From positions 1,302,211 to 1,366,210 of the forward strand of contig NZ_CP118181.1 in assembly GCF_028748145.1 (NCBI RefSeq): a DNA stretch of 64,000 bases. Direction: 5' to 3'. Shown piece by piece: positions 1-64,000 of this stretch (position 1 is its first letter; the number at the start of each line of letters is the position of its first letter). Under the pieces are notes generated by a model. That model had not been told where the DNA came from, did no database searches, and worked only from the letters and a program-made list of their open reading frames with translations. Source of the DNA: Entomospira culicis. GTDB taxonomy: Bacteria; Spirochaetota; Spirochaetia; WRBN01. A program made the position numbers and the translations under genes.

Positions 1-921
1 GCTTGTCCCGTGTGCATTGATATACCCAATATCAGTTGGTTCTAAACCAGCATCTGCAAGCGCCAAGGTAAAGGCCTTGGCTGCGCCCGTTCCTTCTGGG
101 GTAGGACTCGTTAGGTGATAAGCATCACCGGTCATGGCACCGCCGGCAAACTCACAAATAATCTTTGCGCCACGTGCTTTGGCATGCTCATAATCCTCGA
201 GAATAATGATCCCTGCGCCCTCACCCATCACAAAGCCTGCGCGATCTTTATCAAACGGACGGCTCGCCTTCTGCGGTTGATCGGCAAATTCAGTGGTGAG
301 CGCAGTAAGCTTAGCAAAGCCTCCGATACTCACCTCGGTGATCGCCGCCTCGGTGCCACCGGCAACCATAATATCAGCGCGACCCGCACGAATCATATCG
401 GCAGCCATCGTAATAGCATCCGTTCCCGAAGCACAAGCCGTACAGACTACCGCAGTAGGGCCTTTCCAACCCAGACGCATCGCCACGTTACCTGCGCACT
501 CATTACTGATCAACTTAGGGATAGCCAATGGAGAAATGCCATTAGGGCCTTTCTCAAAAAGCTTGAGCGCAGCATTACCAAACTCATCAAAGCCACCAAT
601 GCCATTGCCCACAAGAATACCTGCGCGATCTTTATCGTAAGCGCTCTGCTCTAAACCCGATTGTTGATAGGCCTGCACCGCAGCGGCCACAGCAAAATGA
701 CTAAAAGGTGCCATCTTACGGGCATCCTTATCATCCATATAGAGCGAAGTGTCTAAATTCTTGACCTCTCCAGCAATATGTACAGGAAAGTCGGTGGTAT
801 CGAATTTGGTAATTCTGCCGATGCCCGACTTGCCAGCCTTCATCGCCTGCCAAGACTCCTCCACCGTGTTACCAAGGGCACTCACCATCCCCATTCCTGT
901 TACTACAACTCTTCGCCTCAT
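1..921 (-). CDS. fabF: 3-oxoacyl-ACP synthase II (FabF), C-terminus beyond window
   Basis: Beta-ketoacyl-ACP synthase II, the condensing enzyme that elongates acyl-ACP with malonyl-ACP in cytosolic type II fatty-acid synthesis. The minus-strand frame is open for 307 codons up to the window edge. It shows the N-terminal RRRVVVTGMGMVSALG stretch, the active-site cysteine (about residue 163, in CTACASG) and the first catalytic histidine (about residue 304, in NAHGTS) just before the edge. The second catalytic histidine lies outside. Three consecutive ATGs occur at 919-927; the one at 921 is best spaced from the GAGGAA Shine-Dalgarno. It is the last visible gene of the fabH-fabD-fabG-fabF operon. 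Confidence 0.95.
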   Translation of the reverse strand, partial: MRRRVVVTGMGMVSALGNTVEESWQAMKAGKSGIGRITKFDTTDFPVHIAGEVKNLDTSLYMDDKDARKMAPFSHFAVAAAVQAYQQSGLEQSAYDKDRAGILVGNGIGGFDEFGNAALKLFEKGPNGISPLAIPKLISNECAGNVAMRLGWKGPTAVVCTACASGTDAITMAADMIRAGRADIMVAGGTEAAITEVSIGGFAKLTALTTEFADQPQKASRPFDKDRAGFVMGEGAGIIILEDYEHAKARGAKIICEFAGGAMTGDAYHLTSPTPEGTGAAKAFTLALADAGLEPTDIGYINAHGTS

Positions 922-950
922 CATCATTTCCTCATCTTCTACGTGATTTT

Positions 951-990
951 CATGCAAAATGACCTCCTTCTATCTAAGCCATTTTGCATG
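951..990 (-). promoter_or_regulatory. Perfect 11-bp inverted repeat in fabG-fabF gap with Shine-Dalgarno in the loop
   Basis: The arms CATGCAAAATG (951-961) and CATTTTGCATG (980-990) are perfectly complementary, with an 18-nt loop. On the fab mRNA the loop contains AAGGAGG, and the downstream arm holds an ATG opening a four-codon frame (M-K-I-T-stop) just before fabF. This could be a regulatory hairpin, a translational coupler or a processing site. No U-run follows, so it is not a typical terminator. The function is inferred only from position and symmetry. Confidence 0.55.
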
Positions 991-1018
991 CTCCTTCTTT
1001 TAATGACCTAACGGGTCA

Positions 1019-1759
1019 CTATCCCATAAACATTCCACCATTAACATCTAGCGCTACGCCAGTCACATAACGACCCATATCACTAGCAAGATACAAACAT
1101 GCGTTCGCAATGTCTTTAGGTAGACCCATCTCTTGCATCGGAATCTGTGCAACCAAGCCAGCTTTTACCTTTTCTGGGATAACCGCAGTCATTGGGGTGT
1201 CGATAAAGCCGGGGCAGACCGCATTACAACGAATCTTTCGGCGTGCACCTTCGCGTGCAATCGAACGGCTAAAGCCAATCAATCCCGCCTTCGCAGCCGC
1301 GTAGTTGGCCTGACCCAAGTTACCCTGACGCCCCACAATCGAGCTGATGTTGATGATCGATCCGCCTTCGGCGTTCTCCTTCATGTGAGGGAAAGCCTCA
1401 TGTGTAAGGTGGAAGATGCTATTCAAGTTGATGTTGATCACAGCGTTCCAATCATCGGTTGTCATACGTGTAAAGAGCGCATCCTTGGTGATACCAGCAT
1501 TGTTGATCAAGATGTCGATCTTACCACTCTTTGCTACAACAGCCTTAATAAAATTACGACAATCCTCTTCTTTTGCCACATTCAAGATGTGCCCAATTGC
1601 CTTGTCGCTAAAGGTAGGTTGAACCGCGTCTAACTCCCCTTGATTAAGTCCTGTGTAGTGCACAGTTGCACCCTCGCGTAAGAATACACGCACTGTCTCG
1701 GATCCAAGTCCGCCACTTCCACCTGTTACGATAGCAACTTTTCCATCTAATAAACCCAT
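1019..1759 (-). CDS. fabG: 3-oxoacyl-ACP reductase (FabG)
   Basis: NADPH-dependent 3-oxoacyl-ACP reductase of the classical short-chain dehydrogenase family, catalysing the first reduction of the elongation cycle. Visible are the nucleotide-binding TGGSGGLG near the N-terminus, the NNAG motif, and the catalytic Ser-Tyr-Lys set (tandem serines in INISS, then YAAAK). The length of about 246 residues is normal. The start at 1759 is preferred over an ATG two codons upstream because GAGGAG lies 8 nt before it and only 2 nt before the other. A short palindrome (TGACC/GGTCA, 1004-1018) directly follows the stop. No acpP gene separates it from fabF. Confidence 0.96.
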   Translation of the reverse strand: MGLLDGKVAIVTGGSGGLGSETVRVFLREGATVHYTGLNQGELDAVQPTFSDKAIGHILNVAKEEDCRNFIKAVVAKSGKIDILINNAGITKDALFTRMTTDDWNAVININLNSIFHLTHEAFPHMKENAEGGSIINISSIVGRQGNLGQANYAAAKAGLIGFSRSIAREGARRKIRCNAVCPGFIDTPMTAVIPEKVKAGLVAQIPMQEMGLPKDIANACLYLASDMGRYVTGVALDVNGGMFMG

Positions 1760-1819
1760 TTGCATCGCTCCTCTCTTTCTATCGATTCCTCTTCACAAGA
1801 AGAGGTTATTCTTTCTAAA

Positions 1820-2782
1820 TTACTCTTGCATGCGCGCCAACAGCATCTCTACTTCGGGCATCTGCATACAACGGAACATCTCGTAATTTGCACCATTACC
1901 ACGCATCAACGCGCTCAAGACATTGCCTGGCCCAACCTCTACTGCCACTCGCTCACGAAAACGCGTTTGCGCATCAGAAATGATCCCTTGCCATAAGACA
2001 GGATGGCTAATCTGCTCACTTAAGTGATGCTGGATCTCTTTGCCTGTCGACAAAATTCCGCCCGTAACATTGCTGTATAAGGGAACTTTGGGGCTAGCAA
2101 AACGCAAGCCTGTAATCACCGATTTAAACTCCAATGAAGCCTTAGACAAAAGCGGAGTATGAAAAGGTCCCGAGACGGTCAACTTGATGACACGCTTGGC
2201 ACCCGCCTCTTTAAGGAGAGGTTCTAAGCGATCGATTTGCGCAAGCAGACCCGAAATCACCACTTGATCAGGAGCGTTGTAGTTGGCAACAAAGACCTCG
2301 GTTTGATCGTTAAGCACTGCCTTCACCGCACCGGCGCTCAAACCCAAGACCGCTGCCATACCTGGCTCACCCACCTGTTTTTTAAATTCATTGCCCGCGT
2401 GATGCATAATACGCCCACGCTCATACACAAGACGAAAAGTCTCCTCCGCCGTCAAGACATCGGCTACCGCCAAAGCGGCATACTCTCCCAAACTAAAGCC
2501 AGCAACCCACGCGATATCCTCGCTACGAACCCCCGCCATGCGCAAGCCCACCATCCCCGCCAGACTTGCTAACGTAACGGCAGGTTGCGTATTGATTGTC
2601 TCTTTAAGCTCGGCTTCACTCCCCTCAAAGAGGAGCTTCTTCATATCCTTGCCACAGACATCGCTAGCCAATTCAAAGAGCGCCCGCACACTCGCGTGTT
2701 GGGTATAAAGCTCTTTCGCCATACCGGGGTGTTGCGCGCCTTGACCAGCAAAGAGTAAGGCTATTTTGGTTGTAAATTCCAT
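1820..2782 (-). CDS. fabD: Malonyl-CoA:ACP transacylase (FabD)
   Basis: Transfers malonyl from CoA to acyl carrier protein, supplying the extender unit for fatty-acid synthesis. The N-terminal GQGAQ motif, the nucleophile serine in GFSLGEYAAL (about residue 97) and the histidine in GPFHTPLL (about residue 208) match the family; 320 residues is typical. The ATG at 2782 follows GGAGGAG by about ten bases and lies inside the end of fabH (22-bp overlap), which suggests translational coupling. A longer TTG-initiated reading is possible but unsupported. The oxyanion-side residue is Phe (GFSLG) where many homologues have His (GHSLG). Confidence 0.96.
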   Translation of the reverse strand: MEFTTKIALLFAGQGAQHPGMAKELYTQHASVRALFELASDVCGKDMKKLLFEGSEAELKETINTQPAVTLASLAGMVGLRMAGVRSEDIAWVAGFSLGEYAALAVADVLTAEETFRLVYERGRIMHHAGNEFKKQVGEPGMAAVLGLSAGAVKAVLNDQTEVFVANYNAPDQVVISGLLAQIDRLEPLLKEAGAKRVIKLTVSGPFHTPLLSKASLEFKSVITGLRFASPKVPLYSNVTGGILSTGKEIQHHLSEQISHPVLWQGIISDAQTRFRERVAVEVGPGNVLSALMRGNGANYEMFRCMQMPEVEMLLARMQE

Positions 2783-3753
2783 CGTATATAGACTCCTCCC
2801 CAAGTGAGACCTGCACCAAAGCCTACCAACAAGAGATGTTGCCCTGCTTTGAGTTTTCCTTCGTCGTACATTTGACGCAAGGCAAGCGGAATGCTCGCGG
2901 CACTGGTGTTGCCCATTTGGCTAATGTTCATATAAAATTTATCGGATGGCCAGCCCTTTCTCTCCAATAACGCATCGATCATTCGTGCATTTGCTTGGTG
3001 AGGGACGACCCAATCAATATCATCCATGGTTAGAGCATTGCGGATAGATAGCTCCTCAACCAGTTCGCCTAGAATACGCACACCAAAACGATAGACACGT
3101 GCGCCATCCATGTGTAGAGCGCTCTGGCTGGGCTCTTCAACGACAGGTTGCTTCACGCCACCAGCAGGGCGACTCAACGCCACGGGATCGCCCTCGGAGT
3201 GGAGTACAAAGTCAACAATATCATCTTCCCCGTCGCGATCATCCTTATAGAGCACCATCGCACCTGCGCCGTCGCCAAAGAGAACCGCTGTTTTACGATC
3301 GTGCCAATTTAAGATGCTCGAAAGTTTCTCAGCCCCCACCACAAGCGCATACTTCATCGTTTTAGACGCTTTGAGCAGGGCATACGCGTTACTTAATGCG
3401 TAGACAAAGCCACTACAAGCTGCGCGCACGTCAAAACTGGCAGCCCCCACCGCGTTTAGCTCTTTTTGTACTAAATTTGCCGTGGCAGGAAAGCCTAAGT
3501 AATCGGGAGTAGCCGTAGCTACTACGATCAAATCGAGCTCTTGACCACTGATACCGGCCATCGCTAGTGCCATCTTGGCGCTCTCTACCGACATAAATGC
3601 GGTGCTCTCTTCATCATTGGCGATGCGACGCTCTTTAATACCCGTATGACTTTGAATCCATTCATCGGTCGTATCAACATAAGCTTGCCACTCATCATTT
3701 GCCATAATCTTCTTGGGTAGATAGCTACCAATTCCCATAATGTTAATTGCCAT
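2761..3753 (-). CDS. fabH: 3-oxoacyl-ACP synthase III (FabH)
   Basis: Beta-ketoacyl-ACP synthase III initiates fatty-acid synthesis by condensing acetyl-CoA with malonyl-ACP. The catalytic triad is visible: Cys in RAACSGF (about residue 113), His in VPHQAN and Asn in GNTSAAS. Length is 330 residues. It is the first gene of the visible fab operon. An upstream in-frame ATG at 3762 exists, but the predicted -10 box (3763-3768) abuts it and the predicted transcript start is about 3756, so the ATG at 3753 is favoured, giving an almost leaderless mRNA. The opposing possibility is that AGGA serves as Shine-Dalgarno from a more distant promoter. Confidence 0.95.
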   Translation of the reverse strand: MAINIMGIGSYLPKKIMANDEWQAYVDTTDEWIQSHTGIKERRIANDEESTAFMSVESAKMALAMAGISGQELDLIVVATATPDYLGFPATANLVQKELNAVGAASFDVRAACSGFVYALSNAYALLKASKTMKYALVVGAEKLSSILNWHDRKTAVLFGDGAGAMVLYKDDRDGEDDIVDFVLHSEGDPVALSRPAGGVKQPVVEEPSQSALHMDGARVYRFGVRILGELVEELSIRNALTMDDIDWVVPHQANARMIDALLERKGWPSDKFYMNISQMGNTSAASIPLALRQMYDEGKLKAGQHLLLVGFGAGLTWGGVYIRWNLQPK

Positions 3754-3762
3754 AATACACAT

Positions 3763-3791
3763 ATCCTAGCCTTATATCATAGAATTGTCAA
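3763..3791 (-). promoter_or_regulatory. Predicted fab operon promoter
   Basis: On the minus strand, TTGACA (3786-3791) and TAGGAT (3763-3768) are separated by 17 bp. The predicted start of transcription is near 3756, three bases before the fabH ATG. The -35 hexamer is perfect, but the -10 matches consensus at only four of six positions. Confidence 0.55.
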
Positions 3792-3827
3792 GAGAAGATT
3801 TAGGCAATTTATGCAATAAATCTTCTC
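3792..3827. repeat. Perfect 11-bp inverted repeat abutting the fab -35 box
   Basis: The arms GAGAAGATTTA (3792-3802) and TAAATCTTCTC (3817-3827) are perfectly complementary around a 14-nt spacer. One arm directly touches the predicted -35 hexamer of the fab promoter, a common place for an operator. No U-tract follows on the minus strand, so it is a poor terminator for a gene upstream of fabH. It does not resemble the FapR or FabT consensus as I know them. Confidence 0.5.
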
Positions 3828-3841
3828 GTAACGGCTCTTGA

Positions 3842-4768
3842 CTACTTCATCGCCTCACGAATGAAGTTGGCACTAGTATGATATAATTTAAGTTCCTCGT
3901 CGGTTAGGGGATACTCCAAGACCTTTTCGATACCATTCTTGCCCACTACCGACAACGCACCGATCACCAAATTATCGATGCCATACTCACCATGAAGCAA
4001 TGCACTCACCGGCATAATGCGCGACTCATTCTGGGCAACGGCGCTAAAAATCGTGTACACCGACGCGCCAATACCATGATCGGTATAGCCACGCGTATTA
4101 TAAATATCCAGCCCGCGTTGACGCACAAACTGCATCGCCTCCTCCTTATTAATAAGAGGAACTCCCTTCACCTTGCTAAACTCATCCACATGCAACCCAG
4201 CCACCTGTGCAATGCTCCAAGGGACAAAAGAGCTATTGCCATGCTCGCCCAAGACAAACGAGGTAACATTCGTTGCGCTTACATCAAAATGCATCGAGAT
4301 ATAGCGACGTAAACGCACCGTATCCAAAATATCCCCCGATCCCAATACGCGATGGTGGGGCATGCCACTATATTTAATAAAGTAGTAAGTCATTGCGTCC
4401 ACAGGATTGCTAGTAATAATTACGATAGCATTCGGCGAATACTTAGCCACCGCTTGCCCAATCTCGCGCATCAACTTCTCATTCTCTGCCAATAGCGCGC
4501 GACGATCGGTTAAATTCTTCGCAGGGATACTGGCATTGACGAAGACATAATCACAATCCTTAATATCGCTATAATCCTCTGCCACGCGCATATGACTATA
4601 GTGATTAAAGTGGCCAAGTGGCACCGAATCCTCAAAATCCCAAATCTCTGCCTGCGTGCGCGCCTTGTTGATGTCGTACACCACAATCTCTTGCGATGCG
4701 GAAAATTGAAACAAGTAGAGCAAGACCTCCTTGCCCACCATCCCTAAGCCAATAATTCCTATCTTCAT
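3842..4768 (-). CDS. L-lactate/malate dehydrogenase family oxidoreductase, atypical specificity residue
   Basis: NAD-dependent 2-hydroxyacid dehydrogenase of the LDH/MDH superfamily, 308 residues. Seen: the Rossmann GLGMVG motif (residues 7-12), an acidic residue in VVYDIN typical of NAD preference, SNPVDAMTYY, the catalytic Asp/Arg segment GSGDILDTVRLR, and the catalytic His in GEHGNSS. The substrate-specificity position, Gln in lactate and Arg in malate dehydrogenases, aligns with Ala83 (IPAKNLTDRR), with Arg89 conserved six residues later. The substrate is therefore uncertain. The start follows AAGGAG by eight bases; a longer frame upstream lacks support. It is divergent from the pyridoxal kinase gene. 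Confidence 0.85.
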   Translation of the reverse strand: MKIGIIGLGMVGKEVLLYLFQFSASQEIVVYDINKARTQAEIWDFEDSVPLGHFNHYSHMRVAEDYSDIKDCDYVFVNASIPAKNLTDRRALLAENEKLMREIGQAVAKYSPNAIVIITSNPVDAMTYYFIKYSGMPHHRVLGSGDILDTVRLRRYISMHFDVSATNVTSFVLGEHGNSSFVPWSIAQVAGLHVDEFSKVKGVPLINKEEAMQFVRQRGLDIYNTRGYTDHGIGASVYTIFSAVAQNESRIMPVSALLHGEYGIDNLVIGALSVVGKNGIEKVLEYPLTDEELKLYHTSANFIREAMK

Positions 4769-4900
4769 CGATCTTTCTCCTTTACAATCGCATTCTTTCT
4801 CTTTACCTTTACAGCAAGCTACGCTATAATGATAAGCACAGTATACTCTATTTTGGAAAAAACGAGAATACTTTATCAAAATTATTATAAGGAGTTTGAT

Positions 4901-5767
4901 ATGAATTTGATCAACGCACCCAAAGTCATGGCAATGCACGACCTCTGTAGCTATGGCCGCTCCAGCCTAAATGTGGTTGTTCCCCTGCTTGCCACCACCA
5001 ATTGCTACTGTTGTTCGCTACCCACCGCCCTACTCTCTAGCCACTTTGGCTTTGGCACGCAACCTAGCTTACTCGACCTAAGCGAAGAACTCTTACGCAT
5101 TTATGACAAATGGGATGCCATGAATCTCCACTTTGATGCCTTCTACTCTGGCTATCTCGCCTCACCCGAGCAAGTAGCTATCGCCCAAAAATTTATCCAA
5201 CGCTTTACTCCGCGCTTCATCTACATCGACCCCGTCTTAGGTGACAATGGCAAACTCTACCCCGCCTTCGATCAAAAACAAGTCAAAGCCATGCGAACTC
5301 TCCTCAAAAGCGCCCACGTCAGCTCCCCCAACCTCACCGAAGCCAATGCACTCCTAGGTCTCCCTCTCGATCAACCCTTCGCGCAGAGCAACGCCAAAAA
5401 TTTTCTACAAAACCTCAGCGAGCTTGGCCCTAAAATCGCCATCGTTACCGGCATTCACGACCCAGAACGTCAACGCATCACCAGCTACCTCTTCGACAAA
5501 GAAAAAAATCTCTACTTCAAAGTACACGCTCCGCTCCACCTCAAGAGCCCAAAGGGTCTCCACGGCACAGGCGACTCCTTCGCCTCCATCGTAACCGGAC
5601 GCATGCTCGCCCACAACGACCAACCTCAAGATGCCGTAGCCCTCGCCATGCACTACCTCGATCAGGCTATCAAAGGGGCAATCCGCTTCCAAGAAGAGAT
5701 CGCCATCGAGTACCCCCTCGAAGATCTTATCGCTCATCACACCAGAGCCGAGGTAGAAAATTTTTAA
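4901..5767 (+). CDS. pdxY: Pyridoxal/pyridoxamine kinase (PfkB-like, PdxY/PdxK type)
   Basis: ATP-dependent kinase of vitamin B6 salvage, phosphorylating pyridoxal, pyridoxine or pyridoxamine to feed the PLP pool. The 288-residue protein has the N-terminal HDLCSYGRSSLNV segment, the YSGYLASPEQ region, YIDPVLGD in the middle and the anion-hole/catalytic motif HGTGDSFAS near the C-terminus. The start at 4901 follows AAGGAG with a spacing of six; an upstream in-frame extension from 4829 is promoter-like sequence. A relative acting on hydroxymethylpyrimidine (ThiD) is possible but the overall pattern favours B6. Confidence 0.85.
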   Translation: MNLINAPKVMAMHDLCSYGRSSLNVVVPLLATTNCYCCSLPTALLSSHFGFGTQPSLLDLSEELLRIYDKWDAMNLHFDAFYSGYLASPEQVAIAQKFIQRFTPRFIYIDPVLGDNGKLYPAFDQKQVKAMRTLLKSAHVSSPNLTEANALLGLPLDQPFAQSNAKNFLQNLSELGPKIAIVTGIHDPERQRITSYLFDKEKNLYFKVHAPLHLKSPKGLHGTGDSFASIVTGRMLAHNDQPQDAVALAMHYLDQAIKGAIRFQEEIAIEYPLEDLIAHHTRAEVENF

Positions 5768-5799
5768 TCCCACCCCAAGAGAGATAGCGAGGTCATTCT

Positions 5800-6543
5800 C
5801 TATGATTTATGTGCTAAAACGATTAATCGCTCTGCATCTTGATCGTAAGGAGTGCCCTCCAAGCTACCAAAAAATTCCACCTCACTAAAGCCAGCCTCAT
5901 TCAATAACGTGCCCAGCTCCCATGCGCTGTAAATTTTATGCGAAAAGATCGTCTCCTCGTACACGCCATCTTTAACATAGCCCCAGCGGTTCTCCACCCG
6001 CGACCAACCATCCAAAATCCGCGCGCCCACCATCATAATCGATCCGTCTTGCCCATCAAACCACTGGCTCTCGCAAAAATTCTTCGCCAACGTCTCCTTA
6101 CCCTCAATATCGATTAAAAAGCTCCCCCCTGATTTTAAACTTGTATAGACATTGCGCAACGCCTGCAACTCTTCTTCGGCATCCTCAATATAACCCAAAC
6201 TGGTGAAAAAATTATAAGCAAAATCAAACCGATCTGGTGCAACAAAACTACGTATATCCGCCTCGATGAATTCCACATTCAAGTTACGCTTTTTCGCCTT
6301 GCCCCGCGCCAAATCCAGATAACTCGTACAACGATCCACCCCCGTAACCGCATATCCCAGCTTCGCGAACTCAAGTGCATGACGCCCAAATCCACAACAG
6401 TGATCGTAAATCACCGCCTTCTTGGGCAAATTTGCTAAGGCAATCATCTGCTCAACATCGGTAGGTGTTGCCGCCAACCGATCAGGATCAAACATCATCT
6501 CTTTATACTTTAACCAAAATAACTCATCCTCAAACCACGCCAT
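5800..6543 (-). CDS. Class I SAM-dependent methyltransferase
   Basis: A 247-residue cytosolic methyltransferase of unknown substrate. Motif I is seen as HCCGFGRHALEFA, followed by the acidic ribose-binding residue in VTGVDRC, an EADIR motif II-type segment and FLIDIEGKE further on. The architecture resembles the UbiE/Coq5-like or methyltransferase-25 groups. The start is supported by AGGAG seven bases upstream. It lies just downstream of tRNA-Leu and its terminator and runs in the same direction, convergent with the pyridoxal kinase. No partner genes hint at the substrate. Confidence 0.85.
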   Translation of the reverse strand: MAWFEDELFWLKYKEMMFDPDRLAATPTDVEQMIALANLPKKAVIYDHCCGFGRHALEFAKLGYAVTGVDRCTSYLDLARGKAKKRNLNVEFIEADIRSFVAPDRFDFAYNFFTSLGYIEDAEEELQALRNVYTSLKSGGSFLIDIEGKETLAKNFCESQWFDGQDGSIMMVGARILDGWSRVENRWGYVKDGVYEETIFSHKIYSAWELGTLLNEAGFSEVEFFGSLEGTPYDQDAERLIVLAHKS

Positions 6544-6557
6544 ACATATCTCCTAAT

Positions 6558-6584
6558 AAAAAAACCTATCTACAAGAAGATAGG
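6558..6584 (-). terminator. Rho-independent terminator after tRNA-Leu
   Basis: On the minus strand a 7-bp stem, CCTATCT/AGATAGG (6565-6571 with 6578-6584), is followed by a run of seven T (A-run 6558-6564 on the plus strand). It sits 17 bases downstream of the tRNA-Leu 3' end. Confidence 0.8.
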
Positions 6585-6600
6585 CTCTTTATTTTTTACT

Positions 6601-6682
6601 TACCGGAGATGGGACTTGAACCCATACACATCGCTGTGGCAGATTTTGAGTCTGCTGTGTCTACCAATTTCACCACTCCGGC
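6601..6682 (-). tRNA. tRNA-Leu (anticodon CAA)
   Basis: The 82-nt minus-strand sequence folds as a class II tRNA. The acceptor GCCGGAG pairs with CTCCGGT, the discriminator is A, and the TTCAAGT T-loop is present. The anticodon stem CAGA/TCTG encloses the loop CTCAAAA, giving anticodon CAA (reads UUG). A short variable arm suits leucine. CCA is not encoded. Confidence 0.95.
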
Positions 6683-6693
6683 ATTATGTAAAC

Positions 6694-6722
6694 ATTCTAC
6701 ATCATTTAGCAACTTTTGTCAA
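6694..6722 (-). promoter_or_regulatory. tRNA-Leu promoter
   Basis: TTGACA (6717-6722, minus strand), a 17-bp spacer and TAGAAT (6694-6699). The predicted initiation site near 6687 lies five bases before the tRNA 5' end. It occupies the gap between the TPR gene stop and the tRNA. Confidence 0.75.
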
Positions 6723-6732
6723 TCCTTCCGCA

Positions 6733-9714
6733 CTAAAATCCCCACGATACCGGCGGATTCTCTAAGAACATCGCCAGACTATCGTATAAATAAGTAGACT
6801 CCTGCCCAGCTACGGGATGAAGCAACGCGCGGAAATTCATCCCCGGAAGCTCCTGCGAAATAACCCTTGCGCGACTCTCAGGATCGCGGGAGAGCGCATC
6901 CCACAAGAACATCGCCTGTTGAAAGGCAATCTGTGCTTGCTGTTCAATCGCTACACGATTAGGGCTACGTTGCGCAAGATCGGCTAAAACCACACCCAGA
7001 TTATTATAAACCTTCATAAGGTACTCGCCATTCTCCCTACGCAAAACCTCCATCGCCGAAGCATCCGAAGAAGCCAATGCTAAACGCTCACTCTCTAAAA
7101 TCTCGCGCAACTCTTGATAATAGGCCTGCGCCGAAGCACTGCGACCATCCACCGCCAACGCCGTCGCCAAACTATAAATCGTATTAGCATGACCACTCTC
7201 CATCCCGTAAGCGAGGCTAAAGTTATTAATCGCGTTAGTCAAATCTCCACGATTGTAGGCAATATAACCGCGTTTGTAGCGTAAGTCAGCATCATCAAAA
7301 CTATTTTCCAGCGCCTTTTCATAGTGAATATCGGCAAGCTGAAGCGCCCGATCTCGAATATAAAAGATATCACCGAGCTCCAAATACATACGCCCATGGA
7401 AAGGATTGCGCCCAAGAATCCGACGCTCCACCCCATTTTCATAGTAGGCGATGGCACGTTCAAGCTCACTTTGCGCGCGCTCATCCATGATATTCTCTTT
7501 GAAGCGGAAATTTGCCGATCGACGGAAGACATCAATGTAAACTTCCGTATCGCGTAGCGTCATGGGTTGACGGTTCGCAATCAGAAATATCGCCTGACTC
7601 AAAGAGTTACTTGCGCTCGAGAGATCGCCCACCTCTTCATAAAAACGCGCCAATTGATAATGCAAAATCGGATCTTTCTCTTCTAACTCGATCGCCTTTT
7701 GCAAAAGCTTCTCCGCCTCCCCAGCGCGTCCTTGATCTAAAAACCAACTCGCTGCCAACGCCAATGTCGCAGGATCTAACTTCATCTTAGGATTCGCCTG
7801 AATATACCCAGCCCAACGTTCTATCTCTGTGCGATCGTTACGTAAAACAGAGAATTCGAGCAAACCCATCACCGTGCGATCCGATAACCCATCAGTCTGA
7901 ATAAGAATAGCATATACGTCACGCGCCTGTTTCAAACGACTCTCGTCGTAAGCACCCCAGCGCAATAAATTCTCCGATCGGGCGCTCAACATTTGCACAT
8001 CCTTGGAATTAACATCATTAAGATAGCGCACATAAATCTGATCCGCCCGCTCAAAATTGGAGCGATGCCGACTCTCAAAATCGCCATAGGTCAGATAGGC
8101 ACGTTGGGAGGTAGGATACGCGCGCAACAGGCGATCGTACATCTCCTGTGCTAATGTATACTGACGTTGACGGGTAAAAGCTTCGGCATACTCAAAGAAC
8201 CATCGCTGACGAGGCACTCCCTGAACCTGCATCGGCCCCGCTCGCCAACCATCATGTGCCACTCTAAAGTTAAGCATTGCCTCATCGTAATCGCCCGCCT
8301 CTAACATCACCAAGCCGTTGCGATAATACCATCCCGCCGTAAGCGGACGATAAATGGCAGAAAAACCAATAAAGACCACCAACGCCACAAGAACGGTAAC
8401 CACCATCACCGGCTTGACCCATGGCCAGGCAAGATGTTTAAAGTTATAGGCAAAGCCACCCCGACGCTTCTCAAACTCTTCGCCAGCATTCTGTTGATAG
8501 CGATTGGGTAAGATAATCGTCTGACCGGTAAGTTCTCGGACATCATTCACCAGAGAACGCGCAGAAGCTCGCTTAAGCAACTTTTTTGTTAAGCGTTGTA
8601 CCACCGCAGGTTCGGTCTCTTCACTAGCGAGAATTTTATGCATAGCCAAGCGTAAGTTACGCGGCAGGCGCGCCAAAGATGCGTTAATTTGATCAATCTT
8701 TTGTTGACTAAAGAGTAAACTCTCTGGATCAACGCTCTCTTCATCCTCTTCGTACGCATCCTCTTCTTCAGCATCGCTAACATCAGACTTCGCGGGACTC
8801 TCTTTCGCATCCACATTGATATCGCCAAAGTCGCCAAGATTAAAATCACTCTCCATGTGATCCACCGAATCTTCTTTAGCTTGATGATCAAGATCGCTCT
8901 CAGCAAGCAGATCGGCAGCATCTACCCCCTCACTTCCGTAGAGTACGGGTTCTTCATCGAGCATATCAGCAAGTTCATCGCCCTCACCCATGGCTAAAAT
9001 CGCCTGATCATCATCGCTATCGCCAAAGATCTCGATCGGTTTATCCATATCCATTAAATCCAGCGCATCATCCATATCAGGAAGCGCCAAGTCATCAATT
9101 CCCGTATCCAAGGAGCTCTCGTTTGTCATATTATATGTAGATTCCAGCTCACCAGAGGCATCATCTGCGCTATTCTCTGGGGTGCTCGGCGCTAAAGAGG
9201 CAAGTTCTTCGACAGAAATCGTATCCTCAAGCGCCTCCTCTTCCTGCTCATTGGGAAGTGGCGCATCTGGAAATAACTCGCCCTTGTTAGTAGCCTCATC
9301 CTCAACGGGATTATCTTCCGAGGGAAATTCATCTAAGGATAAATTCATATCGTCAAAGGAGGAGAAGTCTAATTCATCACTTGCATTCTCATCACGAAGC
9401 GTCTCTAACCCAGGATCCTCTAGGTTCGATAAATCAGCGCCATCAAAGTCAGCAAATGCCTCGGTTGGTTCCAGCGAGGGCTCTTCTTTCTTATCCTCAT
9501 CACTCATTTGCGACTCCTCTTGAGGTTCTGCATTGATATTCTCTTCACGATTGAGATCGGCCTCGCGAACAATGGCCTCGCGCTCAATTGTCGGTGATTG
9601 CTCCATTAGCACATCTTCTATGGATTCGCCACGTTTTTCGCGCCAAAGGGGCTCGTCGGAGAGATTTTCGAGAGTTTGTTTCAATTTATTTAAATCGTCA
9701 TTACCAGCCATCAT
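6733..9714 (-). CDS. Large membrane-anchored TPR protein with acidic N-terminal domain
   Basis: A 993-residue protein. Residues 1 to about 340 are Asp/Glu-rich, low complexity and probably disordered in the cytoplasm. A single strongly hydrophobic helix lies near residues 432-456 (VMVVTVLVALVVFIGF). The remaining ~530 residues are helical with recurring TPR signatures (for example RYKRGYIAYNRGDLTNAINN and HYQLARFYEEVGD) and should be periplasmic. No signal peptide precedes the acidic part. This layout is known among spirochaete TPR proteins, including periplasmic flagellar collar components of the FlcA type; that assignment is only a guess here. ATGs at 9714 and 9711 are both possible starts, with a weak Shine-Dalgarno. 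No promoter was identified in the gap upstream. Confidence 0.8.
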   Translation of the reverse strand: MMAGNDDLNKLKQTLENLSDEPLWREKRGESIEDVLMEQSPTIEREAIVREADLNREENINAEPQEESQMSDEDKKEEPSLEPTEAFADFDGADLSNLEDPGLETLRDENASDELDFSSFDDMNLSLDEFPSEDNPVEDEATNKGELFPDAPLPNEQEEEALEDTISVEELASLAPSTPENSADDASGELESTYNMTNESSLDTGIDDLALPDMDDALDLMDMDKPIEIFGDSDDDQAILAMGEGDELADMLDEEPVLYGSEGVDAADLLAESDLDHQAKEDSVDHMESDFNLGDFGDINVDAKESPAKSDVSDAEEEDAYEEDEESVDPESLLFSQQKIDQINASLARLPRNLRLAMHKILASEETEPAVVQRLTKKLLKRASARSLVNDVRELTGQTIILPNRYQQNAGEEFEKRRGGFAYNFKHLAWPWVKPVMVVTVLVALVVFIGFSAIYRPLTAGWYYRNGLVMLEAGDYDEAMLNFRVAHDGWRAGPMQVQGVPRQRWFFEYAEAFTRQRQYTLAQEMYDRLLRAYPTSQRAYLTYGDFESRHRSNFERADQIYVRYLNDVNSKDVQMLSARSENLLRWGAYDESRLKQARDVYAILIQTDGLSDRTVMGLLEFSVLRNDRTEIERWAGYIQANPKMKLDPATLALAASWFLDQGRAGEAEKLLQKAIELEEKDPILHYQLARFYEEVGDLSSASNSLSQAIFLIANRQPMTLRDTEVYIDVFRRSANFRFKENIMDERAQSELERAIAYYENGVERRILGRNPFHGRMYLELGDIFYIRDRALQLADIHYEKALENSFDDADLRYKRGYIAYNRGDLTNAINNFSLAYGMESGHANTIYSLATALAVDGRSASAQAYYQELREILESERLALASSDASAMEVLRRENGEYLMKVYNNLGVVLADLAQRSPNRVAIEQQAQIAFQQAMFLWDALSRDPESRARVISQELPGMNFRALLHPVAGQESTYLYDSLAMFLENPPVSWGF

Positions 9715-9877
9715 TCTTTATTTTCGGTTTTTTCCCTATACAACTAAAGAGCTATTCCATATTCTCTTAAATTTAACGCATGAGACCCTTTTCTTTTTTC
9801 TCTTTTTTGTCTATACTGACAACGTTCCTTAAGATATTTGGATAGATAGTTGGTGCAAAGGAGAGTAAAAAGTCATC

Positions 9878-10222
9878 GTGAAACCGCATTTTTATTGTGA
9901 TGTTTGTGGAAGCCAGGTGGATGCGCATTTAGATGCTTGCCCGCAGTGTCGGGTTAAATTTTCAGGGGTTCGTTGCCCTTCTTGCCTCTATCAGGGTACG
10001 ATTGAGCAATTTTTACACGGCTGTCCTAGTTGTGGCTACCAGCTTCATGCGCAAGCGCCTAAACTTAATCGTACAAAAACTACCTCTAGGCCAACGCCCA
10101 AAAGGAGATCCCCATATCCTTGGCACATTTCAAGTAAAAGTCTGACGATATTTGCAGTTGCTCTTATCTTTACGACATTTATGATTCTCTTTATCTATCA
10201 CGTACAAATCAGTCGCCTGTAA
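9878..10222 (+). CDS. Double zinc-ribbon protein with C-terminal membrane helix
   Basis: A 114-residue protein. Two CxxC pairs near residues 8-24 (CDVCG, CPQCR) and two more near residues 33-52 (CPSC, CPSCG) predict two zinc ribbons. A basic linker and a hydrophobic segment at about residues 90-108 (TIFAVALIFTTFMILFI) follow, making it a tail-anchored membrane protein with cytosolic zinc ribbons. The GTG start at 9878 has AAGGAG some 14 bases upstream, a long spacing; no better start is in frame. It is transcribed divergently from the TPR gene and converges with potD. Function unknown. Confidence 0.7.
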   Translation: MKPHFYCDVCGSQVDAHLDACPQCRVKFSGVRCPSCLYQGTIEQFLHGCPSCGYQLHAQAPKLNRTKTTSRPTPKRRSPYPWHISSKSLTIFAVALIFTTFMILFIYHVQISRL

Positions 10223-10288
10223 TTAATGATATACAAAATATGCCTAATCTAAATAAAGACGAGGAAATCGCTCTCCTCGTCTCTATCT

Positions 10289-11317
10289 TTAACGTGATTG
10301 CACCTCGCTCCAAGCACGCGTATAATACGCAAGTGCCGAGCCAACATCGCGCTTAACCTCGTAGCCAAGCTCTACCAGTTGCGCAATTTCATAGGCGGGG
10401 GTTCGTTCACGCAACTCCTTAGCACCAGTCAAAATGGTGGGATAATAAAAGGTGTCAGCAATACGCGCATGCACATCAGGACGCAAGAGATAATTAATCA
10501 ATTGATGCGCCCCTTCCACATTCTTACTCCCGGCTAAAATCACCAAATTATCCACATACACCAAGCCACCTTCTTTAGGCAGAAGATATTGATAATCTAC
10601 CCCATCGGCAGCCTCAAGCTCGGTGAGTACCACCTCGGCATAGCCATGCGCAATCACACTGCTCCCCGATGCAAAATCCTTACCAAACATCTCCGCATCG
10701 AATTTTAAGAGATTGGGCTTCCATTCAAGCAGAAGATCCCTTGCCTGCGCAATCTCCTCGGCATCGGTGCTATTCACACTATACCCTAAATAAGCCAACG
10801 CCACACCGAGCGTTTCACGCACATCATACATCATGGTCATGCGCCCTTTAAAGCGATCGTCGCCAAAAATTGCCCAACTCGCGGGCAACTCTCCGGTTTT
10901 ATTGCGATTCATATTAATTCCCGCCGCACCGATAAAATATGGCACACTATATGCTTGCTCGGCATCAAACGCTAATAATGGAAGAATCTCTGCCTCGATA
11001 TGATGCAAATTAGGTAGCCATTCATGATTTAATGGAGCTAACATACCCTGCTCACGCATCAGCTCCATGTAGTCGGCCGAGGGTACGGTTAAATCGTATT
11101 GCGCGTTGCCCGTAGCCAGCTTGGCATACATCGACTCATTGCTGTCATAGGTATCGAGCACCACCCGAATGCCTGTCTCTCGCCGAAAATCTTGCAACAC
11201 CTCATCGGGGATATAGTAAGACCAATTAAAAAGGTAGAGCACTTCCTTATCGTTCCCGCCACAAGCTAGTAGCATCGCACTCATCGTTGTTAAAAAAAGT
11301 AGACGAAATCTCTTCAT
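10289..11317 (-). CDS. potD: Spermidine/putrescine-binding lipoprotein, copy 2 (PotD-like)
   Basis: Solute-binding protein of a polyamine ABC importer, 342 residues. The signal peptide ends in the lipobox LLAC (Cys about 19), so it should be a lipid-anchored periplasmic protein. The mature start LYLFNWSYYIPDEVLQDF followed by TGIRVVLDTYDSNE is the typical PotD/PotF N-terminal domain pattern, and VYVDNLVILAGSKN occurs in the C-terminal lobe. It lies last in the potA-potB-potC-potD-potD cluster. It is clearly paralogous to the gene just upstream, so the two may differ in ligand (putrescine versus spermidine), which cannot be read here. Confidence 0.92.
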   Translation of the reverse strand: MKRFRLLFLTTMSAMLLACGGNDKEVLYLFNWSYYIPDEVLQDFRRETGIRVVLDTYDSNESMYAKLATGNAQYDLTVPSADYMELMREQGMLAPLNHEWLPNLHHIEAEILPLLAFDAEQAYSVPYFIGAAGINMNRNKTGELPASWAIFGDDRFKGRMTMMYDVRETLGVALAYLGYSVNSTDAEEIAQARDLLLEWKPNLLKFDAEMFGKDFASGSSVIAHGYAEVVLTELEAADGVDYQYLLPKEGGLVYVDNLVILAGSKNVEGAHQLINYLLRPDVHARIADTFYYPTILTGAKELRERTPAYEIAQLVELGYEVKRDVGSALAYYTRAWSEVQSR

Positions 11318-11389
11318 CCTGCCCTCCCTCTCTACTGTTATTAGGTGGATAAGTTACCCCTATCCACCTATACATCACGCTAAAATGGT

Positions 11390-12430
11390 CTAGTTCGATC
11401 GCATAATCGCGTTCCACGCATCATTATAGTACGAAACCGCATCCCCAACATTAGCTCTAAATTCATAATTGTTCGTAAAGAGCCCCTCAATGCTGTATGG
11501 CACGGTTACCGTTCGCAAGCTCTCGGCATCGGGCATCAGCGTGGGATACCAAAATTCGTCCATAATAAAAGCGTGCACATCCAAACGCAAAATGTAGTTG
11601 ATCAGCTCATGTGCCAGCTCGGGATTAGGCGCATTCGCCATGATCACCATGTTATCAAGATAGATCAATCCACCCTCTTTCGGCAAGAGGAAGGCGTAAT
11701 GTTCAAAAATATTATCACCTTCGAGCTCCTTAAGAACAACTTCTGGAAAACCATGTGCCACCCAAGTATTGCGTGAGGCAAAATCCTTGCCAAACATTTC
11801 AGCATCAAATTTGAGCACATTGGGCTTCCAATTGGCGATAACCCAGTCGCGTGCCTCTTGAATTTCGGTAGGATTAGTACTATTCGCACTATAGCCTAGG
11901 TACTTCAATGCCACGCCCAACACATCACGCGAATCGTTCATCAAAGTCATCCGACGCGCTAAATCACTGCGCTCAAACATCCGCCAAGACGACTCATACT
12001 CCTGCACCATATTGGTGTTGACATTGATCCCCGTCGCACCCAATGCGTAAGGCACCGAATAGACATTCCCAGGGTCAAAGTCGATATAACTAAGGATGTC
12101 GGCGTTGAAGTTGGCAAAGTTAGGCAACAAGCTCTTATCCAACGGCTGGAGCATGCCTTGCGCAATCATCATCGAGACATAATCACCCGAAGGCACCACC
12201 ACGTCATAATTGGCGCTCTGGGTTAAGAGCTTGGCATACATCGTATCGTTGCTGTCGTAGGTGTCCAAATGTACACGAATCCCCGTCTCGCGACGAAAGT
12301 CTGTTAACACTTGATCGGGAATAAAATACGTCCAGTTAAAGAGATTAATCTCGCGCTTCTCTCCAGATCCCCCACAACTACTCAAGGCAAATATCATCGC
12401 CATGGCTACCAACATCAGCTTACTCTTCAT
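11390..12430 (-). CDS. potD: Spermidine/putrescine-binding lipoprotein, copy 1 (PotD-like)
   Basis: Solute-binding lipoprotein of the polyamine importer, 346 residues. The signal peptide MKSKLMLVAMAMIFALSSC ends with a lipobox (Cys19). The mature protein opens with NLFNWTYFIPDQVLTDF and TGIRVHLDTYDSND, closely matching the paralogue downstream, with IYLDNMVIMAN in the second lobe. The pair shares most of its motifs in the same order, consistent with tandem duplication followed by divergence. It follows potC by about 120 bp. The start is preceded by AAGGAG at a suitable distance. Confidence 0.92.
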   Translation of the reverse strand: MKSKLMLVAMAMIFALSSCGGSGEKREINLFNWTYFIPDQVLTDFRRETGIRVHLDTYDSNDTMYAKLLTQSANYDVVVPSGDYVSMMIAQGMLQPLDKSLLPNFANFNADILSYIDFDPGNVYSVPYALGATGINVNTNMVQEYESSWRMFERSDLARRMTLMNDSRDVLGVALKYLGYSANSTNPTEIQEARDWVIANWKPNVLKFDAEMFGKDFASRNTWVAHGFPEVVLKELEGDNIFEHYAFLLPKEGGLIYLDNMVIMANAPNPELAHELINYILRLDVHAFIMDEFWYPTLMPDAESLRTVTVPYSIEGLFTNNYEFRANVGDAVSYYNDAWNAIMRSN

Positions 12431-12552
12431 GATGTAAACTCCTTATCCATTTTTATTTTCGCTGTCAAAACAATAGAGAGCGTCGCCCGCCCAGCTATCT
12501 CTTCTCCAGCTGTTCTCTCTACTTCATTTACTCATAAAAAATCGAGAAATTC

Positions 12553-13347
12553 TTACGTCTTCACCATGTATTTTAAGAAACGTCGGGCGCTAAACGCCAG
12601 CAAGACCGTCCCCGCTATCAAGATGACCGAGAGCGCATAGACCACATTACTGTCGGGATCTTTACGGATGGTGTTGTTGATGGCGATGGGCAAGGTCGTC
12701 GAGCCCACACTACCCACAAAAAGGGTAATAACAAAATCTTCCAAGCTCAAGGTTACCCCCATCACAAAGCTTCCAATGATGCTAGGTTTGGCGATAGGTA
12801 AAATGACCTTGGTGAGAATCTGGCTATCTTTTGCACCCAAGTCTTCCGCAGCTTCGATGATTCCGCTATCAAATTCATCCAGTCGTGCCAAAACCATCAG
12901 GGTAACAAAAGGTAAAATGAAGGCAACGTGCGCAATGATCACATTGCCCAATCGTAGGTTAAGATTCAAACTCGCAAAGAAGATGGCAAGGCTCAAACCG
13001 ACCACAATCTCAGGCAAAATGAGGGCAATAAAGTTGGTAACCTGCAAGTAGCTCTTGGTGCGAAAAGTGTACCAATGTAAACCAATCGCCGAGAGTGTGC
13101 CAATAGCAGTGGCAATCACACCCGCTGTAATCGCCACGATGATGCTGTTGAAAAAAGCCAGCCATAAATTCTCCTTGCGCGTAAAGAGAATTTCGTACCA
13201 ACGCAGACTAAAACCCGTCCAGCTATTCTTTCCGCCGTTAAAGCTATAGGCAATCAAGATAAGTAGCGGTGCTATCAAAAAGACGGCCGTCATGATAAAG
13301 ACAACCTTAGACAAGCGCGGGGCTTGCAATCGATGTAAATCTTTCAT
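12553..13347 (-). CDS. potC: Polyamine ABC transporter permease PotC
   Basis: Inner-membrane permease subunit of the spermidine/putrescine importer, 264 residues, with about six hydrophobic helices. The first (FIMTAVFLIAPLLILIAYSF) lies near residues 16-36. The cytoplasmic EAA loop that contacts the ATPase is recognisable as EAAEDLGAKDSQILTKVILP. It partners PotB and PotA, encoded immediately upstream, at near-stoichiometric spacing (10 bp after potB). The start has AGGAG upstream. ModB/CysW relatives share the fold, but the pot context decides the name. Confidence 0.93.
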   Translation of the reverse strand: MKDLHRLQAPRLSKVVFIMTAVFLIAPLLILIAYSFNGGKNSWTGFSLRWYEILFTRKENLWLAFFNSIIVAITAGVIATAIGTLSAIGLHWYTFRTKSYLQVTNFIALILPEIVVGLSLAIFFASLNLNLRLGNVIIAHVAFILPFVTLMVLARLDEFDSGIIEAAEDLGAKDSQILTKVILPIAKPSIIGSFVMGVTLSLEDFVITLFVGSVGSTTLPIAINNTIRKDPDSNVVYALSVILIAGTVLLAFSARRFLKYMVKT

Positions 13348-13357
13348 TTATCTACTC

Positions 13358-14227
13358 CTACTGGGTTACGGCACGACTGCGTTTCTGTAGCAAGCGTACT
13401 CTTCGAACCGATCGCAAGCGAACGATCATAAAGCCCAAGATGGTAATCGCCATCAACAACGTGGTAAAGGCCGCAGGTACCGGCCAGTTGCGCTCCTGAA
13501 AGAAGGCGTTGGCAATCTGTTGACCAATCATGTACGTTCCCTTAGCGCCACCACCGATCAGTTGTGGCACAACGTATTGTCCAAAGATGGGGATAGCCAC
13601 AAAGATGATCGAAGCGATAATCCCGCCACGAATGTTAGGCAAGAGAATTTTTCGCAAACTACACATGTGGCTACAACCAAGATCGCGCCCTGCCTCCAGC
13701 AAGCCAAAGTCAAATTTCTCAATCGCATTATAGAGAGGCAAGATGGCAAAGGGCAACGACGTATACGCTAAAACAAGGATCACCGCCGTACGATTATACA
13801 AAAAGCTCTGTGGTTCGGCAATTAAATTGAGCTTCATCAAGAGCAAAGGCAAGAGACCATTGGCCTCTAAAATTGCCTTCCAAGCAAAGATGCGTACCAA
13901 AAAGTTTGTCCAAAAAGGAATAATAATGATCAGCATTAAAATCTCTTTACGCTTAGATTGTGCCATATAATAAGCACAAGGCAGCGCAATCAAGAGCGTT
14001 AAGGAGGTCGCTAAAAAGGTAATCTGAAGCGTATTTTGGATAACCTGCGCGTACTCTTTACTGAAAATTGTCCGATAGGCATCTAAGCTAAATTGATAGA
14101 TGACCCCACCGCTACTGCTCTTGGTCATAAAGGAGTAGCTTAAGACGATAAGCAGGGGGATAACCGTAAAGACGCTCATCACCAAGAGTGCGGGCAAGGT
14201 GTAGCGAAAGCCTAAATTTTTACGCAT
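13358..14227 (-). CDS. potB: Polyamine ABC transporter permease PotB
   Basis: First permease subunit of the polyamine importer, 289 residues. Hydrophobic helices begin at about residue 10 (YTLPALLVMSVFTVIPLLIV), followed by a short periplasmic stretch and further helices. The EAA loop reads EAGRDLGCSHMCSLRKILLP (about residues 180-200), where the ATPase docks. It starts three bases after the potA stop, implying coupled translation, and is followed by potC. Length and topology are typical for PotB/PotH. The last ~20 residues are strongly basic. Confidence 0.93.
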   Translation of the reverse strand: MRKNLGFRYTLPALLVMSVFTVIPLLIVLSYSFMTKSSSGGVIYQFSLDAYRTIFSKEYAQVIQNTLQITFLATSLTLLIALPCAYYMAQSKRKEILMLIIIIPFWTNFLVRIFAWKAILEANGLLPLLLMKLNLIAEPQSFLYNRTAVILVLAYTSLPFAILPLYNAIEKFDFGLLEAGRDLGCSHMCSLRKILLPNIRGGIIASIIFVAIPIFGQYVVPQLIGGGAKGTYMIGQQIANAFFQERNWPVPAAFTTLLMAITILGFMIVRLRSVRRVRLLQKRSRAVTQ

Positions 14228-14230
14228 AAA

Positions 14231-15364
14231 TTATTTCGCCTCCTCAACAATCGCCACAATATAGGCATCGTTGGCGTGCCACCAGAAGTAAACCTTATCC
14301 TCCCATGTAACCTCAGGGCCGTCCTCGAGGTATTTAGAGTGCGATTTGATTGCTTTAAAGACAAATTCCGATCCATCCAAGGTGATAAAACATTTCGACT
14401 CCGATCCAAGATAGATCATATCATGGATAATGCCGTGGAAGATGTTATACTCCGCCATCTTATTCTCTAGCGACTTAGGGCGGTCAGTGGCAAGACTAAT
14501 CTTCTCAGGACGCACCGTAAGGTTGATAATATCACCGACTTTAGGCTTAATGTCATCATCGGCAGTTACCTTGAGCATACCAATGCCGGCAATCTCCACC
14601 TCGACCCACTCGCCTTGCACGCTGGTTACCTTACCGGTAAAGAGGTTGGTCTCCCCGATAAAGTTGGCGACAAAGGCACTAATGGGACTCTCATAAATAT
14701 CATGCGGAGCGCCTAATTGCTCGACACGCCCCACATTCATCACCGCGATGCGATCGGAAATAGAGAGTGCCTCGTGCTGATCATGGGTAACAAAGACAAA
14801 AGTTACCCCCACCTCATCGTGGATACGATCAAGCTGCACAAGCATGCGCTGACGTAACTTTGCATCCAAGGCCGAAAGAGGCTCATCCAATAAGAGCACC
14901 TTAGGCTCATTAATAAGTGCGCGGGCGATAGCTACGCGCTGTTTTTGTCCACCAGAGAGTTGATTGGGCATATTGCCCTCTTTGCCGGTAAGTTGGACAA
15001 GTTCTAGGTACTCGGCAACTTTTTGGTTGATCTCTTCTTTAGTACGCTTTTGCAAGCGCAAGGGAAAGGCCACGTTGTCGAAAACCGACAGGTGGGGAAA
15101 GAGCGCGTAGTTTTGAAAAACTGTATTGACAGGTCGCTTATCGGGGGAGAGTGCCGTAACATTGACATCATCCAGATAGATTGCTCCGCTAGTGGGCGAC
15201 TCAAATCCTGCTAACATCCGTAGTAGTGTGGTTTTTCCACAGCCACTGGGTCCTAATAGCGAAAAGAATTCGCCTGCCTTAATCTCAATATTTGCTTCCT
15301 GAACGGCTACAAAGTCACCAAAAGATTTTTTGACGTTCTCAAAACGCACGACACTACCTTTCAA
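14231..15364 (-). CDS. potA: Polyamine ABC transporter ATP-binding protein PotA
   Basis: ATPase driving polyamine import, 377 residues. Walker A GPSGCGKTT (about 38-46), the signature LSGGQKQR, Walker B VLLLDEPLSALD and the switch histidine in VTHDQHEA are all present. The C-terminal third (from about residue 240) is a TOBE-type regulatory domain with NLTVRPEKISLA. The best start is TTG at 15364, preceded by AAGG about seven bases upstream, because no ATG fits. It leads the five-gene pot operon. The upstream gap to the divergent 15631 gene is A+T-rich. Confidence 0.94.
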   Translation of the reverse strand: MKGSVVRFENVKKSFGDFVAVQEANIEIKAGEFFSLLGPSGCGKTTLLRMLAGFESPTSGAIYLDDVNVTALSPDKRPVNTVFQNYALFPHLSVFDNVAFPLRLQKRTKEEINQKVAEYLELVQLTGKEGNMPNQLSGGQKQRVAIARALINEPKVLLLDEPLSALDAKLRQRMLVQLDRIHDEVGVTFVFVTHDQHEALSISDRIAVMNVGRVEQLGAPHDIYESPISAFVANFIGETNLFTGKVTSVQGEWVEVEIAGIGMLKVTADDDIKPKVGDIINLTVRPEKISLATDRPKSLENKMAEYNIFHGIIHDMIYLGSESKCFITLDGSEFVFKAIKSHSKYLEDGPEVTWEDKVYFWWHANDAYIVAIVEEAK

Positions 15365-15630
15365 TTTTTCGCCTTTTCCTCCTGCGATATGATTTATCTT
15401 TTCTCTTAAAAAACCACCATCCTATCTAATCTGTAGATATGGTTTTAAAGATGACTTTTTTTTGCAATTTAGTCAACACGTTTTTGCCATATTTTTCACT
15501 TTTTTTCAAATATTTTCCGCTTGGAGAAGAAATTTTGCTAGCTTTAAGAAAAAAGTGGTCAACACTAGCGATTTTATTGCCTAAAAAGGTCGATAAAAAA
15601 GTAGCAATCACTATTGTGCAAGGAGGCACT

Positions 15631-16002
15631 ATGTCTAGCCCAGCCGAGTTGGCTCATCAAGAGCTCTTGAGCGCCTTGGACGCGTTTACCAACGCCCAAG
15701 ATCACCAGTATCAGCCCACCATCGATCACGCCATGCAGGCGGTGTTATCCTTTTTACCCCTCCTTACTGCCACCGATGCAGGCGACTTGAGTCAGCAAAT
15801 TGACCTTGCCCTTAGCCTACCCATCGTTGCAGACCAACCCGAATTAGTCAACCTTTTTAGCAATCTCAGGCTCTACCACCAAGAGTACTACGACGCAAAA
15901 AAAGAGACGCTCCTTGCCAAAGAAGCCCTGCTTATCCTCTCGCTATGTAATGAAATTTTGAGTCAGCTCATTCCCCTCATTCAGGAGCAACCGCAACCTT
16001 AA
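15631..16002 (+). CDS. Small helical protein of unknown function
   Basis: A 123-residue protein I do not recognise. It is rich in Leu, Ala and Gln, predicted mostly alpha-helical, with no signal peptide or membrane helix. An open frame extends upstream to 15439, but the ATG at 15631 is preceded by AAGGAGG with good spacing, and the upstream part is A+T-rich, promoter-like sequence. It lies between the divergent pot operon and pgi (66 bp downstream), so it could share a transcript with pgi. Confidence 0.65.
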   Translation: MSSPAELAHQELLSALDAFTNAQDHQYQPTIDHAMQAVLSFLPLLTATDAGDLSQQIDLALSLPIVADQPELVNLFSNLRLYHQEYYDAKKETLLAKEALLILSLCNEILSQLIPLIQEQPQP

Positions 16003-16068
16003 ACTAACATTTTTTCATTTTTGAGATAATTTTAACCAAAATCATTCAATCAAATAAGGAGTTTACGT

Positions 16069-17637
16069 ATGATTCGTTATCAAAATCTTGACCAAACCAA
16101 GGGCTTTTCCCAACTAAAAGAGCTCGCAATTCCTTCGGTCGTCGAGCACTTTACCAAAGAGAACCTCGAGAGCCAGAGCATTCGCGCCGGTGCCGATCTC
16201 ACCTTTAACTATGCAGGAAAAGGCATCAACCAAGCACTACTCTCTGCCCTACAAGCCCTTGCCGATGAGCAACAGGTCATCGATAAATACGAACTTCTCT
16301 TGAGCGGAGAGATGATGAATACCGGCGAAAAACGCAAGGTGCTTCACCACCTAACCCGCGCACAACAAGCCGGCGAGGTGCTCTTTCATAACGAAAATTT
16401 ACGCCACTTCTACCAACAGCAACAAAAGCGCTTTTCAGACTTTGCCAACAAAGTACACACCGGCGAAATTCTCGGCTCTACAGGCAAAAAAATTACCACC
16501 GTGGTGCAAGTAGGCATCGGCGGTAGCGACCTAGGGCCTCGCGCGCTCTACTTGGCGCTACAGAATCTCTATCTAAGCAAACTCGAGGCTAAATTCATTA
16601 GCAATGTTGACCCCGACGACGCAGCTATCATCATCGACAGTTGCGATTTAGAGCGCACGCTCTTTATCCTCGTCTCAAAAAGTGGCACCACACAAGAGAC
16701 CCTCGCCAATCGCAACTTCGTCCTAGAGGCGGCCGCCAAACAACAGATCCTCAACTTTATCCCCAATAAACATATGGTATGCGTAACCAGCCAGACCAGC
16801 CCCTTGGCAAAAGACGATAGCTACCTCGTGAGCTTCTTTATCGACGACTTTATTGGCGGACGCTACTCCTCCACTTCGGCCGTAGGTGGGGTAGTCTTGA
16901 GCCTTGCCTTTGGTTCTGATGTCTTTGACGAACTGCTTGAGGGGGCTGCCGACGCCGATGCGCATGCGCGCCACCGCGATATCGCCCAAAACGCCGCCCT
17001 CATGGATGCTCTCATTGGTCTTTATGAGCGCAACATCAAGGGCTATCCCAGCACCGCGATTCTCCCTTACAGCCAAGCCCTATCGCGATTTCCTGCCCAT
17101 CTTCAACAGTTAGATATGGAGAGCAACGGCAAGAGTGTCAACCGCGATGCCCAACTCATAAGCTACAGCACCGGCCCTACCATCTTTGGCGAACCCGGTA
17201 CCAATGGGCAACATAGCTTCTATCAACTTCTACACCAAGGCACCGACATCATTCCGCTTCAGTTCATCGGCTTTAGCCGTAGCCAGTGCGCCGTAGATTA
17301 CGATTTTGAAGGCTCAACCAGCCAGACCAAACTCAATGCTAACCTCGCAGCGCAAATTTCAGCCTTTGTTTTAGGCAAGAGCGAGCCAAGCAACCTCAAC
17401 AAGAATTTTGCAGGAGGTCGCCCCGCATCGTTGCTCTACGCACCACAACTTAGCGCGCGCACCCTAGGTGCGTTGCTCGCCCACTACGAAAACAAAGTGA
17501 TGTTCCAAGGCTTTTTATGGAACCTCAATAGCTTTGATCAAGAGGGCGTCCAGCTAGGTAAAGTCTTGGCTAATGAGATCTTATCCAACAAGGCTGACGC
17601 CACCATCATGCACCTCTTTGGGCTACTTGAGGGCTAG
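16069..17637 (+). CDS. pgi: Glucose-6-phosphate isomerase
   Basis: Interconverts glucose-6-phosphate and fructose-6-phosphate in glycolysis (cytosol). The 522-residue protein shows the signatures GIGGSDLGPRAL, the phosphate-binding SKSGTTQET, GGRYSSTSAVG, the catalytic Glu region MESNGKS, the His in GQHSFYQLLHQGT and the Lys in QTKLNAN. AAGGAG precedes the ATG by seven bases. Its stop codon overlaps the stop of the convergent Nudix gene: the tetranucleotide CTAG at 17634-17637 supplies TAG on both strands. Confidence 0.97.
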   Translation: MIRYQNLDQTKGFSQLKELAIPSVVEHFTKENLESQSIRAGADLTFNYAGKGINQALLSALQALADEQQVIDKYELLLSGEMMNTGEKRKVLHHLTRAQQAGEVLFHNENLRHFYQQQQKRFSDFANKVHTGEILGSTGKKITTVVQVGIGGSDLGPRALYLALQNLYLSKLEAKFISNVDPDDAAIIIDSCDLERTLFILVSKSGTTQETLANRNFVLEAAAKQQILNFIPNKHMVCVTSQTSPLAKDDSYLVSFFIDDFIGGRYSSTSAVGGVVLSLAFGSDVFDELLEGAADADAHARHRDIAQNAALMDALIGLYERNIKGYPSTAILPYSQALSRFPAHLQQLDMESNGKSVNRDAQLISYSTGPTIFGEPGTNGQHSFYQLLHQGTDIIPLQFIGFSRSQCAVDYDFEGSTSQTKLNANLAAQISAFVLGKSEPSNLNKNFAGGRPASLLYAPQLSARTLGALLAHYENKVMFQGFLWNLNSFDQEGVQLGKVLANEILSNKADATIMHLFGLLEG

Positions 17638-18197
17638 GAATTTTTCATAAGATGGCGCTGATACCAAAAGAGCGCCATCACCATTAATGCATGATCCATC
17701 TCGCCATAGCCCATCGTTTCGAGCACTGTGGTTACGGGGATCTTCACGATCTCAATGCGCTCGTCTGGATCTAGCTCTTGATTGGGTAGTAAGGTGAGAT
17801 CCTCTGCCAAAAAGATGTGCATATGGTTGGTAAAGAGCGCGGGGTTGGGATTATTCGCCCCAAGAAAGGTGACCTTATGACTACGATAGGCCACCTCCTC
17901 ATTAAGCTCGCGCTGGGCTGCCTCGACGGGGTTCTCACCTATGTCGACAATGCCTGCCGGAAATTCGGTCGTAATTGTGGCACTCCCATGGCGAAATTGG
18001 CGCACCATCACAAACTTCTCTACCCCATCCTCTTTGATCAACGGAATCACCGTAATCCACGGCTGACTCTCAATCGCAAAAAATGTATTGCTCGCGCCAT
18101 CCTCATGCACCCGCTCCACCGCGTCCACCGTAAAAATCCGATACTCCCCGCCCTTTTTTCGTGATTTTTCTTGCCAAATTAACTTTTTATCTTGCAT
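17634..18197 (-). CDS. Nudix hydrolase, ADP-ribose pyrophosphatase-like
   Basis: A 187-residue hydrolase that cleaves nucleoside diphosphate derivatives, probably ADP-ribose or a nucleotide sugar. The Nudix box is GIVDIGENPVEAAQRELNEE, fitting G-x5-E-x7-RE-U-x-EE. The usually conserved Gly after EE is Ala (EEVAY), a tolerated but uncommon change. Upstream strands including WITVIPLI and VRQFRHG match ADP-ribose pyrophosphatases (NudF/YqkG type). It is convergent with pgi, sharing overlapping stop codons. The exact substrate is not readable. Confidence 0.85.
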   Translation of the reverse strand: MQDKKLIWQEKSRKKGGEYRIFTVDAVERVHEDGASNTFFAIESQPWITVIPLIKEDGVEKFVMVRQFRHGSATITTEFPAGIVDIGENPVEAAQRELNEEVAYRSHKVTFLGANNPNPALFTNHMHIFLAEDLTLLPNQELDPDERIEIVKIPVTTVLETMGYGEMDHALMVMALFWYQRHLMKNS

Positions 18198-18306
18198 TTT
18201 TCTCTACCACCTGCCGATATTAGATTTGTCTACATCTATGAGTATCGTTGCTTTTTTACGTAGACATCATCAAAAAAGAGAAAAAAAGTCGAAAAGTAGA
18301 GGATGT

Positions 18307-20154
18307 ATGAATAACAAATCGCACAAATTATCCCCCATTGCGCTGTACATCGGGCTGGTTGTCGCAAGCCTTCTGGGCATTCTTATCGGAAGCATCATCT
18401 TCATTCAGCAAGAGCGAAAGCACACCCTCACCCACCTCCAAGCAAACCAAAACAATGTCTACACCTATATTAAAAACAGCTACGACCCAGAACACGGTTT
18501 TGCCCTAGAGCAGATCCTCGACCATTTCCCTACCCTCACTTTTATCTCGATCAAAGAGAATCAACGCTACGCGTTTCAAGCTAGTCGTGATCGCAACTCT
18601 TTTTGGCTGACTGCCGCCGACGAGTATCAACCACGCGCTTGGGAGTTTGCCTACTACACCCAACAAATCGACCGCTTTACCCTCGCTACCCCCAATCAAG
18701 GCGATATGCGCATCACCATGGTCTTCGACCTCCTAAGTCCAGCCTCCGCGCAAGCCATCACGCTACGCGCGCTCATTGGTGTGCTTGCCCTGATGGTGCT
18801 TAGCATTATCATGAGCTTCTTCCTCAAAAAGCGCCCACAAGAAGCACGTCAATCCGACAGTAGCCCTGTCCAAGGAAGCATCATCACGCCAAGTCAAGCC
18901 CAGCACGAACTCGAAGAGATTGAAGCGAATTATAGCCAAGACCCCGATATCTTTACTGCCGAACCCAGCCCTTCTTTTGATTTGGGCGACGATCCAGCCA
19001 TTGCCGATATTACCAACCCTCACCCCGAAGAGAACAACGATCTCTTCTCACTTGAAGAGGACTTTTCTACAGAAGATCCGCTGCCTGATTTTAGCGCATT
19101 TGATGATCTCAATCTTCCCGAAATCGAACCCAATACCTTAGAACAATCTGATCTTTCAAGCCCTAGCGATCTCGACTTCTTTGATACTGATGCGCAACCA
19201 GATGCACCGCAAGAAGATCTCTTTCTTTCCCCATTAGAAGAGATTGAGCACCCCTCTGATGAGCCACAGGCGATTCTCTTTGATCTCGAAGCCCCAGAAG
19301 ATTTTAATATAGACTCGCTCCCCAGCCCCCTTGATGACCTTGATCCCCTCGCCTTTTCTGAAGAAGAGAGTCCGACAACCCCAGAGGAGGATAGCCCCAC
19401 ACAGGGCTCGTTTCTTCCTGAAGATTCCCTTTTAAATGACGATTTAACCATGCCCGAAGAGCTAGAGGATCCAACGGAACTCCTCTTTGAGGAAGAGCCA
19501 CTTGGCGATCCCGAAGAGGCCTTAGATAGCATTCCCGTATTAGAGGATCCAGAAAATAGTGAAGATGAATTCCTGCATCAATCGCTAGATTTACCGACGT
19601 TAGATAATCTGGAAGAAATTCCCCTTGAATCACCCATCGAGGAGGAGCAACTAAACGAAGAGCCTATCCTTGGTGAAGATAGCCTGAATCCACTCCCAAC
19701 ACAGCCAGCCATGGAACCTGAGAGTTCGGCAAAAAGAGCCATCTTAGAGAGCATGCAAGCCATGGAGAATCAACCCTTGGCGCTCATTTTGCTCCAAGAG
19801 CAACCCACGCTCTCCTCGCGTTTTGACGATCTCCTTACTAGCTACATGACGAAAAATTTCCCACAAGCTCCCCTAGAAACACTAGAAGATGGACGTTATG
19901 CACTCCTTCTCCACGGAAAGAGTCTTGAAGAGAGCTTTGCCATGCTCGAAGAGCTCAATCGTGCCTTCCAAGGGTCGGATCTCCACTTCTCTGCTGGCTT
20001 AGCCTCCACCCAAGAGCGGGAAGGTGTCGCGCCTACCATTCTCTGGAAAGAAGCCGAACACGCGCTTGAGCGCGCCCTAAATAGCCAAGAGAATGACATG
20101 CTGATTGCCTTTAAGATAGACAAAGAGAAATTTTCTTCCCTCGATCTCCACTAA
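18307..20154 (+). CDS. Two-helix membrane protein with acidic linker and degenerate GGDEF-like C-terminus
   Basis: A 615-residue protein from the ATG at 18307 (GAGG upstream). It has an N-terminal helix (IALYIGLVVASLLGILIGSIIF), a periplasmic sensor-like stretch of about 115 residues and a second helix (LIGVLALMVLSIIMSFFL). A ~320-residue Asp/Glu/Pro/Ser-rich linker follows. The last ~110 residues resemble the second half of a GGDEF fold (GRYALLLHGKSLEESFAML, then HFSAGLAS and AEHALERAL). The GG(D/E)EF catalytic motif itself is absent, so no cyclic-di-GMP synthesis is expected. Spirochaetes use such membrane proteins as signalling scaffolds, but the role here is unknown. A longer reading from 18088 overlaps the Nudix gene and is disfavoured. 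Confidence 0.65.
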   Translation: MNNKSHKLSPIALYIGLVVASLLGILIGSIIFIQQERKHTLTHLQANQNNVYTYIKNSYDPEHGFALEQILDHFPTLTFISIKENQRYAFQASRDRNSFWLTAADEYQPRAWEFAYYTQQIDRFTLATPNQGDMRITMVFDLLSPASAQAITLRALIGVLALMVLSIIMSFFLKKRPQEARQSDSSPVQGSIITPSQAQHELEEIEANYSQDPDIFTAEPSPSFDLGDDPAIADITNPHPEENNDLFSLEEDFSTEDPLPDFSAFDDLNLPEIEPNTLEQSDLSSPSDLDFFDTDAQPDAPQEDLFLSPLEEIEHPSDEPQAILFDLEAPEDFNIDSLPSPLDDLDPLAFSEEESPTTPEEDSPTQGSFLPEDSLLNDDLTMPEELEDPTELLFEEEPLGDPEEALDSIPVLEDPENSEDEFLHQSLDLPTLDNLEEIPLESPIEEEQLNEEPILGEDSLNPLPTQPAMEPESSAKRAILESMQAMENQPLALILLQEQPTLSSRFDDLLTSYMTKNFPQAPLETLEDGRYALLLHGKSLEESFAMLEELNRAFQGSDLHFSAGLASTQEREGVAPTILWKEAEHALERALNSQENDMLIAFKIDKEKFSSLDLH

Positions 20155-20165
20155 AGAGGTACACT

Positions 20166-20756
20166 ATGCACGATATGGTACATCAATTTTGCCAACACTT
20201 TACGATCGATGCATCCACCATCAATCAAGAAGCATTGCGTTTAGAATTGGAGGCGCTTGCCAAGAAGTACAGCACGCCATTGCCGTCAGTCTCACTATCA
20301 GAAATCATTCCTGATAGCATAAAGCTCTATAGTGATGGCGCATGTAGTGGTAATCCTGGGAAAGGTGGATGGGGTGCAGTAATTCTCTTGCATGATGGCT
20401 CTACCATCGAACTTTCCGGTGCCGAGGCGATGACCACCAACAATCGCATGGAACTTATCGCCGCCATCGAGGCACTCCGCTATATTGTCAACCAGAACAT
20501 CCCATATTCCGCCATTACTCTCACCACCGATAGTAGTTATGTAAAGAACGGCATTACGCAATGGATCCACAATTGGAAGCGTAATCAATGGCGAACCAGC
20601 ACCAAAGAGCCCGTGAAAAATCAGGATCTTTGGCAAGCGCTTGATCTCCTGAATCAACAACTCAAGCCACAATGGCTCTGGAGCAAGGGGCATGCCGGTC
20701 ATCAATGGAACGAGCGTTGTGATACTCTCGCCGTGCAAGCACGTAATGCACTCTAA
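20166..20756 (+). CDS. rnhA: Ribonuclease HI with short N-terminal extension
   Basis: Cleaves the RNA strand of RNA-DNA hybrids in the cytosol. The catalytic carboxylates are all visible: Asp in YSDGACSGNPG, Glu in NRMELIAA, Asp in TTDSSYV and Asp in NERCDTLA. The conserved His lies in KGHAGHQWNE. Length is 196 residues; the catalytic domain begins about residue 54, after an N-terminal region that is not the usual hybrid-binding domain and that I do not recognise. It lies 12 bp after the preceding membrane protein gene and 21 bp before a small helical gene, so a three-gene operon is likely. The window also encodes RNase HII. Confidence 0.93.
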   Translation: MHDMVHQFCQHFTIDASTINQEALRLELEALAKKYSTPLPSVSLSEIIPDSIKLYSDGACSGNPGKGGWGAVILLHDGSTIELSGAEAMTTNNRMELIAAIEALRYIVNQNIPYSAITLTTDSSYVKNGITQWIHNWKRNQWRTSTKEPVKNQDLWQALDLLNQQLKPQWLWSKGHAGHQWNERCDTLAVQARNAL

Positions 20757-20777
20757 ATCCTTTAACAGGAGAAATGT

Positions 20778-21254
20778 ATGAAAAAAGAGATCAACTACGA
20801 AGATAATATTTTCTTTATTGTTGCGCAAGTTGAACAACTTACTCAGATGCTAGATTTAAGCCTAGATGGTGATTTTTTATGCGATAAATATATTTTAGAT
20901 ATCAATTTTTTCGACCGTACCCTCAAAAAGATTGAAGGACAAATGATGCAAAATAGTCGTTTAATTCACTTTCCGCAATATTTACAACTCATTCGTCGCG
21001 CACGCACGGCAATGGAGAGCTTATTGCAACAGATTCAATATAGCGATAAGAATTTACCCATACAATTTCGACAAAAACTAGGCGAAGAATTTCAAGAACT
21101 CCTATATAATCAGCAGACGCAAATTCAGCATATTATCAACCACCTGCACGCAAATGGGAACAATGAGAAAGATAGCGATGTAGAGTCGATTGGCTTTGAG
21201 GAGATGTCACTCTTAATTGGACAAGATTTTTATGAAGAAGATCAGGACAGCTAA
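20778..21254 (+). CDS. Helical hypothetical protein
   Basis: A 158-residue cytosolic protein I do not recognise. It is rich in Gln, Leu and acidic residues and is probably an alpha-helical bundle, with an acidic C-terminal tail (EDQDS). AGGAG precedes the ATG with good spacing. It follows rnhA closely and ends inside a strong hairpin, so it is the last gene of the 18307-21254 unit. Confidence 0.7.
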   Translation: MKKEINYEDNIFFIVAQVEQLTQMLDLSLDGDFLCDKYILDINFFDRTLKKIEGQMMQNSRLIHFPQYLQLIRRARTAMESLLQQIQYSDKNLPIQFRQKLGEEFQELLYNQQTQIQHIINHLHANGNNEKDSDVESIGFEEMSLLIGQDFYEEDQDS

Positions 21255-21311
21255 CCATAGAAGGAGAGGTTGGCTTAGCCGTCCTGATACGTTTTACACT
21301 TTTTTACTTAA
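21241..21311. terminator. Hairpin between convergent genes, probable bidirectional terminator
   Basis: The 14-bp arms 21241-21254 (ATCAGGACAGCTAA) and 21275-21288 pair at 13 of 14 positions around a 20-nt loop. The T-rich stretch ACGTTTTACACTTTTTTAC follows on the plus strand. The left arm contains the stop codon of the upstream gene, and efp ends just beyond. The long loop makes it less canonical. Confidence 0.6.
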
Positions 21312-21870
21312 CACGCTCTACATAAGAGCCATCGCGGGTATCGATCTTGATTTTGGTACCGATCTCGCAGAAGAGAGGCACCATCAATTCGTAGCCACTG
21401 GCGATTTTTGCACGCTTGAGCGATTTCCCCGAAGTATCACCCTTGATACCTGGTTCCGTCTCGGTGATCTCACGCACGATATTGATAGGGAGCTTGACGG
21501 TTACCGCGCGCCCCTCGTAGAAGGCGATTTCGATCTCCATGTTATCTTCTAAGAAGTAGACCGCATCGCCAAGTTGCTCTACAGGGATCTCCACTTGGTC
21601 GTAACTCTCCATGTCCATAAAGACGTAGTCATTGCCATCATTATAGGAGTACTGCATCGGTCTTAAATCGAGGTTGATCTCTTCAACTTTATCGGCAGCC
21701 TTATAGACGCCTTCGCTAATTTGACCGGTGAGAAGATTTCTGATTTTGAGCTTCATAACGGCAGCGTTGCGCCCACTCTTGGAGAACTCGCTCTTGAGTG
21801 TAACATAACCATTGCCATCCATGGTGAATGCGGTGCCAATGCGCACCTCTTGCATAACAATAATACCCAT
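21304..21870 (-). CDS. efp: Elongation factor P, arginine type
   Basis: Translation factor that relieves ribosome stalling at polyproline. The 188-residue, three-domain protein ends with RGDTSGKSLKRAKIASG and FCEIGTKIKIDTRDGSY, both diagnostic. The modified loop reads KSGRNAAVMKLKIRNLLTG. Arg34 occupies the position that is Lys in EpmA/YmfI-type bacteria. This matches the Pseudomonas/Neisseria subtype, whose Arg is rhamnosylated by EarP. The earP gene is not in the window. AGGA lies seven bases before the ATG. It runs in the same direction as rpmE upstream. Confidence 0.95.
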   Translation of the reverse strand: MGIIVMQEVRIGTAFTMDGNGYVTLKSEFSKSGRNAAVMKLKIRNLLTGQISEGVYKAADKVEEINLDLRPMQYSYNDGNDYVFMDMESYDQVEIPVEQLGDAVYFLEDNMEIEIAFYEGRAVTVKLPINIVREITETEPGIKGDTSGKSLKRAKIASGYELMVPLFCEIGTKIKIDTRDGSYVERVK

Positions 21871-21925
21871 AGTTCTATCCTTTATCTTTACCTAGAAATT
21901 TCGTACACCCAACGCATCTAAGAAG

Positions 21926-21945
21926 AGAGCCAGAGAACTGGCTCT
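21926..21945 (-). terminator. Hairpin between rpmE and efp
   Basis: A perfect 8-bp stem, AGAGCCAG/CTGGCTCT, with a 4-nt loop lies between rpmE and efp on the minus strand. Only a mixed CTTCTT stretch follows, so it may be a weak terminator or attenuator that reduces readthrough from rpmE into efp. Confidence 0.45.
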
Positions 21946-21973
21946 ATCGTGCTGGGCAAAAAAAGCCAAAGAG

Positions 21974-22177
21974 CTAACCCTTAGCTCCGTAGCGTTTGTT
22001 AAAGCGCTCAATACGGCCAGCAGTATCGACGAATTTGTGCTTACCAGTAAAGAACGGGTGGCAAGCCGAGCAAATTTCGACATGAATATCGCCCATGGTA
22101 GAACGAGTTTCAAAGGTATTACCGCAAGCGCAGGCAACTTTTGCCAATTGATAATTTGGGTGAATCTCTTTTTTCAT
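21974..22177 (-). CDS. rpmE: 50S ribosomal protein bL31, zinc-binding type
   Basis: A 67-residue large-subunit protein that bridges the ribosomal subunits. MKKEIHPNY at the N-terminus, [11 protein letters not shown] and [11 protein letters not shown] give the four-cysteine zinc-binding (C+) form, and the tail [11 protein letters not shown] is standard. AAGGAAG lies upstream of the ATG at a proper distance. The gene is divergent from the rplU operon across a 259-bp gap. Confidence 0.97.
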
Positions 22178-22355
22178 AAACAGCTACTTCCTTATATAAT
22201 GTATGCGCCTTGCATTATGCGCCGTACACTAACATCTTTATTAGTACATGGATCATGCAACAACTAATATGAGATATCATAGCACTAAAATGCGCTTTGG
22301 TCAAGCCAAATTTACAAATTCATCTAGGAATTGATCAAATATTGAGCTATAGCTC

Positions 22356-22384
22356 TTGACAGAAGATGCCTTGTCAAGTAAAAT
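22356..22384 (+). promoter_or_regulatory. rplU operon promoter with overlapping inverted repeat
   Basis: TTGACA (22356-22361), a 17-bp spacer and TAAAAT (22379-22384), about 52 bp before rplU. The -35 box is part of an inverted repeat, CTTGACA-N10-TGTCAAG (22355-22378), whose second arm ends at the -10 box. Such an arrangement could be a repressor site or simply chance symmetry. Confidence 0.7.
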
Positions 22385-22436
22385 GGAAGAGTTATTTGAA
22401 AAATCATTTTATAAAATGCAAGGATAGCTAAAGAAG

Positions 22437-22751
22437 ATGTACGCAGTAGTTGAGATTAAAGGCAAGCAGTATAAAGCCCAAGAGGGCAAATACATGCTGG
22501 TAGATTTGCACGCCGAGCATGCCGAAGGCACCAAACTTGAGTTCCCCGTCTTTCTGCTTAGTGATGGAGAAGGGAAGGTTTCTGTAGGCAAGCCTCATGT
22601 AGAAGGCGCTAAGGTTACCGTTAAGGTAATGGAGAGCCTAAAGGACAAAAAGATTCGTGTATTTAAGTACAAACGTCGCAAAGGGTATCGCAAAACCATG
22701 GGACATCGTCAAAACTACACCAAGCTTCTTGTAGAAAAGGTTAGTAGCTAG
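22437..22751 (+). CDS. rplU: 50S ribosomal protein bL21
   Basis: Large-subunit protein that binds 23S rRNA, 104 residues. The N-terminal MYAVVEIKGKQYKAQEGKY and the C-terminal KYKRRKGYRKTMGHRQNYT are characteristic. It is first in the classical rplU-prp-rpmA-obg order found in many bacteria. The ATG follows a purine-rich stretch (AAAGAAG) rather than a strong Shine-Dalgarno. Confidence 0.97.
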   Translation: MYAVVEIKGKQYKAQEGKYMLVDLHAEHAEGTKLEFPVFLLSDGEGKVSVGKPHVEGAKVTVKVMESLKDKKIRVFKYKRRKGYRKTMGHRQNYTKLLVEKVSS

Positions 22752-22763
22752 AATCGCTAGCTC

Positions 22764-23078
22764 ATGATCAGGGTAACCATCAGCCACAACGATGTAGGTT
22801 TTTCCTCCATCAACATCTGTGGGCACGATCTACGCACTGCCACCGAGGAGAGTCCTCTCTGCCTTGCCGTAAGCGTGCTAAGCCGAACCGTTACTCGTTA
22901 TCTTGAGAAGCACAAACTCATCGAGGAGATTGTCGTTCATGATGGCTATCTACATTGGCGTATCCGCGATCCCCTCAACCCTCAATTGATCATCGCCATG
23001 GAGATCCTCCTGCAAGGTATCGAGGATTTAACCAGCGAGTGGCAGGAGAGAATTACCATTAATTTTAACAAGGAGTAG
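22764..23078 (+). CDS. prp: Prp-family cysteine protease (YsxB-like)
   Basis: Member of the ribosomal-processing cysteine protease family, 104 residues, encoded between L21 and L27 as usual. The catalytic dyad is intact: His21 in CGHDL and Cys33 in PLCLAVS, twelve residues apart as in the staphylococcal enzyme. In Firmicutes and Fusobacteria it removes an N-terminal extension from L27, but the L27 encoded here has no such extension. The ATG follows the rplU stop by 12 bases with no Shine-Dalgarno, so it is probably translated by coupling. The substrate is uncertain. Confidence 0.85.
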
Positions 23079-23083
23079 ATAAG

Positions 23084-23335
23084 ATGGCAACGAAGAAAGG
23101 TGGAGGAAGCTCCAAAAACGGAACCGACAGTAATGCACAGTATCTTGGCGTAAAACGCTTTGGTGGTCAGCGCGTCAATGCAGGCGAGATTATCGTACGC
23201 CAGCGTGGCACTAAATTTCACCCAGGAAGTGGCGTGGGCGTAGGTCGGGATCATACCATCTATGCAACCATCGCAGGCACGGTGCAATTTCACTTTGCCA
23301 AGGGTAAAAAGCGTATCTCTATCGTTACAGAGTAA
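23084..23335 (+). CDS. rpmA: 50S ribosomal protein bL27
   Basis: Large-subunit protein whose N-terminus reaches the peptidyl-transferase centre, 83 residues. It begins [17 protein letters not shown], with [10 protein letters not shown] and [10 protein letters not shown] following. AAGGAG lies seven bases upstream of the ATG, and the upstream in-frame codons lack a start, so the protein has the mature-type N-terminus rather than a cleavable extension. It is followed six bases later by obg. Confidence 0.97.
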
Positions 23336-23341
23336 GGAGTT

Positions 23342-24355
23342 ATGCGCAGTTTTATCGACGAGACCCGCCTTGTTATCGCATCGGGTAATGGTGGCGATGG
23401 GGCGGTATCGTTTCGCAGAGAAAAGTACGTCGCCAAAGGTGGCCCTGATGGTGGCGACGGAGGTATCGGAGGAAATCTTATCTTTGAGGTAAGAAAAAAT
23501 CTCAAAACCTTTCGACACCTCGAAAACAAACATAAATTCGTCGCCGAGGATGGGAAAAATGGCGGAAAGTCTAAGCGCTCTGGCGCTAAAGGCGAAGACG
23601 TTGTCATTCCTGTCCCCCCAGGTACTAAAATTTTTGACTATAAAACACGTACCCTTATCCTCGACCTAGGGCAAGAGGAGCAACGTATCCCTTACCTAAA
23701 AGGAGGCAAAGGCGGATTGGGGAACTGGCACTTCCGACGTAGCGACAAGTTTAAACAAGCGCCTCGTCTTGCAACGGCTGGGAAAAAAGGCATTCAACAG
23801 GAGATATTACTTGTACTTTCGGTTATCGCCGATGTAGGCATTGTTGGGCTTCCGAACGCCGGTAAAAGTTCGCTCATTGGCGCAATTACCGCGGCGAATC
23901 CCAAAATTGCCAACTACGCTTTTACTACCAAAGAACCCAATCTGGGCACCATCAAGCAAGGCGACGATCTGCTTGTGATTGCCGATATACCGGGGCTCAT
24001 TGAGGGAGCTAGTCAGGGGCTGGGATTGGGTATCCGCTTTCTGAAACATTTGGAGCGTACCGCTACCCTCCTCTTTCTCATCGATATGCAAAATCCTCAC
24101 GAAGATCCATGGGAAAGTTATCAGACTCTGCTAGATGAGTTGGTACAATACAACGAGCAACTGCTCACGCGTAGACGCTTAATTGTCGGTAGTAAAGTGG
24201 AGACAAGCGAAGATCAAGAACGCTATAAAGAATTTACAGAACAGTTAGATGAAGAAGACCATTTAGCAATTAGTGTCCAGAATTATATCGGATTAGATCG
24301 CCTCATTGAGGCCTTATGGCAGATGAAGCGGGAGCATGAAAGCTCCTTAGAGTGA
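23342..24355 (+). CDS. obg: GTPase Obg/CgtA
   Basis: Ribosome-associated GTPase required for 50S maturation, 337 residues. The glycine-rich Obg fold occupies about residues 1-155 (GNGGDGAVSFRREKYV and KGGKGGLGN). The G domain follows with the P-loop GLPNAGKSSL, the switch motif DIPGLIEGAS and FLIDMQ. There is no extended C-terminal OCT domain, as in many non-Firmicutes. It ends the rplU-prp-rpmA-obg operon and overlaps the convergent nrdR by nine bases. Confidence 0.96.
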   Translation: MRSFIDETRLVIASGNGGDGAVSFRREKYVAKGGPDGGDGGIGGNLIFEVRKNLKTFRHLENKHKFVAEDGKNGGKSKRSGAKGEDVVIPVPPGTKIFDYKTRTLILDLGQEEQRIPYLKGGKGGLGNWHFRRSDKFKQAPRLATAGKKGIQQEILLVLSVIADVGIVGLPNAGKSSLIGAITAANPKIANYAFTTKEPNLGTIKQGDDLLVIADIPGLIEGASQGLGLGIRFLKHLERTATLLFLIDMQNPHEDPWESYQTLLDELVQYNEQLLTRRRLIVGSKVETSEDQERYKEFTEQLDEEDHLAISVQNYIGLDRLIEALWQMKREHESSLE

Positions 24356-24814
24356 GCCTTTTTCCGGCATATTTTCGATGAAGGAGATAAAGGCTTTCAC
24401 ATCGGAGAAGCTAAAGTAGACCGAGGCAAAGCGCACATAGGCTGCGCCATCTAACTCTTTGAGGTGGCTTAAAATAATCTCACCAATGGTCTTGCTTTCG
24501 ATATGCCCCCGATCAGAAGCGCGAAAGAAGATCTCTTTTTCCATCTCTTTTTGGGCGATGGCAATTGCCTCTTGACTGATGGGGCGCTTACGTAGCGCAA
24601 GATCCAACGATGCCTTAATCTTTTCGGATCGAAAGGGCTCACGTTTGCCACTCTTTTTGAGCACAGTGATGGGCGGTTGTTTGATCGATTCATAACTGGT
24701 AAAGCGTCGTCCGCATGCCAAACACTCTCGGCGTCTACGGATTGAGTTGGTCATTTCGCTCTCTCGGGTCTCCAACACTTTCATCTCATCTGCACCGCAA
24801 TGGGGACAATACAT
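24347..24814 (-). CDS. nrdR: Transcriptional repressor NrdR
   Basis: Repressor of ribonucleotide reductase genes that senses ATP/dATP, 155 residues. The N-terminal zinc ribbon is CPHCG with CLACGRRF, with the DNA-binding basic run SIRRRRECL. The ATP-cone domain follows (VLKKSGKREPFRSEKI). Start ATG at 24814 with AAGGAG upstream and a clear promoter. It overlaps the end of obg by nine bases in a convergent arrangement. No nrd genes or obvious NrdR boxes are in the window. Confidence 0.95.
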   Translation of the reverse strand: MYCPHCGADEMKVLETRESEMTNSIRRRRECLACGRRFTSYESIKQPPITVLKKSGKREPFRSEKIKASLDLALRKRPISQEAIAIAQKEMEKEIFFRASDRGHIESKTIGEIILSHLKELDGAAYVRFASVYFSFSDVKAFISFIENMPEKGSL

Positions 24815-24853
24815 CGCACATACTCCTTGGCATTTTTTGGTAATTACCTCCCT

Positions 24854-24882
24854 AGTATACCCACTTTCATCTACTTACTCAA
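24854..24882 (-). promoter_or_regulatory. nrdR promoter
   Basis: On the minus strand, TTGAGT (24877-24882), a 17-bp spacer and TATACT (24854-24859), followed by a leader of about 33 nt containing the AAGGAG ribosome-binding site. Confidence 0.7.
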
Positions 24883-25097
24883 GGGTTTTATTTAGCTTAT
24901 TGTAACTTTTTTCTTAAAAAAAATCCGTTTTATAATAATAATTTATTCTTAATCAATATCCATTTTATTACAGAAATATATTGATTTTTCTCTCAACATA
25001 GATTATATCAAATATCATAAAATCATCTTTTTCTTAAATGATGCCTCGCAGTGATGTTACTCACGCATAATTCATCGCATAAAAAGAGATAACTCTC
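24883..25097. other. A+T-rich intergenic region, no gene seen
   Basis: The gap between the nrdR promoter and the promoter of the YkgJ-type gene is strongly A+T-rich with poly-A/T stretches. A small palindrome (AAGAGA-TAAC-TCTCTT) lies at about 25084-25099. I see no open frame, RNA gene or repeat. Confidence 0.5.
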
Positions 25098-25126
25098 TTG
25101 TCTTTTATTAACTTTTATGCTATCAT
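25098..25126 (+). promoter_or_regulatory. Promoter with very short predicted leader for the YkgJ-type gene
   Basis: TTGTCT (25098-25103), a 17-bp spacer and TATCAT (25121-25126). Predicted initiation near 25133 leaves about six bases before the ATG at 25139. Confidence 0.5.
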
Positions 25127-25138
25127 TGTCGATAGAAG

Positions 25139-25594
25139 ATGAAAAAATTTTACGATCAAGGCTTACACTTTCACTGTACTCAATGCTCACAATGTTGTCG
25201 AGGCGATAGCGGATATGTCTTTTTATCCAAAGAAGATATCGATAGAATTACCGCACATCTACAAATGAGTCAAGAGGATTTTTTAACCCAACACGCACGC
25301 ACCGTCGCACATGGTAATGCGCTACGCATCTCCTTACTCGAAGTTGCCGAATCCGATGGACAAATGCGATGTGAATTCTGGAAAGATGGCTGCAGCATCT
25401 ACTCCGCACGTCCTAGCCAATGCCGTACTTATCCCTTTTGGTCGAGCATTTTAGCCTCACAAGCCAACTGGAACCTAGAGGCAGAGCATTGCCCTGGGAT
25501 CAATCTTACTGATGCCAAGCTTTACCATAAAGACGAAATTGAGAACCTCCTTGCCAACCACCCAGAAGAGCGTCTGATTCAGATTAAGCCATAG
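25139..25594 (+). CDS. YkgJ-family cysteine-cluster protein
   Basis: A 151-residue protein of the putative zinc- or iron-chelating CxxCxxCC family. The cluster reads CTQCSQCCRGDSGYVFLS (residues 14-31), with further conserved cysteines in CEFWKDGCSIYSARPSQCRTYPFW, typical of the family. The biochemical role of these proteins is not well established. It probably heads a transcript with the small gene downstream, mltG and lepB. The start codon is only a few bases beyond the predicted transcription start. Confidence 0.85.
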   Translation: MKKFYDQGLHFHCTQCSQCCRGDSGYVFLSKEDIDRITAHLQMSQEDFLTQHARTVAHGNALRISLLEVAESDGQMRCEFWKDGCSIYSARPSQCRTYPFWSSILASQANWNLEAEHCPGINLTDAKLYHKDEIENLLANHPEERLIQIKP

Positions 25595-25604
25595 GAGAAT
25601 CACG

Positions 25605-25802
25605 ATGATAGAACAGAAGACATTGCACCTCGATATCACCCCCAATCAAGCAGCGGTACTCTTTTTAAGCCTCAAAAATCTCGAGCAAATGAGCACCGAA
25701 ACCGGCTACCTCTACCAAGAGCTAGAGCGCTATCTCTACGCGCGTATTGGGCTAGAAGAGCTACAAACACTCGAGGATCTCTACGCACGCGGAGAATTGT
25801 AA
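25605..25802 (+). CDS. Small conserved-looking hypothetical protein
   Basis: A 65-residue acidic, Leu/Glu/Tyr-rich helical protein that I do not recognise. It has no cysteines, signal peptide or membrane helix. AGGAG precedes the ATG, and the gene sits tightly between the YkgJ-type gene (10 bp) and mltG (4 bp), which supports it being real and co-transcribed. Confidence 0.65.
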   Translation: MIEQKTLHLDITPNQAAVLFLSLKNLEQMSTETGYLYQELERYLYARIGLEELQTLEDLYARGEL

Positions 25803-25806
25803 ATTT

Positions 25807-26880
25807 ATGCAAAAAAAGAGTTCCGTTGCACAAAAAATTCTCCTTGGTTTCCTCTCGCTCCTCCTTGTTTTCATCATGATTGCTGCTAGCTATCTTCTTA
25901 TGATGAATTCACCCGCACGTAAAGATTTCATAGAAAACCAATCCCCTTCTACTTTTGAGGTAAAAGAGGGAAGCTCTCTCTACCGTATTATGGAGCAACT
26001 GGACGAAGAGGGATATATCAAAAGTGCCTTCTTTTTAAAACTTTATCATAAATTTATTCATCAAGAAGGGCGCATTCTCGCTGGAACATACGCGATACCC
26101 ACCAATCTCACTGCAATTCAAACACTACACTTTCTCTTCAACACTGCACCCACGCTCGATCTTATCGCTATCACCATCCCCGAGGGGCTCACCTTGCGTG
26201 AGGCATCGCTGATATGGGAGGAGGCGGGATTTTTTACATCACAAGAATTTTTAGACGCATCTAATCATGGCGAACTCCTTCTCTCCTACGGCATCAATCA
26301 AGAGACGCTCGAAGGGTGGCTCTTCCCCGACACCTATCTTGTGCCAGCAACCATCAGCGCCCAAGAGGCGGTAACGTTAATGTTGCGTCAATTTTTTGCT
26401 GTGCTCACGGAAATTGACACAAATTGGCAAGCGCGCTCTCCACAAGAACTCACCGATAAAATCATCCTCGCAAGCATCGTTCAAAAAGAGCATAAAGTTG
26501 CAGAAGATGCCCCACTTATGGCATCGGTTTTTCTCAATCGTCTGGCCGTTGGCGACCTCCTGCGTACCGACGCGACCATCAACTATATGAAAAAAGAGCG
26601 CCTAGGACAAGGGCACGCGCGTCGCGTTCTCTACGCCGATCTTGCTATAGATGATCCCTTTAATAGTTATAAATATGCAGGACTCCCTCCGCATCCAGTG
26701 GGTCTCTCTGGAAGAGTCGCTCTAAAAGCCGTCTTCTATCCCCCACAAACCGATTATTACTTCTTTGTCGCTATCCCACAAACCAATGGCAAGCATCACT
26801 TTAGCGTTACCTACGAAGAGCACTTAAAACACGCGCGTATTTGGCAAGAGTGGCTGAATAAAAATAATATTTACTCCTAA
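25807..26880 (+). CDS. mltG: Endolytic murein transglycosylase MltG
   Basis: Membrane-anchored lytic transglycosylase that terminates nascent peptidoglycan strands, 357 residues. An N-terminal helix lies at about residues 11-33 (ILLGFLSLLLVFIMIAASYL). A LysM-like segment (FEVKEGSSLYRIMEQL) is followed by the YceG domain with WLFPDTYLVP, the catalytic Glu in ASIVQKEHKV and the C-terminal NSYKYAGLPPHPV. The usual SIIEKE motif is SIVQKE here, keeping the Glu. It abuts lepB directly. Confidence 0.94.
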   Translation: MQKKSSVAQKILLGFLSLLLVFIMIAASYLLMMNSPARKDFIENQSPSTFEVKEGSSLYRIMEQLDEEGYIKSAFFLKLYHKFIHQEGRILAGTYAIPTNLTAIQTLHFLFNTAPTLDLIAITIPEGLTLREASLIWEEAGFFTSQEFLDASNHGELLLSYGINQETLEGWLFPDTYLVPATISAQEAVTLMLRQFFAVLTEIDTNWQARSPQELTDKIILASIVQKEHKVAEDAPLMASVFLNRLAVGDLLRTDATINYMKKERLGQGHARRVLYADLAIDDPFNSYKYAGLPPHPVGLSGRVALKAVFYPPQTDYYFFVAIPQTNGKHHFSVTYEEHLKHARIWQEWLNKNNIYS

Positions 26881-27366
26881 ATGTTAATATTTATTAAATC
26901 TAAAACCATCTATAAAATCATCATATTTACACCATTACTCCTACTAATTATATATTTATTATTTGGCATACAACTTATTCAAGTGCAAGGCAACTCGATG
27001 CTACCCACCCTTTCTCATGGCAACTGGCTTCTGATTGACACCCTTCAAATGCGCTGGCGAAAACCCCAAAGCGGTGATATCGTCCTGATCCAAACTGCTT
27101 CCAATACGCTCATTGTTAAGCGCATTCTCCTTACCCCAGCTACTCCCTATACGTGGCAAGACAACACCCTCTATCTGCCACAATCTAACCAAACCTTTAT
27201 GCTTGACCGTGCGCAACTAGAGGAATTTCTCGCGAAAAATGCGCTTCTTGAGGATCACATCTTTATTTTGGGTGATAATTTGTCGATAAGCTATGATAGC
27301 CGTGCCTATGGTGCTGTTGCTACGCACCAAATTATTGGGCGCGTTATCCGAAAGTCTTATCATTAA
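26881..27366 (+). CDS. lepB: Signal peptidase I
   Basis: Membrane serine protease that removes Sec signal peptides, 161 residues, at the short end of the family. One N-terminal helix (IFTPLLLLIIYLLFGI) is followed by the catalytic Ser in QGNSMLPTL, the catalytic Lys in LIVKRILL and box E GDNLSISYDSRAYGAV. The ATG begins at the base after the mltG stop, so translation is coupled. With only one helix it resembles the Gram-positive SipS type more than E. coli LepB. Confidence 0.92.
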   Translation: MLIFIKSKTIYKIIIFTPLLLLIIYLLFGIQLIQVQGNSMLPTLSHGNWLLIDTLQMRWRKPQSGDIVLIQTASNTLIVKRILLTPATPYTWQDNTLYLPQSNQTFMLDRAQLEEFLAKNALLEDHIFILGDNLSISYDSRAYGAVATHQIIGRVIRKSYH

Positions 27367-27404
27367 TAAAAACGTTCGATAAATATCACCAAAAAGGGGA
27401 GCTT

Positions 27405-29363
27405 ATGATCCATCGCAAGAACGCGACGAGCCAGCTTAAATCGCTTAAACATACCTCACATTTAACCACCAGACAACGCATTGTGCTCATTCTTACGGCG
27501 GTTGCCTTGAGCATTATTATTCTCTTTTCGATGTGGATTATGCGTAAGGGCAAGGCACGCATCCCCACCAATACGCTTCCGATTGTCGAACGGGGAGCTA
27601 TTTATGATCGGCGTGGACATATCCTCGCTACACAAGTCGTTGAGTACACGATATCACTGTGGTTGCCCACGGTACGCAATGAACAACCTTATGAGACCAA
27701 TGAGGAGTATCTGCAATCGATTCGTGCGCTCTCCACACACCTTGCGCCGATCATTTTGTGGCCACAAACCGAGCTCTACGATCGCATTTTGGCTCATCCG
27801 TCTAATACCCTCACCCTCTTGCGCCGTGCCGACGTACAGATTAAAGAGCGCGTGGAGGAGGTAATGCTTGAACATCGCCTCAACGGGATCCGCATTACTC
27901 CCGAATTTAGCCGATCTTACCCCCAAGGCGACTTAGCTGCACCGTTGCTAGGCTATCTCAACTTAGATGCTAAGGGTGGAGGCGGATTAGAATTTGCGTT
28001 CGATAAATTTCTCTCGCCCATCGCCGTTATCGACGACCAAGAGATCATCCGAGGCTACTCCCTTGAGCTTACCTTAGATATCAATCTGCAAGCCAGCATC
28101 GAGTCGATCATGCGCCAAGGTCTACGTGAGGAGGAGGCGCAATCAGCTGTTGCTCTGATTATGGACGGCAAGAGTGGGGAAATTTTGAGTTATGTCAGCC
28201 TGCCTAGCTTCAATCCCACCTTCTATCACCGTTATAGTGAGTACGAACGCATGAATCGTCCCGTTGTGGAGGCCTACGAGCCGGGATCGGTCTTTAAAGT
28301 CTTTACCATGGCCGCCATGCTTGAGGCGAACGTCATCGATCCAGGGGAGACCTTCTGCTGTCCGGGGCATTACGAGCAAACGATTAATGGCGAGACCTTT
28401 CGTATTAAATGCGTTGCCGAACATGGCGAGCAGACCGTTGCCGATGTGATGGCTAACAGCTGTAATGCGGGCATGGCCTACTTTAGTGAGCGTATGAGTC
28501 GTGATGATTTTCATGATGCCATTGAGGCCTTTGGCTTTGGCAAGCGTACCAATGTTCCTTTGAGCGCCGAGAGTACTGGTCTCTTAGCCGATACGCCAAA
28601 ATGGTCGGCACGCACCAAACCTACTATCGCGATGGGGCAAGAGATCGGTGTCTCCTCCATGCAGATTATGCAAGCAGCCACCGCCTTTACCAATCAAGGT
28701 ACCATCATAAAACCGCAGATTGTCAAACACGTACTCGATGGCGATGGACATATTTTCCGTAGCTATCCGCGTGAAGAGATCGGGCAAGCAATCTCGCCAT
28801 ACACCGTGCAAGCCGTGCTTGCGCAACTGCACCATAGTGTGGAGAAAGGTATCGCTAGGCGCTTGCAAATGCCCGACCTCTCGGTGGGTGGCAAGACGGG
28901 AACGAGTCAGACTATCGACCCCGTAACTGGTGCGTATAGCACCGATAAGTACATCGCCAGTACCCTCGCCTTTGTCCCTGCAAACGACCCGCAGTATATC
29001 GTTTATGTCGTGATGCACTCCCCCGGTAAGTCGATATGGGGATCGAACGTCGCAGCGCCCTTAGCCCGTAATATTATTGAGGTGCTGGTGCCTCACTTGG
29101 GGCTACCTAGCCGATACGCCCACTTCCTCCACCTTGATCACTTACCCGATCCTAGCACCCCCGATTATCCTGCACTTAACGCAAGTCTGCCCCAATTTGA
29201 GGGCAAGAGTCTGCGCCAAGCGCTTCACTTTTTCCGCAAAGACGATCTCTTTTTTCGGGTGGATGGCACAGGGTTTTGGGTCGCCGAACAATTTCCTCCT
29301 GCTGATTCGCTCTTGCGCCCCGAGATGACCATTCGCCTCAAGAGTGGGGATAATGAAGCCTAG
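27405..29363 (+). CDS. ftsI: Penicillin-binding protein, FtsI/Pbp2B type, with PASTA-like C-terminus
   Basis: Class B transpeptidase that cross-links septal peptidoglycan, 652 residues. A membrane helix lies near residues 27-45. Then come a dimerisation domain, with RGAIYDRRGHILA at its start, and the transpeptidase domain with SxxK in EPGSVFKVFTM, SxN in NSCNAGM and KTG in GGKTGTSQ. The last ~60 residues (LPQFEGKSLRQAL) resemble a PASTA domain. GGGGAG lies upstream of the ATG. It is linked to lepB and to the Maf gene, which overlaps its 3' end, rather than to the usual mraW/ftsL cluster. Confidence 0.9.
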   Translation: MIHRKNATSQLKSLKHTSHLTTRQRIVLILTAVALSIIILFSMWIMRKGKARIPTNTLPIVERGAIYDRRGHILATQVVEYTISLWLPTVRNEQPYETNEEYLQSIRALSTHLAPIILWPQTELYDRILAHPSNTLTLLRRADVQIKERVEEVMLEHRLNGIRITPEFSRSYPQGDLAAPLLGYLNLDAKGGGGLEFAFDKFLSPIAVIDDQEIIRGYSLELTLDINLQASIESIMRQGLREEEAQSAVALIMDGKSGEILSYVSLPSFNPTFYHRYSEYERMNRPVVEAYEPGSVFKVFTMAAMLEANVIDPGETFCCPGHYEQTINGETFRIKCVAEHGEQTVADVMANSCNAGMAYFSERMSRDDFHDAIEAFGFGKRTNVPLSAESTGLLADTPKWSARTKPTIAMGQEIGVSSMQIMQAATAFTNQGTIIKPQIVKHVLDGDGHIFRSYPREEIGQAISPYTVQAVLAQLHHSVEKGIARRLQMPDLSVGGKTGTSQTIDPVTGAYSTDKYIASTLAFVPANDPQYIVYVVMHSPGKSIWGSNVAAPLARNIIEVLVPHLGLPSRYAHFLHLDHLPDPSTPDYPALNASLPQFEGKSLRQALHFFRKDDLFFRVDGTGFWVAEQFPPADSLLRPEMTIRLKSGDNEA

Positions 29364-31041
29364 TCTCCTCGATCAATTTGCCCAGCGTTTCCCCGCCCTT
29401 GATACCACGCTTAATCTTCTCCCCCCCGATCCACAACTAGTCTTAACAGAGACCAAAAGTGAACTACCTACCCTCATTGCCCATGGTCTTGCCCTACACT
29501 CGCGCTATGATCCACAACGTGAGGCATCAAAAGAGCTTACCACCCTCCCCGATGGTTGGGATACTATCATCTTAGCGGGAGTGGGCTTGGGCTACTTTGC
29601 CCAAGCGGTCATTCGCACCTATCCAGAACGTAAAATTATTATCCTTGAGCCAAACTTAGCCTACCTTAATCTGCTTCGCCAAAGCCCCGTGCTTACGGAT
29701 ATATTGAAACACCCACAGCTGGCCATTATTCCATCTTCGCACCCCGCCGATCTTCAGCACCACCTGATTCAATGGCAAGCACAACAGCCCCATTGGCATG
29801 AATTTCGCGCCCGTGTGCAGCAAGAGCCCGATCGCTTCGCCCCCTTCAAAACGATCTTTTTACAATATCAACAGCGTCAAAAGACCAATCAACTCGCCCT
29901 GCAACAATACGGGCTGTTGTGGTGGCGCAATAGCATAAAAAATCTCCCGCACTGGGCAAGCGCTAAGCCAGTAAAATCTCTCTTTGATGCATTTCACGGT
30001 CTTCCTGTCTTAATTGTGGCGGCCGGGCCCAGCCTTGCAAATCTGCTACCACATCTCACGCAACTACGCGAACGCATGCTCCTGATTTGTGTCGACACCG
30101 CCGTGCGTATCCTGCTTGCCCACCACATTCGTCCCGATATGATCCTCTCCATTGATAGCCAGTACTGGAACGCGCGCCACCTCGATAACCTCGACATTAA
30201 GGGGATTCCTTATGTTATCGATAGTGCGGTGCATCCGCTCCTGTGGCGAACCATCGAGGAGCATCAACGCTACCTGATAAGTCCCATCGTCCCACTGATG
30301 CAACCGCTTAGTCAACAACTCAAACCATGGGGAGCGCTACGATCAGGGGGCTCCGTAACCATTTCCGCGTGGGATCTCGCCCTCCAGATGCAGGCAACGA
30401 GTATCTGGTTAGTGGGCGCAGATTTCGCCTATCCCCAAGCAGAAACCCACGCCAAAGGCGCGCTCTTTGAGCAGTGGATTGTGGCCAACCACACCCGTAC
30501 CCAGAGCATCTTGAGCCAGCAACTAAGACTCAAACATCAACAAGAGATCTCCCTAAAAGATAATCAAGGCAAAGAGGTGGCCAGCGATGCGCGTATGCGT
30601 CTGTACGTGCAGTGGCTAGAAGAAGCGCTCGCGCAGGAGACCATCCCCACTTATAACCTAAGTGCAATCGGTGCAAAAATTCATGGCGCGCCTTATGCAA
30701 CCGTAGCGCGTGCGCTAGAGCTTCCTATCATACGAGAGAAGATCGAGCAAACCCACCGCAAGATAGCCCAAACACGCATTGCCGACGATCCTGCCTTTAT
30801 TCCACAGCTTCAACATTATCAACAAGAAGCCCTGCGCCTCCTTGCCGATCTCCTGCAACGCCTCGATGCCGATAAGAGCAACGCGCAACCCCTAAGCCAT
30901 CACCCTGCCTGCGCGCTCTTTAGCCCGATTCTCCCCTACTGGCTCCACTGCCTCACCGAGAGCGCACAAAAACGTCAAACCCTATGCAAACGCCTACACG
31001 CCATGCATCAGCTGTATGGCTATCTCTCTGCCCATAAATAA
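29353..31041 (+). CDS. Maf-type motility-associated glycosyltransferase (DUF115)
   Basis: Protein of the DUF115/MptE-like family, called motility-associated factor because members transfer nonulosonic acids to flagellin in several bacteria; 562 residues. The core is seen as PVLIVAAGPSLANLLPHL (about residues 220-240), followed by CVDTAVRILLAHHIRPDMI and SIDSQYWN. An N-terminal domain carries GVGLGYFAQAV. The ATG at 29353 overlaps the ftsI end by 11 bp; a GTG at 29344 is an alternative. In spirochaetes the target would be flagellar filament proteins, inferred from family only. Confidence 0.85.
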   Translation: MKPSLLDQFAQRFPALDTTLNLLPPDPQLVLTETKSELPTLIAHGLALHSRYDPQREASKELTTLPDGWDTIILAGVGLGYFAQAVIRTYPERKIIILEPNLAYLNLLRQSPVLTDILKHPQLAIIPSSHPADLQHHLIQWQAQQPHWHEFRARVQQEPDRFAPFKTIFLQYQQRQKTNQLALQQYGLLWWRNSIKNLPHWASAKPVKSLFDAFHGLPVLIVAAGPSLANLLPHLTQLRERMLLICVDTAVRILLAHHIRPDMILSIDSQYWNARHLDNLDIKGIPYVIDSAVHPLLWRTIEEHQRYLISPIVPLMQPLSQQLKPWGALRSGGSVTISAWDLALQMQATSIWLVGADFAYPQAETHAKGALFEQWIVANHTRTQSILSQQLRLKHQQEISLKDNQGKEVASDARMRLYVQWLEEALAQETIPTYNLSAIGAKIHGAPYATVARALELPIIREKIEQTHRKIAQTRIADDPAFIPQLQHYQQEALRLLADLLQRLDADKSNAQPLSHHPACALFSPILPYWLHCLTESAQKRQTLCKRLHAMHQLYGYLSAHK

Positions 31042-31047
31042 CTTCTC

Positions 31048-31076
31048 TTTACTATCTCACTCTCTTTTGCTATAAT
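31048..31076 (+). promoter_or_regulatory. Promoter of the interrupted exported-protein gene
   Basis: TTTACT (31048-31053), a 17-bp spacer and a perfect TATAAT (31071-31076). An AGGAG ribosome-binding site at about 31110 precedes the ATG at 31122. The promoter and start now read only into the insertion element. Confidence 0.65.
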
Positions 31077-31121
31077 GATAGCATACCGTTGATCTTAACA
31101 GCGGTGTATAGGAGATTGTAT

Positions 31122-31136
31122 ATGAAAAAAATTTTT
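31122..31136 (+). pseudogene. 5' fragment of a secreted-protein gene cut by the element
   Basis: ATG AAA AAA ATT TTT with a good Shine-Dalgarno and promoter is the start of a signal-peptide-like sequence (MKKIF). Reading continues eleven codons into the transposable element and stops at 31172. The remainder of the gene resumes at 35146 after the element. The last eight bases are one copy of the target duplication. Confidence 0.75.
31129..31136. repeat. Target-site duplication, left copy
   Basis: AAATTTTT directly before the element's left end; an identical 8-mer is at 35139-35146. Eight base pairs is the duplication length known for IS1595-family insertions. Confidence 0.85.
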
Positions 31137-31163
31137 GGCAATAAGACACTTATGGGCTTGACT
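31137..31163 (+). repeat. Left terminal inverted repeat
   Basis: GGCAATAAG-A-CACTT-AT-GGGCTTG-A-CT. Compared with the reverse complement of 35112-35138, 23 of 27 positions match. The transposase promoter's -35 box (TTGACT) lies in its inner end. Confidence 0.85.
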
Positions 31164-31186
31164 AAAAATTAAAAATATAGTACAAT
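31158..31186 (+). promoter_or_regulatory. Transposase promoter overlapping the inverted repeat
   Basis: TTGACT (31158-31163, inside the left inverted repeat), a 17-bp spacer and TACAAT (31181-31186), about 20 bp before the transposase start. Confidence 0.65.
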
Positions 31187-31205
31187 GGTTATAAGAGGAA
31201 AAGTT

Positions 31206-32084
31206 ATGACTATTGTAGAGATTATTAGAAAGTATCAAACACAAGAGCAGTGCATACAGTTTTTAGAAAAAGCTAGATGGGCTGAAGGTGTTATTTGCCC
31301 TTATTGCAATTCTACTAAAACAGGTGCTAAAAAGGAAAGCAATCGCTCCCCCCGTCATCAGTGCTACTCTTGTCAAAAATCTTTTTCTGTTACTTCGGGT
31401 ACTATCTTTGATAATGCTAAACTTCTTCCTCAATGGTTTCAAATTTTAGCTCTTATGCTCAATGCTAAAAAATCTCTATCTTCTTATCAAATCTCAAGAG
31501 ATTTGGGCTTACGTCAAGGTACTGCCCTCAAAATCCAAAACAAGATTCGTGTAGCTATGAATACAAAAGAGAGTATCTTATTACAAGGAATAATAGAAAT
31601 GGACGAAACTTACATAGGAGGAAAACCTCGTGGCAATGTAGGAAAGAATAAGAGAGGTAGAGGGACAAACAAGACCGCAGTTGTTGGAGTGCAAGAGCGA
31701 GGAGGAGAAGTAAGAGTAGAAGTTGTAGATAGAGAAAAAGAGTCTATGAACTTTAAGACGTTAAAAAGAATCTTTGACGATAACGTGGATAAGATTAAGT
31801 CTATTTTAGTTACAGATGAATATTTAGGCTATGCTCCTATGGGGAACAATGGGGTCTCTCATTTTGTGATTAATCATAGCGAACGATTTGTAGCTGGGGA
31901 TGTGCATACTAATTCAATAGAAGGGTTTTGGAGTTTAATCAAGAGGGCTTGGTATGGTTCACATCATCACTATAGCAAGAAGAATACTCACTTGTACGTA
32001 GGAGAGACAAGCTATGTCTATAACAATCGAAAGAATAAGAACTTATTTATAGACACGATAGAAAAGATGTTAGAAAAATTTTAG
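31206..32084 (+). CDS. IS1595-family transposase
   Basis: Transposase of 292 residues from the ATG at 31206 (GAGGAA upstream; a start seven codons earlier is possible). The N-terminal zinc ribbon has CPYC (about 31-34) and CYSC. A helix-turn-helix-like stretch (SYQISRDLGLRQGTALKIQ) follows, then the ISXO2-type catalytic core: Asp in EMDETYIGGKPRG, Asp in VTDEYLGY and the terminal HTNSIEGFWSLIKRAW, where Asn/Glu replace or flank the third acidic residue as in this family. It appears intact, so the element may still be mobile. Confidence 0.93.
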   Translation: MTIVEIIRKYQTQEQCIQFLEKARWAEGVICPYCNSTKTGAKKESNRSPRHQCYSCQKSFSVTSGTIFDNAKLLPQWFQILALMLNAKKSLSSYQISRDLGLRQGTALKIQNKIRVAMNTKESILLQGIIEMDETYIGGKPRGNVGKNKRGRGTNKTAVVGVQERGGEVRVEVVDREKESMNFKTLKRIFDDNVDKIKSILVTDEYLGYAPMGNNGVSHFVINHSERFVAGDVHTNSIEGFWSLIKRAWYGSHHHYSKKNTHLYVGETSYVYNNRKNKNLFIDTIEKMLEKF

Positions 32085-32103
32085 GTGGAGTGGAGTTATA
32101 ATA

Positions 32104-34026
32104 ATGGCTAAAAAAGAAGTAATCACGGATATATGGGTTGCATCCCAATTAAAAGAGAATGGTATTAAGTTTGATGCTCAAGGTAGTAATGTCAAAGAGC
32201 TGAATGAAGCCTTAAAAACTGCGTCTAAGCGAGGAACTGGTAAGGTTGGTTTTCCTGAGTATGTAGCGGTTATTGGCGACTTTGTGCTAGTGATAGAAAA
32301 TAAGGCTGATGTTAATAAACATCTTGCTTTGACCTCTACAGGGCTTATTTCAACGGAAACAAAAGACGTGGTTGATTATGCTGTAAATGGAGCTTATTTT
32401 TATGCAAAGCACATCGCTCAAAATAGTCCTTTTAGAAAGGTCTTTGCAGTAGGGGTTTCTGGGGATGAAAAACACCACAAGATTACTCCACTATGGGTAG
32501 ATGATAGAGAGGGGTATAAAAAGTTAGAGGAACTTGAATCTTTTGTATGGTTTTCGCCGAAAAACATCCAAGAGTACTATATTAGATATGTGTTAGAAGA
32601 AGCAACAGATATTGAAAAAACTACGGAACAAATTTTAAAAGATGCGGCAGAATTGCACGAATATTTACGTAATTATGGTACTCTAAAAGACCAAGATAAG
32701 CCTTTAGTTGTGGCTGGAATCCTTTTGGCTTTAGATGAAATTGAATACGGGGGCTTTAGTCTTTCCTTGCTTACAGGCGACCAAACGCAAGGAAGTCGTG
32801 ATGGCGACAAACTAATGAATGCAATTAAAGGACGTTTAACCCGTTCTAATGTGGGGCCAGATGCCAAGAAGGATAAACTTCTTGCCGAATTTGCTATTTT
32901 CCACACCAGCTTTAGACTTAATGAAATTAATGAAACCTTAGGTAAAACTCCTCTCAAGTTTTACACGGAGTTTCTCTTTGAGCACGTGTTTAAAAACATA
33001 AAGTATCAAAAAACTTCAGAAGATTTTGTTGGTCGTTTTTATGGTGAGTTTATGAGCTATTCTGGCGGTGATGGTCAAACCTTGGGTATCATTTTAACCC
33101 CTAATCATATAACTGACTTAATGTGCGATTTAGTTGATGTTCAACCTGACGATGTAGTACTTGACCCTACTTGTGGAACTGCTGGCTTTTTGATTTCTGC
33201 AATGCATAGGATGTTAGCTAAGGCTAGTAATGAACAACAACGTAAGAATATTAAAAAAAAACAGCTACACGGTATCGAGCTACAAAGCAATATGTTTGCC
33301 GTAGCGGCTGCTAATATGATATTAAGACGAGACGGCAACAGCAATCTTGAATGTAGTGATTTTTTGAAAAAGAATCCCGCACAAGTGCAACTAAAAGGTG
33401 CAACCATCGGCTTGATGAATCCTCCCTACTCGCAAGGGTCAAAGGAAGACCCCTCTCAATATGAGTTAGCCTTTATGGAACAACTATTGAACTCATTAAC
33501 TACTGGTGCAAAGGCTGCCGTCATTGTCCCCCAATCCTCTATGACAGGTAAGACAAAGATAGAGCAAACATTAAGAGAGGGTATTCTTAAAAAACACACT
33601 TTAGAAGGAGTTATTACTTGTAATACGAATACTTTTTATGGGGTAGGAACAAACCCTGTTATTGCGATTTTTACAGCCCACGAACCACATGAGGCAGAGC
33701 ATATCTGCAAGTTTATCGATTTTAGAGAAGATGGCTATGAAGTAAGACAACACGTTGGCTTAGTAGAGAGTAATTCTGCCAAGGATAAACGCAAACATTT
33801 ACTAGATGTGTGGAATGGCAATACAGAAGCTCCCTCTAAGTTTTGTGTGGAAACAAGAGTAGAACCAAGTGATGAATGGTTGCATAGCTTTTATTACTTT
33901 AACGATGAGATACCCACAGATGCTGACTTTGAAAAAACGATAGGCGATTATCTTACCTTTGAGTTTTCGATGATTATGCAGAATCGAGAATACTTGTTTA
34001 ATGAGAAGGGAGAAAAAGATGATTAA
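32104..34026 (+). CDS. BcgI-like (type IIB) fused restriction endonuclease/adenine methyltransferase
   Basis: A 640-residue subunit. Near the N-terminus a PD-(D/E)xK-like nuclease motif is seen: Pro51-Glu52 in FPEYVAV and Glu65-Asn-Lys67 in VLVIENKAD. After a helical region comes an N6-adenine methylase: motif I DPTCGTAGF (about 354-362) and motif IV NPPY (439-442). The size and layout match BcgI subunit A rather than HsdM, which lacks the nuclease domain. It forms an overlapping pair with the specificity gene, and no hsdR is present. GGAG lies eight bases before the ATG. Predicted to cut on both sides of a bipartite site. Confidence 0.82.
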   Translation: MAKKEVITDIWVASQLKENGIKFDAQGSNVKELNEALKTASKRGTGKVGFPEYVAVIGDFVLVIENKADVNKHLALTSTGLISTETKDVVDYAVNGAYFYAKHIAQNSPFRKVFAVGVSGDEKHHKITPLWVDDREGYKKLEELESFVWFSPKNIQEYYIRYVLEEATDIEKTTEQILKDAAELHEYLRNYGTLKDQDKPLVVAGILLALDEIEYGGFSLSLLTGDQTQGSRDGDKLMNAIKGRLTRSNVGPDAKKDKLLAEFAIFHTSFRLNEINETLGKTPLKFYTEFLFEHVFKNIKYQKTSEDFVGRFYGEFMSYSGGDGQTLGIILTPNHITDLMCDLVDVQPDDVVLDPTCGTAGFLISAMHRMLAKASNEQQRKNIKKKQLHGIELQSNMFAVAAANMILRRDGNSNLECSDFLKKNPAQVQLKGATIGLMNPPYSQGSKEDPSQYELAFMEQLLNSLTTGAKAAVIVPQSSMTGKTKIEQTLREGILKKHTLEGVITCNTNTFYGVGTNPVIAIFTAHEPHEAEHICKFIDFREDGYEVRQHVGLVESNSAKDKRKHLLDVWNGNTEAPSKFCVETRVEPSDEWLHSFYYFNDEIPTDADFEKTIGDYLTFEFSMIMQNREYLFNEKGEKDD

Positions 34027-35080
34027 TGATAGGGAATGGGAAGCGTTTCATCTAAACACATTATTTCCCCTGATTACACGTGGTAAGCGACTGAAAACAG
34101 CAAGTCATATTACGGGTAATACCCCTTATGTTTCTTCAACTGCTTTAAATAATGGAGTTGATGGTTTTATTGGGAACGCAGATGGGATACGTATATTTTC
34201 CCATTGTTTATCTATTGCTAACAGTGGTAGCGTTGGCAAGGCTTTCTATCATCCTTACTCTTTTATTGCAAGCGATCACGTAACAGGGTTAAAAAATGAT
34301 AATTTTAATAATTTTATCTATCTTTTCATCTCTGTGTTACTAACACGATTACAGTATAAATATAGTTTTTATCGAGAAATTAATAACACGAGAATTAATA
34401 AAGAGATTATTCTCTTGCCAGTAACGGAGGATAATAAACCTGATTTTGAGTATATGACGCAATACACCAAGTCTAAAAAGGAGCTAATGCTCTCTCGTTA
34501 TCAAAAATATCTCTTAACTAAGCTAAGTAACCTTAGTTACAAAGAAATACCAGCTTTAAATGAGAAAGCGTGGAAACCTCTTAAAGTAAGTGAATTATTT
34601 CAAAAAATTGAAGCAACAAAAGGTAAGACTACAGACCAACTGATTGAAGGCGATGATGTACCTTATATAGCGGCTTCTAAGCTTAATAATGGGTATGTGT
34701 CGATGTGTAGTATTAAATCAAACCCTAACTGGGTTTCGAGAGGAAATTGTATTCTTTTTGTTCAGATAGGAGATGGTGCTGCTGGATTAGCCCACTATAT
34801 ACCGATGAACTTTATTGGTATGAGTGGGAAGACATCTTGTGGTTATGCCCATAAATTAAACTCTTTCAATGGTGTGTTTATAGCTAAATGCTTAAGTGTG
34901 AATAAACAAAAATTTTCTCACGGCTATAGTTGGACAGGTAATAGATTATTATCTACTAAAATTATGCTCCCTATCAATAATTTAGGAGAGCCTGATTTTG
35001 AGTATATGGAGCAGTATACAAAAAATATGATGCTTGAAAAATACAACCAATATTTAAAATTTTCTACTAAAAAAAACTAA
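34019..35080 (+). CDS. Specificity subunit of the BcgI-like system (HsdS-type)
   Basis: A 353-residue DNA-recognition subunit with two target-recognition domains in tandem. Each half has a WxxF/WKPL start, a PYVSSTALNNG or PYIAASKLNNG segment, an NSGSVGKAFYH-like or QIGDGAAG segment, and PDFEYM followed by Q-Y-T-K at its end, the usual HsdS/BcgI-B architecture. The internal repetition is obvious by eye. The ATG at 34019 has GGGAG upstream and overlaps the methylase stop (ATGATTAA); an in-frame ATG at 34001 is an alternative. The size is close to BcgI subunit B. Which bases it reads cannot be predicted. Confidence 0.85.
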   Translation: MINDREWEAFHLNTLFPLITRGKRLKTASHITGNTPYVSSTALNNGVDGFIGNADGIRIFSHCLSIANSGSVGKAFYHPYSFIASDHVTGLKNDNFNNFIYLFISVLLTRLQYKYSFYREINNTRINKEIILLPVTEDNKPDFEYMTQYTKSKKELMLSRYQKYLLTKLSNLSYKEIPALNEKAWKPLKVSELFQKIEATKGKTTDQLIEGDDVPYIAASKLNNGYVSMCSIKSNPNWVSRGNCILFVQIGDGAAGLAHYIPMNFIGMSGKTSCGYAHKLNSFNGVFIAKCLSVNKQKFSHGYSWTGNRLLSTKIMLPINNLGEPDFEYMEQYTKNMMLEKYNQYLKFSTKKN

Positions 35081-35104
35081 AAGGCGATTGTGCCTTTTAG
35101 TTTT
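35077..35104 (+). terminator. Terminator closing the restriction-modification pair
   Basis: A perfect 9-bp stem, CTAAAAGGC (35077-35085) with GCCTTTTAG (35092-35100), has a 6-nt loop and is followed by TTTT. It includes the stop codon of the specificity gene and lies inside the element's right end, insulating the host sequence. Confidence 0.8.
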
Positions 35105-35111
35105 AAAGATG

Positions 35112-35138
35112 AGACAAGCCCTCAAGTGCCTTATTGCC
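35112..35138 (-). repeat. Right terminal inverted repeat
   Basis: The reverse complement reads GGCAATAAG-G-CACTT-GA-GGGCTTG-T-CT and matches the left end at 23 of 27 positions. The right target duplication follows immediately. Confidence 0.85.
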
Positions 35139-35146
35139 AAATTTTT
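35139..35146. repeat. Target-site duplication, right copy
   Basis: AAATTTTT, identical to 31129-31136, directly after the right inverted repeat. Confidence 0.85.
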
Positions 35147-35805
35147 TACTGTTAATGGTGCTAGTTATAGCATTTGGATTAAATGGGCAAGATGCCTCGG
35201 CAGAGCACACTTGCGGAGCAAGCCGTAAATTTCCTAGTGATGTGCTTGTAGATTTTGATATGACTTACCAAGGGAAAGAGATAGAACTGATCTACAATTT
35301 GGATGAGAATAAGATAAGGTTGCTTGTGGAAGATGGTGGATTTTTAGAAAATTTTAACTTTATTGTCAATGGATACTCACCTCTCCCGGAGGCTGTGGCG
35401 CTAGCTTGGGAGCATGAGTCTATTATCCAGTATCTTAGTAAAGAGAGTGATTTTTATCAAGAGTTTGTACTGCGCAACCCTGACTCTAAAACTCTTGCCC
35501 AATTTAAGAGCGACCTGAAGAAGATCTTAAATTGTCGCTATGGGAGCATTAAGGTGATTAGTGAGGGCGTTGACTTTTTAGAGTATGAGGCAAATGGCAT
35601 GCGTTTTTATCATGGTTTCTTTTTAGCACCAAAAATGCATGAAAAAGAGACTCATACCTCGGATATTGCCTCGATAGAATTTATTGGTTATAGTAGTATT
35701 AAGAACTACGAAACGCGTAAAAGCACCTATATAAAGACGTTCCATAATAGTCGTGGTGTGTTGCAAAAGCATGTGAGAGAGCGAGGCATTACCCCCATTA
35801 GCTAA
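35146..35805 (+). pseudogene. 3' part of exported protein gene disrupted by the element
   Basis: An open frame of about 220 codons that begins in the right end of the element and has no proper start: TTG at 35134 is inside the inverted repeat, and ATG at 35155 has no Shine-Dalgarno. It opens with the hydrophobic core LLLMVLVIAFGLNG and an ASA cleavage-like site, so it was a secreted protein; the rest (EHTCGASRKF onward) is unrecognised. Joining it to the 5' fragment at 31122 after precise excision leaves an A7T6 tract that is one base out of frame, so the tract has probably drifted or the base count there is wrong. The body is still intact. Confidence 0.7.
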
Positions 35806-35810
35806 TTTAC

Positions 35811-35850
35811 CTAAGCCATAAATGTGGGTTTATCCCCCGTGTTGGCTTAG
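35811..35850 (+). terminator. Hairpin after the disrupted gene
   Basis: CTAAGCCA (35811-35818) pairs perfectly with TGGCTTAG (35843-35850) across a 24-nt loop. No T-run follows, so termination would be weak. It lies six bases after the stop. Confidence 0.4.
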
Positions 35851-35934
35851 TTCTATCCCAAAACTTCTCGCTGGCTATCCACCGATTGATCATTTCCTAT
35901 TTATGTATGGATACACCGAGATAAGGAGTAAAAC

Positions 35935-36027
35935 ATGCGTGCAATAGAAACGGCTATTTACCTATCTTTACGGCGATCTTTTTTGATACGGAAGGGGCGT
36001 AGGTGCTGGCGCACACGCTCTTGGTAG
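35935..36027 (+). CDS. Possible 30-codon ORF or gene remnant antisense to the TRIC gene end
   Basis: ATG at 35935 is preceded by AAGGAG with ideal six-base spacing, and the frame runs 30 codons (MRAIETAIYLSLRRSF..., basic). Most of it overlaps the 3' end of the opposite-strand channel gene. It could be a small protein or the surviving start of a lost gene. The only support is the ribosome-binding site. Confidence 0.25.
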   Translation: MRAIETAIYLSLRRSFLIRKGRRCWRTRSW

Positions 36028-36638
36028 TGCGGGTTCTTCAAGATAACGTAGAGGCGCAACACAAAGACAAGTATCACACAGCTGACAATTGCCACCACGC
36101 TAGGCAACGCCAGATAGACGTACAAAAAGTAGAGTAAGAGACTCCCCAGTAGACTCGCGCGGGCGTAAAAGTCGCCATAGAGAATGAGCGGAGGTTCGTC
36201 GCGCAAGATGTCGCGGATGATGCCTCCCACGCAACCCGTTATCATGCCCATCAGGAGGGCACCATGCATGGGCGCCCCCACCTCGATGGCGCGCATCGTG
36301 CCAAATGCCGTAAAAACGGCCAAGCCACTGGCGTCGAATAGGGCAATCATCAACGACTGCTTCTCTACCTTTTGATGATCAAAATAGCGCACCACCAATC
36401 CGGCAACAATCGCAATAATAAGATAGCGCGGGCTCTCAAAGATCGCCACGGGTTTGCTATGCAAGAGTAAATCGCGCGTAAGCCCACCACCAAAGGTCGT
36501 AACACTGGCCAAAAAGATAATGCCAAAGCCATCCATCTTCTTTTTTTTCCCCGCCAGCGCCCCCGAAAGCGCAAAGGCCAAGCTCCCCGCCATATCTAAA
36601 ATATCTAAAAATAACACCACCATCACCGCATCCTCCAC
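35958..36638 (-). CDS. TRIC-family cation channel (UPF0126, YadS-like)
   Basis: A polytopic inner-membrane protein of 226 residues with about seven hydrophobic helices. The two inverted-repeat halves each carry a glycine-rich signature: TTFGGGLTRDLLL (about residues 49-61) and GCVGGIIRDILRDEPP. Bacterial members form trimeric, mainly K+-permeable channels; the physiological role is unclear. The C-terminal tail is very basic (RIKKDRRKDR). It is transcribed divergently from the small basic protein gene and has no obvious operon partner. Confidence 0.88.
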   Translation of the reverse strand: MEDAVMVVLFLDILDMAGSLAFALSGALAGKKKKMDGFGIIFLASVTTFGGGLTRDLLLHSKPVAIFESPRYLIIAIVAGLVVRYFDHQKVEKQSLMIALFDASGLAVFTAFGTMRAIEVGAPMHGALLMGMITGCVGGIIRDILRDEPPLILYGDFYARASLLGSLLLYFLYVYLALPSVVAIVSCVILVFVLRLYVILKNPHYQERVRQHLRPFRIKKDRRKDR

Positions 36639-36762
36639 ACTTTTTGGCTGTTATAGAGAAAATCGACCATTATTCCCACTAAATTTAGGCGAAAGCCCTT
36701 GACCTTTCTAGCATTAAAAGCGATAATAGAAGCAGTTTATTGTTATGATAAGGAGTTGGTGC

Positions 36763-36852
36763 ATGCCCTGCGGAAGAAAACGTAAAAGAAAGAAAATCGC
36801 AACCCACAAGCGTAAAAAAAAGCTTCGCAAAAATCGACACAAAAACAAGTAA
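36763..36852 (+). CDS. 29-residue basic COX24/AURKAIP1-domain-like protein
   Basis: MPCGRKRKRKKIATHKRKKK continues with LRKNRHKNK; more than half the residues are Lys or Arg. The pattern RKxxxxxHKRKKxLRKxRH is that of the COX24/AURKAIP1 motif found in tiny ribosome-associated proteins (bS22-like) of several bacterial phyla. AAGGAG lies seven bases before the ATG, and a strong terminator follows 24 bases after the stop, so it is an independent, well-expressed unit. It is easily missed by gene finders because of its length. Ribosomal association is an inference. Confidence 0.8.
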   Translation: MPCGRKRKRKKIATHKRKKKLRKNRHKNK

Positions 36853-36876
36853 GATTTTGCCATAAGTGTTTATAAA

Positions 36877-36910
36877 CCGCCCTTCCTCACATGAACTAGG
36901 GCGGGTTTTT
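36877..36910 (+). terminator. Rho-independent terminator of the small basic protein gene
   Basis: CCGCCCT (36877-36883) and AGGGCGG (36898-36904) form a perfect 7-bp GC-rich stem, followed by GTTTTT. Confidence 0.9.
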
Positions 36911-36935
36911 ATTCATTTATTTTTAGGAGGTAAAA

Positions 36936-39047
36936 ATGACTGAAAAATATACTCAATATCTTGATTTAGTAAAAGAAAATGGGTTGAATCTAAACTCGAT
37001 CCATTCTGAAGAGAGGAATCAAGAGTTATCTAACCTAGCCTTTAATCAAATCATTAATCAAAACTTCAAGAGACCTTACGCCTTATATACCAAAGAAAAT
37101 GACATAGAGACCGTCATTGAACGTATCCTTTCTTACATACCTAAAAAATTTAGAACATACGAAATGTGTTTAAGTGCTTCAAAACTCAATCCATATCCTT
37201 TATTTGGCTACATTCCTAAAGAATACTTAATTTATGAAATCTACTTAGAGACTGTCAAAGCTTCCTACCCCCAAGATGAATTCGATGAATATGTTATAGC
37301 TTATATTCCAGATGAATTCAAAACATATGAACTATGCTGGGAAACAATTCAAAAATATCATCCAGAGCATGGTTTTGGAGATGAGTTTTCACTCTTTGAA
37401 ATTCTACCATATATACCAGAGGAAATAAAAACATATGCTTTTTATGTTGAAATCATTAAACTATATGATTGCGACATTGACAAAGATGTTATTCCTAAAA
37501 AGTACCTAAACAACAAATTTGAGATAGTTTTAAATCTTCTTAATGGAGGATCATGGTTACAATACACGCAACTTGAGTTTATCACCTATGAAATGGTATT
37601 AGATGCAATACAGCAAGAATCAGGCTTTAGACTTCTTCCTTATATTCCTGATAATTATTTAACCAAAGAATTATGGCTTACTATTCCAATACGAGATAGA
37701 GAGAATTGTCAAGAAGAAGATATGATTGACATCTGCCAAAGAACTTCATGCTACGATCTTTGTCTTGAATTAGTTAAAGAAGAAACCTTTTACTCTGCTT
37801 TAGAACACATTAAAGAGGAGTTTCATACCTATGATTTTTATTTAGAGGTTGCTAGACATTATGGATATCAATCCTTATTATATATAACTTATGAACAAAT
37901 TGAAGGTGATGATTTTGAAGATCTAATCGATGACGAGGTTTTACTTTTATCTCGACTATCAGAACCTAAAATAAAGAACCAAATACCAATTGAATTCCAA
38001 AGTGATGAACTATACTTAGCTGCATTCAACTATCCATTTAATGATTTTAATAATCAAGATTTAGAGGAAATTTTAGCTATAGTACCAACAAAATACCATA
38101 CTCCTGACATTTATCTTGCAATTATCAAACGTAATCCATTGTTAATAAAAGATATTCCAGGCGAACTACAAAATTACTCCTTTTATGTAAATACCGTTAG
38201 GCAAAATGGGAAAATTCTACAGTATCTTCCTCAAAATTTTGTTAGTGATGCTCTTTATTTAGAAGCTACAAAAAGTAATGGAGTAGCATTCGACTTGCTT
38301 CCTGAGGAATACAAGACCTATGAAATTTGTATTGAAGCTGTGGTACATAATCCTACTAATCTTAGATTTGTTCCAGATAAACATAAAGTAGATAATTTTT
38401 ACATAGAAACTTTTAATAAAAATCATCACCTATTATGGGAGATCCCAGAAGCCTTACGAACATGCGAAATGTATTATATCTTTATCCAACAAACCATTGA
38501 TAGCTTAAAAAAACGACCATCCTACTTCAGAAAAATCCATGATATCATAAAGCGTATACCAAACAATTGTAAATCCTATCAATTCTATTTAATCCTTCTA
38601 GAAAATAATATTACATCTTTAAAAGATGTACCTGACGAGCATAAAACCTATGAGCTTTGCTTAGCTGCTGTTACCAACAATGGTGATGCTTTGGAATACG
38701 TCCCAGATGAATATAAAACCTATGACATATGCCTTGTTAGCGTGAAGAATGCAGGATGGGCATTATCCCATGTGCCTAATAAGCATAGAACTTATGAACT
38801 TTGTCTTATTGCTATTAACCAAGATGGGCATTTGGAAGATATCCCAAATAAACTCAAAACTTTTGAACTATGCGCAGAAGCTATAAAAAAGGATCCAGAT
38901 AGAATCCAATCTATATTACCTTTGTTTCACGATGAAAAGAGTATTTATCAATTATGTTTAGAGGCTGTTAAACAAGATGTAAGCATTCTCTTTTGGTACG
39001 TCCCATTCAAATTCATTAACCAAATTATTATTGAGCTAAATATTTGA
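36936..39047 (+). CDS. DUF4116-like repeat protein, A+T-rich
   Basis: A 703-residue, acidic, cytosolic protein built of about 18-20 degenerate repeats of ~33 residues of the form (V/I)P-D-E-x-K-T-Y-E-L-C-L-x-A-V. The clearest lie in the last 150 residues (VPDEHKTYELCLAAV, VPDEYKTYDICLVSV, VPNKHRTYELCLIAI). The pattern resembles DUF4116, an alpha-helical repeat of unknown function. No signal peptide or membrane segment is seen. AGGAGG precedes the ATG at the right distance, but only 26 bp separate it from a strong terminator, so its promoter is not evident. Its base composition is markedly A+T-rich relative to neighbours, which suggests lateral acquisition. Confidence 0.75.
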   Translation: MTEKYTQYLDLVKENGLNLNSIHSEERNQELSNLAFNQIINQNFKRPYALYTKENDIETVIERILSYIPKKFRTYEMCLSASKLNPYPLFGYIPKEYLIYEIYLETVKASYPQDEFDEYVIAYIPDEFKTYELCWETIQKYHPEHGFGDEFSLFEILPYIPEEIKTYAFYVEIIKLYDCDIDKDVIPKKYLNNKFEIVLNLLNGGSWLQYTQLEFITYEMVLDAIQQESGFRLLPYIPDNYLTKELWLTIPIRDRENCQEEDMIDICQRTSCYDLCLELVKEETFYSALEHIKEEFHTYDFYLEVARHYGYQSLLYITYEQIEGDDFEDLIDDEVLLLSRLSEPKIKNQIPIEFQSDELYLAAFNYPFNDFNNQDLEEILAIVPTKYHTPDIYLAIIKRNPLLIKDIPGELQNYSFYVNTVRQNGKILQYLPQNFVSDALYLEATKSNGVAFDLLPEEYKTYEICIEAVVHNPTNLRFVPDKHKVDNFYIETFNKNHHLLWEIPEALRTCEMYYIFIQQTIDSLKKRPSYFRKIHDIIKRIPNNCKSYQFYLILLENNITSLKDVPDEHKTYELCLAAVTNNGDALEYVPDEYKTYDICLVSVKNAGWALSHVPNKHRTYELCLIAINQDGHLEDIPNKLKTFELCAEAIKKDPDRIQSILPLFHDEKSIYQLCLEAVKQDVSILFWYVPFKFINQIIIELNI

Positions 39048-39114
39048 TATAAAGTGTTTAGCTATCCTATCTTAGCACAGACTCTATTCGATAAAATATT
39101 CTGCAAGCATTGCC

Positions 39115-40278
39115 CTAAAGGAGATCGAGTAAGATGGCATCCAGCACCAATCGCCCTTGCTCGGTGAGGGTGATATACCTATCATCCTCTTGCAAGAATT
39201 CTCGCCACTTGCTTTTTTGTAAATGCTCCCATGGGGCTAATCCCGCATCACCAAAACGCTCTTTAAGAATCGCTTTACTGATACCTAATGCCGTGCGAAA
39301 CCCCATCATGTAGTGTTCAAAGATAAAGCTCTCGCGCTCGATCATGTCTCTATGCCAAAGATTGATATCATCGGGATTTGACCAAACACCAAATTCGCGT
39401 CGCCCCGTAATGCGCAACGCCGATCCATCCAGCAAGGGCAGAGTTCCCACTGCACCTGGCCCAATACCGATATAGGGCTTGAGTTGCCAATAGTGCGTAT
39501 TTTGTAAGCTATAATCATTGGGCGTTAGCGCGTAATTGGAGACCTCGTACTGCTGATATCCCGAGGCTAACAGCATCCGTTGAGAGGCTTGCCACTGGAT
39601 GCTTCGCTCTTCTTCGTTGGGGAGGTGCGGATGGTGGCGATAAGTGAGTACCGTCCCCTCCTCCATGGCTAGGGCATAAAGCGAGAGGTGGGCAGGTCGA
39701 TAAGTAACGAGGCGGTGCATATCCGATTCCACAATGGCTTGCGTGTGGAAGGGTAGACCTGCAATTAAGTCGAGACTTAGACGCGCTTTATACGGCGACA
39801 AAAGCTCTAATGCGTCGAACATCTGTTGGGTGGTTACCTTGCGCCCCACCGCATCGAGGCTAGCTTGATGAAACGTCTGCATGCCCATGCTCACCCGTAG
39901 ATTTTGCCAGCGCGCTAACCCCAACGCATCGATTAAATCTTTACTCACATCTTCGGGGTTTACCTCGATAGTAACTTGTTGAGGATGATAACTTTGTACT
40001 AAGTCGATCAACGCCGAGAGCTGATCGCCGTCGATCATACTAGGGGTACCGCCACCCACATAAACACTCACCAAGCGCTCCATGTGAAGATACGCTAACT
40101 GGTTAGTAATCTCTCGCAAAATCCGCGCGATCACCTTGCGTCGTAATTGCGGATCGACCCCAGCGGAAGCGTAAAAGTCGCAATAATGGCATCGATAATG
40201 ACAAAAAGGCAAGTGCACATAGAGCGCAAACGGTTCGCGCCGATCGATCTTATCCAGCGCAATCTCATCCATTATCAT
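39115..40278 (-). CDS. hemW: Radical SAM protein HemW (heme chaperone-like)
   Basis: HemN-like radical SAM protein of 387 residues; HemW binds heme rather than acting as coproporphyrinogen dehydrogenase. The cluster motif is HLPFCHYRCHYCDFY (C-x3-C-x2-C followed by D-F, the HemW rather than HemN pattern). VYVGGGTPSMI, TIEVNPEDV and a C-terminal HTH-like region with MGFRTALGISK follow. The ATG shares its A with the uppP stop (TAATG), indicating coupling. Longer readings upstream lie inside uppP. No heme biosynthesis genes are nearby. Confidence 0.92.
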   Translation of the reverse strand: MIMDEIALDKIDRREPFALYVHLPFCHYRCHYCDFYASAGVDPQLRRKVIARILREITNQLAYLHMERLVSVYVGGGTPSMIDGDQLSALIDLVQSYHPQQVTIEVNPEDVSKDLIDALGLARWQNLRVSMGMQTFHQASLDAVGRKVTTQQMFDALELLSPYKARLSLDLIAGLPFHTQAIVESDMHRLVTYRPAHLSLYALAMEEGTVLTYRHHPHLPNEEERSIQWQASQRMLLASGYQQYEVSNYALTPNDYSLQNTHYWQLKPYIGIGPGAVGTLPLLDGSALRITGRREFGVWSNPDDINLWHRDMIERESFIFEHYMMGFRTALGISKAILKERFGDAGLAPWEHLQKSKWREFLQEDDRYITLTEQGRLVLDAILLDLL

Positions 40279-41102
40279 TAGGGAAGAATCCCGAAGAGTC
40301 CAAGAATTGCCAAGGGAATGAGGTAGAAGGCGAAGTAGTGAAGCTTCATCTCTTTTACCAAACGCATGAGCAGGCGTAGCGCAAAGTATCCCGAGGCAAA
40401 GGCCACCACCAGCGCCACAAGTAACGGGAGTAGATCCATTTGAGCAAGGAGATCTTCGCCTTGACCCTCTCGCAAGGTGAGGATAAATCCACCGACAATC
40501 GCAGGGATAGAGAGTAAAAAAGAGAGCTCGCCAGCACGTTCGCGCGTGATGCCACAAAAGAGTGCACCACTAATCGTCGAGCCTGAACGCGAAATTCCAG
40601 GGAGCACCGCCAAGCCTTGTAAAAATCCAATGATAATACCGCGCAACGTATTGCCCAACCATCCAGCCTCGCCGATCGGTTCGCTTACCTCACCGCGCTT
40701 GATAAAACGCGTGCTAATAATGAGTAGCGTCGAGGTGTAAAGAAAGCCCGCGTAGACCAAGCGCGCAGGAAGCGCTAAATCTTTCAAGAGCAAACCCATC
40801 ACCGCGGTAATCATCGTGGCGATAAGAATTAACGCAATATAAGATAAATCACTGCGATCGCTGGGTAGCGACTTACGCGCGACCCAGCGTATCAACACCA
40901 GAAAGAGACGCGCAATCGTCTGGCGAAAGAGCAACACGACCGCGCCCAGTGTCGCCAAATGCAACGCAAGATCGAAGAGAATCGGGATCTCGGCAAGCCC
41001 AAACCAACGCTTCGCCAACAACAAATGTCCCGAACTGGATACCGGTAAAAATTCGCTCACGCCCTGCAGTAATCCCAAAATCACGGCTTCAATCATACTC
41101 AT
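40278..41102 (-). CDS. uppP: Undecaprenyl-diphosphatase UppP (BacA)
   Basis: Integral membrane phosphatase that recycles undecaprenyl diphosphate for cell-wall synthesis, 274 residues. The two catalytic motifs are clear: LLQGVSEFLPVSSSGH near the N-terminus (ExxxE-type) and LPGISRSGSTIS in the second half, with many hydrophobic helices. The ATG at 41102 coincides with the predicted transcription start of a consensus promoter, so the mRNA should be leaderless; there is no Shine-Dalgarno. It is coupled to hemW downstream and lies after ispF on the same strand, linking polyprenol synthesis and use. Confidence 0.93.
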   Translation of the reverse strand: MSMIEAVILGLLQGVSEFLPVSSSGHLLLAKRWFGLAEIPILFDLALHLATLGAVVLLFRQTIARLFLVLIRWVARKSLPSDRSDLSYIALILIATMITAVMGLLLKDLALPARLVYAGFLYTSTLLIISTRFIKRGEVSEPIGEAGWLGNTLRGIIIGFLQGLAVLPGISRSGSTISGALFCGITRERAGELSFLLSIPAIVGGFILTLREGQGEDLLAQMDLLPLLVALVVAFASGYFALRLLMRLVKEMKLHYFAFYLIPLAILGLFGILP

Positions 41103-41108
41103 ATTGCT

Positions 41109-41137
41109 ATTATAGAGATAAAGGCACGCTCTGTCTA
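41109..41137 (-). promoter_or_regulatory. uppP promoter inside the end of ispF, giving a leaderless transcript
   Basis: TAGACA (41132-41137), a 17-bp spacer and TATAAT (41109-41114) on the minus strand. Exactly six bases separate the -10 from the uppP ATG, which places +1 on its A. Nearly all of it lies inside the ispF coding end. Confidence 0.7.
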
Positions 41138-41613
41138 GCCAGCAGGACGGCAACTTGACAAAAAACCGCCTCGCCCTCGCCCACCGCATCCAGTCCTTCG
41201 CTGGTTTTGGCTTTGAGCGAAATTTGTTCGATGTCAACGTGGAGTAATTTTGCCAAATGCTCTCTTAGCGCTTGCTTAAAGGGATATAATTTAGGGCGCT
41301 CGAGGCGGATAGTGATGTCGCAATTGTTGATGCGGTAGCCTCGCTGGTGGATCATCGGCAAGACTTTTTCGAGAAAGAGCGTGCTTGCCATATCGCGATA
41401 GGCAGGATCGCTGGGGGGGAAGTGATCGCCGATGTCGCCAAGCGCGAGCGCCCCTAAGAGCGCGTCAATGAGGGCGTGTAGCACCACGTCGCCGTCGGAG
41501 TGCGCAATGGCTCCGCCACTTGGGCTCACCTCCATGCCTGCCAACCAGAGCGGACGGGGTGCGCCTAGTCGGTGAATATCCTCGCCCAAACCAATACGGT
41601 AATGCTCTTGCAT
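41110..41613 (-). CDS. ispF: 2-C-methyl-D-erythritol 2,4-cyclodiphosphate synthase
   Basis: Fifth enzyme of the MEP isoprenoid pathway, forming the cyclic diphosphate, 167 residues. The metal-binding DIHRL near the N-terminus, AHSDGDVVLHALIDALLGA and the C-terminal KAKTSEGLDAVGEGEA are diagnostic. It follows ispD with a one-base overlap (both at 41613). A separate, unfused ispF with ispD next to carD is a recognisable spirochaete arrangement. The uppP promoter lies in its last codons. Confidence 0.96.
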   Translation of the reverse strand: MQEHYRIGLGEDIHRLGAPRPLWLAGMEVSPSGGAIAHSDGDVVLHALIDALLGALALGDIGDHFPPSDPAYRDMASTLFLEKVLPMIHQRGYRINNCDITIRLERPKLYPFKQALREHLAKLLHVDIEQISLKAKTSEGLDAVGEGEAVFCQVAVLLARQSVPLSL

Positions 41614-42269
41614 TAGGCCAAATCCTCCCGATAGGTCAATTTTTTATTACCGATCTCCCCTAAAATGCTTTGCGCATGTCTACCATGATGGGCGTGATAA
41701 ATCGAGGTATCGTCGGAGAAATTCCCTCGCTGTAGCGCCTTATGGGCTTGATAGATCGCATCAAAGTGAAAGGCTTGTGGCGTCTGCGCCAAACCATAGC
41801 TACGACGATCACACTCCTCCACCACGACACCTTCTGCGTCCAGACGCTTGAGGCTATCGGTGAGTGGGATAATCGGCAAGAGCGCCTCGTGCTGTGCCAA
41901 CCCCTCATGCAACCTCTCGATAAGCTGATGCGTCAACCAAGGGCGTGCCCCATCGTGGATCATCACCCACTGCGGAGCGTAAGCAGAGAGTTGCTCAAGC
42001 GCCTGCCACACCGAAGCTTGTCGGGTAGTTCCAGCCGGCGAAAAGGTGATCCTTCCCGTAAAGAGAGCTACCGCTTGACGGATCGCCTCCTCGTGCATGG
42101 GCGCATAGACCACGTGCAGGTGTTTGATAAGCTTGCCTTGCTCTAGCATCTGACTGAGACGGGAGAGCGCATTATCGCCCTCAGGCAACGGCAGAAGCTC
42201 CTTTTTATCCCCCCCCATACGACTCGAGCTACCACCGGCGAGAAGGATAAAAACGCCGTTACTCATCAT
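41613..42269 (-). CDS. ispD: 2-C-methyl-D-erythritol 4-phosphate cytidylyltransferase
   Basis: Third enzyme of the MEP pathway, coupling MEP with CTP, about 219 residues. The nucleotide-binding LLAGGSSSRMGGDKKELL at the N-terminus, the HDGARPWLT motif and TDSLKRL are typical. Two adjacent ATGs at 42269 and 42266 overlap the carD stop, so translation is coupled. It ends in the ispF start. Product and partner are consistent with a carD-ispD-ispF-uppP-hemW transcript. Confidence 0.94.
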   Translation of the reverse strand: MMSNGVFILLAGGSSSRMGGDKKELLPLPEGDNALSRLSQMLEQGKLIKHLHVVYAPMHEEAIRQAVALFTGRITFSPAGTTRQASVWQALEQLSAYAPQWVMIHDGARPWLTHQLIERLHEGLAQHEALLPIIPLTDSLKRLDAEGVVVEECDRRSYGLAQTPQAFHFDAIYQAHKALQRGNFSDDTSIYHAHHGRHAQSILGEIGNKKLTYREDLA

Positions 42270-42795
42270 CTTCGTCGTAGAGCACATCAATGCTCCCCGA
42301 GATAGGCTCCAATTGCCCAAAGATCAAACGCTCCACCTCTTTGGTCGACTGCTCAAGGGCGGCCGAAATCTCATCCACCAAGAGGCGCAACGCATCATCA
42401 AAAAGCTTGCGCTCCTGCACCGGCAACTCCTTAACCTTACTGCGATGATACAACGCCCGCACCACCGTAGCAATATCCACCACACTGCCCTGCTTCAGCA
42501 GATCCCGATTAATCTGGTAACGCGCCTTCCAATCACCCTTCATCGGCTCATTATCCTTAGCCACAATCGCCAAGGCCTCCTTGGCCTTCTTCTTAGAGAC
42601 AATCGGGCGTAACCCAAGCTCTGGCGCCTTCTCCACCGGCACAAAGACCGTCATATCAAAAGAGTGCAGGTAAATCGTATAATACGTACTCGCAGAGCCA
42701 TTAAATTGTCGCTCCTCAATCGCATCCACCCGTCCGACCCCCTGCAGAGGATAGACAATATTTTGTCCCACTTTGAATTTTACAACATTATCCAT
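42259..42795 (-). CDS. CarD/CdnL-family transcription regulator
   Basis: RNA-polymerase-binding regulator that stabilises open complexes, 178 residues. The N-terminal Tudor-like RNAP-interaction domain reads FKVGQNIVYPLQGVGRVDAIEE; a helical C-terminal DNA-binding domain follows, ending in an acidic tail. The ATG at 42795 is chosen because the ATG at 42804 lies inside the predicted -10 box. CarD proteins typically control rRNA and housekeeping promoters. It leads the ispD-ispF unit and faces the FliL-like lipoprotein gene across a shared promoter region. Confidence 0.93.
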   Translation of the reverse strand: MDNVVKFKVGQNIVYPLQGVGRVDAIEERQFNGSASTYYTIYLHSFDMTVFVPVEKAPELGLRPIVSKKKAKEALAIVAKDNEPMKGDWKARYQINRDLLKQGSVVDIATVVRALYHRSKVKELPVQERKLFDDALRLLVDEISAALEQSTKEVERLIFGQLEPISGSIDVLYDEDDE

Positions 42796-42802
42796 ACCTT
42801 TC

Positions 42803-42831
42803 ATTATAAACTAAAATGAAGGTATAGTCAA
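42803..42831 (-). promoter_or_regulatory. carD promoter
   Basis: TTGACT (42826-42831), a 17-bp spacer and TATAAT (42803-42808) on the minus strand; seven bases separate the -10 from the carD ATG, so a one-base leader is predicted. Confidence 0.75.
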
Positions 42832-42847
42832 ACTCCCTATCTTTGTG

Positions 42848-42853
42848 TATAAT
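42848..42853 (+). promoter_or_regulatory. -10 box of the FliL-like lipoprotein gene, leaderless
   Basis: A perfect TATAAT ends six bases before the ATG at 42860, so +1 would fall on the A of the start codon. A good -35 is not seen at 17 bp; the region overlaps the divergent carD -35. Confidence 0.5.
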
Positions 42854-42859
42854 GGTATT

Positions 42860-43522
42860 ATGAAGACTATAAGAGATTATTCTATCTTACTACTCATCAT
42901 GCTCACCTTAGTAGCCTGCCCACGCCCAGCCAGAGAAGTTGCCATCGATATCAACGCGCAAATCGAATCTCAAGAACGCGTCAAGCTCTTAGCACAAGCC
43001 CAGTTCGACCGCGAACAGCTCATCGATCTTGCCGAAACCCAAGAAGAGCGCAATCAACGCACCGAAATCGCCAAAAATAGCGAAAAACAGATCCTCGCCT
43101 CCCTCACCGCCCAAGAACGATCGCTCTTTAAAACCCAGATGCGTCAACATCGTTCAGCCCTCAAGAGCTTTGATCAACTGCTCAACCCCGCGCAAACGGC
43201 CTTCTACCAAGACCTCCCCACCATCAAAGGCGTTACTGTCGATCAACCCAGCCACTTCTTCAACCTAGACCTCATCATCGCCTATGACGCCAACGATCGC
43301 CGGCTTGGTAACGACATCTCCAGCGCTCGTCTACCCATCGTCGATGCCCTACGCAACCTCCTCATGCAATACCCCGCTAGCGCCTTCACCCAAGGCCGCG
43401 AAGAGCTCTTACGCGAACCCATGCAACAGGCCATCAACCAAACGCTCAAACGTATCGGTAGCCAAAGCCAGATCAACCATATCTTTATCACTCGCTTAGA
43501 GATCCATGAAATACCCAACTAA
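42860..43522 (+). CDS. Lipoprotein with FliL-like C-terminal domain
   Basis: A 220-residue protein. The signal peptide MKTIRDYSILLLIMLTLVAC ends in a lipobox (Cys20). A helical, charged middle follows, then from about residue 122 a segment like the FliL core: SHFFNLDLIIAYDANDRRL, RLPIVDALRNLLM, QAINQTLKRIG and a final FITRLEIHEI strand. FliL proteins influence flagellar stator function. This one would be lipid-anchored in the periplasm instead of held by a helix. The start is the ATG at 42860; an upstream GTG at 42845 overlaps the -10 box. Confidence 0.65.
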   Translation: MKTIRDYSILLLIMLTLVACPRPAREVAIDINAQIESQERVKLLAQAQFDREQLIDLAETQEERNQRTEIAKNSEKQILASLTAQERSLFKTQMRQHRSALKSFDQLLNPAQTAFYQDLPTIKGVTVDQPSHFFNLDLIIAYDANDRRLGNDISSARLPIVDALRNLLMQYPASAFTQGREELLREPMQQAINQTLKRIGSQSQINHIFITRLEIHEIPN

Positions 43523-43563
43523 CTTTCCTTCATATAAAATTCAATAGTTATAGGAGTTTAACC

Positions 43564-44793
43564 GTGAATGCCACAAAAATCGTCGATGGTATCTACAAAG
43601 TTGGAGTAAATCTCCCCAATACAAGGCTCTTCGAAGGGCTTTGGCCCATCCCTAAGGGGGCATCTATCAATGGCTACGTTGTGCAAGGCGATGAAATTGC
43701 CCTCATCGATCTGGTGCAAGACTTTGAAGATCTCCCCAAAGAGTATCAAGAAGAGCTCGCCGCCATTGGCATTGAGCAGAAGAAAATTTCTTACCTCATT
43801 GTCAACCATATGGAACCCGATCACACCGGTTGGCTGGGCACCTTCATCAAGAACAATCCCCATGTCAAAATCTACTGTACTGCCAAGACCGTTCCCATGC
43901 TCTCAACCTTCTACGATGTTGCTAGTAATGTGATTCCCGTAAAAACTGGTGATACACTCGATTTAGGACAAGGCAAAGTTTTGGAATTTTTTGAAACCCC
44001 CAACGTCCACTGGCCCGAGACCATGATGGTCTTTGAGCGTAGCAATGGCATTCTCTTTAGTTGCGATGCTTTTGGTGGCTATGGTGCAGTTGCAAGCGAT
44101 AAATCCTTCGACGATACCCTTGATGAAGCAACCGTGCAAGAGTATATCGATGAGGCAATTCGCTATTATGCCAATATTGTCGCCGCCTTTTCGCCCTTTG
44201 TTACGCGTGCTATCAATCAGCTAGCGCACTTACCCATCAAGATCATCGCCCCTAGCCATGGTCTTATCTGGCGAAAAGATGTTGCACGTATCGTCAATCT
44301 CTACAGCACCCTTGCCGGCTATGCCACCAACGCAGGCGATCCCAAAAAGATCACCCTCATTTGGGGAAGCATGTATGGCAACACCGAGCGCGCTGTTACC
44401 TTTATTCGTAAGATTGTCGAGGATTCAGGCATCGAATTTTTTGAACACCGCGTGCCAGAAGAAGAGATTGGCATGGTCTTGGCGAGTGTCTGGCAGAGTC
44501 GTGGTATTATCCTTGCGATGCCTACCTACGAATATCAAATGTTTCCTCCCGTTGCACACGTTTTAGACGATGCCTTCCGCAAAAAGATGTTCAACAAGCA
44601 CTGCTTACGTATGGGAAGTTTTGGCTGGGTTGGCGGTGCCGAAAAAGAGGTCAAGAGCTGGGCGGAAAAGCTTAAGTGGCAAATGCACCCAAGCATTGAG
44701 TGGGCGGGTACTCCCACCGAAGCCGAAATTGATAAAATCCGCGACGGAATCCACGCCCTCATCAAAACCATGGAGAGCGACGAAGAGAGCTAA
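43564..44793 (+). CDS. Flavodiiron protein (FprA, A-type flavoprotein)
   Basis: Cytosolic O2- or NO-reducing enzyme of anaerobes, 409 residues. The N-terminal metallo-beta-lactamase-like domain carries the di-iron ligands: HMEPDH (residues 82-87), the His in NVHWPET, the Asp in SCDAFGGYG and the His in SPSHGLIW. The C-terminal flavodoxin domain starts about residue 255 with LIWGSMYGNTERA. The GTG start follows AGGAG. It points to an anaerobic or microaerophilic life style and is monocistronic, with no rubredoxin nearby. Confidence 0.93.
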   Translation: MNATKIVDGIYKVGVNLPNTRLFEGLWPIPKGASINGYVVQGDEIALIDLVQDFEDLPKEYQEELAAIGIEQKKISYLIVNHMEPDHTGWLGTFIKNNPHVKIYCTAKTVPMLSTFYDVASNVIPVKTGDTLDLGQGKVLEFFETPNVHWPETMMVFERSNGILFSCDAFGGYGAVASDKSFDDTLDEATVQEYIDEAIRYYANIVAAFSPFVTRAINQLAHLPIKIIAPSHGLIWRKDVARIVNLYSTLAGYATNAGDPKKITLIWGSMYGNTERAVTFIRKIVEDSGIEFFEHRVPEEEIGMVLASVWQSRGIILAMPTYEYQMFPPVAHVLDDAFRKKMFNKHCLRMGSFGWVGGAEKEVKSWAEKLKWQMHPSIEWAGTPTEAEIDKIRDGIHALIKTMESDEES

Positions 44794-44905
44794 CGACTAT
44801 ACCAAAGAGGACTTTATCGGAGGGATGGCGATGTGTATATTCCAAACCTCTCTCCATCCTATTTTAAATGACACATAGCTTTAACGTAATCTTGGAGGGT
44901 ACATA

Positions 44906-44960
44906 ATGGGTAGAAATGGTCGATGCTAGCAGACACTAACTAAGACCATTGCCAACCCAT
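44906..44960 (+). promoter_or_regulatory. Bipartite hairpin before the ABC exporter genes
   Basis: ATGGGT (44906-44911) pairs with ACCCAT (44955-44960), and AATGGTC (44915-44921) with GACCATT (44944-44950), forming a two-part stem just six bases before the ABC gene's ATG. A GGAGGG Shine-Dalgarno lies upstream and serves a seven-codon frame (MGRNGRC) in the 5' arm, while the ABC gene itself lacks one. This may control translation of the operon. Confidence 0.45.
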
Positions 44961-44965
44961 TCTTA

Positions 44966-45928
44966 ATGATGATTATATCGATTGAACATGTAGAAAAATT
45001 CTATGGCAACCATCAAGCCCTAGCCGATCTCTCCTTCTCCTTAAAAAAAGGAGAAGTGATCGGGTTTTTAGGCATCAATGGCGCGGGTAAGAGCACCCTC
45101 ATGAATATTCTTGCCGGCTATCTGGCGCCTACACGGGGGAGCATCACTGTTGATGGGGTCAATTTTTTAGAGAATCCTATCCAACGTAAAGCGCTCATCG
45201 GCTATCTGCCAGAGCATCCGCCCCTCTACAAAGAGATGACCACCGAGGAGTACCTCGCCTTTATCGCCGAGCTTCGCCTACCCAAAGCCAACAAGCAACA
45301 ACGCCTGATTGCCGTGCAAAAGGTCGTTGAAAAGCTCTCGCTCCAAAAGGTGCAATGTCGCCTAATCGGTCAACTCTCTAAAGGCTTTCGTCAACGCGTA
45401 GGCATCGCTAGCACGCTCTTAGGCGCTCCCTCGCTACTCATTTGGGACGAACCCACGGCAGGGCTGGATCCGCAACAACTCCAAGAGATTCACACCCTGA
45501 TTAAAGAGCTCAAAGCGCACCACACCATTCTCTTGTCTAGCCACATGTTACACGAGATCGAAAGTCTCTGTGATCGCATCATCATCCTCGACCAAGGCAA
45601 GATCATCGCCTCGGCGACACCCAAAGAGATCAAACAACGCTTACAAGCTAGCCAACCCATTCACATCGAATTTGCTACCCAAGAAGAGGCTAACTTGACT
45701 CAATTTTTAGAAGAACACCTCCCACCAAATACATCATATCATCTAAAAAAAGATTCTCAAAATATTACGGCGATTGTGCAGATAACAAACCAATCCTTAG
45801 GCGATTGGCGCGTAGAACTTTGGCAAATGTTGCGCCAATCACCTTGGACAATTCTTGCCTTTACCCCCCATAGTATGAGTTTAGAAGAGTCATTTCTTCA
45901 ACTCGTACAATCCCATAAGGAGCAGTAA
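44966..45928 (+). CDS. ABC transporter ATPase, GldA-like
   Basis: A 320-residue ATP-binding subunit of an ABC-2-type exporter. Walker A GINGAGKST (about 38-46), the signature LSKGFRQRVG (LSGGQ variant), Walker B LLIWDEPTAGLDP and the switch His in LSSHMLHEIE are present, with a ~90-residue C-terminal extension. The closest pattern is GldA/CcmA/YhaQ-type ATPases. It heads a four-gene cluster with a permease, a GldG-like protein and a DUF4340 protein. The start at 44966 (or the next ATG) has no Shine-Dalgarno. Confidence 0.88.
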   Translation: MMIISIEHVEKFYGNHQALADLSFSLKKGEVIGFLGINGAGKSTLMNILAGYLAPTRGSITVDGVNFLENPIQRKALIGYLPEHPPLYKEMTTEEYLAFIAELRLPKANKQQRLIAVQKVVEKLSLQKVQCRLIGQLSKGFRQRVGIASTLLGAPSLLIWDEPTAGLDPQQLQEIHTLIKELKAHHTILLSSHMLHEIESLCDRIIILDQGKIIASATPKEIKQRLQASQPIHIEFATQEEANLTQFLEEHLPPNTSYHLKKDSQNITAIVQITNQSLGDWRVELWQMLRQSPWTILAFTPHSMSLEESFLQLVQSHKEQ

Positions 45929-45931
45929 ATC

Positions 45932-46801
45932 ATGTGGGCACTCTTCAAAAAAGAGATCCTTATCTACTTTAAAACCCCCTTGGCCTACCTCTTTTTGGCG
46001 CTCTTTCTCTTCTTTACGGGCGCGATCTTTACCCTTAGCCATATCTTTAAGGCCAATCAAAATTTTCCTGCCTATCTGCAAGTGCTCACCTCAATGCTCG
46101 CGATTATTGCGCCCTTGCTCACCATGCGTAGCTATAGTGAAGAGTGGCAACATAAAACCGATCAGCTTCTCTTTACCCAACCAATTGCCTTGCACCATAT
46201 TGTGATAGCTAAATTTTTGAGTATTTTAGTGATCTTTGGGATTATTCTCCTTGTCCTCTTGCTCTATTTGAGTGTGATTGCCACCTTTGGCACGCCCGAT
46301 TGGATGCATATTTTTACCGCATTTATTGGCTTTGTGCTCTTTGCCATTACGCTCTTGAGTCTGGGTATGATGGTCTCGAGCTACACCCAACACCAATTAA
46401 TCGCTGCGATTGTCAGCTTTTTACTCATCACCATGATCCTCCTTCTTACCTCCATCGCACCGATTATCCCACGTCATCCCCTCGCAGGATTTCTCACAAT
46501 TAGCCTCCTTTTAAGCATCACCAGCCTGCAACTCTACCTAAAACGTCAGCCAATCTGGCTCATTCTCGGTTCGCTCGCCCTGATCTGGCTTATCACCACC
46601 AGCCTCTATCTCCTCCACCCTAGTATCTATCAAGGATTTCTCCCAACGTTTCTCCAACAACTCTCTCCGTTACATCGCTATCAGGGATTTAACCAAGGTG
46701 TGATTCGGCTAGAAGATGCGACCTACTTTCTCCTAGCTATCTTTCTTTTACAATACATGATTTATACAAATCTAGAAAAACACGATTATCGGGAGAAATA
46801 A
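45932..46801 (+). CDS. ABC-2 type permease, GldF-like
   Basis: A 289-residue inner-membrane permease with about six hydrophobic helices. The N-terminal cytosolic segment MWALFKKEILIYFKTPLAYL and the following FLALFLFFTGAIFT helix match the GldF/NosY-type ABC-2 permease pattern. TMRSYSEEWQHKTDQLLFTQP is the characteristic loop after the second helix. It lies three bases after the ATPase gene, and its stop overlaps the ATG of the next gene. The substrate is unknown. Confidence 0.85.
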   Translation: MWALFKKEILIYFKTPLAYLFLALFLFFTGAIFTLSHIFKANQNFPAYLQVLTSMLAIIAPLLTMRSYSEEWQHKTDQLLFTQPIALHHIVIAKFLSILVIFGIILLVLLLYLSVIATFGTPDWMHIFTAFIGFVLFAITLLSLGMMVSSYTQHQLIAAIVSFLLITMILLLTSIAPIIPRHPLAGFLTISLLLSITSLQLYLKRQPIWLILGSLALIWLITTSLYLLHPSIYQGFLPTFLQQLSPLHRYQGFNQGVIRLEDATYFLLAIFLLQYMIYTNLEKHDYREK

Positions 46802-48231
46802 TGGAGAAAAATCGTTCTGATCGCCGATCTTTTGCCCTCTACACCACGCTTCGATCGCTCATCATCGTGGGGATAGCACTGGGATTTTATGCGCTAATGG
46901 CGCTCTTAAACATCTCTATCGACGCAACAAGCACCCGTCGCTATAGCCTCGATTTCGCTAGCAAAGAGCTTCTAGGCAATCTAACTGAACCACTCTCGCT
47001 CTACTATCTGGTGCCGGCGAATCGCATGAGTAGAGAGGGCGTTCTCCAAATTGATCAGCTCCTGCAAGAAGTGGCGCGCACGAACAGCCTCATTAGCTAT
47101 CAAGCCTTTGCCATGGACGAAAAGCCACTCCTCTTAGCCACGCTCCTCCAACCAGAAGATCACATCGAACCTGACTCCCTGATTATCCAACAAGGCACGC
47201 AATACCGTATTCTTACACCTCATCAACTACTTAGCTACCATATCACTAGCCGAGGCGAGCGTTATCTGATTGGCAACAATACCGAACAGCTCTTAGTTGA
47301 TACGCTCCTTCAATTTAACCATAAAGAGCGTTATCGTATCCTCCTTGTCGATAACCACGCAGAGATTGCGCCCAAGAATTTACAAAGCAGTAAAGGCGTT
47401 AGTTTGCAACAGTTGATCGAAGATCAAGGGTATGATATTGTTACTGGCTCTCTGCTTGTCGAAAGCCTTGAACCCATCGATACGATCCTCTTTCTCTCTC
47501 CCAGCCTCGATCTCTCGCCACAAGAGATAGAGCGGTTAGAAGAGTGGCAAGCCTCAGGAAAACGCATTTATCTTTCGTTACCCTTTCAGGCAGAAGTGCC
47601 TTACTACTGGCAAGAATTTCTTCAAAGTTGGCAAATAGCGCTCCAGCCATCGGCAGTGGTAGAAGAGAATCCAAATTTTCTCCTTGCTTCCGATCCCGAT
47701 AAGCTCGCGTTCTTAGCCACGCTACACCTCCATCCCATCACACAAGCAATGCAACAGCAAAATCTGCGCCCGATTATGCGTTTACCTCGCCATATAGAGA
47801 TACTCACCACCCAAGATAACACCGTAAAACATGAAGTCGTGCTAAGCACTTCGCCTCAAAATGGCTTACTCATCCCAGAAAATCAACAAGTACAATATCA
47901 AAGCAATCCATTAGGACAACCACGCCCACTTGCCATCGCTATTGAGCGAGAAAATCCCAATGCTAACCCTAGTCAACTCTATATTATCAGTGGAGATACC
48001 ACCTTTCTTCACTACAACTACGCCAACGAATTCCTCATGCTACAAGCCATCGACTGGTTACACCAACAAGTACAAAGCATCCAGATTCCACCCAAAAATC
48101 TCTTTAATGCGCCCATGCACGGCATCACCGCAAAACAGGCCATTCCTCTAGCAATTCTCATTGTTATCGTGATTCCGTTATTATTGATTTTTGCTGGCAT
48201 GACGATTTATTTACATCGAAAAAGAAGATAA
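46801..48231 (+). CDS. GldG-like ABC-associated membrane protein
   Basis: A 476-residue protein with one helix near residues 17-37, a long periplasmic region and a C-terminal helix (AIPLAILIVIVIPLLLIFAG) followed by a short basic tail. The periplasmic part (RRYSLDFASKELLGNLTEPL and DTILFLSPSLDLSPQEIERL) matches the GldG/ABC-type uncharacterised transport domain found with GldF permeases. Its ATG overlaps the permease stop by one base, so coupling is certain in layout. Probably a periplasmic partner of the exporter. Confidence 0.8.
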   Translation: MEKNRSDRRSFALYTTLRSLIIVGIALGFYALMALLNISIDATSTRRYSLDFASKELLGNLTEPLSLYYLVPANRMSREGVLQIDQLLQEVARTNSLISYQAFAMDEKPLLLATLLQPEDHIEPDSLIIQQGTQYRILTPHQLLSYHITSRGERYLIGNNTEQLLVDTLLQFNHKERYRILLVDNHAEIAPKNLQSSKGVSLQQLIEDQGYDIVTGSLLVESLEPIDTILFLSPSLDLSPQEIERLEEWQASGKRIYLSLPFQAEVPYYWQEFLQSWQIALQPSAVVEENPNFLLASDPDKLAFLATLHLHPITQAMQQQNLRPIMRLPRHIEILTTQDNTVKHEVVLSTSPQNGLLIPENQQVQYQSNPLGQPRPLAIAIERENPNANPSQLYIISGDTTFLHYNYANEFLMLQAIDWLHQQVQSIQIPPKNLFNAPMHGITAKQAIPLAILIVIVIPLLLIFAGMTIYLHRKRR

Positions 48232-48233
48232 AA

Positions 48234-49598
48234 ATGCATCATTACACCAAAAAAATTCTTCCATTCTTTTTGTTATTTGCACTAATTTTACTCTCAATTG
48301 TGCTTGTTATATATCAAAAAGATAACTCCCCAGCACCGCTCCATTTAGCCACCCTCCATGAGGATCGGATGAATTTACCCATCCCATCTACCGTAGAGCA
48401 GGTGCAGATTAGGCATTACTTAAATGAAGAGAAAATAGAGTTTCATCGCCAGCCAAACGGTCAGTGGCAAGAGATTCATCATCAAGATTTGCTCATCGAT
48501 CAACAATTTATTCAACAACTCCTAGCGATGCTAAAGCAAGTCTCCGTGATTAGCGTAAAGAATGAGGAAATCCCGAACATAGATTGGGAGCCCCATTATA
48601 CACTGATGTTATATGGAGATAAGCAAGCGCTGACGCTTGATATTTACGCGCCAAATGCCAGTAAAAATGCCCATTTTATGCGTATTGCCGGTGAGGATAC
48701 GCTCTTTCTCTTAGATGCGCTTCTGGTACAACTGATTGCTCGCCCAATATCTAGCTACTATGAGATTTTACTGCCGACTCTCCATATCAACGCAATCCAA
48801 GAGCTTTGGTTAGAGAATCGTTATGGAAAGACGCATATTACACGAAAAGAGAGACCTCAATTTCTTAGTTTATATACATTTGTATCGCCTTATTTAGAAT
48901 ATAATGTTGACCAAAGTCGACTATCAGAAAATCTCTTACAATTGTGGGCGGGACGAACGCCAATTAATGTGATCTATAATTATCAGCCCAATGTTGATAG
49001 AGCCACCCGTGAAACCATGGGTCTCACTCATCCTCAAGCAGAATTCAAGGTTAGGCATCAAGATGGCTCGATATTTAGCATTGCCGTGGGGCTACCAGCC
49101 GATGAATTTCACTTTTATGCCTCGGAAATCGGAAAAGAAGATGTTTGGTTACTCCCTAGCGATTTAGCGTATCAACTGCTCAACATTGAACCCTTTACTA
49201 TCGCATCACGTGCCATTACACTTGCCCCGATCGAGGAAGTTAATGCCATTGAATTTTCCCACCTTGGCGATACTCATCGCTGGCAACGTACCCAAGAGGG
49301 AATTTTTCTCCTAAACCAAAAAGAAATGGCAGATAATGTCGCACGAAAACTCTTTCAGGAGATGCTCCTCTTGCACTACAGCGCCCCAAAATCAGCTGTA
49401 AAAGCATCGAGTAATCAACAGCAATCTTATCAAATTCAGTGGTATTTTACCAATCAATCCAGAAAAAAAGTCGCGTTTATCGGCCATACATCGCAATACC
49501 ATCGCGTTTATATCGACGAAATTGCAACGCCTTTCTTAATTGAATCAAAAAAACTGACCCAAAGGTGGCAAGAGTGGCAAAATATATCATTGGCGTAG
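48234..49598 (+). CDS. DUF4340-like membrane-anchored protein
   Basis: A 454-residue protein with an N-terminal helix (ILPFFLLFALILLSIVLVIY) and a periplasmic body. The repeated pattern of short strands (VEQVQIRHYLNEEKIEF followed by WQEIHHQDLLIDQQ, and later VNAIEFSHLGDTHRWQR) resembles DUF4340, which commonly follows GldG genes. It starts three bases after the GldG-like gene. Its 3' end overlaps rnhB by 34 bp. The function of the family is not established. Confidence 0.75.
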   Translation: MHHYTKKILPFFLLFALILLSIVLVIYQKDNSPAPLHLATLHEDRMNLPIPSTVEQVQIRHYLNEEKIEFHRQPNGQWQEIHHQDLLIDQQFIQQLLAMLKQVSVISVKNEEIPNIDWEPHYTLMLYGDKQALTLDIYAPNASKNAHFMRIAGEDTLFLLDALLVQLIARPISSYYEILLPTLHINAIQELWLENRYGKTHITRKERPQFLSLYTFVSPYLEYNVDQSRLSENLLQLWAGRTPINVIYNYQPNVDRATRETMGLTHPQAEFKVRHQDGSIFSIAVGLPADEFHFYASEIGKEDVWLLPSDLAYQLLNIEPFTIASRAITLAPIEEVNAIEFSHLGDTHRWQRTQEGIFLLNQKEMADNVARKLFQEMLLLHYSAPKSAVKASSNQQQSYQIQWYFTNQSRKKVAFIGHTSQYHRVYIDEIATPFLIESKKLTQRWQEWQNISLA

Positions 49599-50137
49599 AT
49601 GAAGTGGGCAGAGGCGCATTAGCTGGTCCAGTTTGCTCGGTAGCCGTCGCCATAAAAGTCAACGAGATCATACCCTTTAAGATCAATGACTCAAAGAAGT
49701 TATCAAAAAAACGCATCGAAACATTAGCCCCGCTCATTATGCAACGATATCGTTACGGAATAGGATTCGTCTCACCTCAAACCATCGATAAAATCAATAT
49801 CTTGCAAGCAACCCTTCTTTCAATGCAACTAGCCGTAAAACGTTTACAGATAAATCATTACGACAGCATAAATATTCTGGTGGATGGCAATAAGCTCCCT
49901 TCATTTGATCATCCTGCACAATGTATTGTGAAAGGTGATCAACAAGAGGAAAGTATCATGCTCGCCTCGATTCTAGCAAAATATATACGCGATAGCTATA
50001 TGCAACGCATGCATCACTTTTATTCTATGTATAACTTTACGCAACATGTCGGCTATCCCACTACTGCACACAAAGATGCTATCAAAAAGCACGGATACTC
50101 GCCGATTCATCGATTATCTTTTCAACTTAAGCGTTAA
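49565..50137 (+). CDS. rnhB: Ribonuclease HII
   Basis: Removes ribonucleotides from DNA, 190 residues. The N-terminal GVDEVGRGALAGPVCSVAV holds the first Asp-Glu pair, ILVDGNKLP a further catalytic Asp, and SIMLASILAKYIRDSYM a conserved helix. It has no ATG; the GTG at 49565, or another at 49574, starts inside the DUF4340 gene. Its 3' end overlaps the convergent FlgG-like gene by 11 bp. Together with RNase HI the organism has both RNase H types. Confidence 0.93.
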   Translation: MARVAKYIIGVDEVGRGALAGPVCSVAVAIKVNEIIPFKINDSKKLSKKRIETLAPLIMQRYRYGIGFVSPQTIDKINILQATLLSMQLAVKRLQINHYDSINILVDGNKLPSFDHPAQCIVKGDQQEESIMLASILAKYIRDSYMQRMHHFYSMYNFTQHVGYPTTAHKDAIKKHGYSPIHRLSFQLKR

Positions 50138-51017
50138 TGTCATTCGCTGTCTCTTGATCAAATAACATCAACGGTGCAACGCCCTTAACCAAATCGCTAA
50201 AACGTTTGATACTCTGAGCGGTTTGCCCCATCTGTAACTGCGACTTAAGTAAATGATCGAGCATGTAAAAGCGAAAATCATAATCACCCTGCGGATTCTC
50301 TTGCTTAATCTTAAAGAGTAAATCACTCAAACGTGCCAAGATACGCTCCACTTTTACCGTACTTAACTCCAACGAACGTGATTGAATTTGATAATCGCTT
50401 GAGGTGCGCGAAGAGTCAGCAAAGAGAAAAAATCCATCTTTATTCTCTGTTAGCACACCATTCTCTACGTCGCTCGGTAAATAAAGCTCAAAGTCATAGA
50501 GATCGCGCACCATACCATCCTTAACAAGCTGTAAAGTCTTCCCACTAGCATCCATCGTCAACAGTGGCACATCCGCCCGATCAATCTGCAAGGAAGGAAC
50601 AAGCGCATGTCCCTCCTCCGTTACCACTAAATTTTGGGCATTAAGACGAAAATTCCCATTGCGTGTAAACTTAATACCATCAGGCGTTTGAATTTTAAAA
50701 AATCCACCGCCAATAATTGCAAAATCAAGAAAATTCGCCGTAGGAATAATCTCTCCCTGTGCCATAAAGAGCGGTTGATCCCCAATTTCAGGAATACCCG
50801 CAGTAGAATATTGAATATCTTTCGCCTTAAATCCAAAATCAGCAGAGAAGAAAAGCTCCGCCAAGAGTAAATCAAACAACTCCTCTTTACTAGCGCTCTC
50901 CTCAAAGTCCAAAATTGCATGCCAAGCAAAAGCTCCCCTACGAGGCGCTTGCGCCGTAACCGAAAGAGAGAGCATAAATATAGAAATAGTCACAGAAAGA
51001 AAATAATATTTCAACAT
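50127..51017 (-). CDS. Secreted FlgG/FlgF-like flagellar rod-domain protein
   Basis: A 296-residue protein with a Sec signal peptide (YYFLSVTISIFMLSLSVTAQA). The central stretch FLDFAIIGGGFFKIQTPDGI followed by KFTRNGNFRLNAQNLVVTEEG is the classical FlgE/F/G rod-hook motif, and the end (LLKSQLQMGQTAQSIKRFSDL) resembles the C-terminal coiled region of rod proteins. Typical FlgF and FlgG lack signal peptides because they leave through the flagellar secretion system. This Sec-exported relative is therefore not a standard rod subunit; related proteins occur in spirochaetes. A role in periplasmic flagella is likely but unproven. Confidence 0.75.
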   Translation of the reverse strand: MLKYYFLSVTISIFMLSLSVTAQAPRRGAFAWHAILDFEESASKEELFDLLLAELFFSADFGFKAKDIQYSTAGIPEIGDQPLFMAQGEIIPTANFLDFAIIGGGFFKIQTPDGIKFTRNGNFRLNAQNLVVTEEGHALVPSLQIDRADVPLLTMDASGKTLQLVKDGMVRDLYDFELYLPSDVENGVLTENKDGFFLFADSSRTSSDYQIQSRSLELSTVKVERILARLSDLLFKIKQENPQGDYDFRFYMLDHLLKSQLQMGQTAQSIKRFSDLVKGVAPLMLFDQETANDINA

Positions 51018-51029
51018 AAAATACCGTTC

Positions 51030-52004
51030 CTAAGGACGAATTTGATTAACAGGCGTATCGGGTTGCTGACCAGTAAGTACGCGCAGGACATTCCCCGCCG
51101 CCACTCGTTTAGCCTCACTCTCCGACTCAACGCTATAATAGGCACAATGATCAGAGAGAATAACATTTTCCAAAGTCAATAATGCAGAATCAGGATTTAA
51201 AGGCTCCATCGCAAAGACATCCAATCCTGCCCCCGCTATCTTATCGCTACGTAATGCCTCCACCAAATCACTCTCATTAATAAGAGAACCACGTGCCGTA
51301 TTAATTAAAATAACCCCATCCTTCATCATTGCAATCGTCTTTGTGTTAATCATACCACGGGTTTCACTCGTAGAAGGTAAATGGAGAGAGAGATAATCAC
51401 ACATAGGCAATAATTGCTCTATGGTATCCACTTTTTTAACCCCCAAGCGACGAGCAGTGTTCGCATCAACATGGGGATCGTACATTAAAAGTTCAGCTAA
51501 GCCAAAGCTTTGAAGGCGTGCTGCCAGCTGTTTTGCCGTAGCCCCAAAGCCAACAAAACCCATACGACGGCCACTCATGCGATGTACCGCACGCTCACCG
51601 GCAGTATTCCATCGACCTAAACGAACTTGTTTATCGATATAAAGAAGATTTCTAGCCAAAGCCAAGAGCATTGCCAACGAGTGCGTTGCAACCTCTTCCA
51701 CCGCGGCCACAGGAACTGAGGTAACCCAGATGCCTTTAGCTGTAGCAGCCTCGATATCGATGGCATCAGTACCCACGCCATAGCGCGCGATAATTTTACA
51801 CTTAGTAAGCTGATCGATGGTTTTTTTTGAAATAGTGGTTTGATAGGCTAAAATCGCATCTACGTCTTTAAAATACGCGATGTTTTCATCCGTTTCAAGA
51901 GTGAAATTGTAAACCAAAAATTCCACTTGTAGTGCCGAAAAAATTTTTCGTTCCTCTTCATGATTATTATTCGAACGATCCCCGACCACGGCTATTTTAA
52001 ACAT
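51030..52004 (-). CDS. D-isomer-specific 2-hydroxyacid dehydrogenase
   Basis: NAD-dependent oxidoreductase of the SerA/CtBP superfamily, 324 residues. The nucleotide-binding segment is MGFVGFGATAKQLAARLQSF; the glycine pattern GxGxxG is weakened because the third Gly is replaced. Catalytic Arg (NTARGSLI), Glu (FAMEPLNPDS) and His (SDHCAYYS) are present. The start follows GGAGG by about six bases, and it has its own promoter upstream. It lies downstream of the 16S-tRNA-Ile unit but is separated by a terminator. Substrate unknown; glycerate, lactate or 3-phosphoglycerate are family options. Confidence 0.88.
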   Translation of the reverse strand: MFKIAVVGDRSNNNHEEERKIFSALQVEFLVYNFTLETDENIAYFKDVDAILAYQTTISKKTIDQLTKCKIIARYGVGTDAIDIEAATAKGIWVTSVPVAAVEEVATHSLAMLLALARNLLYIDKQVRLGRWNTAGERAVHRMSGRRMGFVGFGATAKQLAARLQSFGLAELLMYDPHVDANTARRLGVKKVDTIEQLLPMCDYLSLHLPSTSETRGMINTKTIAMMKDGVILINTARGSLINESDLVEALRSDKIAGAGLDVFAMEPLNPDSALLTLENVILSDHCAYYSVESESEAKRVAAGNVLRVLTGQQPDTPVNQIRP

Positions 52005-52039
52005 GCAATTCCTCCAGATTTATGCGATTCTTCTGTTTT

Positions 52040-52068
52040 AGTATAAATTAAATAAGAGAATTAGTCAA
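52040..52068 (-). promoter_or_regulatory. Promoter of the hydroxyacid dehydrogenase gene
   Basis: TTGACT (52063-52068), a 17-bp spacer and TATACT (52040-52045) on the minus strand, downstream of the tRNA-Ile terminator. Confidence 0.7.
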
Positions 52069-52079
52069 TAAGATATGGA

Positions 52080-52116
52080 GAAAAAAAGAGGAGTAAACAG
52101 AAAAATGTTTACTCCT
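52080..52116 (-). terminator. Terminator of the 16S-tRNA-Ile transcript
   Basis: A perfect 10-bp stem, AGGAGTAAAC (52089-52098) with GTTTACTCCT (52107-52116), is followed on the minus strand by a CT-CTTTTTTT run. It starts two bases after the tRNA-Ile 3' end and shows that the rRNA transcript stops before any 23S gene. Confidence 0.88.
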
Positions 52117-52118
52117 AA

Positions 52119-52192
52119 TGGGCTCGACAAGATTTGAACTTGTGACCCCTGCCTTATCAGAGCAGTGCTCTAACCAACTGAGCTACGAGCCC
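52119..52192 (-). tRNA. tRNA-Ile (anticodon GAT)
   Basis: A 74-nt minus-strand cloverleaf: acceptor GGGCTCG with CGAGCCC, discriminator A, D-loop TAGCTCAGTTGGTTAGAGC, and anticodon loop CTGATAA with GAT. It lies about 118 bp downstream of 16S rRNA, the usual spacer tRNA position. CCA is not encoded. Confidence 0.95.
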
Positions 52193-52306
52193 GTAATTCC
52201 TTTTAATATAGGGAAATATAAAAGGAAAAGGAAAGAGATACGCTTGAGTGAAGTCATTGGTCTAGTTTAAAGTTTAGATGTGTACTACATCTACTATTAC
52301 CTTTCT

Positions 52307-53848
<1,542 letters not shown>

Positions 53849-54058
53849 TTTATGAACTCTGGATTGCTCCAAAGTCTTTTTCAATTATCATTAACAATTT
53901 ATTCTTTAAACTCAACTTCTTGACTTCAAACCCAAGCGTATCTCTCTCCCTTCCCTATTCTTAAACAAAGCACTCAAGATTCTTCTCATCATCTTCGTTA
54001 CTTTAGACTGGCAAACTCACGTTTCTTTCAACCACTCTTGCTCGCTTCATCCTCCATT
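53849..54058 (-). other. 16S rRNA leader region
   Basis: About 200 bp between the predicted rRNA promoter and the 16S 5' end, pyrimidine-rich on the plus strand. It should contain RNase III or antitermination signals, but none is recognised with confidence. No open frame of interest. Confidence 0.5.
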
Positions 54059-54087
54059 ACTATAACCCATCGCCTAACTTTTGTCAA
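54059..54087 (-). promoter_or_regulatory. 16S rRNA promoter
   Basis: TTGACA (54082-54087), a 17-bp spacer and TATAGT (54059-54064) on the minus strand. A-tract-rich sequence immediately upstream (54096-54130) could act as an UP element. Confidence 0.75.
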
Positions 54088-54191
54088 CCCATTTTCTCTA
54101 AAAAAATGAAAAAATGTTTCAAAAAATCCATAACTCTATGACAAGAAACAACTTAAAATTAAAAAAATATTTCTTCTGTCCCCTTATTCTA

Positions 54192-54221
54192 TAAAAAAAA
54201 AGAGAAGGGCTTGCGCCCTTC
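54192..54221 (-). terminator. Terminator after lipoprotein paralogue 1
   Basis: GAAGGGC (54204-54210), loop TTGC, GCCCTTC (54215-54221), followed on the minus strand by a T-run of eight or nine (plus-strand A-run 54193-54200). Confidence 0.9.
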
Positions 54222-54257
54222 CCTATCTCATAAGCTATACCCACACTTATAGATATG

Positions 54258-55130
54258 CTATGACTCTACTCTAAACCTAAAAAATTTATCCAACTGCGCT
54301 ACACTATGATCGCTATTAAGTGGCATATAAAACTCATAGTCCAAATAATTAGTACTAATTAGAAGCCCCCACATTACATAAAATTCTTCGCCAACTGAGA
54401 GCCTAATAGATTTTATGTCGCTATCCGTGGTTAACCAAGAGCGAAAATCATGCTTTAATGGACTTGCAATGTAGATCCCATTCCCACGTCGTATTAGTTG
54501 TGATGCCCTCCCCAGACGAGCATAATGAGGACTTCCCCCCTCTCTCATATCAATGCTCAACGTTTTCAAAGGAGTCGATGGAAAGATTGTGACCTCAATA
54601 TCTGTGGTTATCCCACCAAAGCTTTTATAAGCCTGTTCCCGTTGCTCTGCACTAAAAAATTGCGCATTCTCATTAAAAACTAACTTAAAATCATCTAACC
54701 TATCTACTGGTACCAATGTATAAGCAATGTTAATCCATCCATCCACCATCCTCTCTGGAATAGGGTATTCACCTCTAATAAAATTAAAATCAAAATCTAC
54801 CTTTCCGATCTCAACATTGTCGTTCCCGCCGTTGTCATTCCCGCCGTTGTCATTCCCGCCGTTGTCGTTCCCGCCGTTGTCGTTCCCGCCGTTGTCGTTC
54901 CCGCCGTTGTCGTTCCCGCCGTTGTCGTTCCCGCCGTTGTCATTTCCGCCGTTGTCATTTCCGCCGTTGTCGTTCCCACCGTTGTCGTTCCCGCCGTTGT
55001 CATCCCCGCCGTTGTCAAGACCACCGTTGTCCTTTCCACCGTCATCGGGGGTCGAATTTTTGGGATTACACGCCACCAACGCCATAAGCGCCACTAGCCA
55101 CCACATACGTTTTAAGACTGTTTTTACCAT
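54258..55130 (-). CDS. Asn/Gly/Asp-repeat lipoprotein, paralogue 1
   Basis: A 290-residue surface or periplasmic lipoprotein. The signal peptide ends in the lipobox LVAC (Cys21), followed by NPKNSTPDDGGKD and a long NGGND pentapeptide tract (about residues 30-106), presumably a flexible linker. The C-terminal ~180 residues form the conserved domain of the family (VPVDRLDDFK early, PLNSDHSVAQLDKFFRFRV at the end). It is more divergent in this domain than paralogues 2 and 3 are from each other. Each copy has its own promoter and terminator. The function is unknown; I do not recognise the domain. Confidence 0.85.
   Translation of the reverse strand: MVKTVLKRMWWLVALMALVACNPKNSTPDDGGKDNGGLDNGGDDNGGNDNGGNDNGGNDNGGNDNGGNDNGGNDNGGNDNGGNDNGGNDNGGNDNGGNDNGGNDNVEIGKVDFDFNFIRGEYPIPERMVDGWINIAYTLVPVDRLDDFKLVFNENAQFFSAEQREQAYKSFGGITTDIEVTIFPSTPLKTLSIDMREGGSPHYARLGRASQLIRRGNGIYIASPLKHDFRSWLTTDSDIKSIRLSVGEEFYVMWGLLISTNYLDYEFYMPLNSDHSVAQLDKFFRFRVES
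54816..55040 (-). repeat. 15-bp tandem repeat encoding Asn-Gly-Gly-Asn-Asp units
   Basis: Fifteen consecutive 15-bp units (225 bp). The consensus on the plus strand is GTTGTCGTTCCCGCC, with single-base variants; units 9-10 carry ATTTCC and the last two encode Leu or Lys variants. It lies in frame in paralogue 1. Copy number can change by multiples of five residues without frameshift. Confidence 0.95.
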
Positions 55131-55164
55131 ATTCTTCTCCTTCTATACCTTATAGAATACTTTT

Positions 55165-55194
55165 ATTATATCATACTTGCATAAAATCTTTCAA
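55165..55194 (-). promoter_or_regulatory. Promoter of lipoprotein paralogue 1
   Basis: TTGAAA (55189-55194), an 18-bp spacer and TATAAT (55165-55170) on the minus strand; the same arrangement precedes paralogue 2. The leader contains AAGGAGAAG before the ATG. Confidence 0.7.
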
Positions 55195-55213
55195 TAACAA
55201 AATAATATTTTTA

Positions 55214-55240
55214 AAAAAGAGAAGGGCTTGCGCCCCTCCC
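55214..55240 (-). terminator. Terminator after lipoprotein paralogue 2
   Basis: A GAAGGGC-TTGC-GCCCCTC hairpin with a T-run on the minus strand, nearly identical to the terminator of paralogue 1, so it was duplicated with the gene. Confidence 0.8.
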
Positions 55241-55280
55241 TCATCTTTTCGCTTTACATTAAGGATTAATCAAATGGTAT

Positions 55281-56144
55281 CTAGTTTACCACGCTAAATC
55301 GGAAAAATTTATCCAACTGCTCTACCGTATGATCGCTATTAAGTGGGCTATAAATTACGGTATCATTCAAATTACTATGGACAGAAGCATATCCCCACAT
55401 GACATAAAAATCGGGACCGAGATAGAATTCGTGTCCCACACGTAAGGTAGCAGCAGCCTTCACATCCCCATCAGACTTGCTCCAGCGAGAAAAATTCGTG
55501 CTTGCAGGATCAAGCGCCCATGCACCCGTACCGCGTACTACGGGAAAAGTACCCACCCCACTGCGAGTATAAGTTGGACCATCACTGGTTTCGGTAGCCT
55601 GCATTCTAATGTTCAATGTAACCGCAGAATCTAAAGGGATGCGGGTATGCGTAGAGGCGCTCCCAATATACGTTTCCGCACTCGTACTAGTGGCTGCAGC
55701 AAGCAATGCCGTTGTAGATTTAAATCTTGCGCCCTCAAAGTAAATTCTCTTATAGAGATCTAATCTATCTACAGGCACCAAGATGTATACCAAGTGGCCC
55801 GTATCGTAGTTGAACCCCGCATGTCCTGGAAAAGGTTGCCCATTGGGTAGATCAAAAGAGAACTCCACTCTTCCAATCGTAACGGTATTTCCATCGCCGT
55901 TGTCATTTCCACCGTTGTCGTTTCCATCGCCGTTGTCATTTCCACCGTTGTCGTTTCCATCGCCGTTGTCGTTTCCGCCGTTGTCGTTTCCGCCGTTGTC
56001 GTTTCCACCGTTGTCATTCCCGCCGTTGTCAAGACCACCGTTGTCCTTTCCACCGTCATCGGGGGTCGAATTTTTGGGATTACACGCCACCAACGCCATA
56101 AGCGCCACTAGCCACCACATACGTTTTAATACTGTTTTTACCAT
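55281..56144 (-). CDS. Asn/Gly/Asp-repeat lipoprotein, paralogue 2
   Basis: A 287-residue lipoprotein with a signal peptide and first ~40 residues identical to paralogue 1 (lipobox LVAC). The linker mixes NGGND and NGDGND units (15 and 18 bp). The C-terminal domain (FSFDLPNGQPFPGHAGFNYD early; later SAETYIGSAS, VTLNIRMQATETSDGPTY and FYLGPDFYVMWGYAS) is closely similar to paralogue 3. It ends with PLNSDHTVEQLDKFFRFSV. Probably surface-exposed or periplasmic; function unknown. The identical upstream regions indicate a recent duplication or gene conversion with paralogue 1. Confidence 0.85.
   Translation of the reverse strand: MVKTVLKRMWWLVALMALVACNPKNSTPDDGGKDNGGLDNGGNDNGGNDNGGNDNGGNDNGDGNDNGGNDNGDGNDNGGNDNGDGNTVTIGRVEFSFDLPNGQPFPGHAGFNYDTGHLVYILVPVDRLDLYKRIYFEGARFKSTTALLAAATSTSAETYIGSASTHTRIPLDSAVTLNIRMQATETSDGPTYTRSGVGTFPVVRGTGAWALDPASTNFSRWSKSDGDVKAAATLRVGHEFYLGPDFYVMWGYASVHSNLNDTVIYSPLNSDHTVEQLDKFFRFSVVN
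55889..56054 (-). repeat. Mixed 15/18-bp tandem repeat in paralogue 2
   Basis: Alternating units encode NGGND and NGDGND. Boundaries are approximate. Both unit lengths preserve the reading frame. Confidence 0.85.
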
Positions 56145-56178
56145 ATTCTTCTCCTTCTATACCTTATAGAATACTTTT

Positions 56179-56208
56179 ATTATATCATACTTACATAAAA
56201 TCTTGCAA
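56179..56208 (-). promoter_or_regulatory. Promoter of lipoprotein paralogue 2
   Basis: TTGCAA (56203-56208), an 18-bp spacer and TATAAT (56179-56184) on the minus strand; the surrounding ~60 bp match the paralogue 1 upstream region almost base for base. Confidence 0.65.
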
Positions 56209-56232
56209 TAGAAAAATAATATTTTTACAAAA

Positions 56233-56258
56233 AAAGGAAGAGGGTCGCCCCTCTTCCT
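56233..56258 (-). terminator. Terminator after lipoprotein paralogue 3
   Basis: A strong stem, AGGAAGAGGG with CCCTCTTCCT around a short loop, followed on the minus strand by a T-run (plus A-run 56229-56235). Confidence 0.85.
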
Positions 56259-56295
56259 AACCGCTTTATCTTTAAGGAATGATCAAATGATTCTT

Positions 56296-57087
56296 TTAGT
56301 CTACTACGCTAAATCGGAAAAATTTATCCAACTGCTCTACCGTATGATCGCTATTAAGTGGGCTATAAATTACGCTATTATCCGTAGCATGGCGAGAAGC
56401 ATACCCCCACATCACATAAAAATCGGAACCTAGATAGAATGCGTGTCCCTCACGCAAGGTAGCAGCATCTTTCACATCCGCATCAGCCTTGCTCCAGCGA
56501 GAAAAATTCGTGCTAGCAGGAGTAAACGGATTCAGTCCACTACCGCGTGCTACGGCATAAGTACCCGCGCCACTTCTGATAAAGCTTGGACCATCGCTGG
56601 TTTCGGTAGCCTGCATTCTGATGTTTAATGTAACCGCAGAACCTAAAGCGATGGTGGTATGCGCACTAGTGCGTCCAATATACGTTTCTGCACTTGTACT
56701 ATCAGCGGCTGCCTTAACCAATTCCGTAGTATTAGCAAATTTTGCGCCCTCGTGATAGATACTCTTATAGAGATCCAATCTATCTACCGGCACCAAGGTG
56801 TACACCAAGTAGCCCGTACCGTAGTCGTACCCCGCATGTCCTGGAAAGCCATCACCCTTCGGATCAAAGTTAAATTCAACCTGCCCAATTGTAACGATAT
56901 CCCCACCATTGTCGTTCCCACCATTGTCGTTCCCACCATTGTCGTTCCCACCATTGTCGTTCCCACCATTGTCAAGACCGCCGTTGTCCTTTCCGTCGTC
57001 ATCGGGCGTGGGTGTCTTGGGGCTACAAGATACGAGCGCAACGAGCGCTAGCAACCAAAAAGAACGTTTTAATACTTTTTTTACCAT
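56296..57087 (-). CDS. Asn/Gly/Asp-repeat lipoprotein, paralogue 3
   Basis: A 263-residue lipoprotein with a diverged signal peptide (MVKKVLKRSFWLLALVALVSC, lipobox LVSC) and the shortest linker, about five NGGND units. The C-terminal domain closely follows paralogue 2 (FPGHAGYDYGTGYLVYTLVP; later SAETYIGRTSAH and LGSDFYVMWGYAS). Because its signal peptide differs most and it is outermost in the array, it may be the oldest member. Function unknown. It has its own terminator; the upstream region is A+T-rich. Confidence 0.85.
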   Translation of the reverse strand: MVKKVLKRSFWLLALVALVSCSPKTPTPDDDGKDNGGLDNGGNDNGGNDNGGNDNGGNDNGGDIVTIGQVEFNFDPKGDGFPGHAGYDYGTGYLVYTLVPVDRLDLYKSIYHEGAKFANTTELVKAAADSTSAETYIGRTSAHTTIALGSAVTLNIRMQATETSDGPSFIRSGAGTYAVARGSGLNPFTPASTNFSRWSKADADVKDAATLREGHAFYLGSDFYVMWGYASRHATDNSVIYSPLNSDHTVEQLDKFFRFSVVD

Positions 57088-57276
57088 TTTCTTTATCCTC
57101 CACTCATCTACTATCTACTCTTTTTTTCAGAGTATATTTTATTGTACACTGCTTTTTTGTACTTGTAAACAAAAATTTTCACAATTTTTAGAAAATAGTT
57201 TTTTCACTATTGACTTTGATGGGGTATTCTCTTATTATCAAAGAATACATACTTTTTATAATAAGGAAGATATCCT

Positions 57277-57651
57277 ATGATTGACTTTAAAAATGGCTCG
57301 CTCATCAAGCTTGCACCCATCGAGATTAGCAAGATGCCCACCCCCGTCGATGCGATGTTGGTGGAGGGGGAAGAGATTCTCGCCGCCTTTAAGGCAATGC
57401 GCGATTCGCTGGTTTTTACCAACAAACGCGCTATCTCGATTAACTTGCAAGGCATGACAGGCAAGAAGATTGACTTTACCTCGCTACCCTACAGCAAGGT
57501 GCAAGCCTTCTCCATTGAGACCGCCGGCTCTTTCGACCTCGATTGCGAGATCGATTTAGTCTACAGTGGGCTGGGCACCGTGCGCTTTGAGATTAAAGGC
57601 AACTTTGACGTTATTAAATTTAATAAGATTATCAGCTCCTACGTGCTCTAA
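57277..57651 (+). CDS. Bacterial PH-domain protein
   Basis: A 124-residue protein resembling the bacterial Pleckstrin-homology family (PF08000 type). The pattern VEGEEILAAFKAMRDSLVFTN followed by KRAISINLQGMTGKKIDFTSLPYSKVQAFSIETAG is typical, ending in a helix (NFDVIKFNKIISSYVL). AAGGAAG lies upstream of the ATG. No membrane segment is seen. Its function in bacteria is unknown; it stands alone between the lipoprotein array and a terminator. Confidence 0.82.
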   Translation: MIDFKNGSLIKLAPIEISKMPTPVDAMLVEGEEILAAFKAMRDSLVFTNKRAISINLQGMTGKKIDFTSLPYSKVQAFSIETAGSFDLDCEIDLVYSGLGTVRFEIKGNFDVIKFNKIISSYVL

Positions 57652-57674
57652 ACTTTATACATTAATATAGAGAA

Positions 57675-57702
57675 TGCCCAGCTCAACACTGGGCACTTTT
57701 TT
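57675..57702 (+). terminator. Terminator between PH-domain gene and outer-membrane barrel gene
   Basis: TGCCCAG (57675-57681) and CTGGGCA (57689-57695) form a perfect 7-bp stem with a 7-nt loop, followed by CTTTTTT on the plus strand. Confidence 0.88.
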
Positions 57703-57707
57703 ATCAC

Positions 57708-58520
57708 TTAAAAGCTAAAACGGTAGGTGTAGCCAACAAAAAAATCGATTAATAATTTGTTGCCGATATTGCGCGTAGCATCAAAATCTGTTACAAAAAA
57801 ATCGCTATCAACTGGATCATAATAATCTATTTGATTAGAATCAAACGTAGGAATTCCTTTGTTTCTTGCTAATACATCAAACTTTACTCTAGCACCCACG
57901 GTAATGAAGCCCAGATCATCAATAATAGGAATATGCACCCCACTCTCGAGCATAAGATTGAGACTCACAAAGCTTTTCAAATCATTTGCATGGAGAATTC
58001 TACCCTCCCATGGCTCAAAAGCCTCATCTTTGTCTCTGCTATAAACGTTTAGATTACTAAACGATTTCGCAGGCGTATTAAGCGCTACCCCTAAACCACC
58101 ACCCACATACCACCACTTTAAGTGATAATTCATCGCAAGATCTAAGGCAAAAGAGTGATAGGCAACCTCATAGGTAGCTCTCTGAAAAGGCGTCCACCCT
58201 CCCCATTCACTATTAATATACGCAAATGAATCACTATCACTACTTAATTGAATTGTCTCCCCACGATTAAAGTTCATATTTAAAGCTATGGATAGCGATA
58301 ACCAATCAAAAAAACCAAGATGTGTTTGAATGCCTAAATGAGGGTTGGCTAGTCCGCTTCTGTCGGTTATATCATAAAATCGATAAACATCATCGCCAAG
58401 ATAGGTCGTTGACAAAAAATCTAAACCAACTCCCCCACGAATCCCCACATCCACAAAAGCAAGCGAAAAGGCCGGCGAACTCATTAGCGCCAAGAGCGCC
58501 CATAACATCACTTTTTTCAT
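57708..58520 (-). CDS. Predicted outer-membrane beta-barrel protein
   Basis: A 270-residue exported protein. The signal peptide MKKVMLWALLALMSSPAFSLA is followed by alternating hydrophobic strands and a C-terminal aromatic signature (LLIDFFVGYTYRFSF, ending in Phe) of barrels inserted by BamA. Segments such as IGVGGGVGLDF-type glycine-rich strands and WWYVGGGLGVALNTPAKSF look like small OmpA-like or porin barrels. It starts four bases after the stop of the unrecognised 58525-59163 gene, so both share the promoter at 59198-59226. Confidence 0.78.
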   Translation of the reverse strand: MKKVMLWALLALMSSPAFSLAFVDVGIRGGVGLDFLSTTYLGDDVYRFYDITDRSGLANPHLGIQTHLGFFDWLSLSIALNMNFNRGETIQLSSDSDSFAYINSEWGGWTPFQRATYEVAYHSFALDLAMNYHLKWWYVGGGLGVALNTPAKSFSNLNVYSRDKDEAFEPWEGRILHANDLKSFVSLNLMLESGVHIPIIDDLGFITVGARVKFDVLARNKGIPTFDSNQIDYYDPVDSDFFVTDFDATRNIGNKLLIDFFVGYTYRFSF

Positions 58521-58524
58521 CTAT

Positions 58525-59163
58525 CTACTCCTCATCCTTATTGCTTTTAAAATACTCTTTGCCCAAGCGCCACAAATAGAGATCTACCTCTTTAATGGTG
58601 CATTCTGCTAAACCGTAAACCTCTCGAAAGTTGGCCATCACGTCGTAAAAGGAGCTATAATCTGCTAAATCCTTGGTTTTAAGGAATTTTTGCATCTTGC
58701 CATACTTCTTAAAGAAGTACCATAGCCCATCGCCAACAAAACTATCGTAAATAGGATAAAGATCAGGGCGATGCCAGTGGCAATACTTAGTAGCAAAAGA
58801 GTACGCCCGCTTGCCAGACTCTTCTTTGGTCGCATCAGCAATAGCGTTGACAAGTTCTGTATCAACCTCTGATTTAGCTAGTTTGTCATCAATCTTTAAA
58901 TCATGTATCGCCTTGGCAACGTGCACCAAGCTCATATTGGCGATACGCGTGCTATAAAACGAATTGAGCAATGTAACCTTAATTAAGATATGCTGAAAAT
59001 TCGTATTCTCTGGCAAAAACCCCCAAACCTGCTTTAGCGTCTCATTGTGCGCCACGTACAACTGATGGGTCGCATCGTTGGCATCCCATAACTGCGCATA
59101 ACCCTCTACTACATCAATATTTGGCTCGGGGATATCCAAAGCCAACTTCTCACTCTCTTTCAT
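58525..59163 (-). CDS. Unrecognised cytosolic protein
   Basis: A 212-residue protein without signal peptide or membrane helix. The most distinctive stretch is AYSFATKYCHWHRPDLYPIYDSFV (about residues 118-141), with aromatic and His/Cys residues; the rest is helical. Similar stretches occur in hypothetical proteins of host-associated bacteria, but I cannot assign a family. AAGGAG lies six bases before the chosen ATG; upstream in-frame ATGs lack one. It is translationally close to the outer-membrane barrel gene and governed by promoter copy A. Confidence 0.6.
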   Translation of the reverse strand: MKESEKLALDIPEPNIDVVEGYAQLWDANDATHQLYVAHNETLKQVWGFLPENTNFQHILIKVTLLNSFYSTRIANMSLVHVAKAIHDLKIDDKLAKSEVDTELVNAIADATKEESGKRAYSFATKYCHWHRPDLYPIYDSFVGDGLWYFFKKYGKMQKFLKTKDLADYSSFYDVMANFREVYGLAECTIKEVDLYLWRLGKEYFKSNKDEE

Positions 59164-59197
59164 GGAGAACTCCTTATGATTCATAAATCTTAATAAG

Positions 59198-59226
59198 AGT
59201 ATACCATGATAGATGTCAATTGTCAA
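59198..59226 (-). promoter_or_regulatory. Promoter A (unrecognised gene plus outer-membrane barrel)
   Basis: TTGACA (59221-59226), a 17-bp spacer and TATACT (59198-59203) on the minus strand. A second TTGACA (59214-59219) overlaps the spacer. The leader carries AAGGAG. Its upstream side is the repeated A+T-rich element. Confidence 0.75.
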
Positions 59227-59310
59227 TAAAAAATAAATTATAATTTATAAAGTAACATAAAAAGAATAAATATACAAAATACCCACATAAATAAATTATA
59301 ATTCTATTTT
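59220..59310 (-). repeat. ~90-bp A+T-rich upstream element, copy A
   Basis: Closely matches 62027-62119, with only scattered differences and small indels. It contains the perfect 16-bp palindrome ATAAATTATAATTTAT at its promoter-proximal side and a second near-copy (ATAAATTATAATT) about 65 bp upstream. On the minus strand it lies directly upstream of a -35 box in both places. Confidence 0.85.
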
Positions 59311-59313
59311 CAT

Positions 59314-59343
59314 AAAAAAGACCAGCACACTAACGTACTGGTC
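59314..59343 (-). terminator. Terminator of the PTS operon
   Basis: GACCAG (59320-59325) and CTGGTC (59338-59343) form a 6-bp stem, followed on the minus strand by a run of six T, about 30 bp after the PTS gene stop. Confidence 0.7.
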
Positions 59344-59376
59344 GTATTCATTCTTTAATGTCTATAAAAATGAGAT

Positions 59377-60822
59377 CTATTTATCGTGAATTGCGCTCAT
59401 TGCATCGGCGATAAATTGTACATCAGGACCAATAATAATCTGCAGGGACTCATTGCTGATGACCTGTACCCCAACAACGCCCGCTGCCTTAATTTTATCT
59501 GCATTAATATCCCTTGTTGACTTAACCGTAATGCGTAAGCGCGTGGCACAATTATCAATGATACGCACATTTTCTGCCCCGCCAAGCAAGTCGTAGAGCG
59601 TCTCTGCTAGCGCATCGGTGGTGGCATTGCCTTGACGTACACTCCGTTGTTCTGCCGAGACTTCCTCGCGCCCTGGAGTCATCAAGTTGAAGGTGCGAAT
59701 CGCAAAGCTAAAGGCCACATAGTAGAGCCCTGCGAAGAAGACTCCTTGCACTAAGAGCATCCATGGTTGATTGGCGATAGGTAGACGTGCGCTCAAAATG
59801 TAATCAATAAAACCAGCGCTAAAGTTGAATCCCGCTGTCCATTGAAATGCAGCTGCCACAAAGAGAGAGAGCCCAGTAAGTACAGCATGTACCACATAAA
59901 GAGGCCAAGCCACAAACATAAAAGAGAACTCCAAGGGTTCGGTTACTCCGGTAAAAAATGAGGCAAATCCCGCAGCTAGCATCAAAGAGGCAATACTTTT
60001 TTTATTCTCAGGTCGCGCATTTTGATAGATAGCAAAAGCTCCCGCAGGTAATCCAAACATCATAATCGGAAAAAATCCTGCTTGGTACATACCCGTTACG
60101 CCCTTCTCCCCGACATTACTCCAAAAATTTCCAATATCATTAATGCCTGCCAAATTAAACCAAAAAACATTATTCAGCGCATGGTGCAATCCCGTAGGAA
60201 TCAACAAACGATTAAAAAATCCATATAATCCAGCGCCCAAAGCGCCCATTGCCGAAATCGCCTTACCAAAGTTCACTAGCGCCATAAATACCGCCGGCCA
60301 AATAAACATCATGACTGCCGAAACCACCATCATCACCATCGCCGTGAGAATTGGGACTAAGCGTCTACCACTAAAAAAGGAGAGCGCCATTGGCAACTTC
60401 GTATGCGCAAAACGATTATACATTGCCCCAGCGATCAGTCCAGCCATCATGCCAAAAAAGACATTGCCATTATTCACCTTACTAAAGGCTAATACAGCAT
60501 CCTCTGAAATAGCACCGCGAAACATCACTACGGCATCGGGATTTAAAATACTCATCGGCACTAAAAAAGCCACTAACCCCGCCATCGCAGAAGATCCCTC
60601 TTTCTCTTTCGCCATCCCCAAGGCTAGACCCACCGCAAACAAAATACCCAAATTATCAAGAATCGACGCACCGCCCTTAATTAAAAATGCTGATAACACA
60701 TTCCCTGATCCCCAACCATTGGGGTCAATCCAATAGCCAATACCCATAAACAGTGCAGCAATCGGTAAAGCTGCTACAGGCAACATTAAAGATCGACCAA
60801 TACGTTGTAAATAATCTTTCAC
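59377..60822 (-). CDS. PTS permease EIICB, N-acetylglucosamine/glucose type
   Basis: Phosphotransferase-system sugar permease, 481 residues. The IIC membrane domain (about residues 1-375) shows MLPVAALPIAALFMGIGY and PTGLHHALNNVFWFNLAG, typical of the glucose/GlcNAc family. The IIB domain at the C-terminus has the phosphorylatable Cys in DNCATRLR. A IIA domain is absent, so a separate EIIA is needed. The residue pattern is closer to NagE than PtsG. It is downstream of the YdcF-like lipoprotein gene (36 bp) under promoter B and ends at a terminator. Confidence 0.9.
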   Translation of the reverse strand: MKDYLQRIGRSLMLPVAALPIAALFMGIGYWIDPNGWGSGNVLSAFLIKGGASILDNLGILFAVGLALGMAKEKEGSSAMAGLVAFLVPMSILNPDAVVMFRGAISEDAVLAFSKVNNGNVFFGMMAGLIAGAMYNRFAHTKLPMALSFFSGRRLVPILTAMVMMVVSAVMMFIWPAVFMALVNFGKAISAMGALGAGLYGFFNRLLIPTGLHHALNNVFWFNLAGINDIGNFWSNVGEKGVTGMYQAGFFPIMMFGLPAGAFAIYQNARPENKKSIASLMLAAGFASFFTGVTEPLEFSFMFVAWPLYVVHAVLTGLSLFVAAAFQWTAGFNFSAGFIDYILSARLPIANQPWMLLVQGVFFAGLYYVAFSFAIRTFNLMTPGREEVSAEQRSVRQGNATTDALAETLYDLLGGAENVRIIDNCATRLRITVKSTRDINADKIKAAGVVGVQVISNESLQIIIGPDVQFIADAMSAIHDK

Positions 60823-60858
60823 TTTTTTCTCCTTTTGAGCTTAAGCTCCTATCCTCTC

Positions 60859-61968
60859 TTATCGGCTGATTCTTGGATAAGCCCACATCCCCGCCATGCG
60901 TAATACATCGCGCGTAATTGCATAATGCTCATCATGTGCCAAAAGCTCCTCCATGGAAATATCTTGCCAGCCCAAATTGTGCACATGAAACAGCTCTGGC
61001 TGCTCTAATCGATCCTTGAAGATCTCATTACCGACTTTAAATAGGGTAACTGCACGTTTAAGATGCGTCGCGCTTGAGATAATGGTAACATTTTTAATAT
61101 GAGGTTGACTCTCCAGAATTTTAAGTGAAAAAAGCAAATTTTCTACCGTATCGCGTGCCATATTCTCCTCAATTAGCCGATCTTGCTCAATACCATGCTC
61201 CATAAGCCACTGTGCCATAAGACGACCCTCCGTTTGACCATTACGCTCTACTCCGCCTGTCAAAATAATTTGACTTTGAGGATAACGCTCCAACGCCAGA
61301 AGGGCTACCTTTAAACGCTCTATTAACGTTGGTTTCATTGTGCCATCAGGATTAAGCTCAAATCCTAGCAAAATAAAGATATTATCAATTTCAGGAAGAC
61401 TCTCCACGTTCATATTAATACGAATTTCTCCACGCTTATCAATCGCCTCACTCATAATATCAAATAAAACTCTCTTAGTGCTTACCTGTATCTGTGCATA
61501 AGCGCGCTGATAACTTACCCCATCGCTTGCCAAACGCGCATAAAGAGCCCAATTCATCAAAGCATCGCTAATACCATTTACTTGATAAGCTTTTTCATAA
61601 TAGGCAATACTTTCTGCTAAATCACCCTGTGTTGCAGAGAGATAGCCTAATCCCATTAAATAACTCGCATCCTGTGGATTGATCGCATCCAATAGCTGTA
61701 AAATCTCTCGCTGATATTCCACACTCTCCTCTTTAGAAAGCGTGTTGTGATGAAGGTAATAGTAAATAAAAAGCTCTTCTAAACGCGCAATACGTAGCGA
61801 TAACGTATCACCTTGATTAGCCTTTTTGAGATGTTCAAAAAAAGAGATCGAAAAACTCTCTGTCGTATCGACCCCTATCGCTAAAGCTCCCGATTCATTG
61901 CCCGCTCTCTGACAACCTAACATCGCAAAAATTCCCCAGATCAATAACATCATGTGTCTCTTCTTCAT
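60859..61968 (-). CDS. Lipoprotein with TPR segment and YdcF/ElyC (DUF218) domain
   Basis: A 369-residue protein. The signal peptide ends in the lipobox MLGC (about Cys19). A helical region with a TPR unit (SYLMGLGYLSATQGDLAESIAYYEKAYQ) spans about residues 60-165. The DUF218 domain follows: FILLGFELN, ILTGGVERNGQTEGRLMAQ, ENMARDTVENL and TIISSATHLKRA. YdcF/SanA/ElyC proteins act in envelope homeostasis. It leads the operon with the PTS permease under promoter B, hinting at cell-wall amino-sugar metabolism. Confidence 0.85.
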   Translation of the reverse strand: MKKRHMMLLIWGIFAMLGCQRAGNESGALAIGVDTTESFSISFFEHLKKANQGDTLSLRIARLEELFIYYYLHHNTLSKEESVEYQREILQLLDAINPQDASYLMGLGYLSATQGDLAESIAYYEKAYQVNGISDALMNWALYARLASDGVSYQRAYAQIQVSTKRVLFDIMSEAIDKRGEIRINMNVESLPEIDNIFILLGFELNPDGTMKPTLIERLKVALLALERYPQSQIILTGGVERNGQTEGRLMAQWLMEHGIEQDRLIEENMARDTVENLLFSLKILESQPHIKNVTIISSATHLKRAVTLFKVGNEIFKDRLEQPELFHVHNLGWQDISMEELLAHDEHYAITRDVLRMAGMWAYPRISR

Positions 61969-62004
61969 TAACCTTACTCCTAAGATAATTTTTTTATTAG
62001 ATAC

Positions 62005-62033
62005 AGTATATCATGGTAAATTTAAGTTGTCAA
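62005..62033 (-). promoter_or_regulatory. Promoter B (YdcF-like lipoprotein plus PTS operon)
   Basis: TTGACA (62028-62033), a 17-bp spacer and TATACT (62005-62010) on the minus strand, the same hexamers and spacing as promoter A. Confidence 0.75.
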
Positions 62034-62119
62034 TAAAAAATAAATTATAATTTACAAAGTAATACAAAAAGAATAAATATACAAAATAACCACATGTAAA
62101 TAAATTATAATTCTATTTT
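62027..62119 (-). repeat. ~90-bp A+T-rich upstream element, copy B
   Basis: Second copy of the element at 59220-59310, in the same orientation and the same position relative to the promoter. The palindrome is imperfect here (ATAAATTATAATTTAC). Confidence 0.85.
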
Positions 62120-62161
62120 TACAACAAAAGAGCATCGTCATCCACAGTAGATCCACCCCTC

Positions 62162-62190
62162 TTGACAAAAATGCCTTTACGTTTTAAAAT
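62162..62190 (+). promoter_or_regulatory. tRNA-Thr promoter
   Basis: TTGACA (62162-62167), a 17-bp spacer and TAAAAT (62185-62190), ending 16 bases before the tRNA. Confidence 0.75.
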
Positions 62191-62206
62191 AACCATGTTC
62201 TTTCAC

Positions 62207-62278
62207 GCCAAAATAGCTCAGGGGTAGAGCAACGCATTCGTAACGCGTAGGTCGTGGGTTCAATTCCCACTTTTGGCT
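62207..62278 (+). tRNA. tRNA-Thr (anticodon CGT)
   Basis: A 72-nt cloverleaf: acceptor GCCAAAA with TTTTGGC, discriminator T, D-arm TAGCTCAGGGGTAGAGC, anticodon loop TTCGTAA with CGT, and T-arm GTGGGTTCAATTCCCAC. CCA is not encoded. Confidence 0.95.
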
Positions 62279-62340
62279 TGCTCTTTTTCTTGAATAATAT
62301 CGCTTGTGATGAGTTGTTCAAATCACTTACTTTGGTTACA

Positions 62341-63345
62341 ATGATGCATATGAAGCTAATTCAATCCATTTTTCCAGGCGTTTTATTATCTATCGCTACG
62401 GCGATGGTCTCCGTGCTTTTGAGCAAGTTGGTTCCCCACCTAGGCGCTACGACGATCGCAATATTACTAGGAATTTTGGCAGGAAATGTCCTCTTTTCTC
62501 AAGCGATATGGAAGGCTGGCACGCGCATTGCCGAGAGCAAATTTTTAGAGCTTGCCGTACTCATGCTAGGCTTTATGATTACCCTGCAACACCTCCAGCA
62601 GATAGGCTTGGGAGCTGTTGGTTACATCCTTCTCCTTGTTATTCTCACCATTACGCTCAATCTCTTGATGGGGAAACTTTTTGGCTTTACTCCCACATTT
62701 TCGTTATTGATGGGCGCGGGGAATGCCGTCTGTGGATCTTCTGCCATTGCCTCGGTGTCGCCGGTGGTACGTGCAAGCGAGGAAGAGAAGGGGCAGAGCA
62801 TCACGATGATTAACCTGATGGGCACGATTTTTATGCTCACGCTCCCGATTGTTGCTATGCTCCTCTACCCGCAAGATGCTCTACGGATGGGGGCGCTCCT
62901 TGGGGGAACATTGCCGTCGGTGGGACAGGTGGCTGGGGCTTCGCACTTAGTAGGCGAGCAGGTCGCCTCTCATGCGATGCTCTTTAAAGTGATGCGCGTC
63001 TCTCTCCTAGGATTCGTGGTGATCCTCATGCAACGGCTAGCCTCTGATAAAAGCCAAAAGCAACAAACATCGCATGCTACGCGCATAGCAACATTCTTAC
63101 CATGGTATATCTTGGGATTCTTTCTAACGCTCCTGATAAATACGCTTTTACCCATCTCTCCCGCCGTACATAAATATACAGCATCGGCGAGTTTCTGGTT
63201 AGAAATCACTGCCTTATCGGCCATCGGGCTCCGCCTAAACCTAGCGTCTCTCATAAAAAAAGGCGGCAAGCTCTTACTCTTTTCGCTTCTTGTAGCGTGC
63301 CTCCAAGTTGGGGTAGCTCTGCTATTGCTGGCTTGGATCTTATAA
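62341..63345 (+). CDS. YeiH-family putative sulfate exporter (UPF0324)
   Basis: A polytopic inner-membrane protein of about 334 residues with some ten hydrophobic helices. Conserved segments: LVPHLGATTIAILLGILAGN, the LLMGAGNAVCGSSAIASVSPVVRA signature and GGTLPSVGQVAGASHLVG, all typical of YeiH. The family is annotated as a putative sulfate exporter, with limited experimental support. Three nearby ATGs (62341, 62344, 62350) could start it, and none has a clear Shine-Dalgarno; the frame further upstream runs into tRNA-Thr. It may be read from the tRNA transcript. Confidence 0.87.
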   Translation: MMHMKLIQSIFPGVLLSIATAMVSVLLSKLVPHLGATTIAILLGILAGNVLFSQAIWKAGTRIAESKFLELAVLMLGFMITLQHLQQIGLGAVGYILLLVILTITLNLLMGKLFGFTPTFSLLMGAGNAVCGSSAIASVSPVVRASEEEKGQSITMINLMGTIFMLTLPIVAMLLYPQDALRMGALLGGTLPSVGQVAGASHLVGEQVASHAMLFKVMRVSLLGFVVILMQRLASDKSQKQQTSHATRIATFLPWYILGFFLTLLINTLLPISPAVHKYTASASFWLEITALSAIGLRLNLASLIKKGGKLLLFSLLVACLQVGVALLLLAWIL

Positions 63346-63369
63346 TTTTATAAATGACATTTTTTTGTT

Positions 63370-64000
63370 TTATGCTCCTAAAACGCGAGCAATGCGCTTG
63401 GGTAACAAACTGATTAGATAGGCAATGAGATAACTAATCATAATCGTGCTGAATAACTCTATTATAAGTTGTGCATGTATTTGTACCCCCCGTGGTGGAA
63501 AATACTTAAACAATGCATGACGCATAACCGCTAAAACCATAGCATGGACAAGGTAAGCCGAAAAAGATAAAGAAGACAATTTTTTAATTATTTTCTGAAA
63601 AGTACGCATTTGAAACAAAGGAAAAGATTTGTAGCTATATTTTATCACATAAAATATAGAAATAGATTGAATCAAAACGTAAATGGCTAAATTATCAAAC
63701 GTAGGAATAATCAATTCAGAGAAATTCTCTGTTTGTAATCTGATTAACATAATAAAACTAATCAAAATATACATAAGGAGCCAAGCAGACATTCGCCATG
63801 CAGAATTCTGGGTACTCGTATTTCGCCCATGTAAATAATGCAGATAATAGCCTAAAAAAAGATAGCCTATATAATCACTAAAGATAGGCAAAGAAATAGA
63901 GAGGTAAGGAAATTCCTGCGGAAAAAATTCTTGAAATGTCACAACAGTATTCCAACCAATAGTGAAAGCTAACCAAAGTAATAGCCCATAGCGTAACTCA
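63370..64000 (-). CDS. Acyltransferase-3 family membrane protein, 5' part beyond window
   Basis: The C-terminal ~210 residues of a polytopic membrane protein; the frame stays open to the window edge. Successive hydrophobic helices (AWLLMYILISFIMLIRL, YVLIQSISIFYVIKY) and the near-terminal SLSFSAYLVHAMVLAVMRH match the end of OafA/WecH-like acyltransferases, which transfer acetyl or other acyl groups to surface glycans. The catalytic N-terminal His is outside the window. Convergent with the YeiH-family gene. Substrate unknown. Confidence 0.78.
   Translation of the reverse strand, partial: ELRYGLLLWLAFTIGWNTVVTFQEFFPQEFPYLSISLPIFSDYIGYLFLGYYLHYLHGRNTSTQNSAWRMSAWLLMYILISFIMLIRLQTENFSELIIPTFDNLAIYVLIQSISIFYVIKYSYKSFPLFQMRTFQKIIKKLSSLSFSAYLVHAMVLAVMRHALFKYFPPRGVQIHAQLIIELFSTIMISYLIAYLISLLPKRIARVLGA

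Follow-up and report, generated by a model that had tools for sequence, protein, structure and literature searches.

Restriction-modification (R-M) systems are widespread across bacteria by transfer, and the route by which the small ones move is often unclear. In the window, a 64,000-nucleotide stretch of the Entomospira culicis chromosome, a transposase gene is followed closely by the genes of a two-component R-M system, and the locus raises the question of whether the three genes form a single mobile unit. With a probability of roughly 0.93, we conclude that they make up a 4.0-kb "transporter IS", a single-transposase IS1595 transposon that has a complete BcgI-like type IIB R-M system of two genes as its passenger.

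The element occupies positions 31137–35138 of the window, a 4,002-bp segment placed by a GGC-end pattern search at genome positions 1333347–1337348. Its left terminal inverted repeat (31137–31163, plus strand) is GGCAATAAGACACTTATGGGCTTGACT, with an inner TTATGGGCTTGAC that is common to the left ends of related IS1595 elements; the right repeat (35112–35138, minus strand) matches it at 23 of 27 positions and lacks the promoter half-site discussed below (GGGCTTGTC). By sequence inspection, both are bordered by the 8-bp target-site duplication (TSD) AAATTTTT, at 31129–31136 on the left and 35139–35146 on the right. The ends read GGCAATAAG...GGGCTTGAC; they have a GG/CG start and resemble those of relatives such as L133 (GGCAATAAACAGTTTGGGGCTTGAC) and L150 (GGCAATTAGTAGTTAGGGGCTTGAC). 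A/T-rich 8-bp duplications are typical of IS1595, and the TSDs of 43 relatives identified in this work are 86% A/T. The element has a G+C content of 36.4%, compared with 45.7% in the rest of the window.

Could an IS1595 remnant simply lie beside an unrelated R-M locus, the repeat and the duplication being fortuitous? Such a reading would fit the single copy of the 4,002-bp element in the chromosome, as well as the finding that most close relatives of the restriction protein are located on plasmids and prophages, away from any IS1595, but it is largely refuted by the ends themselves. When the surrounding 6 kb were shuffled 200 times with dinucleotide content preserved, the highest score of an inverted repeat adjoining an exact 8-bp repeat was 16/25, whereas the element scores 21/25. 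The initial annotation had noted 27-bp repeats and a perfect duplication, and both are thus borne out. Moreover, the inner end sequence TATGGGCTTGAC recurs in the left ends of related IS1595 elements and the three-gene plan recurs in two further elements (see below), so that we regard a chance neighbourhood as highly improbable.

The leftmost gene (31206–32084, plus strand) encodes an IS1595/ISXO2-like transposase with an N-terminal zinc ribbon and a DDE domain. The protein matches the Pfam profiles DDE_Tnp_IS1595 (PF12762, 1e-28) and Zn_ribbon_IS1595 (PF12760, 4e-8) as well as NCBIfam NF033547 (5e-48; 163.7 bits against a cut-off of 75), and an alignment with its relatives, to which it is about 35–50% identical, shows conservation of D140, D211, E246 and the CxxC pairs. 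Its reading frame is open from 31185 (299 aa); a start at 31206 (292 aa) is more likely because the −10 box of the putative promoter shares bases with the ATG at 31185 and the relatives align from the later methionine. A composite transposon was rejected, since there is one transposase gene and no second IS copy in the chromosome; passengers unrelated to transposition and a single IS-type transposase share one pair of ends. Plasmid p28 of strain BR149 (NZ_CP118187.1) also carries an IS1595 transposase, at about 7.65–8.5 kb and 40% identical to that of the window, around which no convincing ends or duplication could be found.

The two passenger genes follow in the same orientation, and all three genes of the element are intact, read left to right, and are separated by short gaps or overlaps. 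The first (32104–34026, plus strand) encodes a 640-aa BcgI-A-like fusion of a restriction nuclease and an N6-adenine methyltransferase (RM) with PE-ExK at residues 51–67, DPxxGT at 354 and NPPY at 439. Residues 3–635 match the PADLOC profile REase_MTase_IIG (PDLC03602, 637 positions) at 8e-163, and the N6_Mtase domain (PF02384) is recognized by Pfam; nuclease and methyltransferase thus reside in one polypeptide. In an alignment of ten sequences (52–81% identity to the window protein), P51, E65, K67, D354-P355 and N439-P-P-Y are conserved. The second gene (34019–35080, plus strand) starts within the first, overlapping its stop by 8 bp, and encodes a 353-aa BcgI-B-like specificity subunit (S) with two target-recognition domains. 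S matches PADLOC Specificity_II (PDLC03591) at 2e-36, contains Methylase_S in two stretches according to Pfam, and has an internal repeat marked by PDFEYM(T/E)QYTK segments; it is a separate subunit. The layout given in the initial annotation, with the transposase at the left and a nuclease-methylase/specificity pair filling the rest, was recovered by these searches. Its two class assignments, to IS1595 and to BcgI-like systems, agree with the profiles as well, the former also with the ends and the 8-bp duplication, and both with related elements that have their own ends and cargo of the same kind.

The closest relatives of RM (76–81% identity) are encoded on a plasmid of Ligilactobacillus (Bacillota) and on viral contigs, without IS1595; nor was any IS1595 found near the relatives of RM that lactobacillar and Butyrivibrio plasmids carry. 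A 4,054-bp record labelled "Bacteriophage sp.", whose RM is 50% identical, was considered as a free transposon circle and discarded, as it has neither an IS1595 transposase nor the ends.

Two other elements display the same plan. On a viral contig (L220, IMG/VR 3300028044_000015), positions 2979–6999 hold a 4,021-bp element with ends matching at 19 of 25 positions and the perfect TSD TAATTTAT; its genes for a transposase, a 609-aa RM and a 377-aa S follow one another in this order, overlapping or adjacent, and its transposase and RM are 33% and 30% identical to those of the window. In a genome of the same phylum and another family (L072, G126:C21), a 3,942-bp element with perfect 42-bp inverted ends encodes a transposase, apparently truncated at its N-terminus, a 598-aa RM and a 315-aa S. 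Its TSD matches at 6 of 8 positions, and as this is imperfect, the ends were found by an end search without a TSD requirement. Taken together, the two have transposases 33–39% and RMs about 30% identical to their window counterparts, compared with 41% and 52% between each other. Both RMs belong to PADLOC family PDLC03608, that of the window to PDLC03602. Because the RM families differ and the closest relatives of the window RM are without IS1595, IS1595 transposons appear to have captured type IIB systems independently at least twice. Just upstream of the IS1595–R-M element of L072, positions 9740–10063 encode a 107-aa fragment resembling the N-terminus of the adjacent RM and overlapping the element end, which reads as if an earlier related R-M copy once stood there.

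The window element interrupts a gene for a secreted-protein-like product, of which the start (31122–31136, plus strand; ATG followed by an A7T5-6 tract) lies to the left and the remainder (35147–35805), whose frame encodes the signal-peptide-like stretch FLLLMVLVIAFG, to the right. Rejoining the flanks in silico leaves the reading frame shifted by one base in the A/T tract; therefore, the target tract has either changed since the insertion or was already out of frame. Slippage probably altered it, before or after the insertion, and an A/T tract at the start that is out of frame is what one would expect of a gene whose start is prone to slippage and possibly phase-variable. No polymorphic empty site was found between the two genomes of the order that were compared, the flanking gene of one having no counterpart in the other. 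Stretches paralogous to the interrupted gene (29–31%) occur at genome positions 1396793–1397773, and a 703-aa protein with DUF4116 repeats (Pfam, 5e-36) is encoded downstream of the element, at 36936–39047 of the window.

Whether the element can still move is a separate matter. A search with its ends, suggested in the initial annotation as a way to find further copies, returned the exact ends only at the window among 393 genomes of the phylum and the viral contigs, so that this element species is known from one copy; no second copy with a different 8-bp duplication exists in the E. culicis genome. The element may thus have inserted as described and since become immobile, its R-M genes being kept for host benefit alone, as the four differences between the ends in 27 positions and the one-base offset in the target tract would also allow. 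Three intact frames, conserved catalytic positions and a still perfect TSD speak against such a fossil, and we consider it possible but rather unlikely.

The left end of the transporter IS probably has a second role. A sigma-70-like promoter, TTGACT-N17-TACAAT, was picked up by a consensus scan at 31158–31186 on the plus strand; its −35 box falls within the left terminal repeat. This lone match is weak evidence for a promoter because the scan gives 15 matches against 13.5 expected. Among the 43 related elements with ends and duplication, however, the strict pattern TTGAC-N18-TANNNT is present in 17 left ends compared with 2 right ends (and in about 0.1% of shuffles). On the transposase side, TTGAC forms part of GGGCTTGAC, the conserved motif of the inner end; the opposite side has usually lost it. 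This bias, together with the position of TTGAC within the conserved motif, makes it very likely that the left end doubles as a promoter, which likely drives the transposase, RM and S genes together. At the other extremity, a hairpin with a 13-bp stem (35073–35104) lies just inside the right end, after S; it is small and A/T-rich, the longer run of T residues lies on the minus strand, and it is a putative bidirectional terminator, in keeping with the terminator proposed for this end in the initial annotation.

We then surveyed related elements by scanning GTDB genomes with the window transposase aligned to three of its relatives as the query. From the best 80 loci, 43 have clear ends and a duplication, and 27 of these bounded elements carry a methyltransferase or R-M gene, a proportion that, like the one in viral contigs given below, applies to this part of IS1595 only, since the surveys were seeded by transposases near that of the window. 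The cargo of 25 of the 43 is an N6/N4 methylase whose C-terminal domain is REase-like; its gene nearly always comes right after that of the transposase, often with a 4-bp overlap. L121 carries a 941-aa fused nuclease-methylase-specificity protein, and L135 a separate N4/N6 methylase with a 204-aa protein. Two further scans, of viral contigs, yielded 84 distinct bounded elements, about 13 of them with methylase or R-M genes, for example a C5 methylase with an HNH nuclease (L310), a D12 adenine methylase with a PD-(D/E)XK nuclease (L263; the same nuclease is present in L277), a C5 methylase with an unknown protein of 245–251 aa (L091, L262 and L320), and a fused 933-aa enzyme (L391). A 788-aa fused R-M-S enzyme lies in an IS1595 element with the TSD TAAATTTT (L083, G111, positions 405–5233) that was later broken by another insertion; the inserted element, which codes for a protein of 372 aa that looks IS110-type-like, divides the transposase gene in two. 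Overall, at least seven R-M or methylase architectures were seen as IS1595 cargo, and many other elements surveyed carry different cargo or none. L105 and L165 were excluded from the counts for doubtful best-scoring boundaries (a nested element, or ends that are not IS1595-like), and several viral loci with large-span boundaries that are probably spurious, such as L335 and L337, were left out of the tally of R-M elements.

The N6/N4-methylase elements, about 2.6 kb long and found in Pseudomonadota, Chloroflexota, Nitrospirota and other phyla, have the transposases nearest to that of the window (40–51%) and share with it the inner end motif, the promoter placement and cargo directly downstream. 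They differ in that the cargo is a single fused methylase of another class with an Mrr/REase-like C-terminus; this nuclease-like domain may be inactive, as its Pfam assignment (NA-iREase1) suggests. For 28 non-redundant pairs, transposase and methylase distances are strongly correlated (Mantel r = 0.887; none of 2000 permutations was as high), and because of this correlation the methylase appears to be a stable part of the element in that lineage. Among 89 transposases placed in a maximum-likelihood tree, the window protein groups with this clade with support of 94/80, its long branch making the position uncertain, and the transposase of L072, despite its type IIB cargo, falls elsewhere, beside the C5-methylase element L091.

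Such co-divergence, and the related transposases and RMs of L072 and L220, might be taken to mean that all IS1595–R-M elements stem from one ancient capture, the cargo having diverged later. We think this improbable: the cargo is non-homologous in architecture (C5 methylase with HNH; D12 methylase with PD-(D/E)XK; fused R-M-S; RM with S; N6/N4 methylase), L148 has its methylase encoded on the opposite strand, and the relatives among which the window RM is nested lack IS1595.

Other genes also occur as cargo or neighbours. RhuM, KilA-N, P63C and DruA-like genes are present in the IMG/VR elements L287, L262, L278, L375, L270, L255 and L339, and several match PADLOC candidate defence families; compact defence genes may be a more general cargo of the IS1595 family. 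In L077 (G192:C6, positions 916–5276) and L073 (G376:C17), transposases of the same class stand beside open reading frames of 437–456 aa that look TnpB-like by eye; L077 has the inverted ends CGGAATTATCCC and the perfect duplication AATAATTT.

We propose the following sequence of events for the window element. The transposase would cut or copy the element at its 27-bp ends and insert it at A/T-rich 8-bp targets, and the promoter with its −35 box in the left end would then drive transposase, RM and S. With the promoter so placed, an end-bound transposase could damp the expression of all three genes, and transposase binding may in this way regulate the R-M genes. After arrival, an RM2-S complex would methylate and cleave bipartite sites; this would guard the host from foreign DNA and may render the element costly to lose. 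The element may move between genomes with an addictive R-M passenger, as the initial annotation envisaged. Alternatively, the passenger could be a defence gene selected for phage restriction, with no addictive hold of the transposon on its host. The defence-like cargo of viral-contig IS1595 elements, including KilA-N and RhuM (PADLOC candidate families) and DruA-like genes, favours this alternative, but type II R-M systems have been found to promote their own maintenance and to act in concert with IS elements (PaeR7I with IS1/IS5; PMC3031569), and we place its likelihood only a little below even.

The element resembles known systems in several respects. The ISsaga paper (PMC3129680), in a passage citing Siguier et al. 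2009, links IS copies with passenger genes, "transporter ISs", to the IS1595 family; the window element is like those attributed there to Siguier, Gagnevin and Chandler in its IS1595 transposase, GG-starting inverted ends, 8-bp duplications, passengers and one transposase. ISApl4, of the IS1016 subgroup of IS1595, makes A/T-rich 8-bp duplications, forms a circular intermediate and, in copies 6 and 7, carries the same duplication AAATTTTT as the window element (PMC12561309), with which it shares the family. Unlike the latter, it is 712 bp long and has no passenger, and it mobilizes resistance genes only when two copies form a pseudo-compound transposon. In BcgI-like enzymes, both activities depend on RM as well as S, and the DNA is cut on either side of the site (PMC3874165); the window system shares with them the RM fusion and the separate two-domain S, and its proteins of 640 and 353–359 aa are close in size to the matched PADLOC profiles (637 and 341). 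In contrast to the free-standing BcgI locus, it lies inside an IS1595 element and is read from its end. The presence of R-M systems on insertion sequences and transposons is documented in general (PMC4176335). Composite or putative transposons bear the Rhizobium leguminosarum VF39SM R-M system and PluTI, according to passages of PMC3031569, and the movement of PaeR7I is IS-linked, with joint action of R-M and IS1/IS5 (PMC3031569). In these cases too, insertion-sequence machinery moves R-M genes, but through flanking IS copies or IS-mediated co-integration, whereas those of the window are enclosed by the pair of ends of one single-transposase element.

These precedents confirm the background of the initial annotation that some IS1595 members carry passengers, a named class in the cited part of PMC3129680, and narrow its proposal of an undescribed system, in that both this class and R-M systems on transposons are known. 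A literature search found no paper joining IS1595 with R-M cargo; key IS literature lies outside its coverage, so this is weak evidence of novelty. The repeated appearance of R-M cargo on IS1595, the prolonged parallel divergence with a methylase and the promoter in the left end may surprise a specialist.

Judging from the related IS1595 elements with differing R-M systems in bacterial genomes and viral contigs, the pattern extends well beyond the window locus. We tentatively suggest, at somewhat less than even odds, that IS1595 transposons serve generally as carriers of compact R-M systems organized as one operon, captured many times and with the methylase fixed in some lineages, and that the left-end promoter ties cargo to transposase and so co-regulates transposition and R-M. 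A single-transposase family that repeatedly carries complete R-M systems offers a concrete vehicle that can be tested in bacterial genomes and viral contigs, and a setting in which to ask whether restriction aids the persistence of a transposon or the transposon merely ferries a useful defence. For annotation, it suggests that methylases adjoining IS1595 transposases are best treated as parts of one element.
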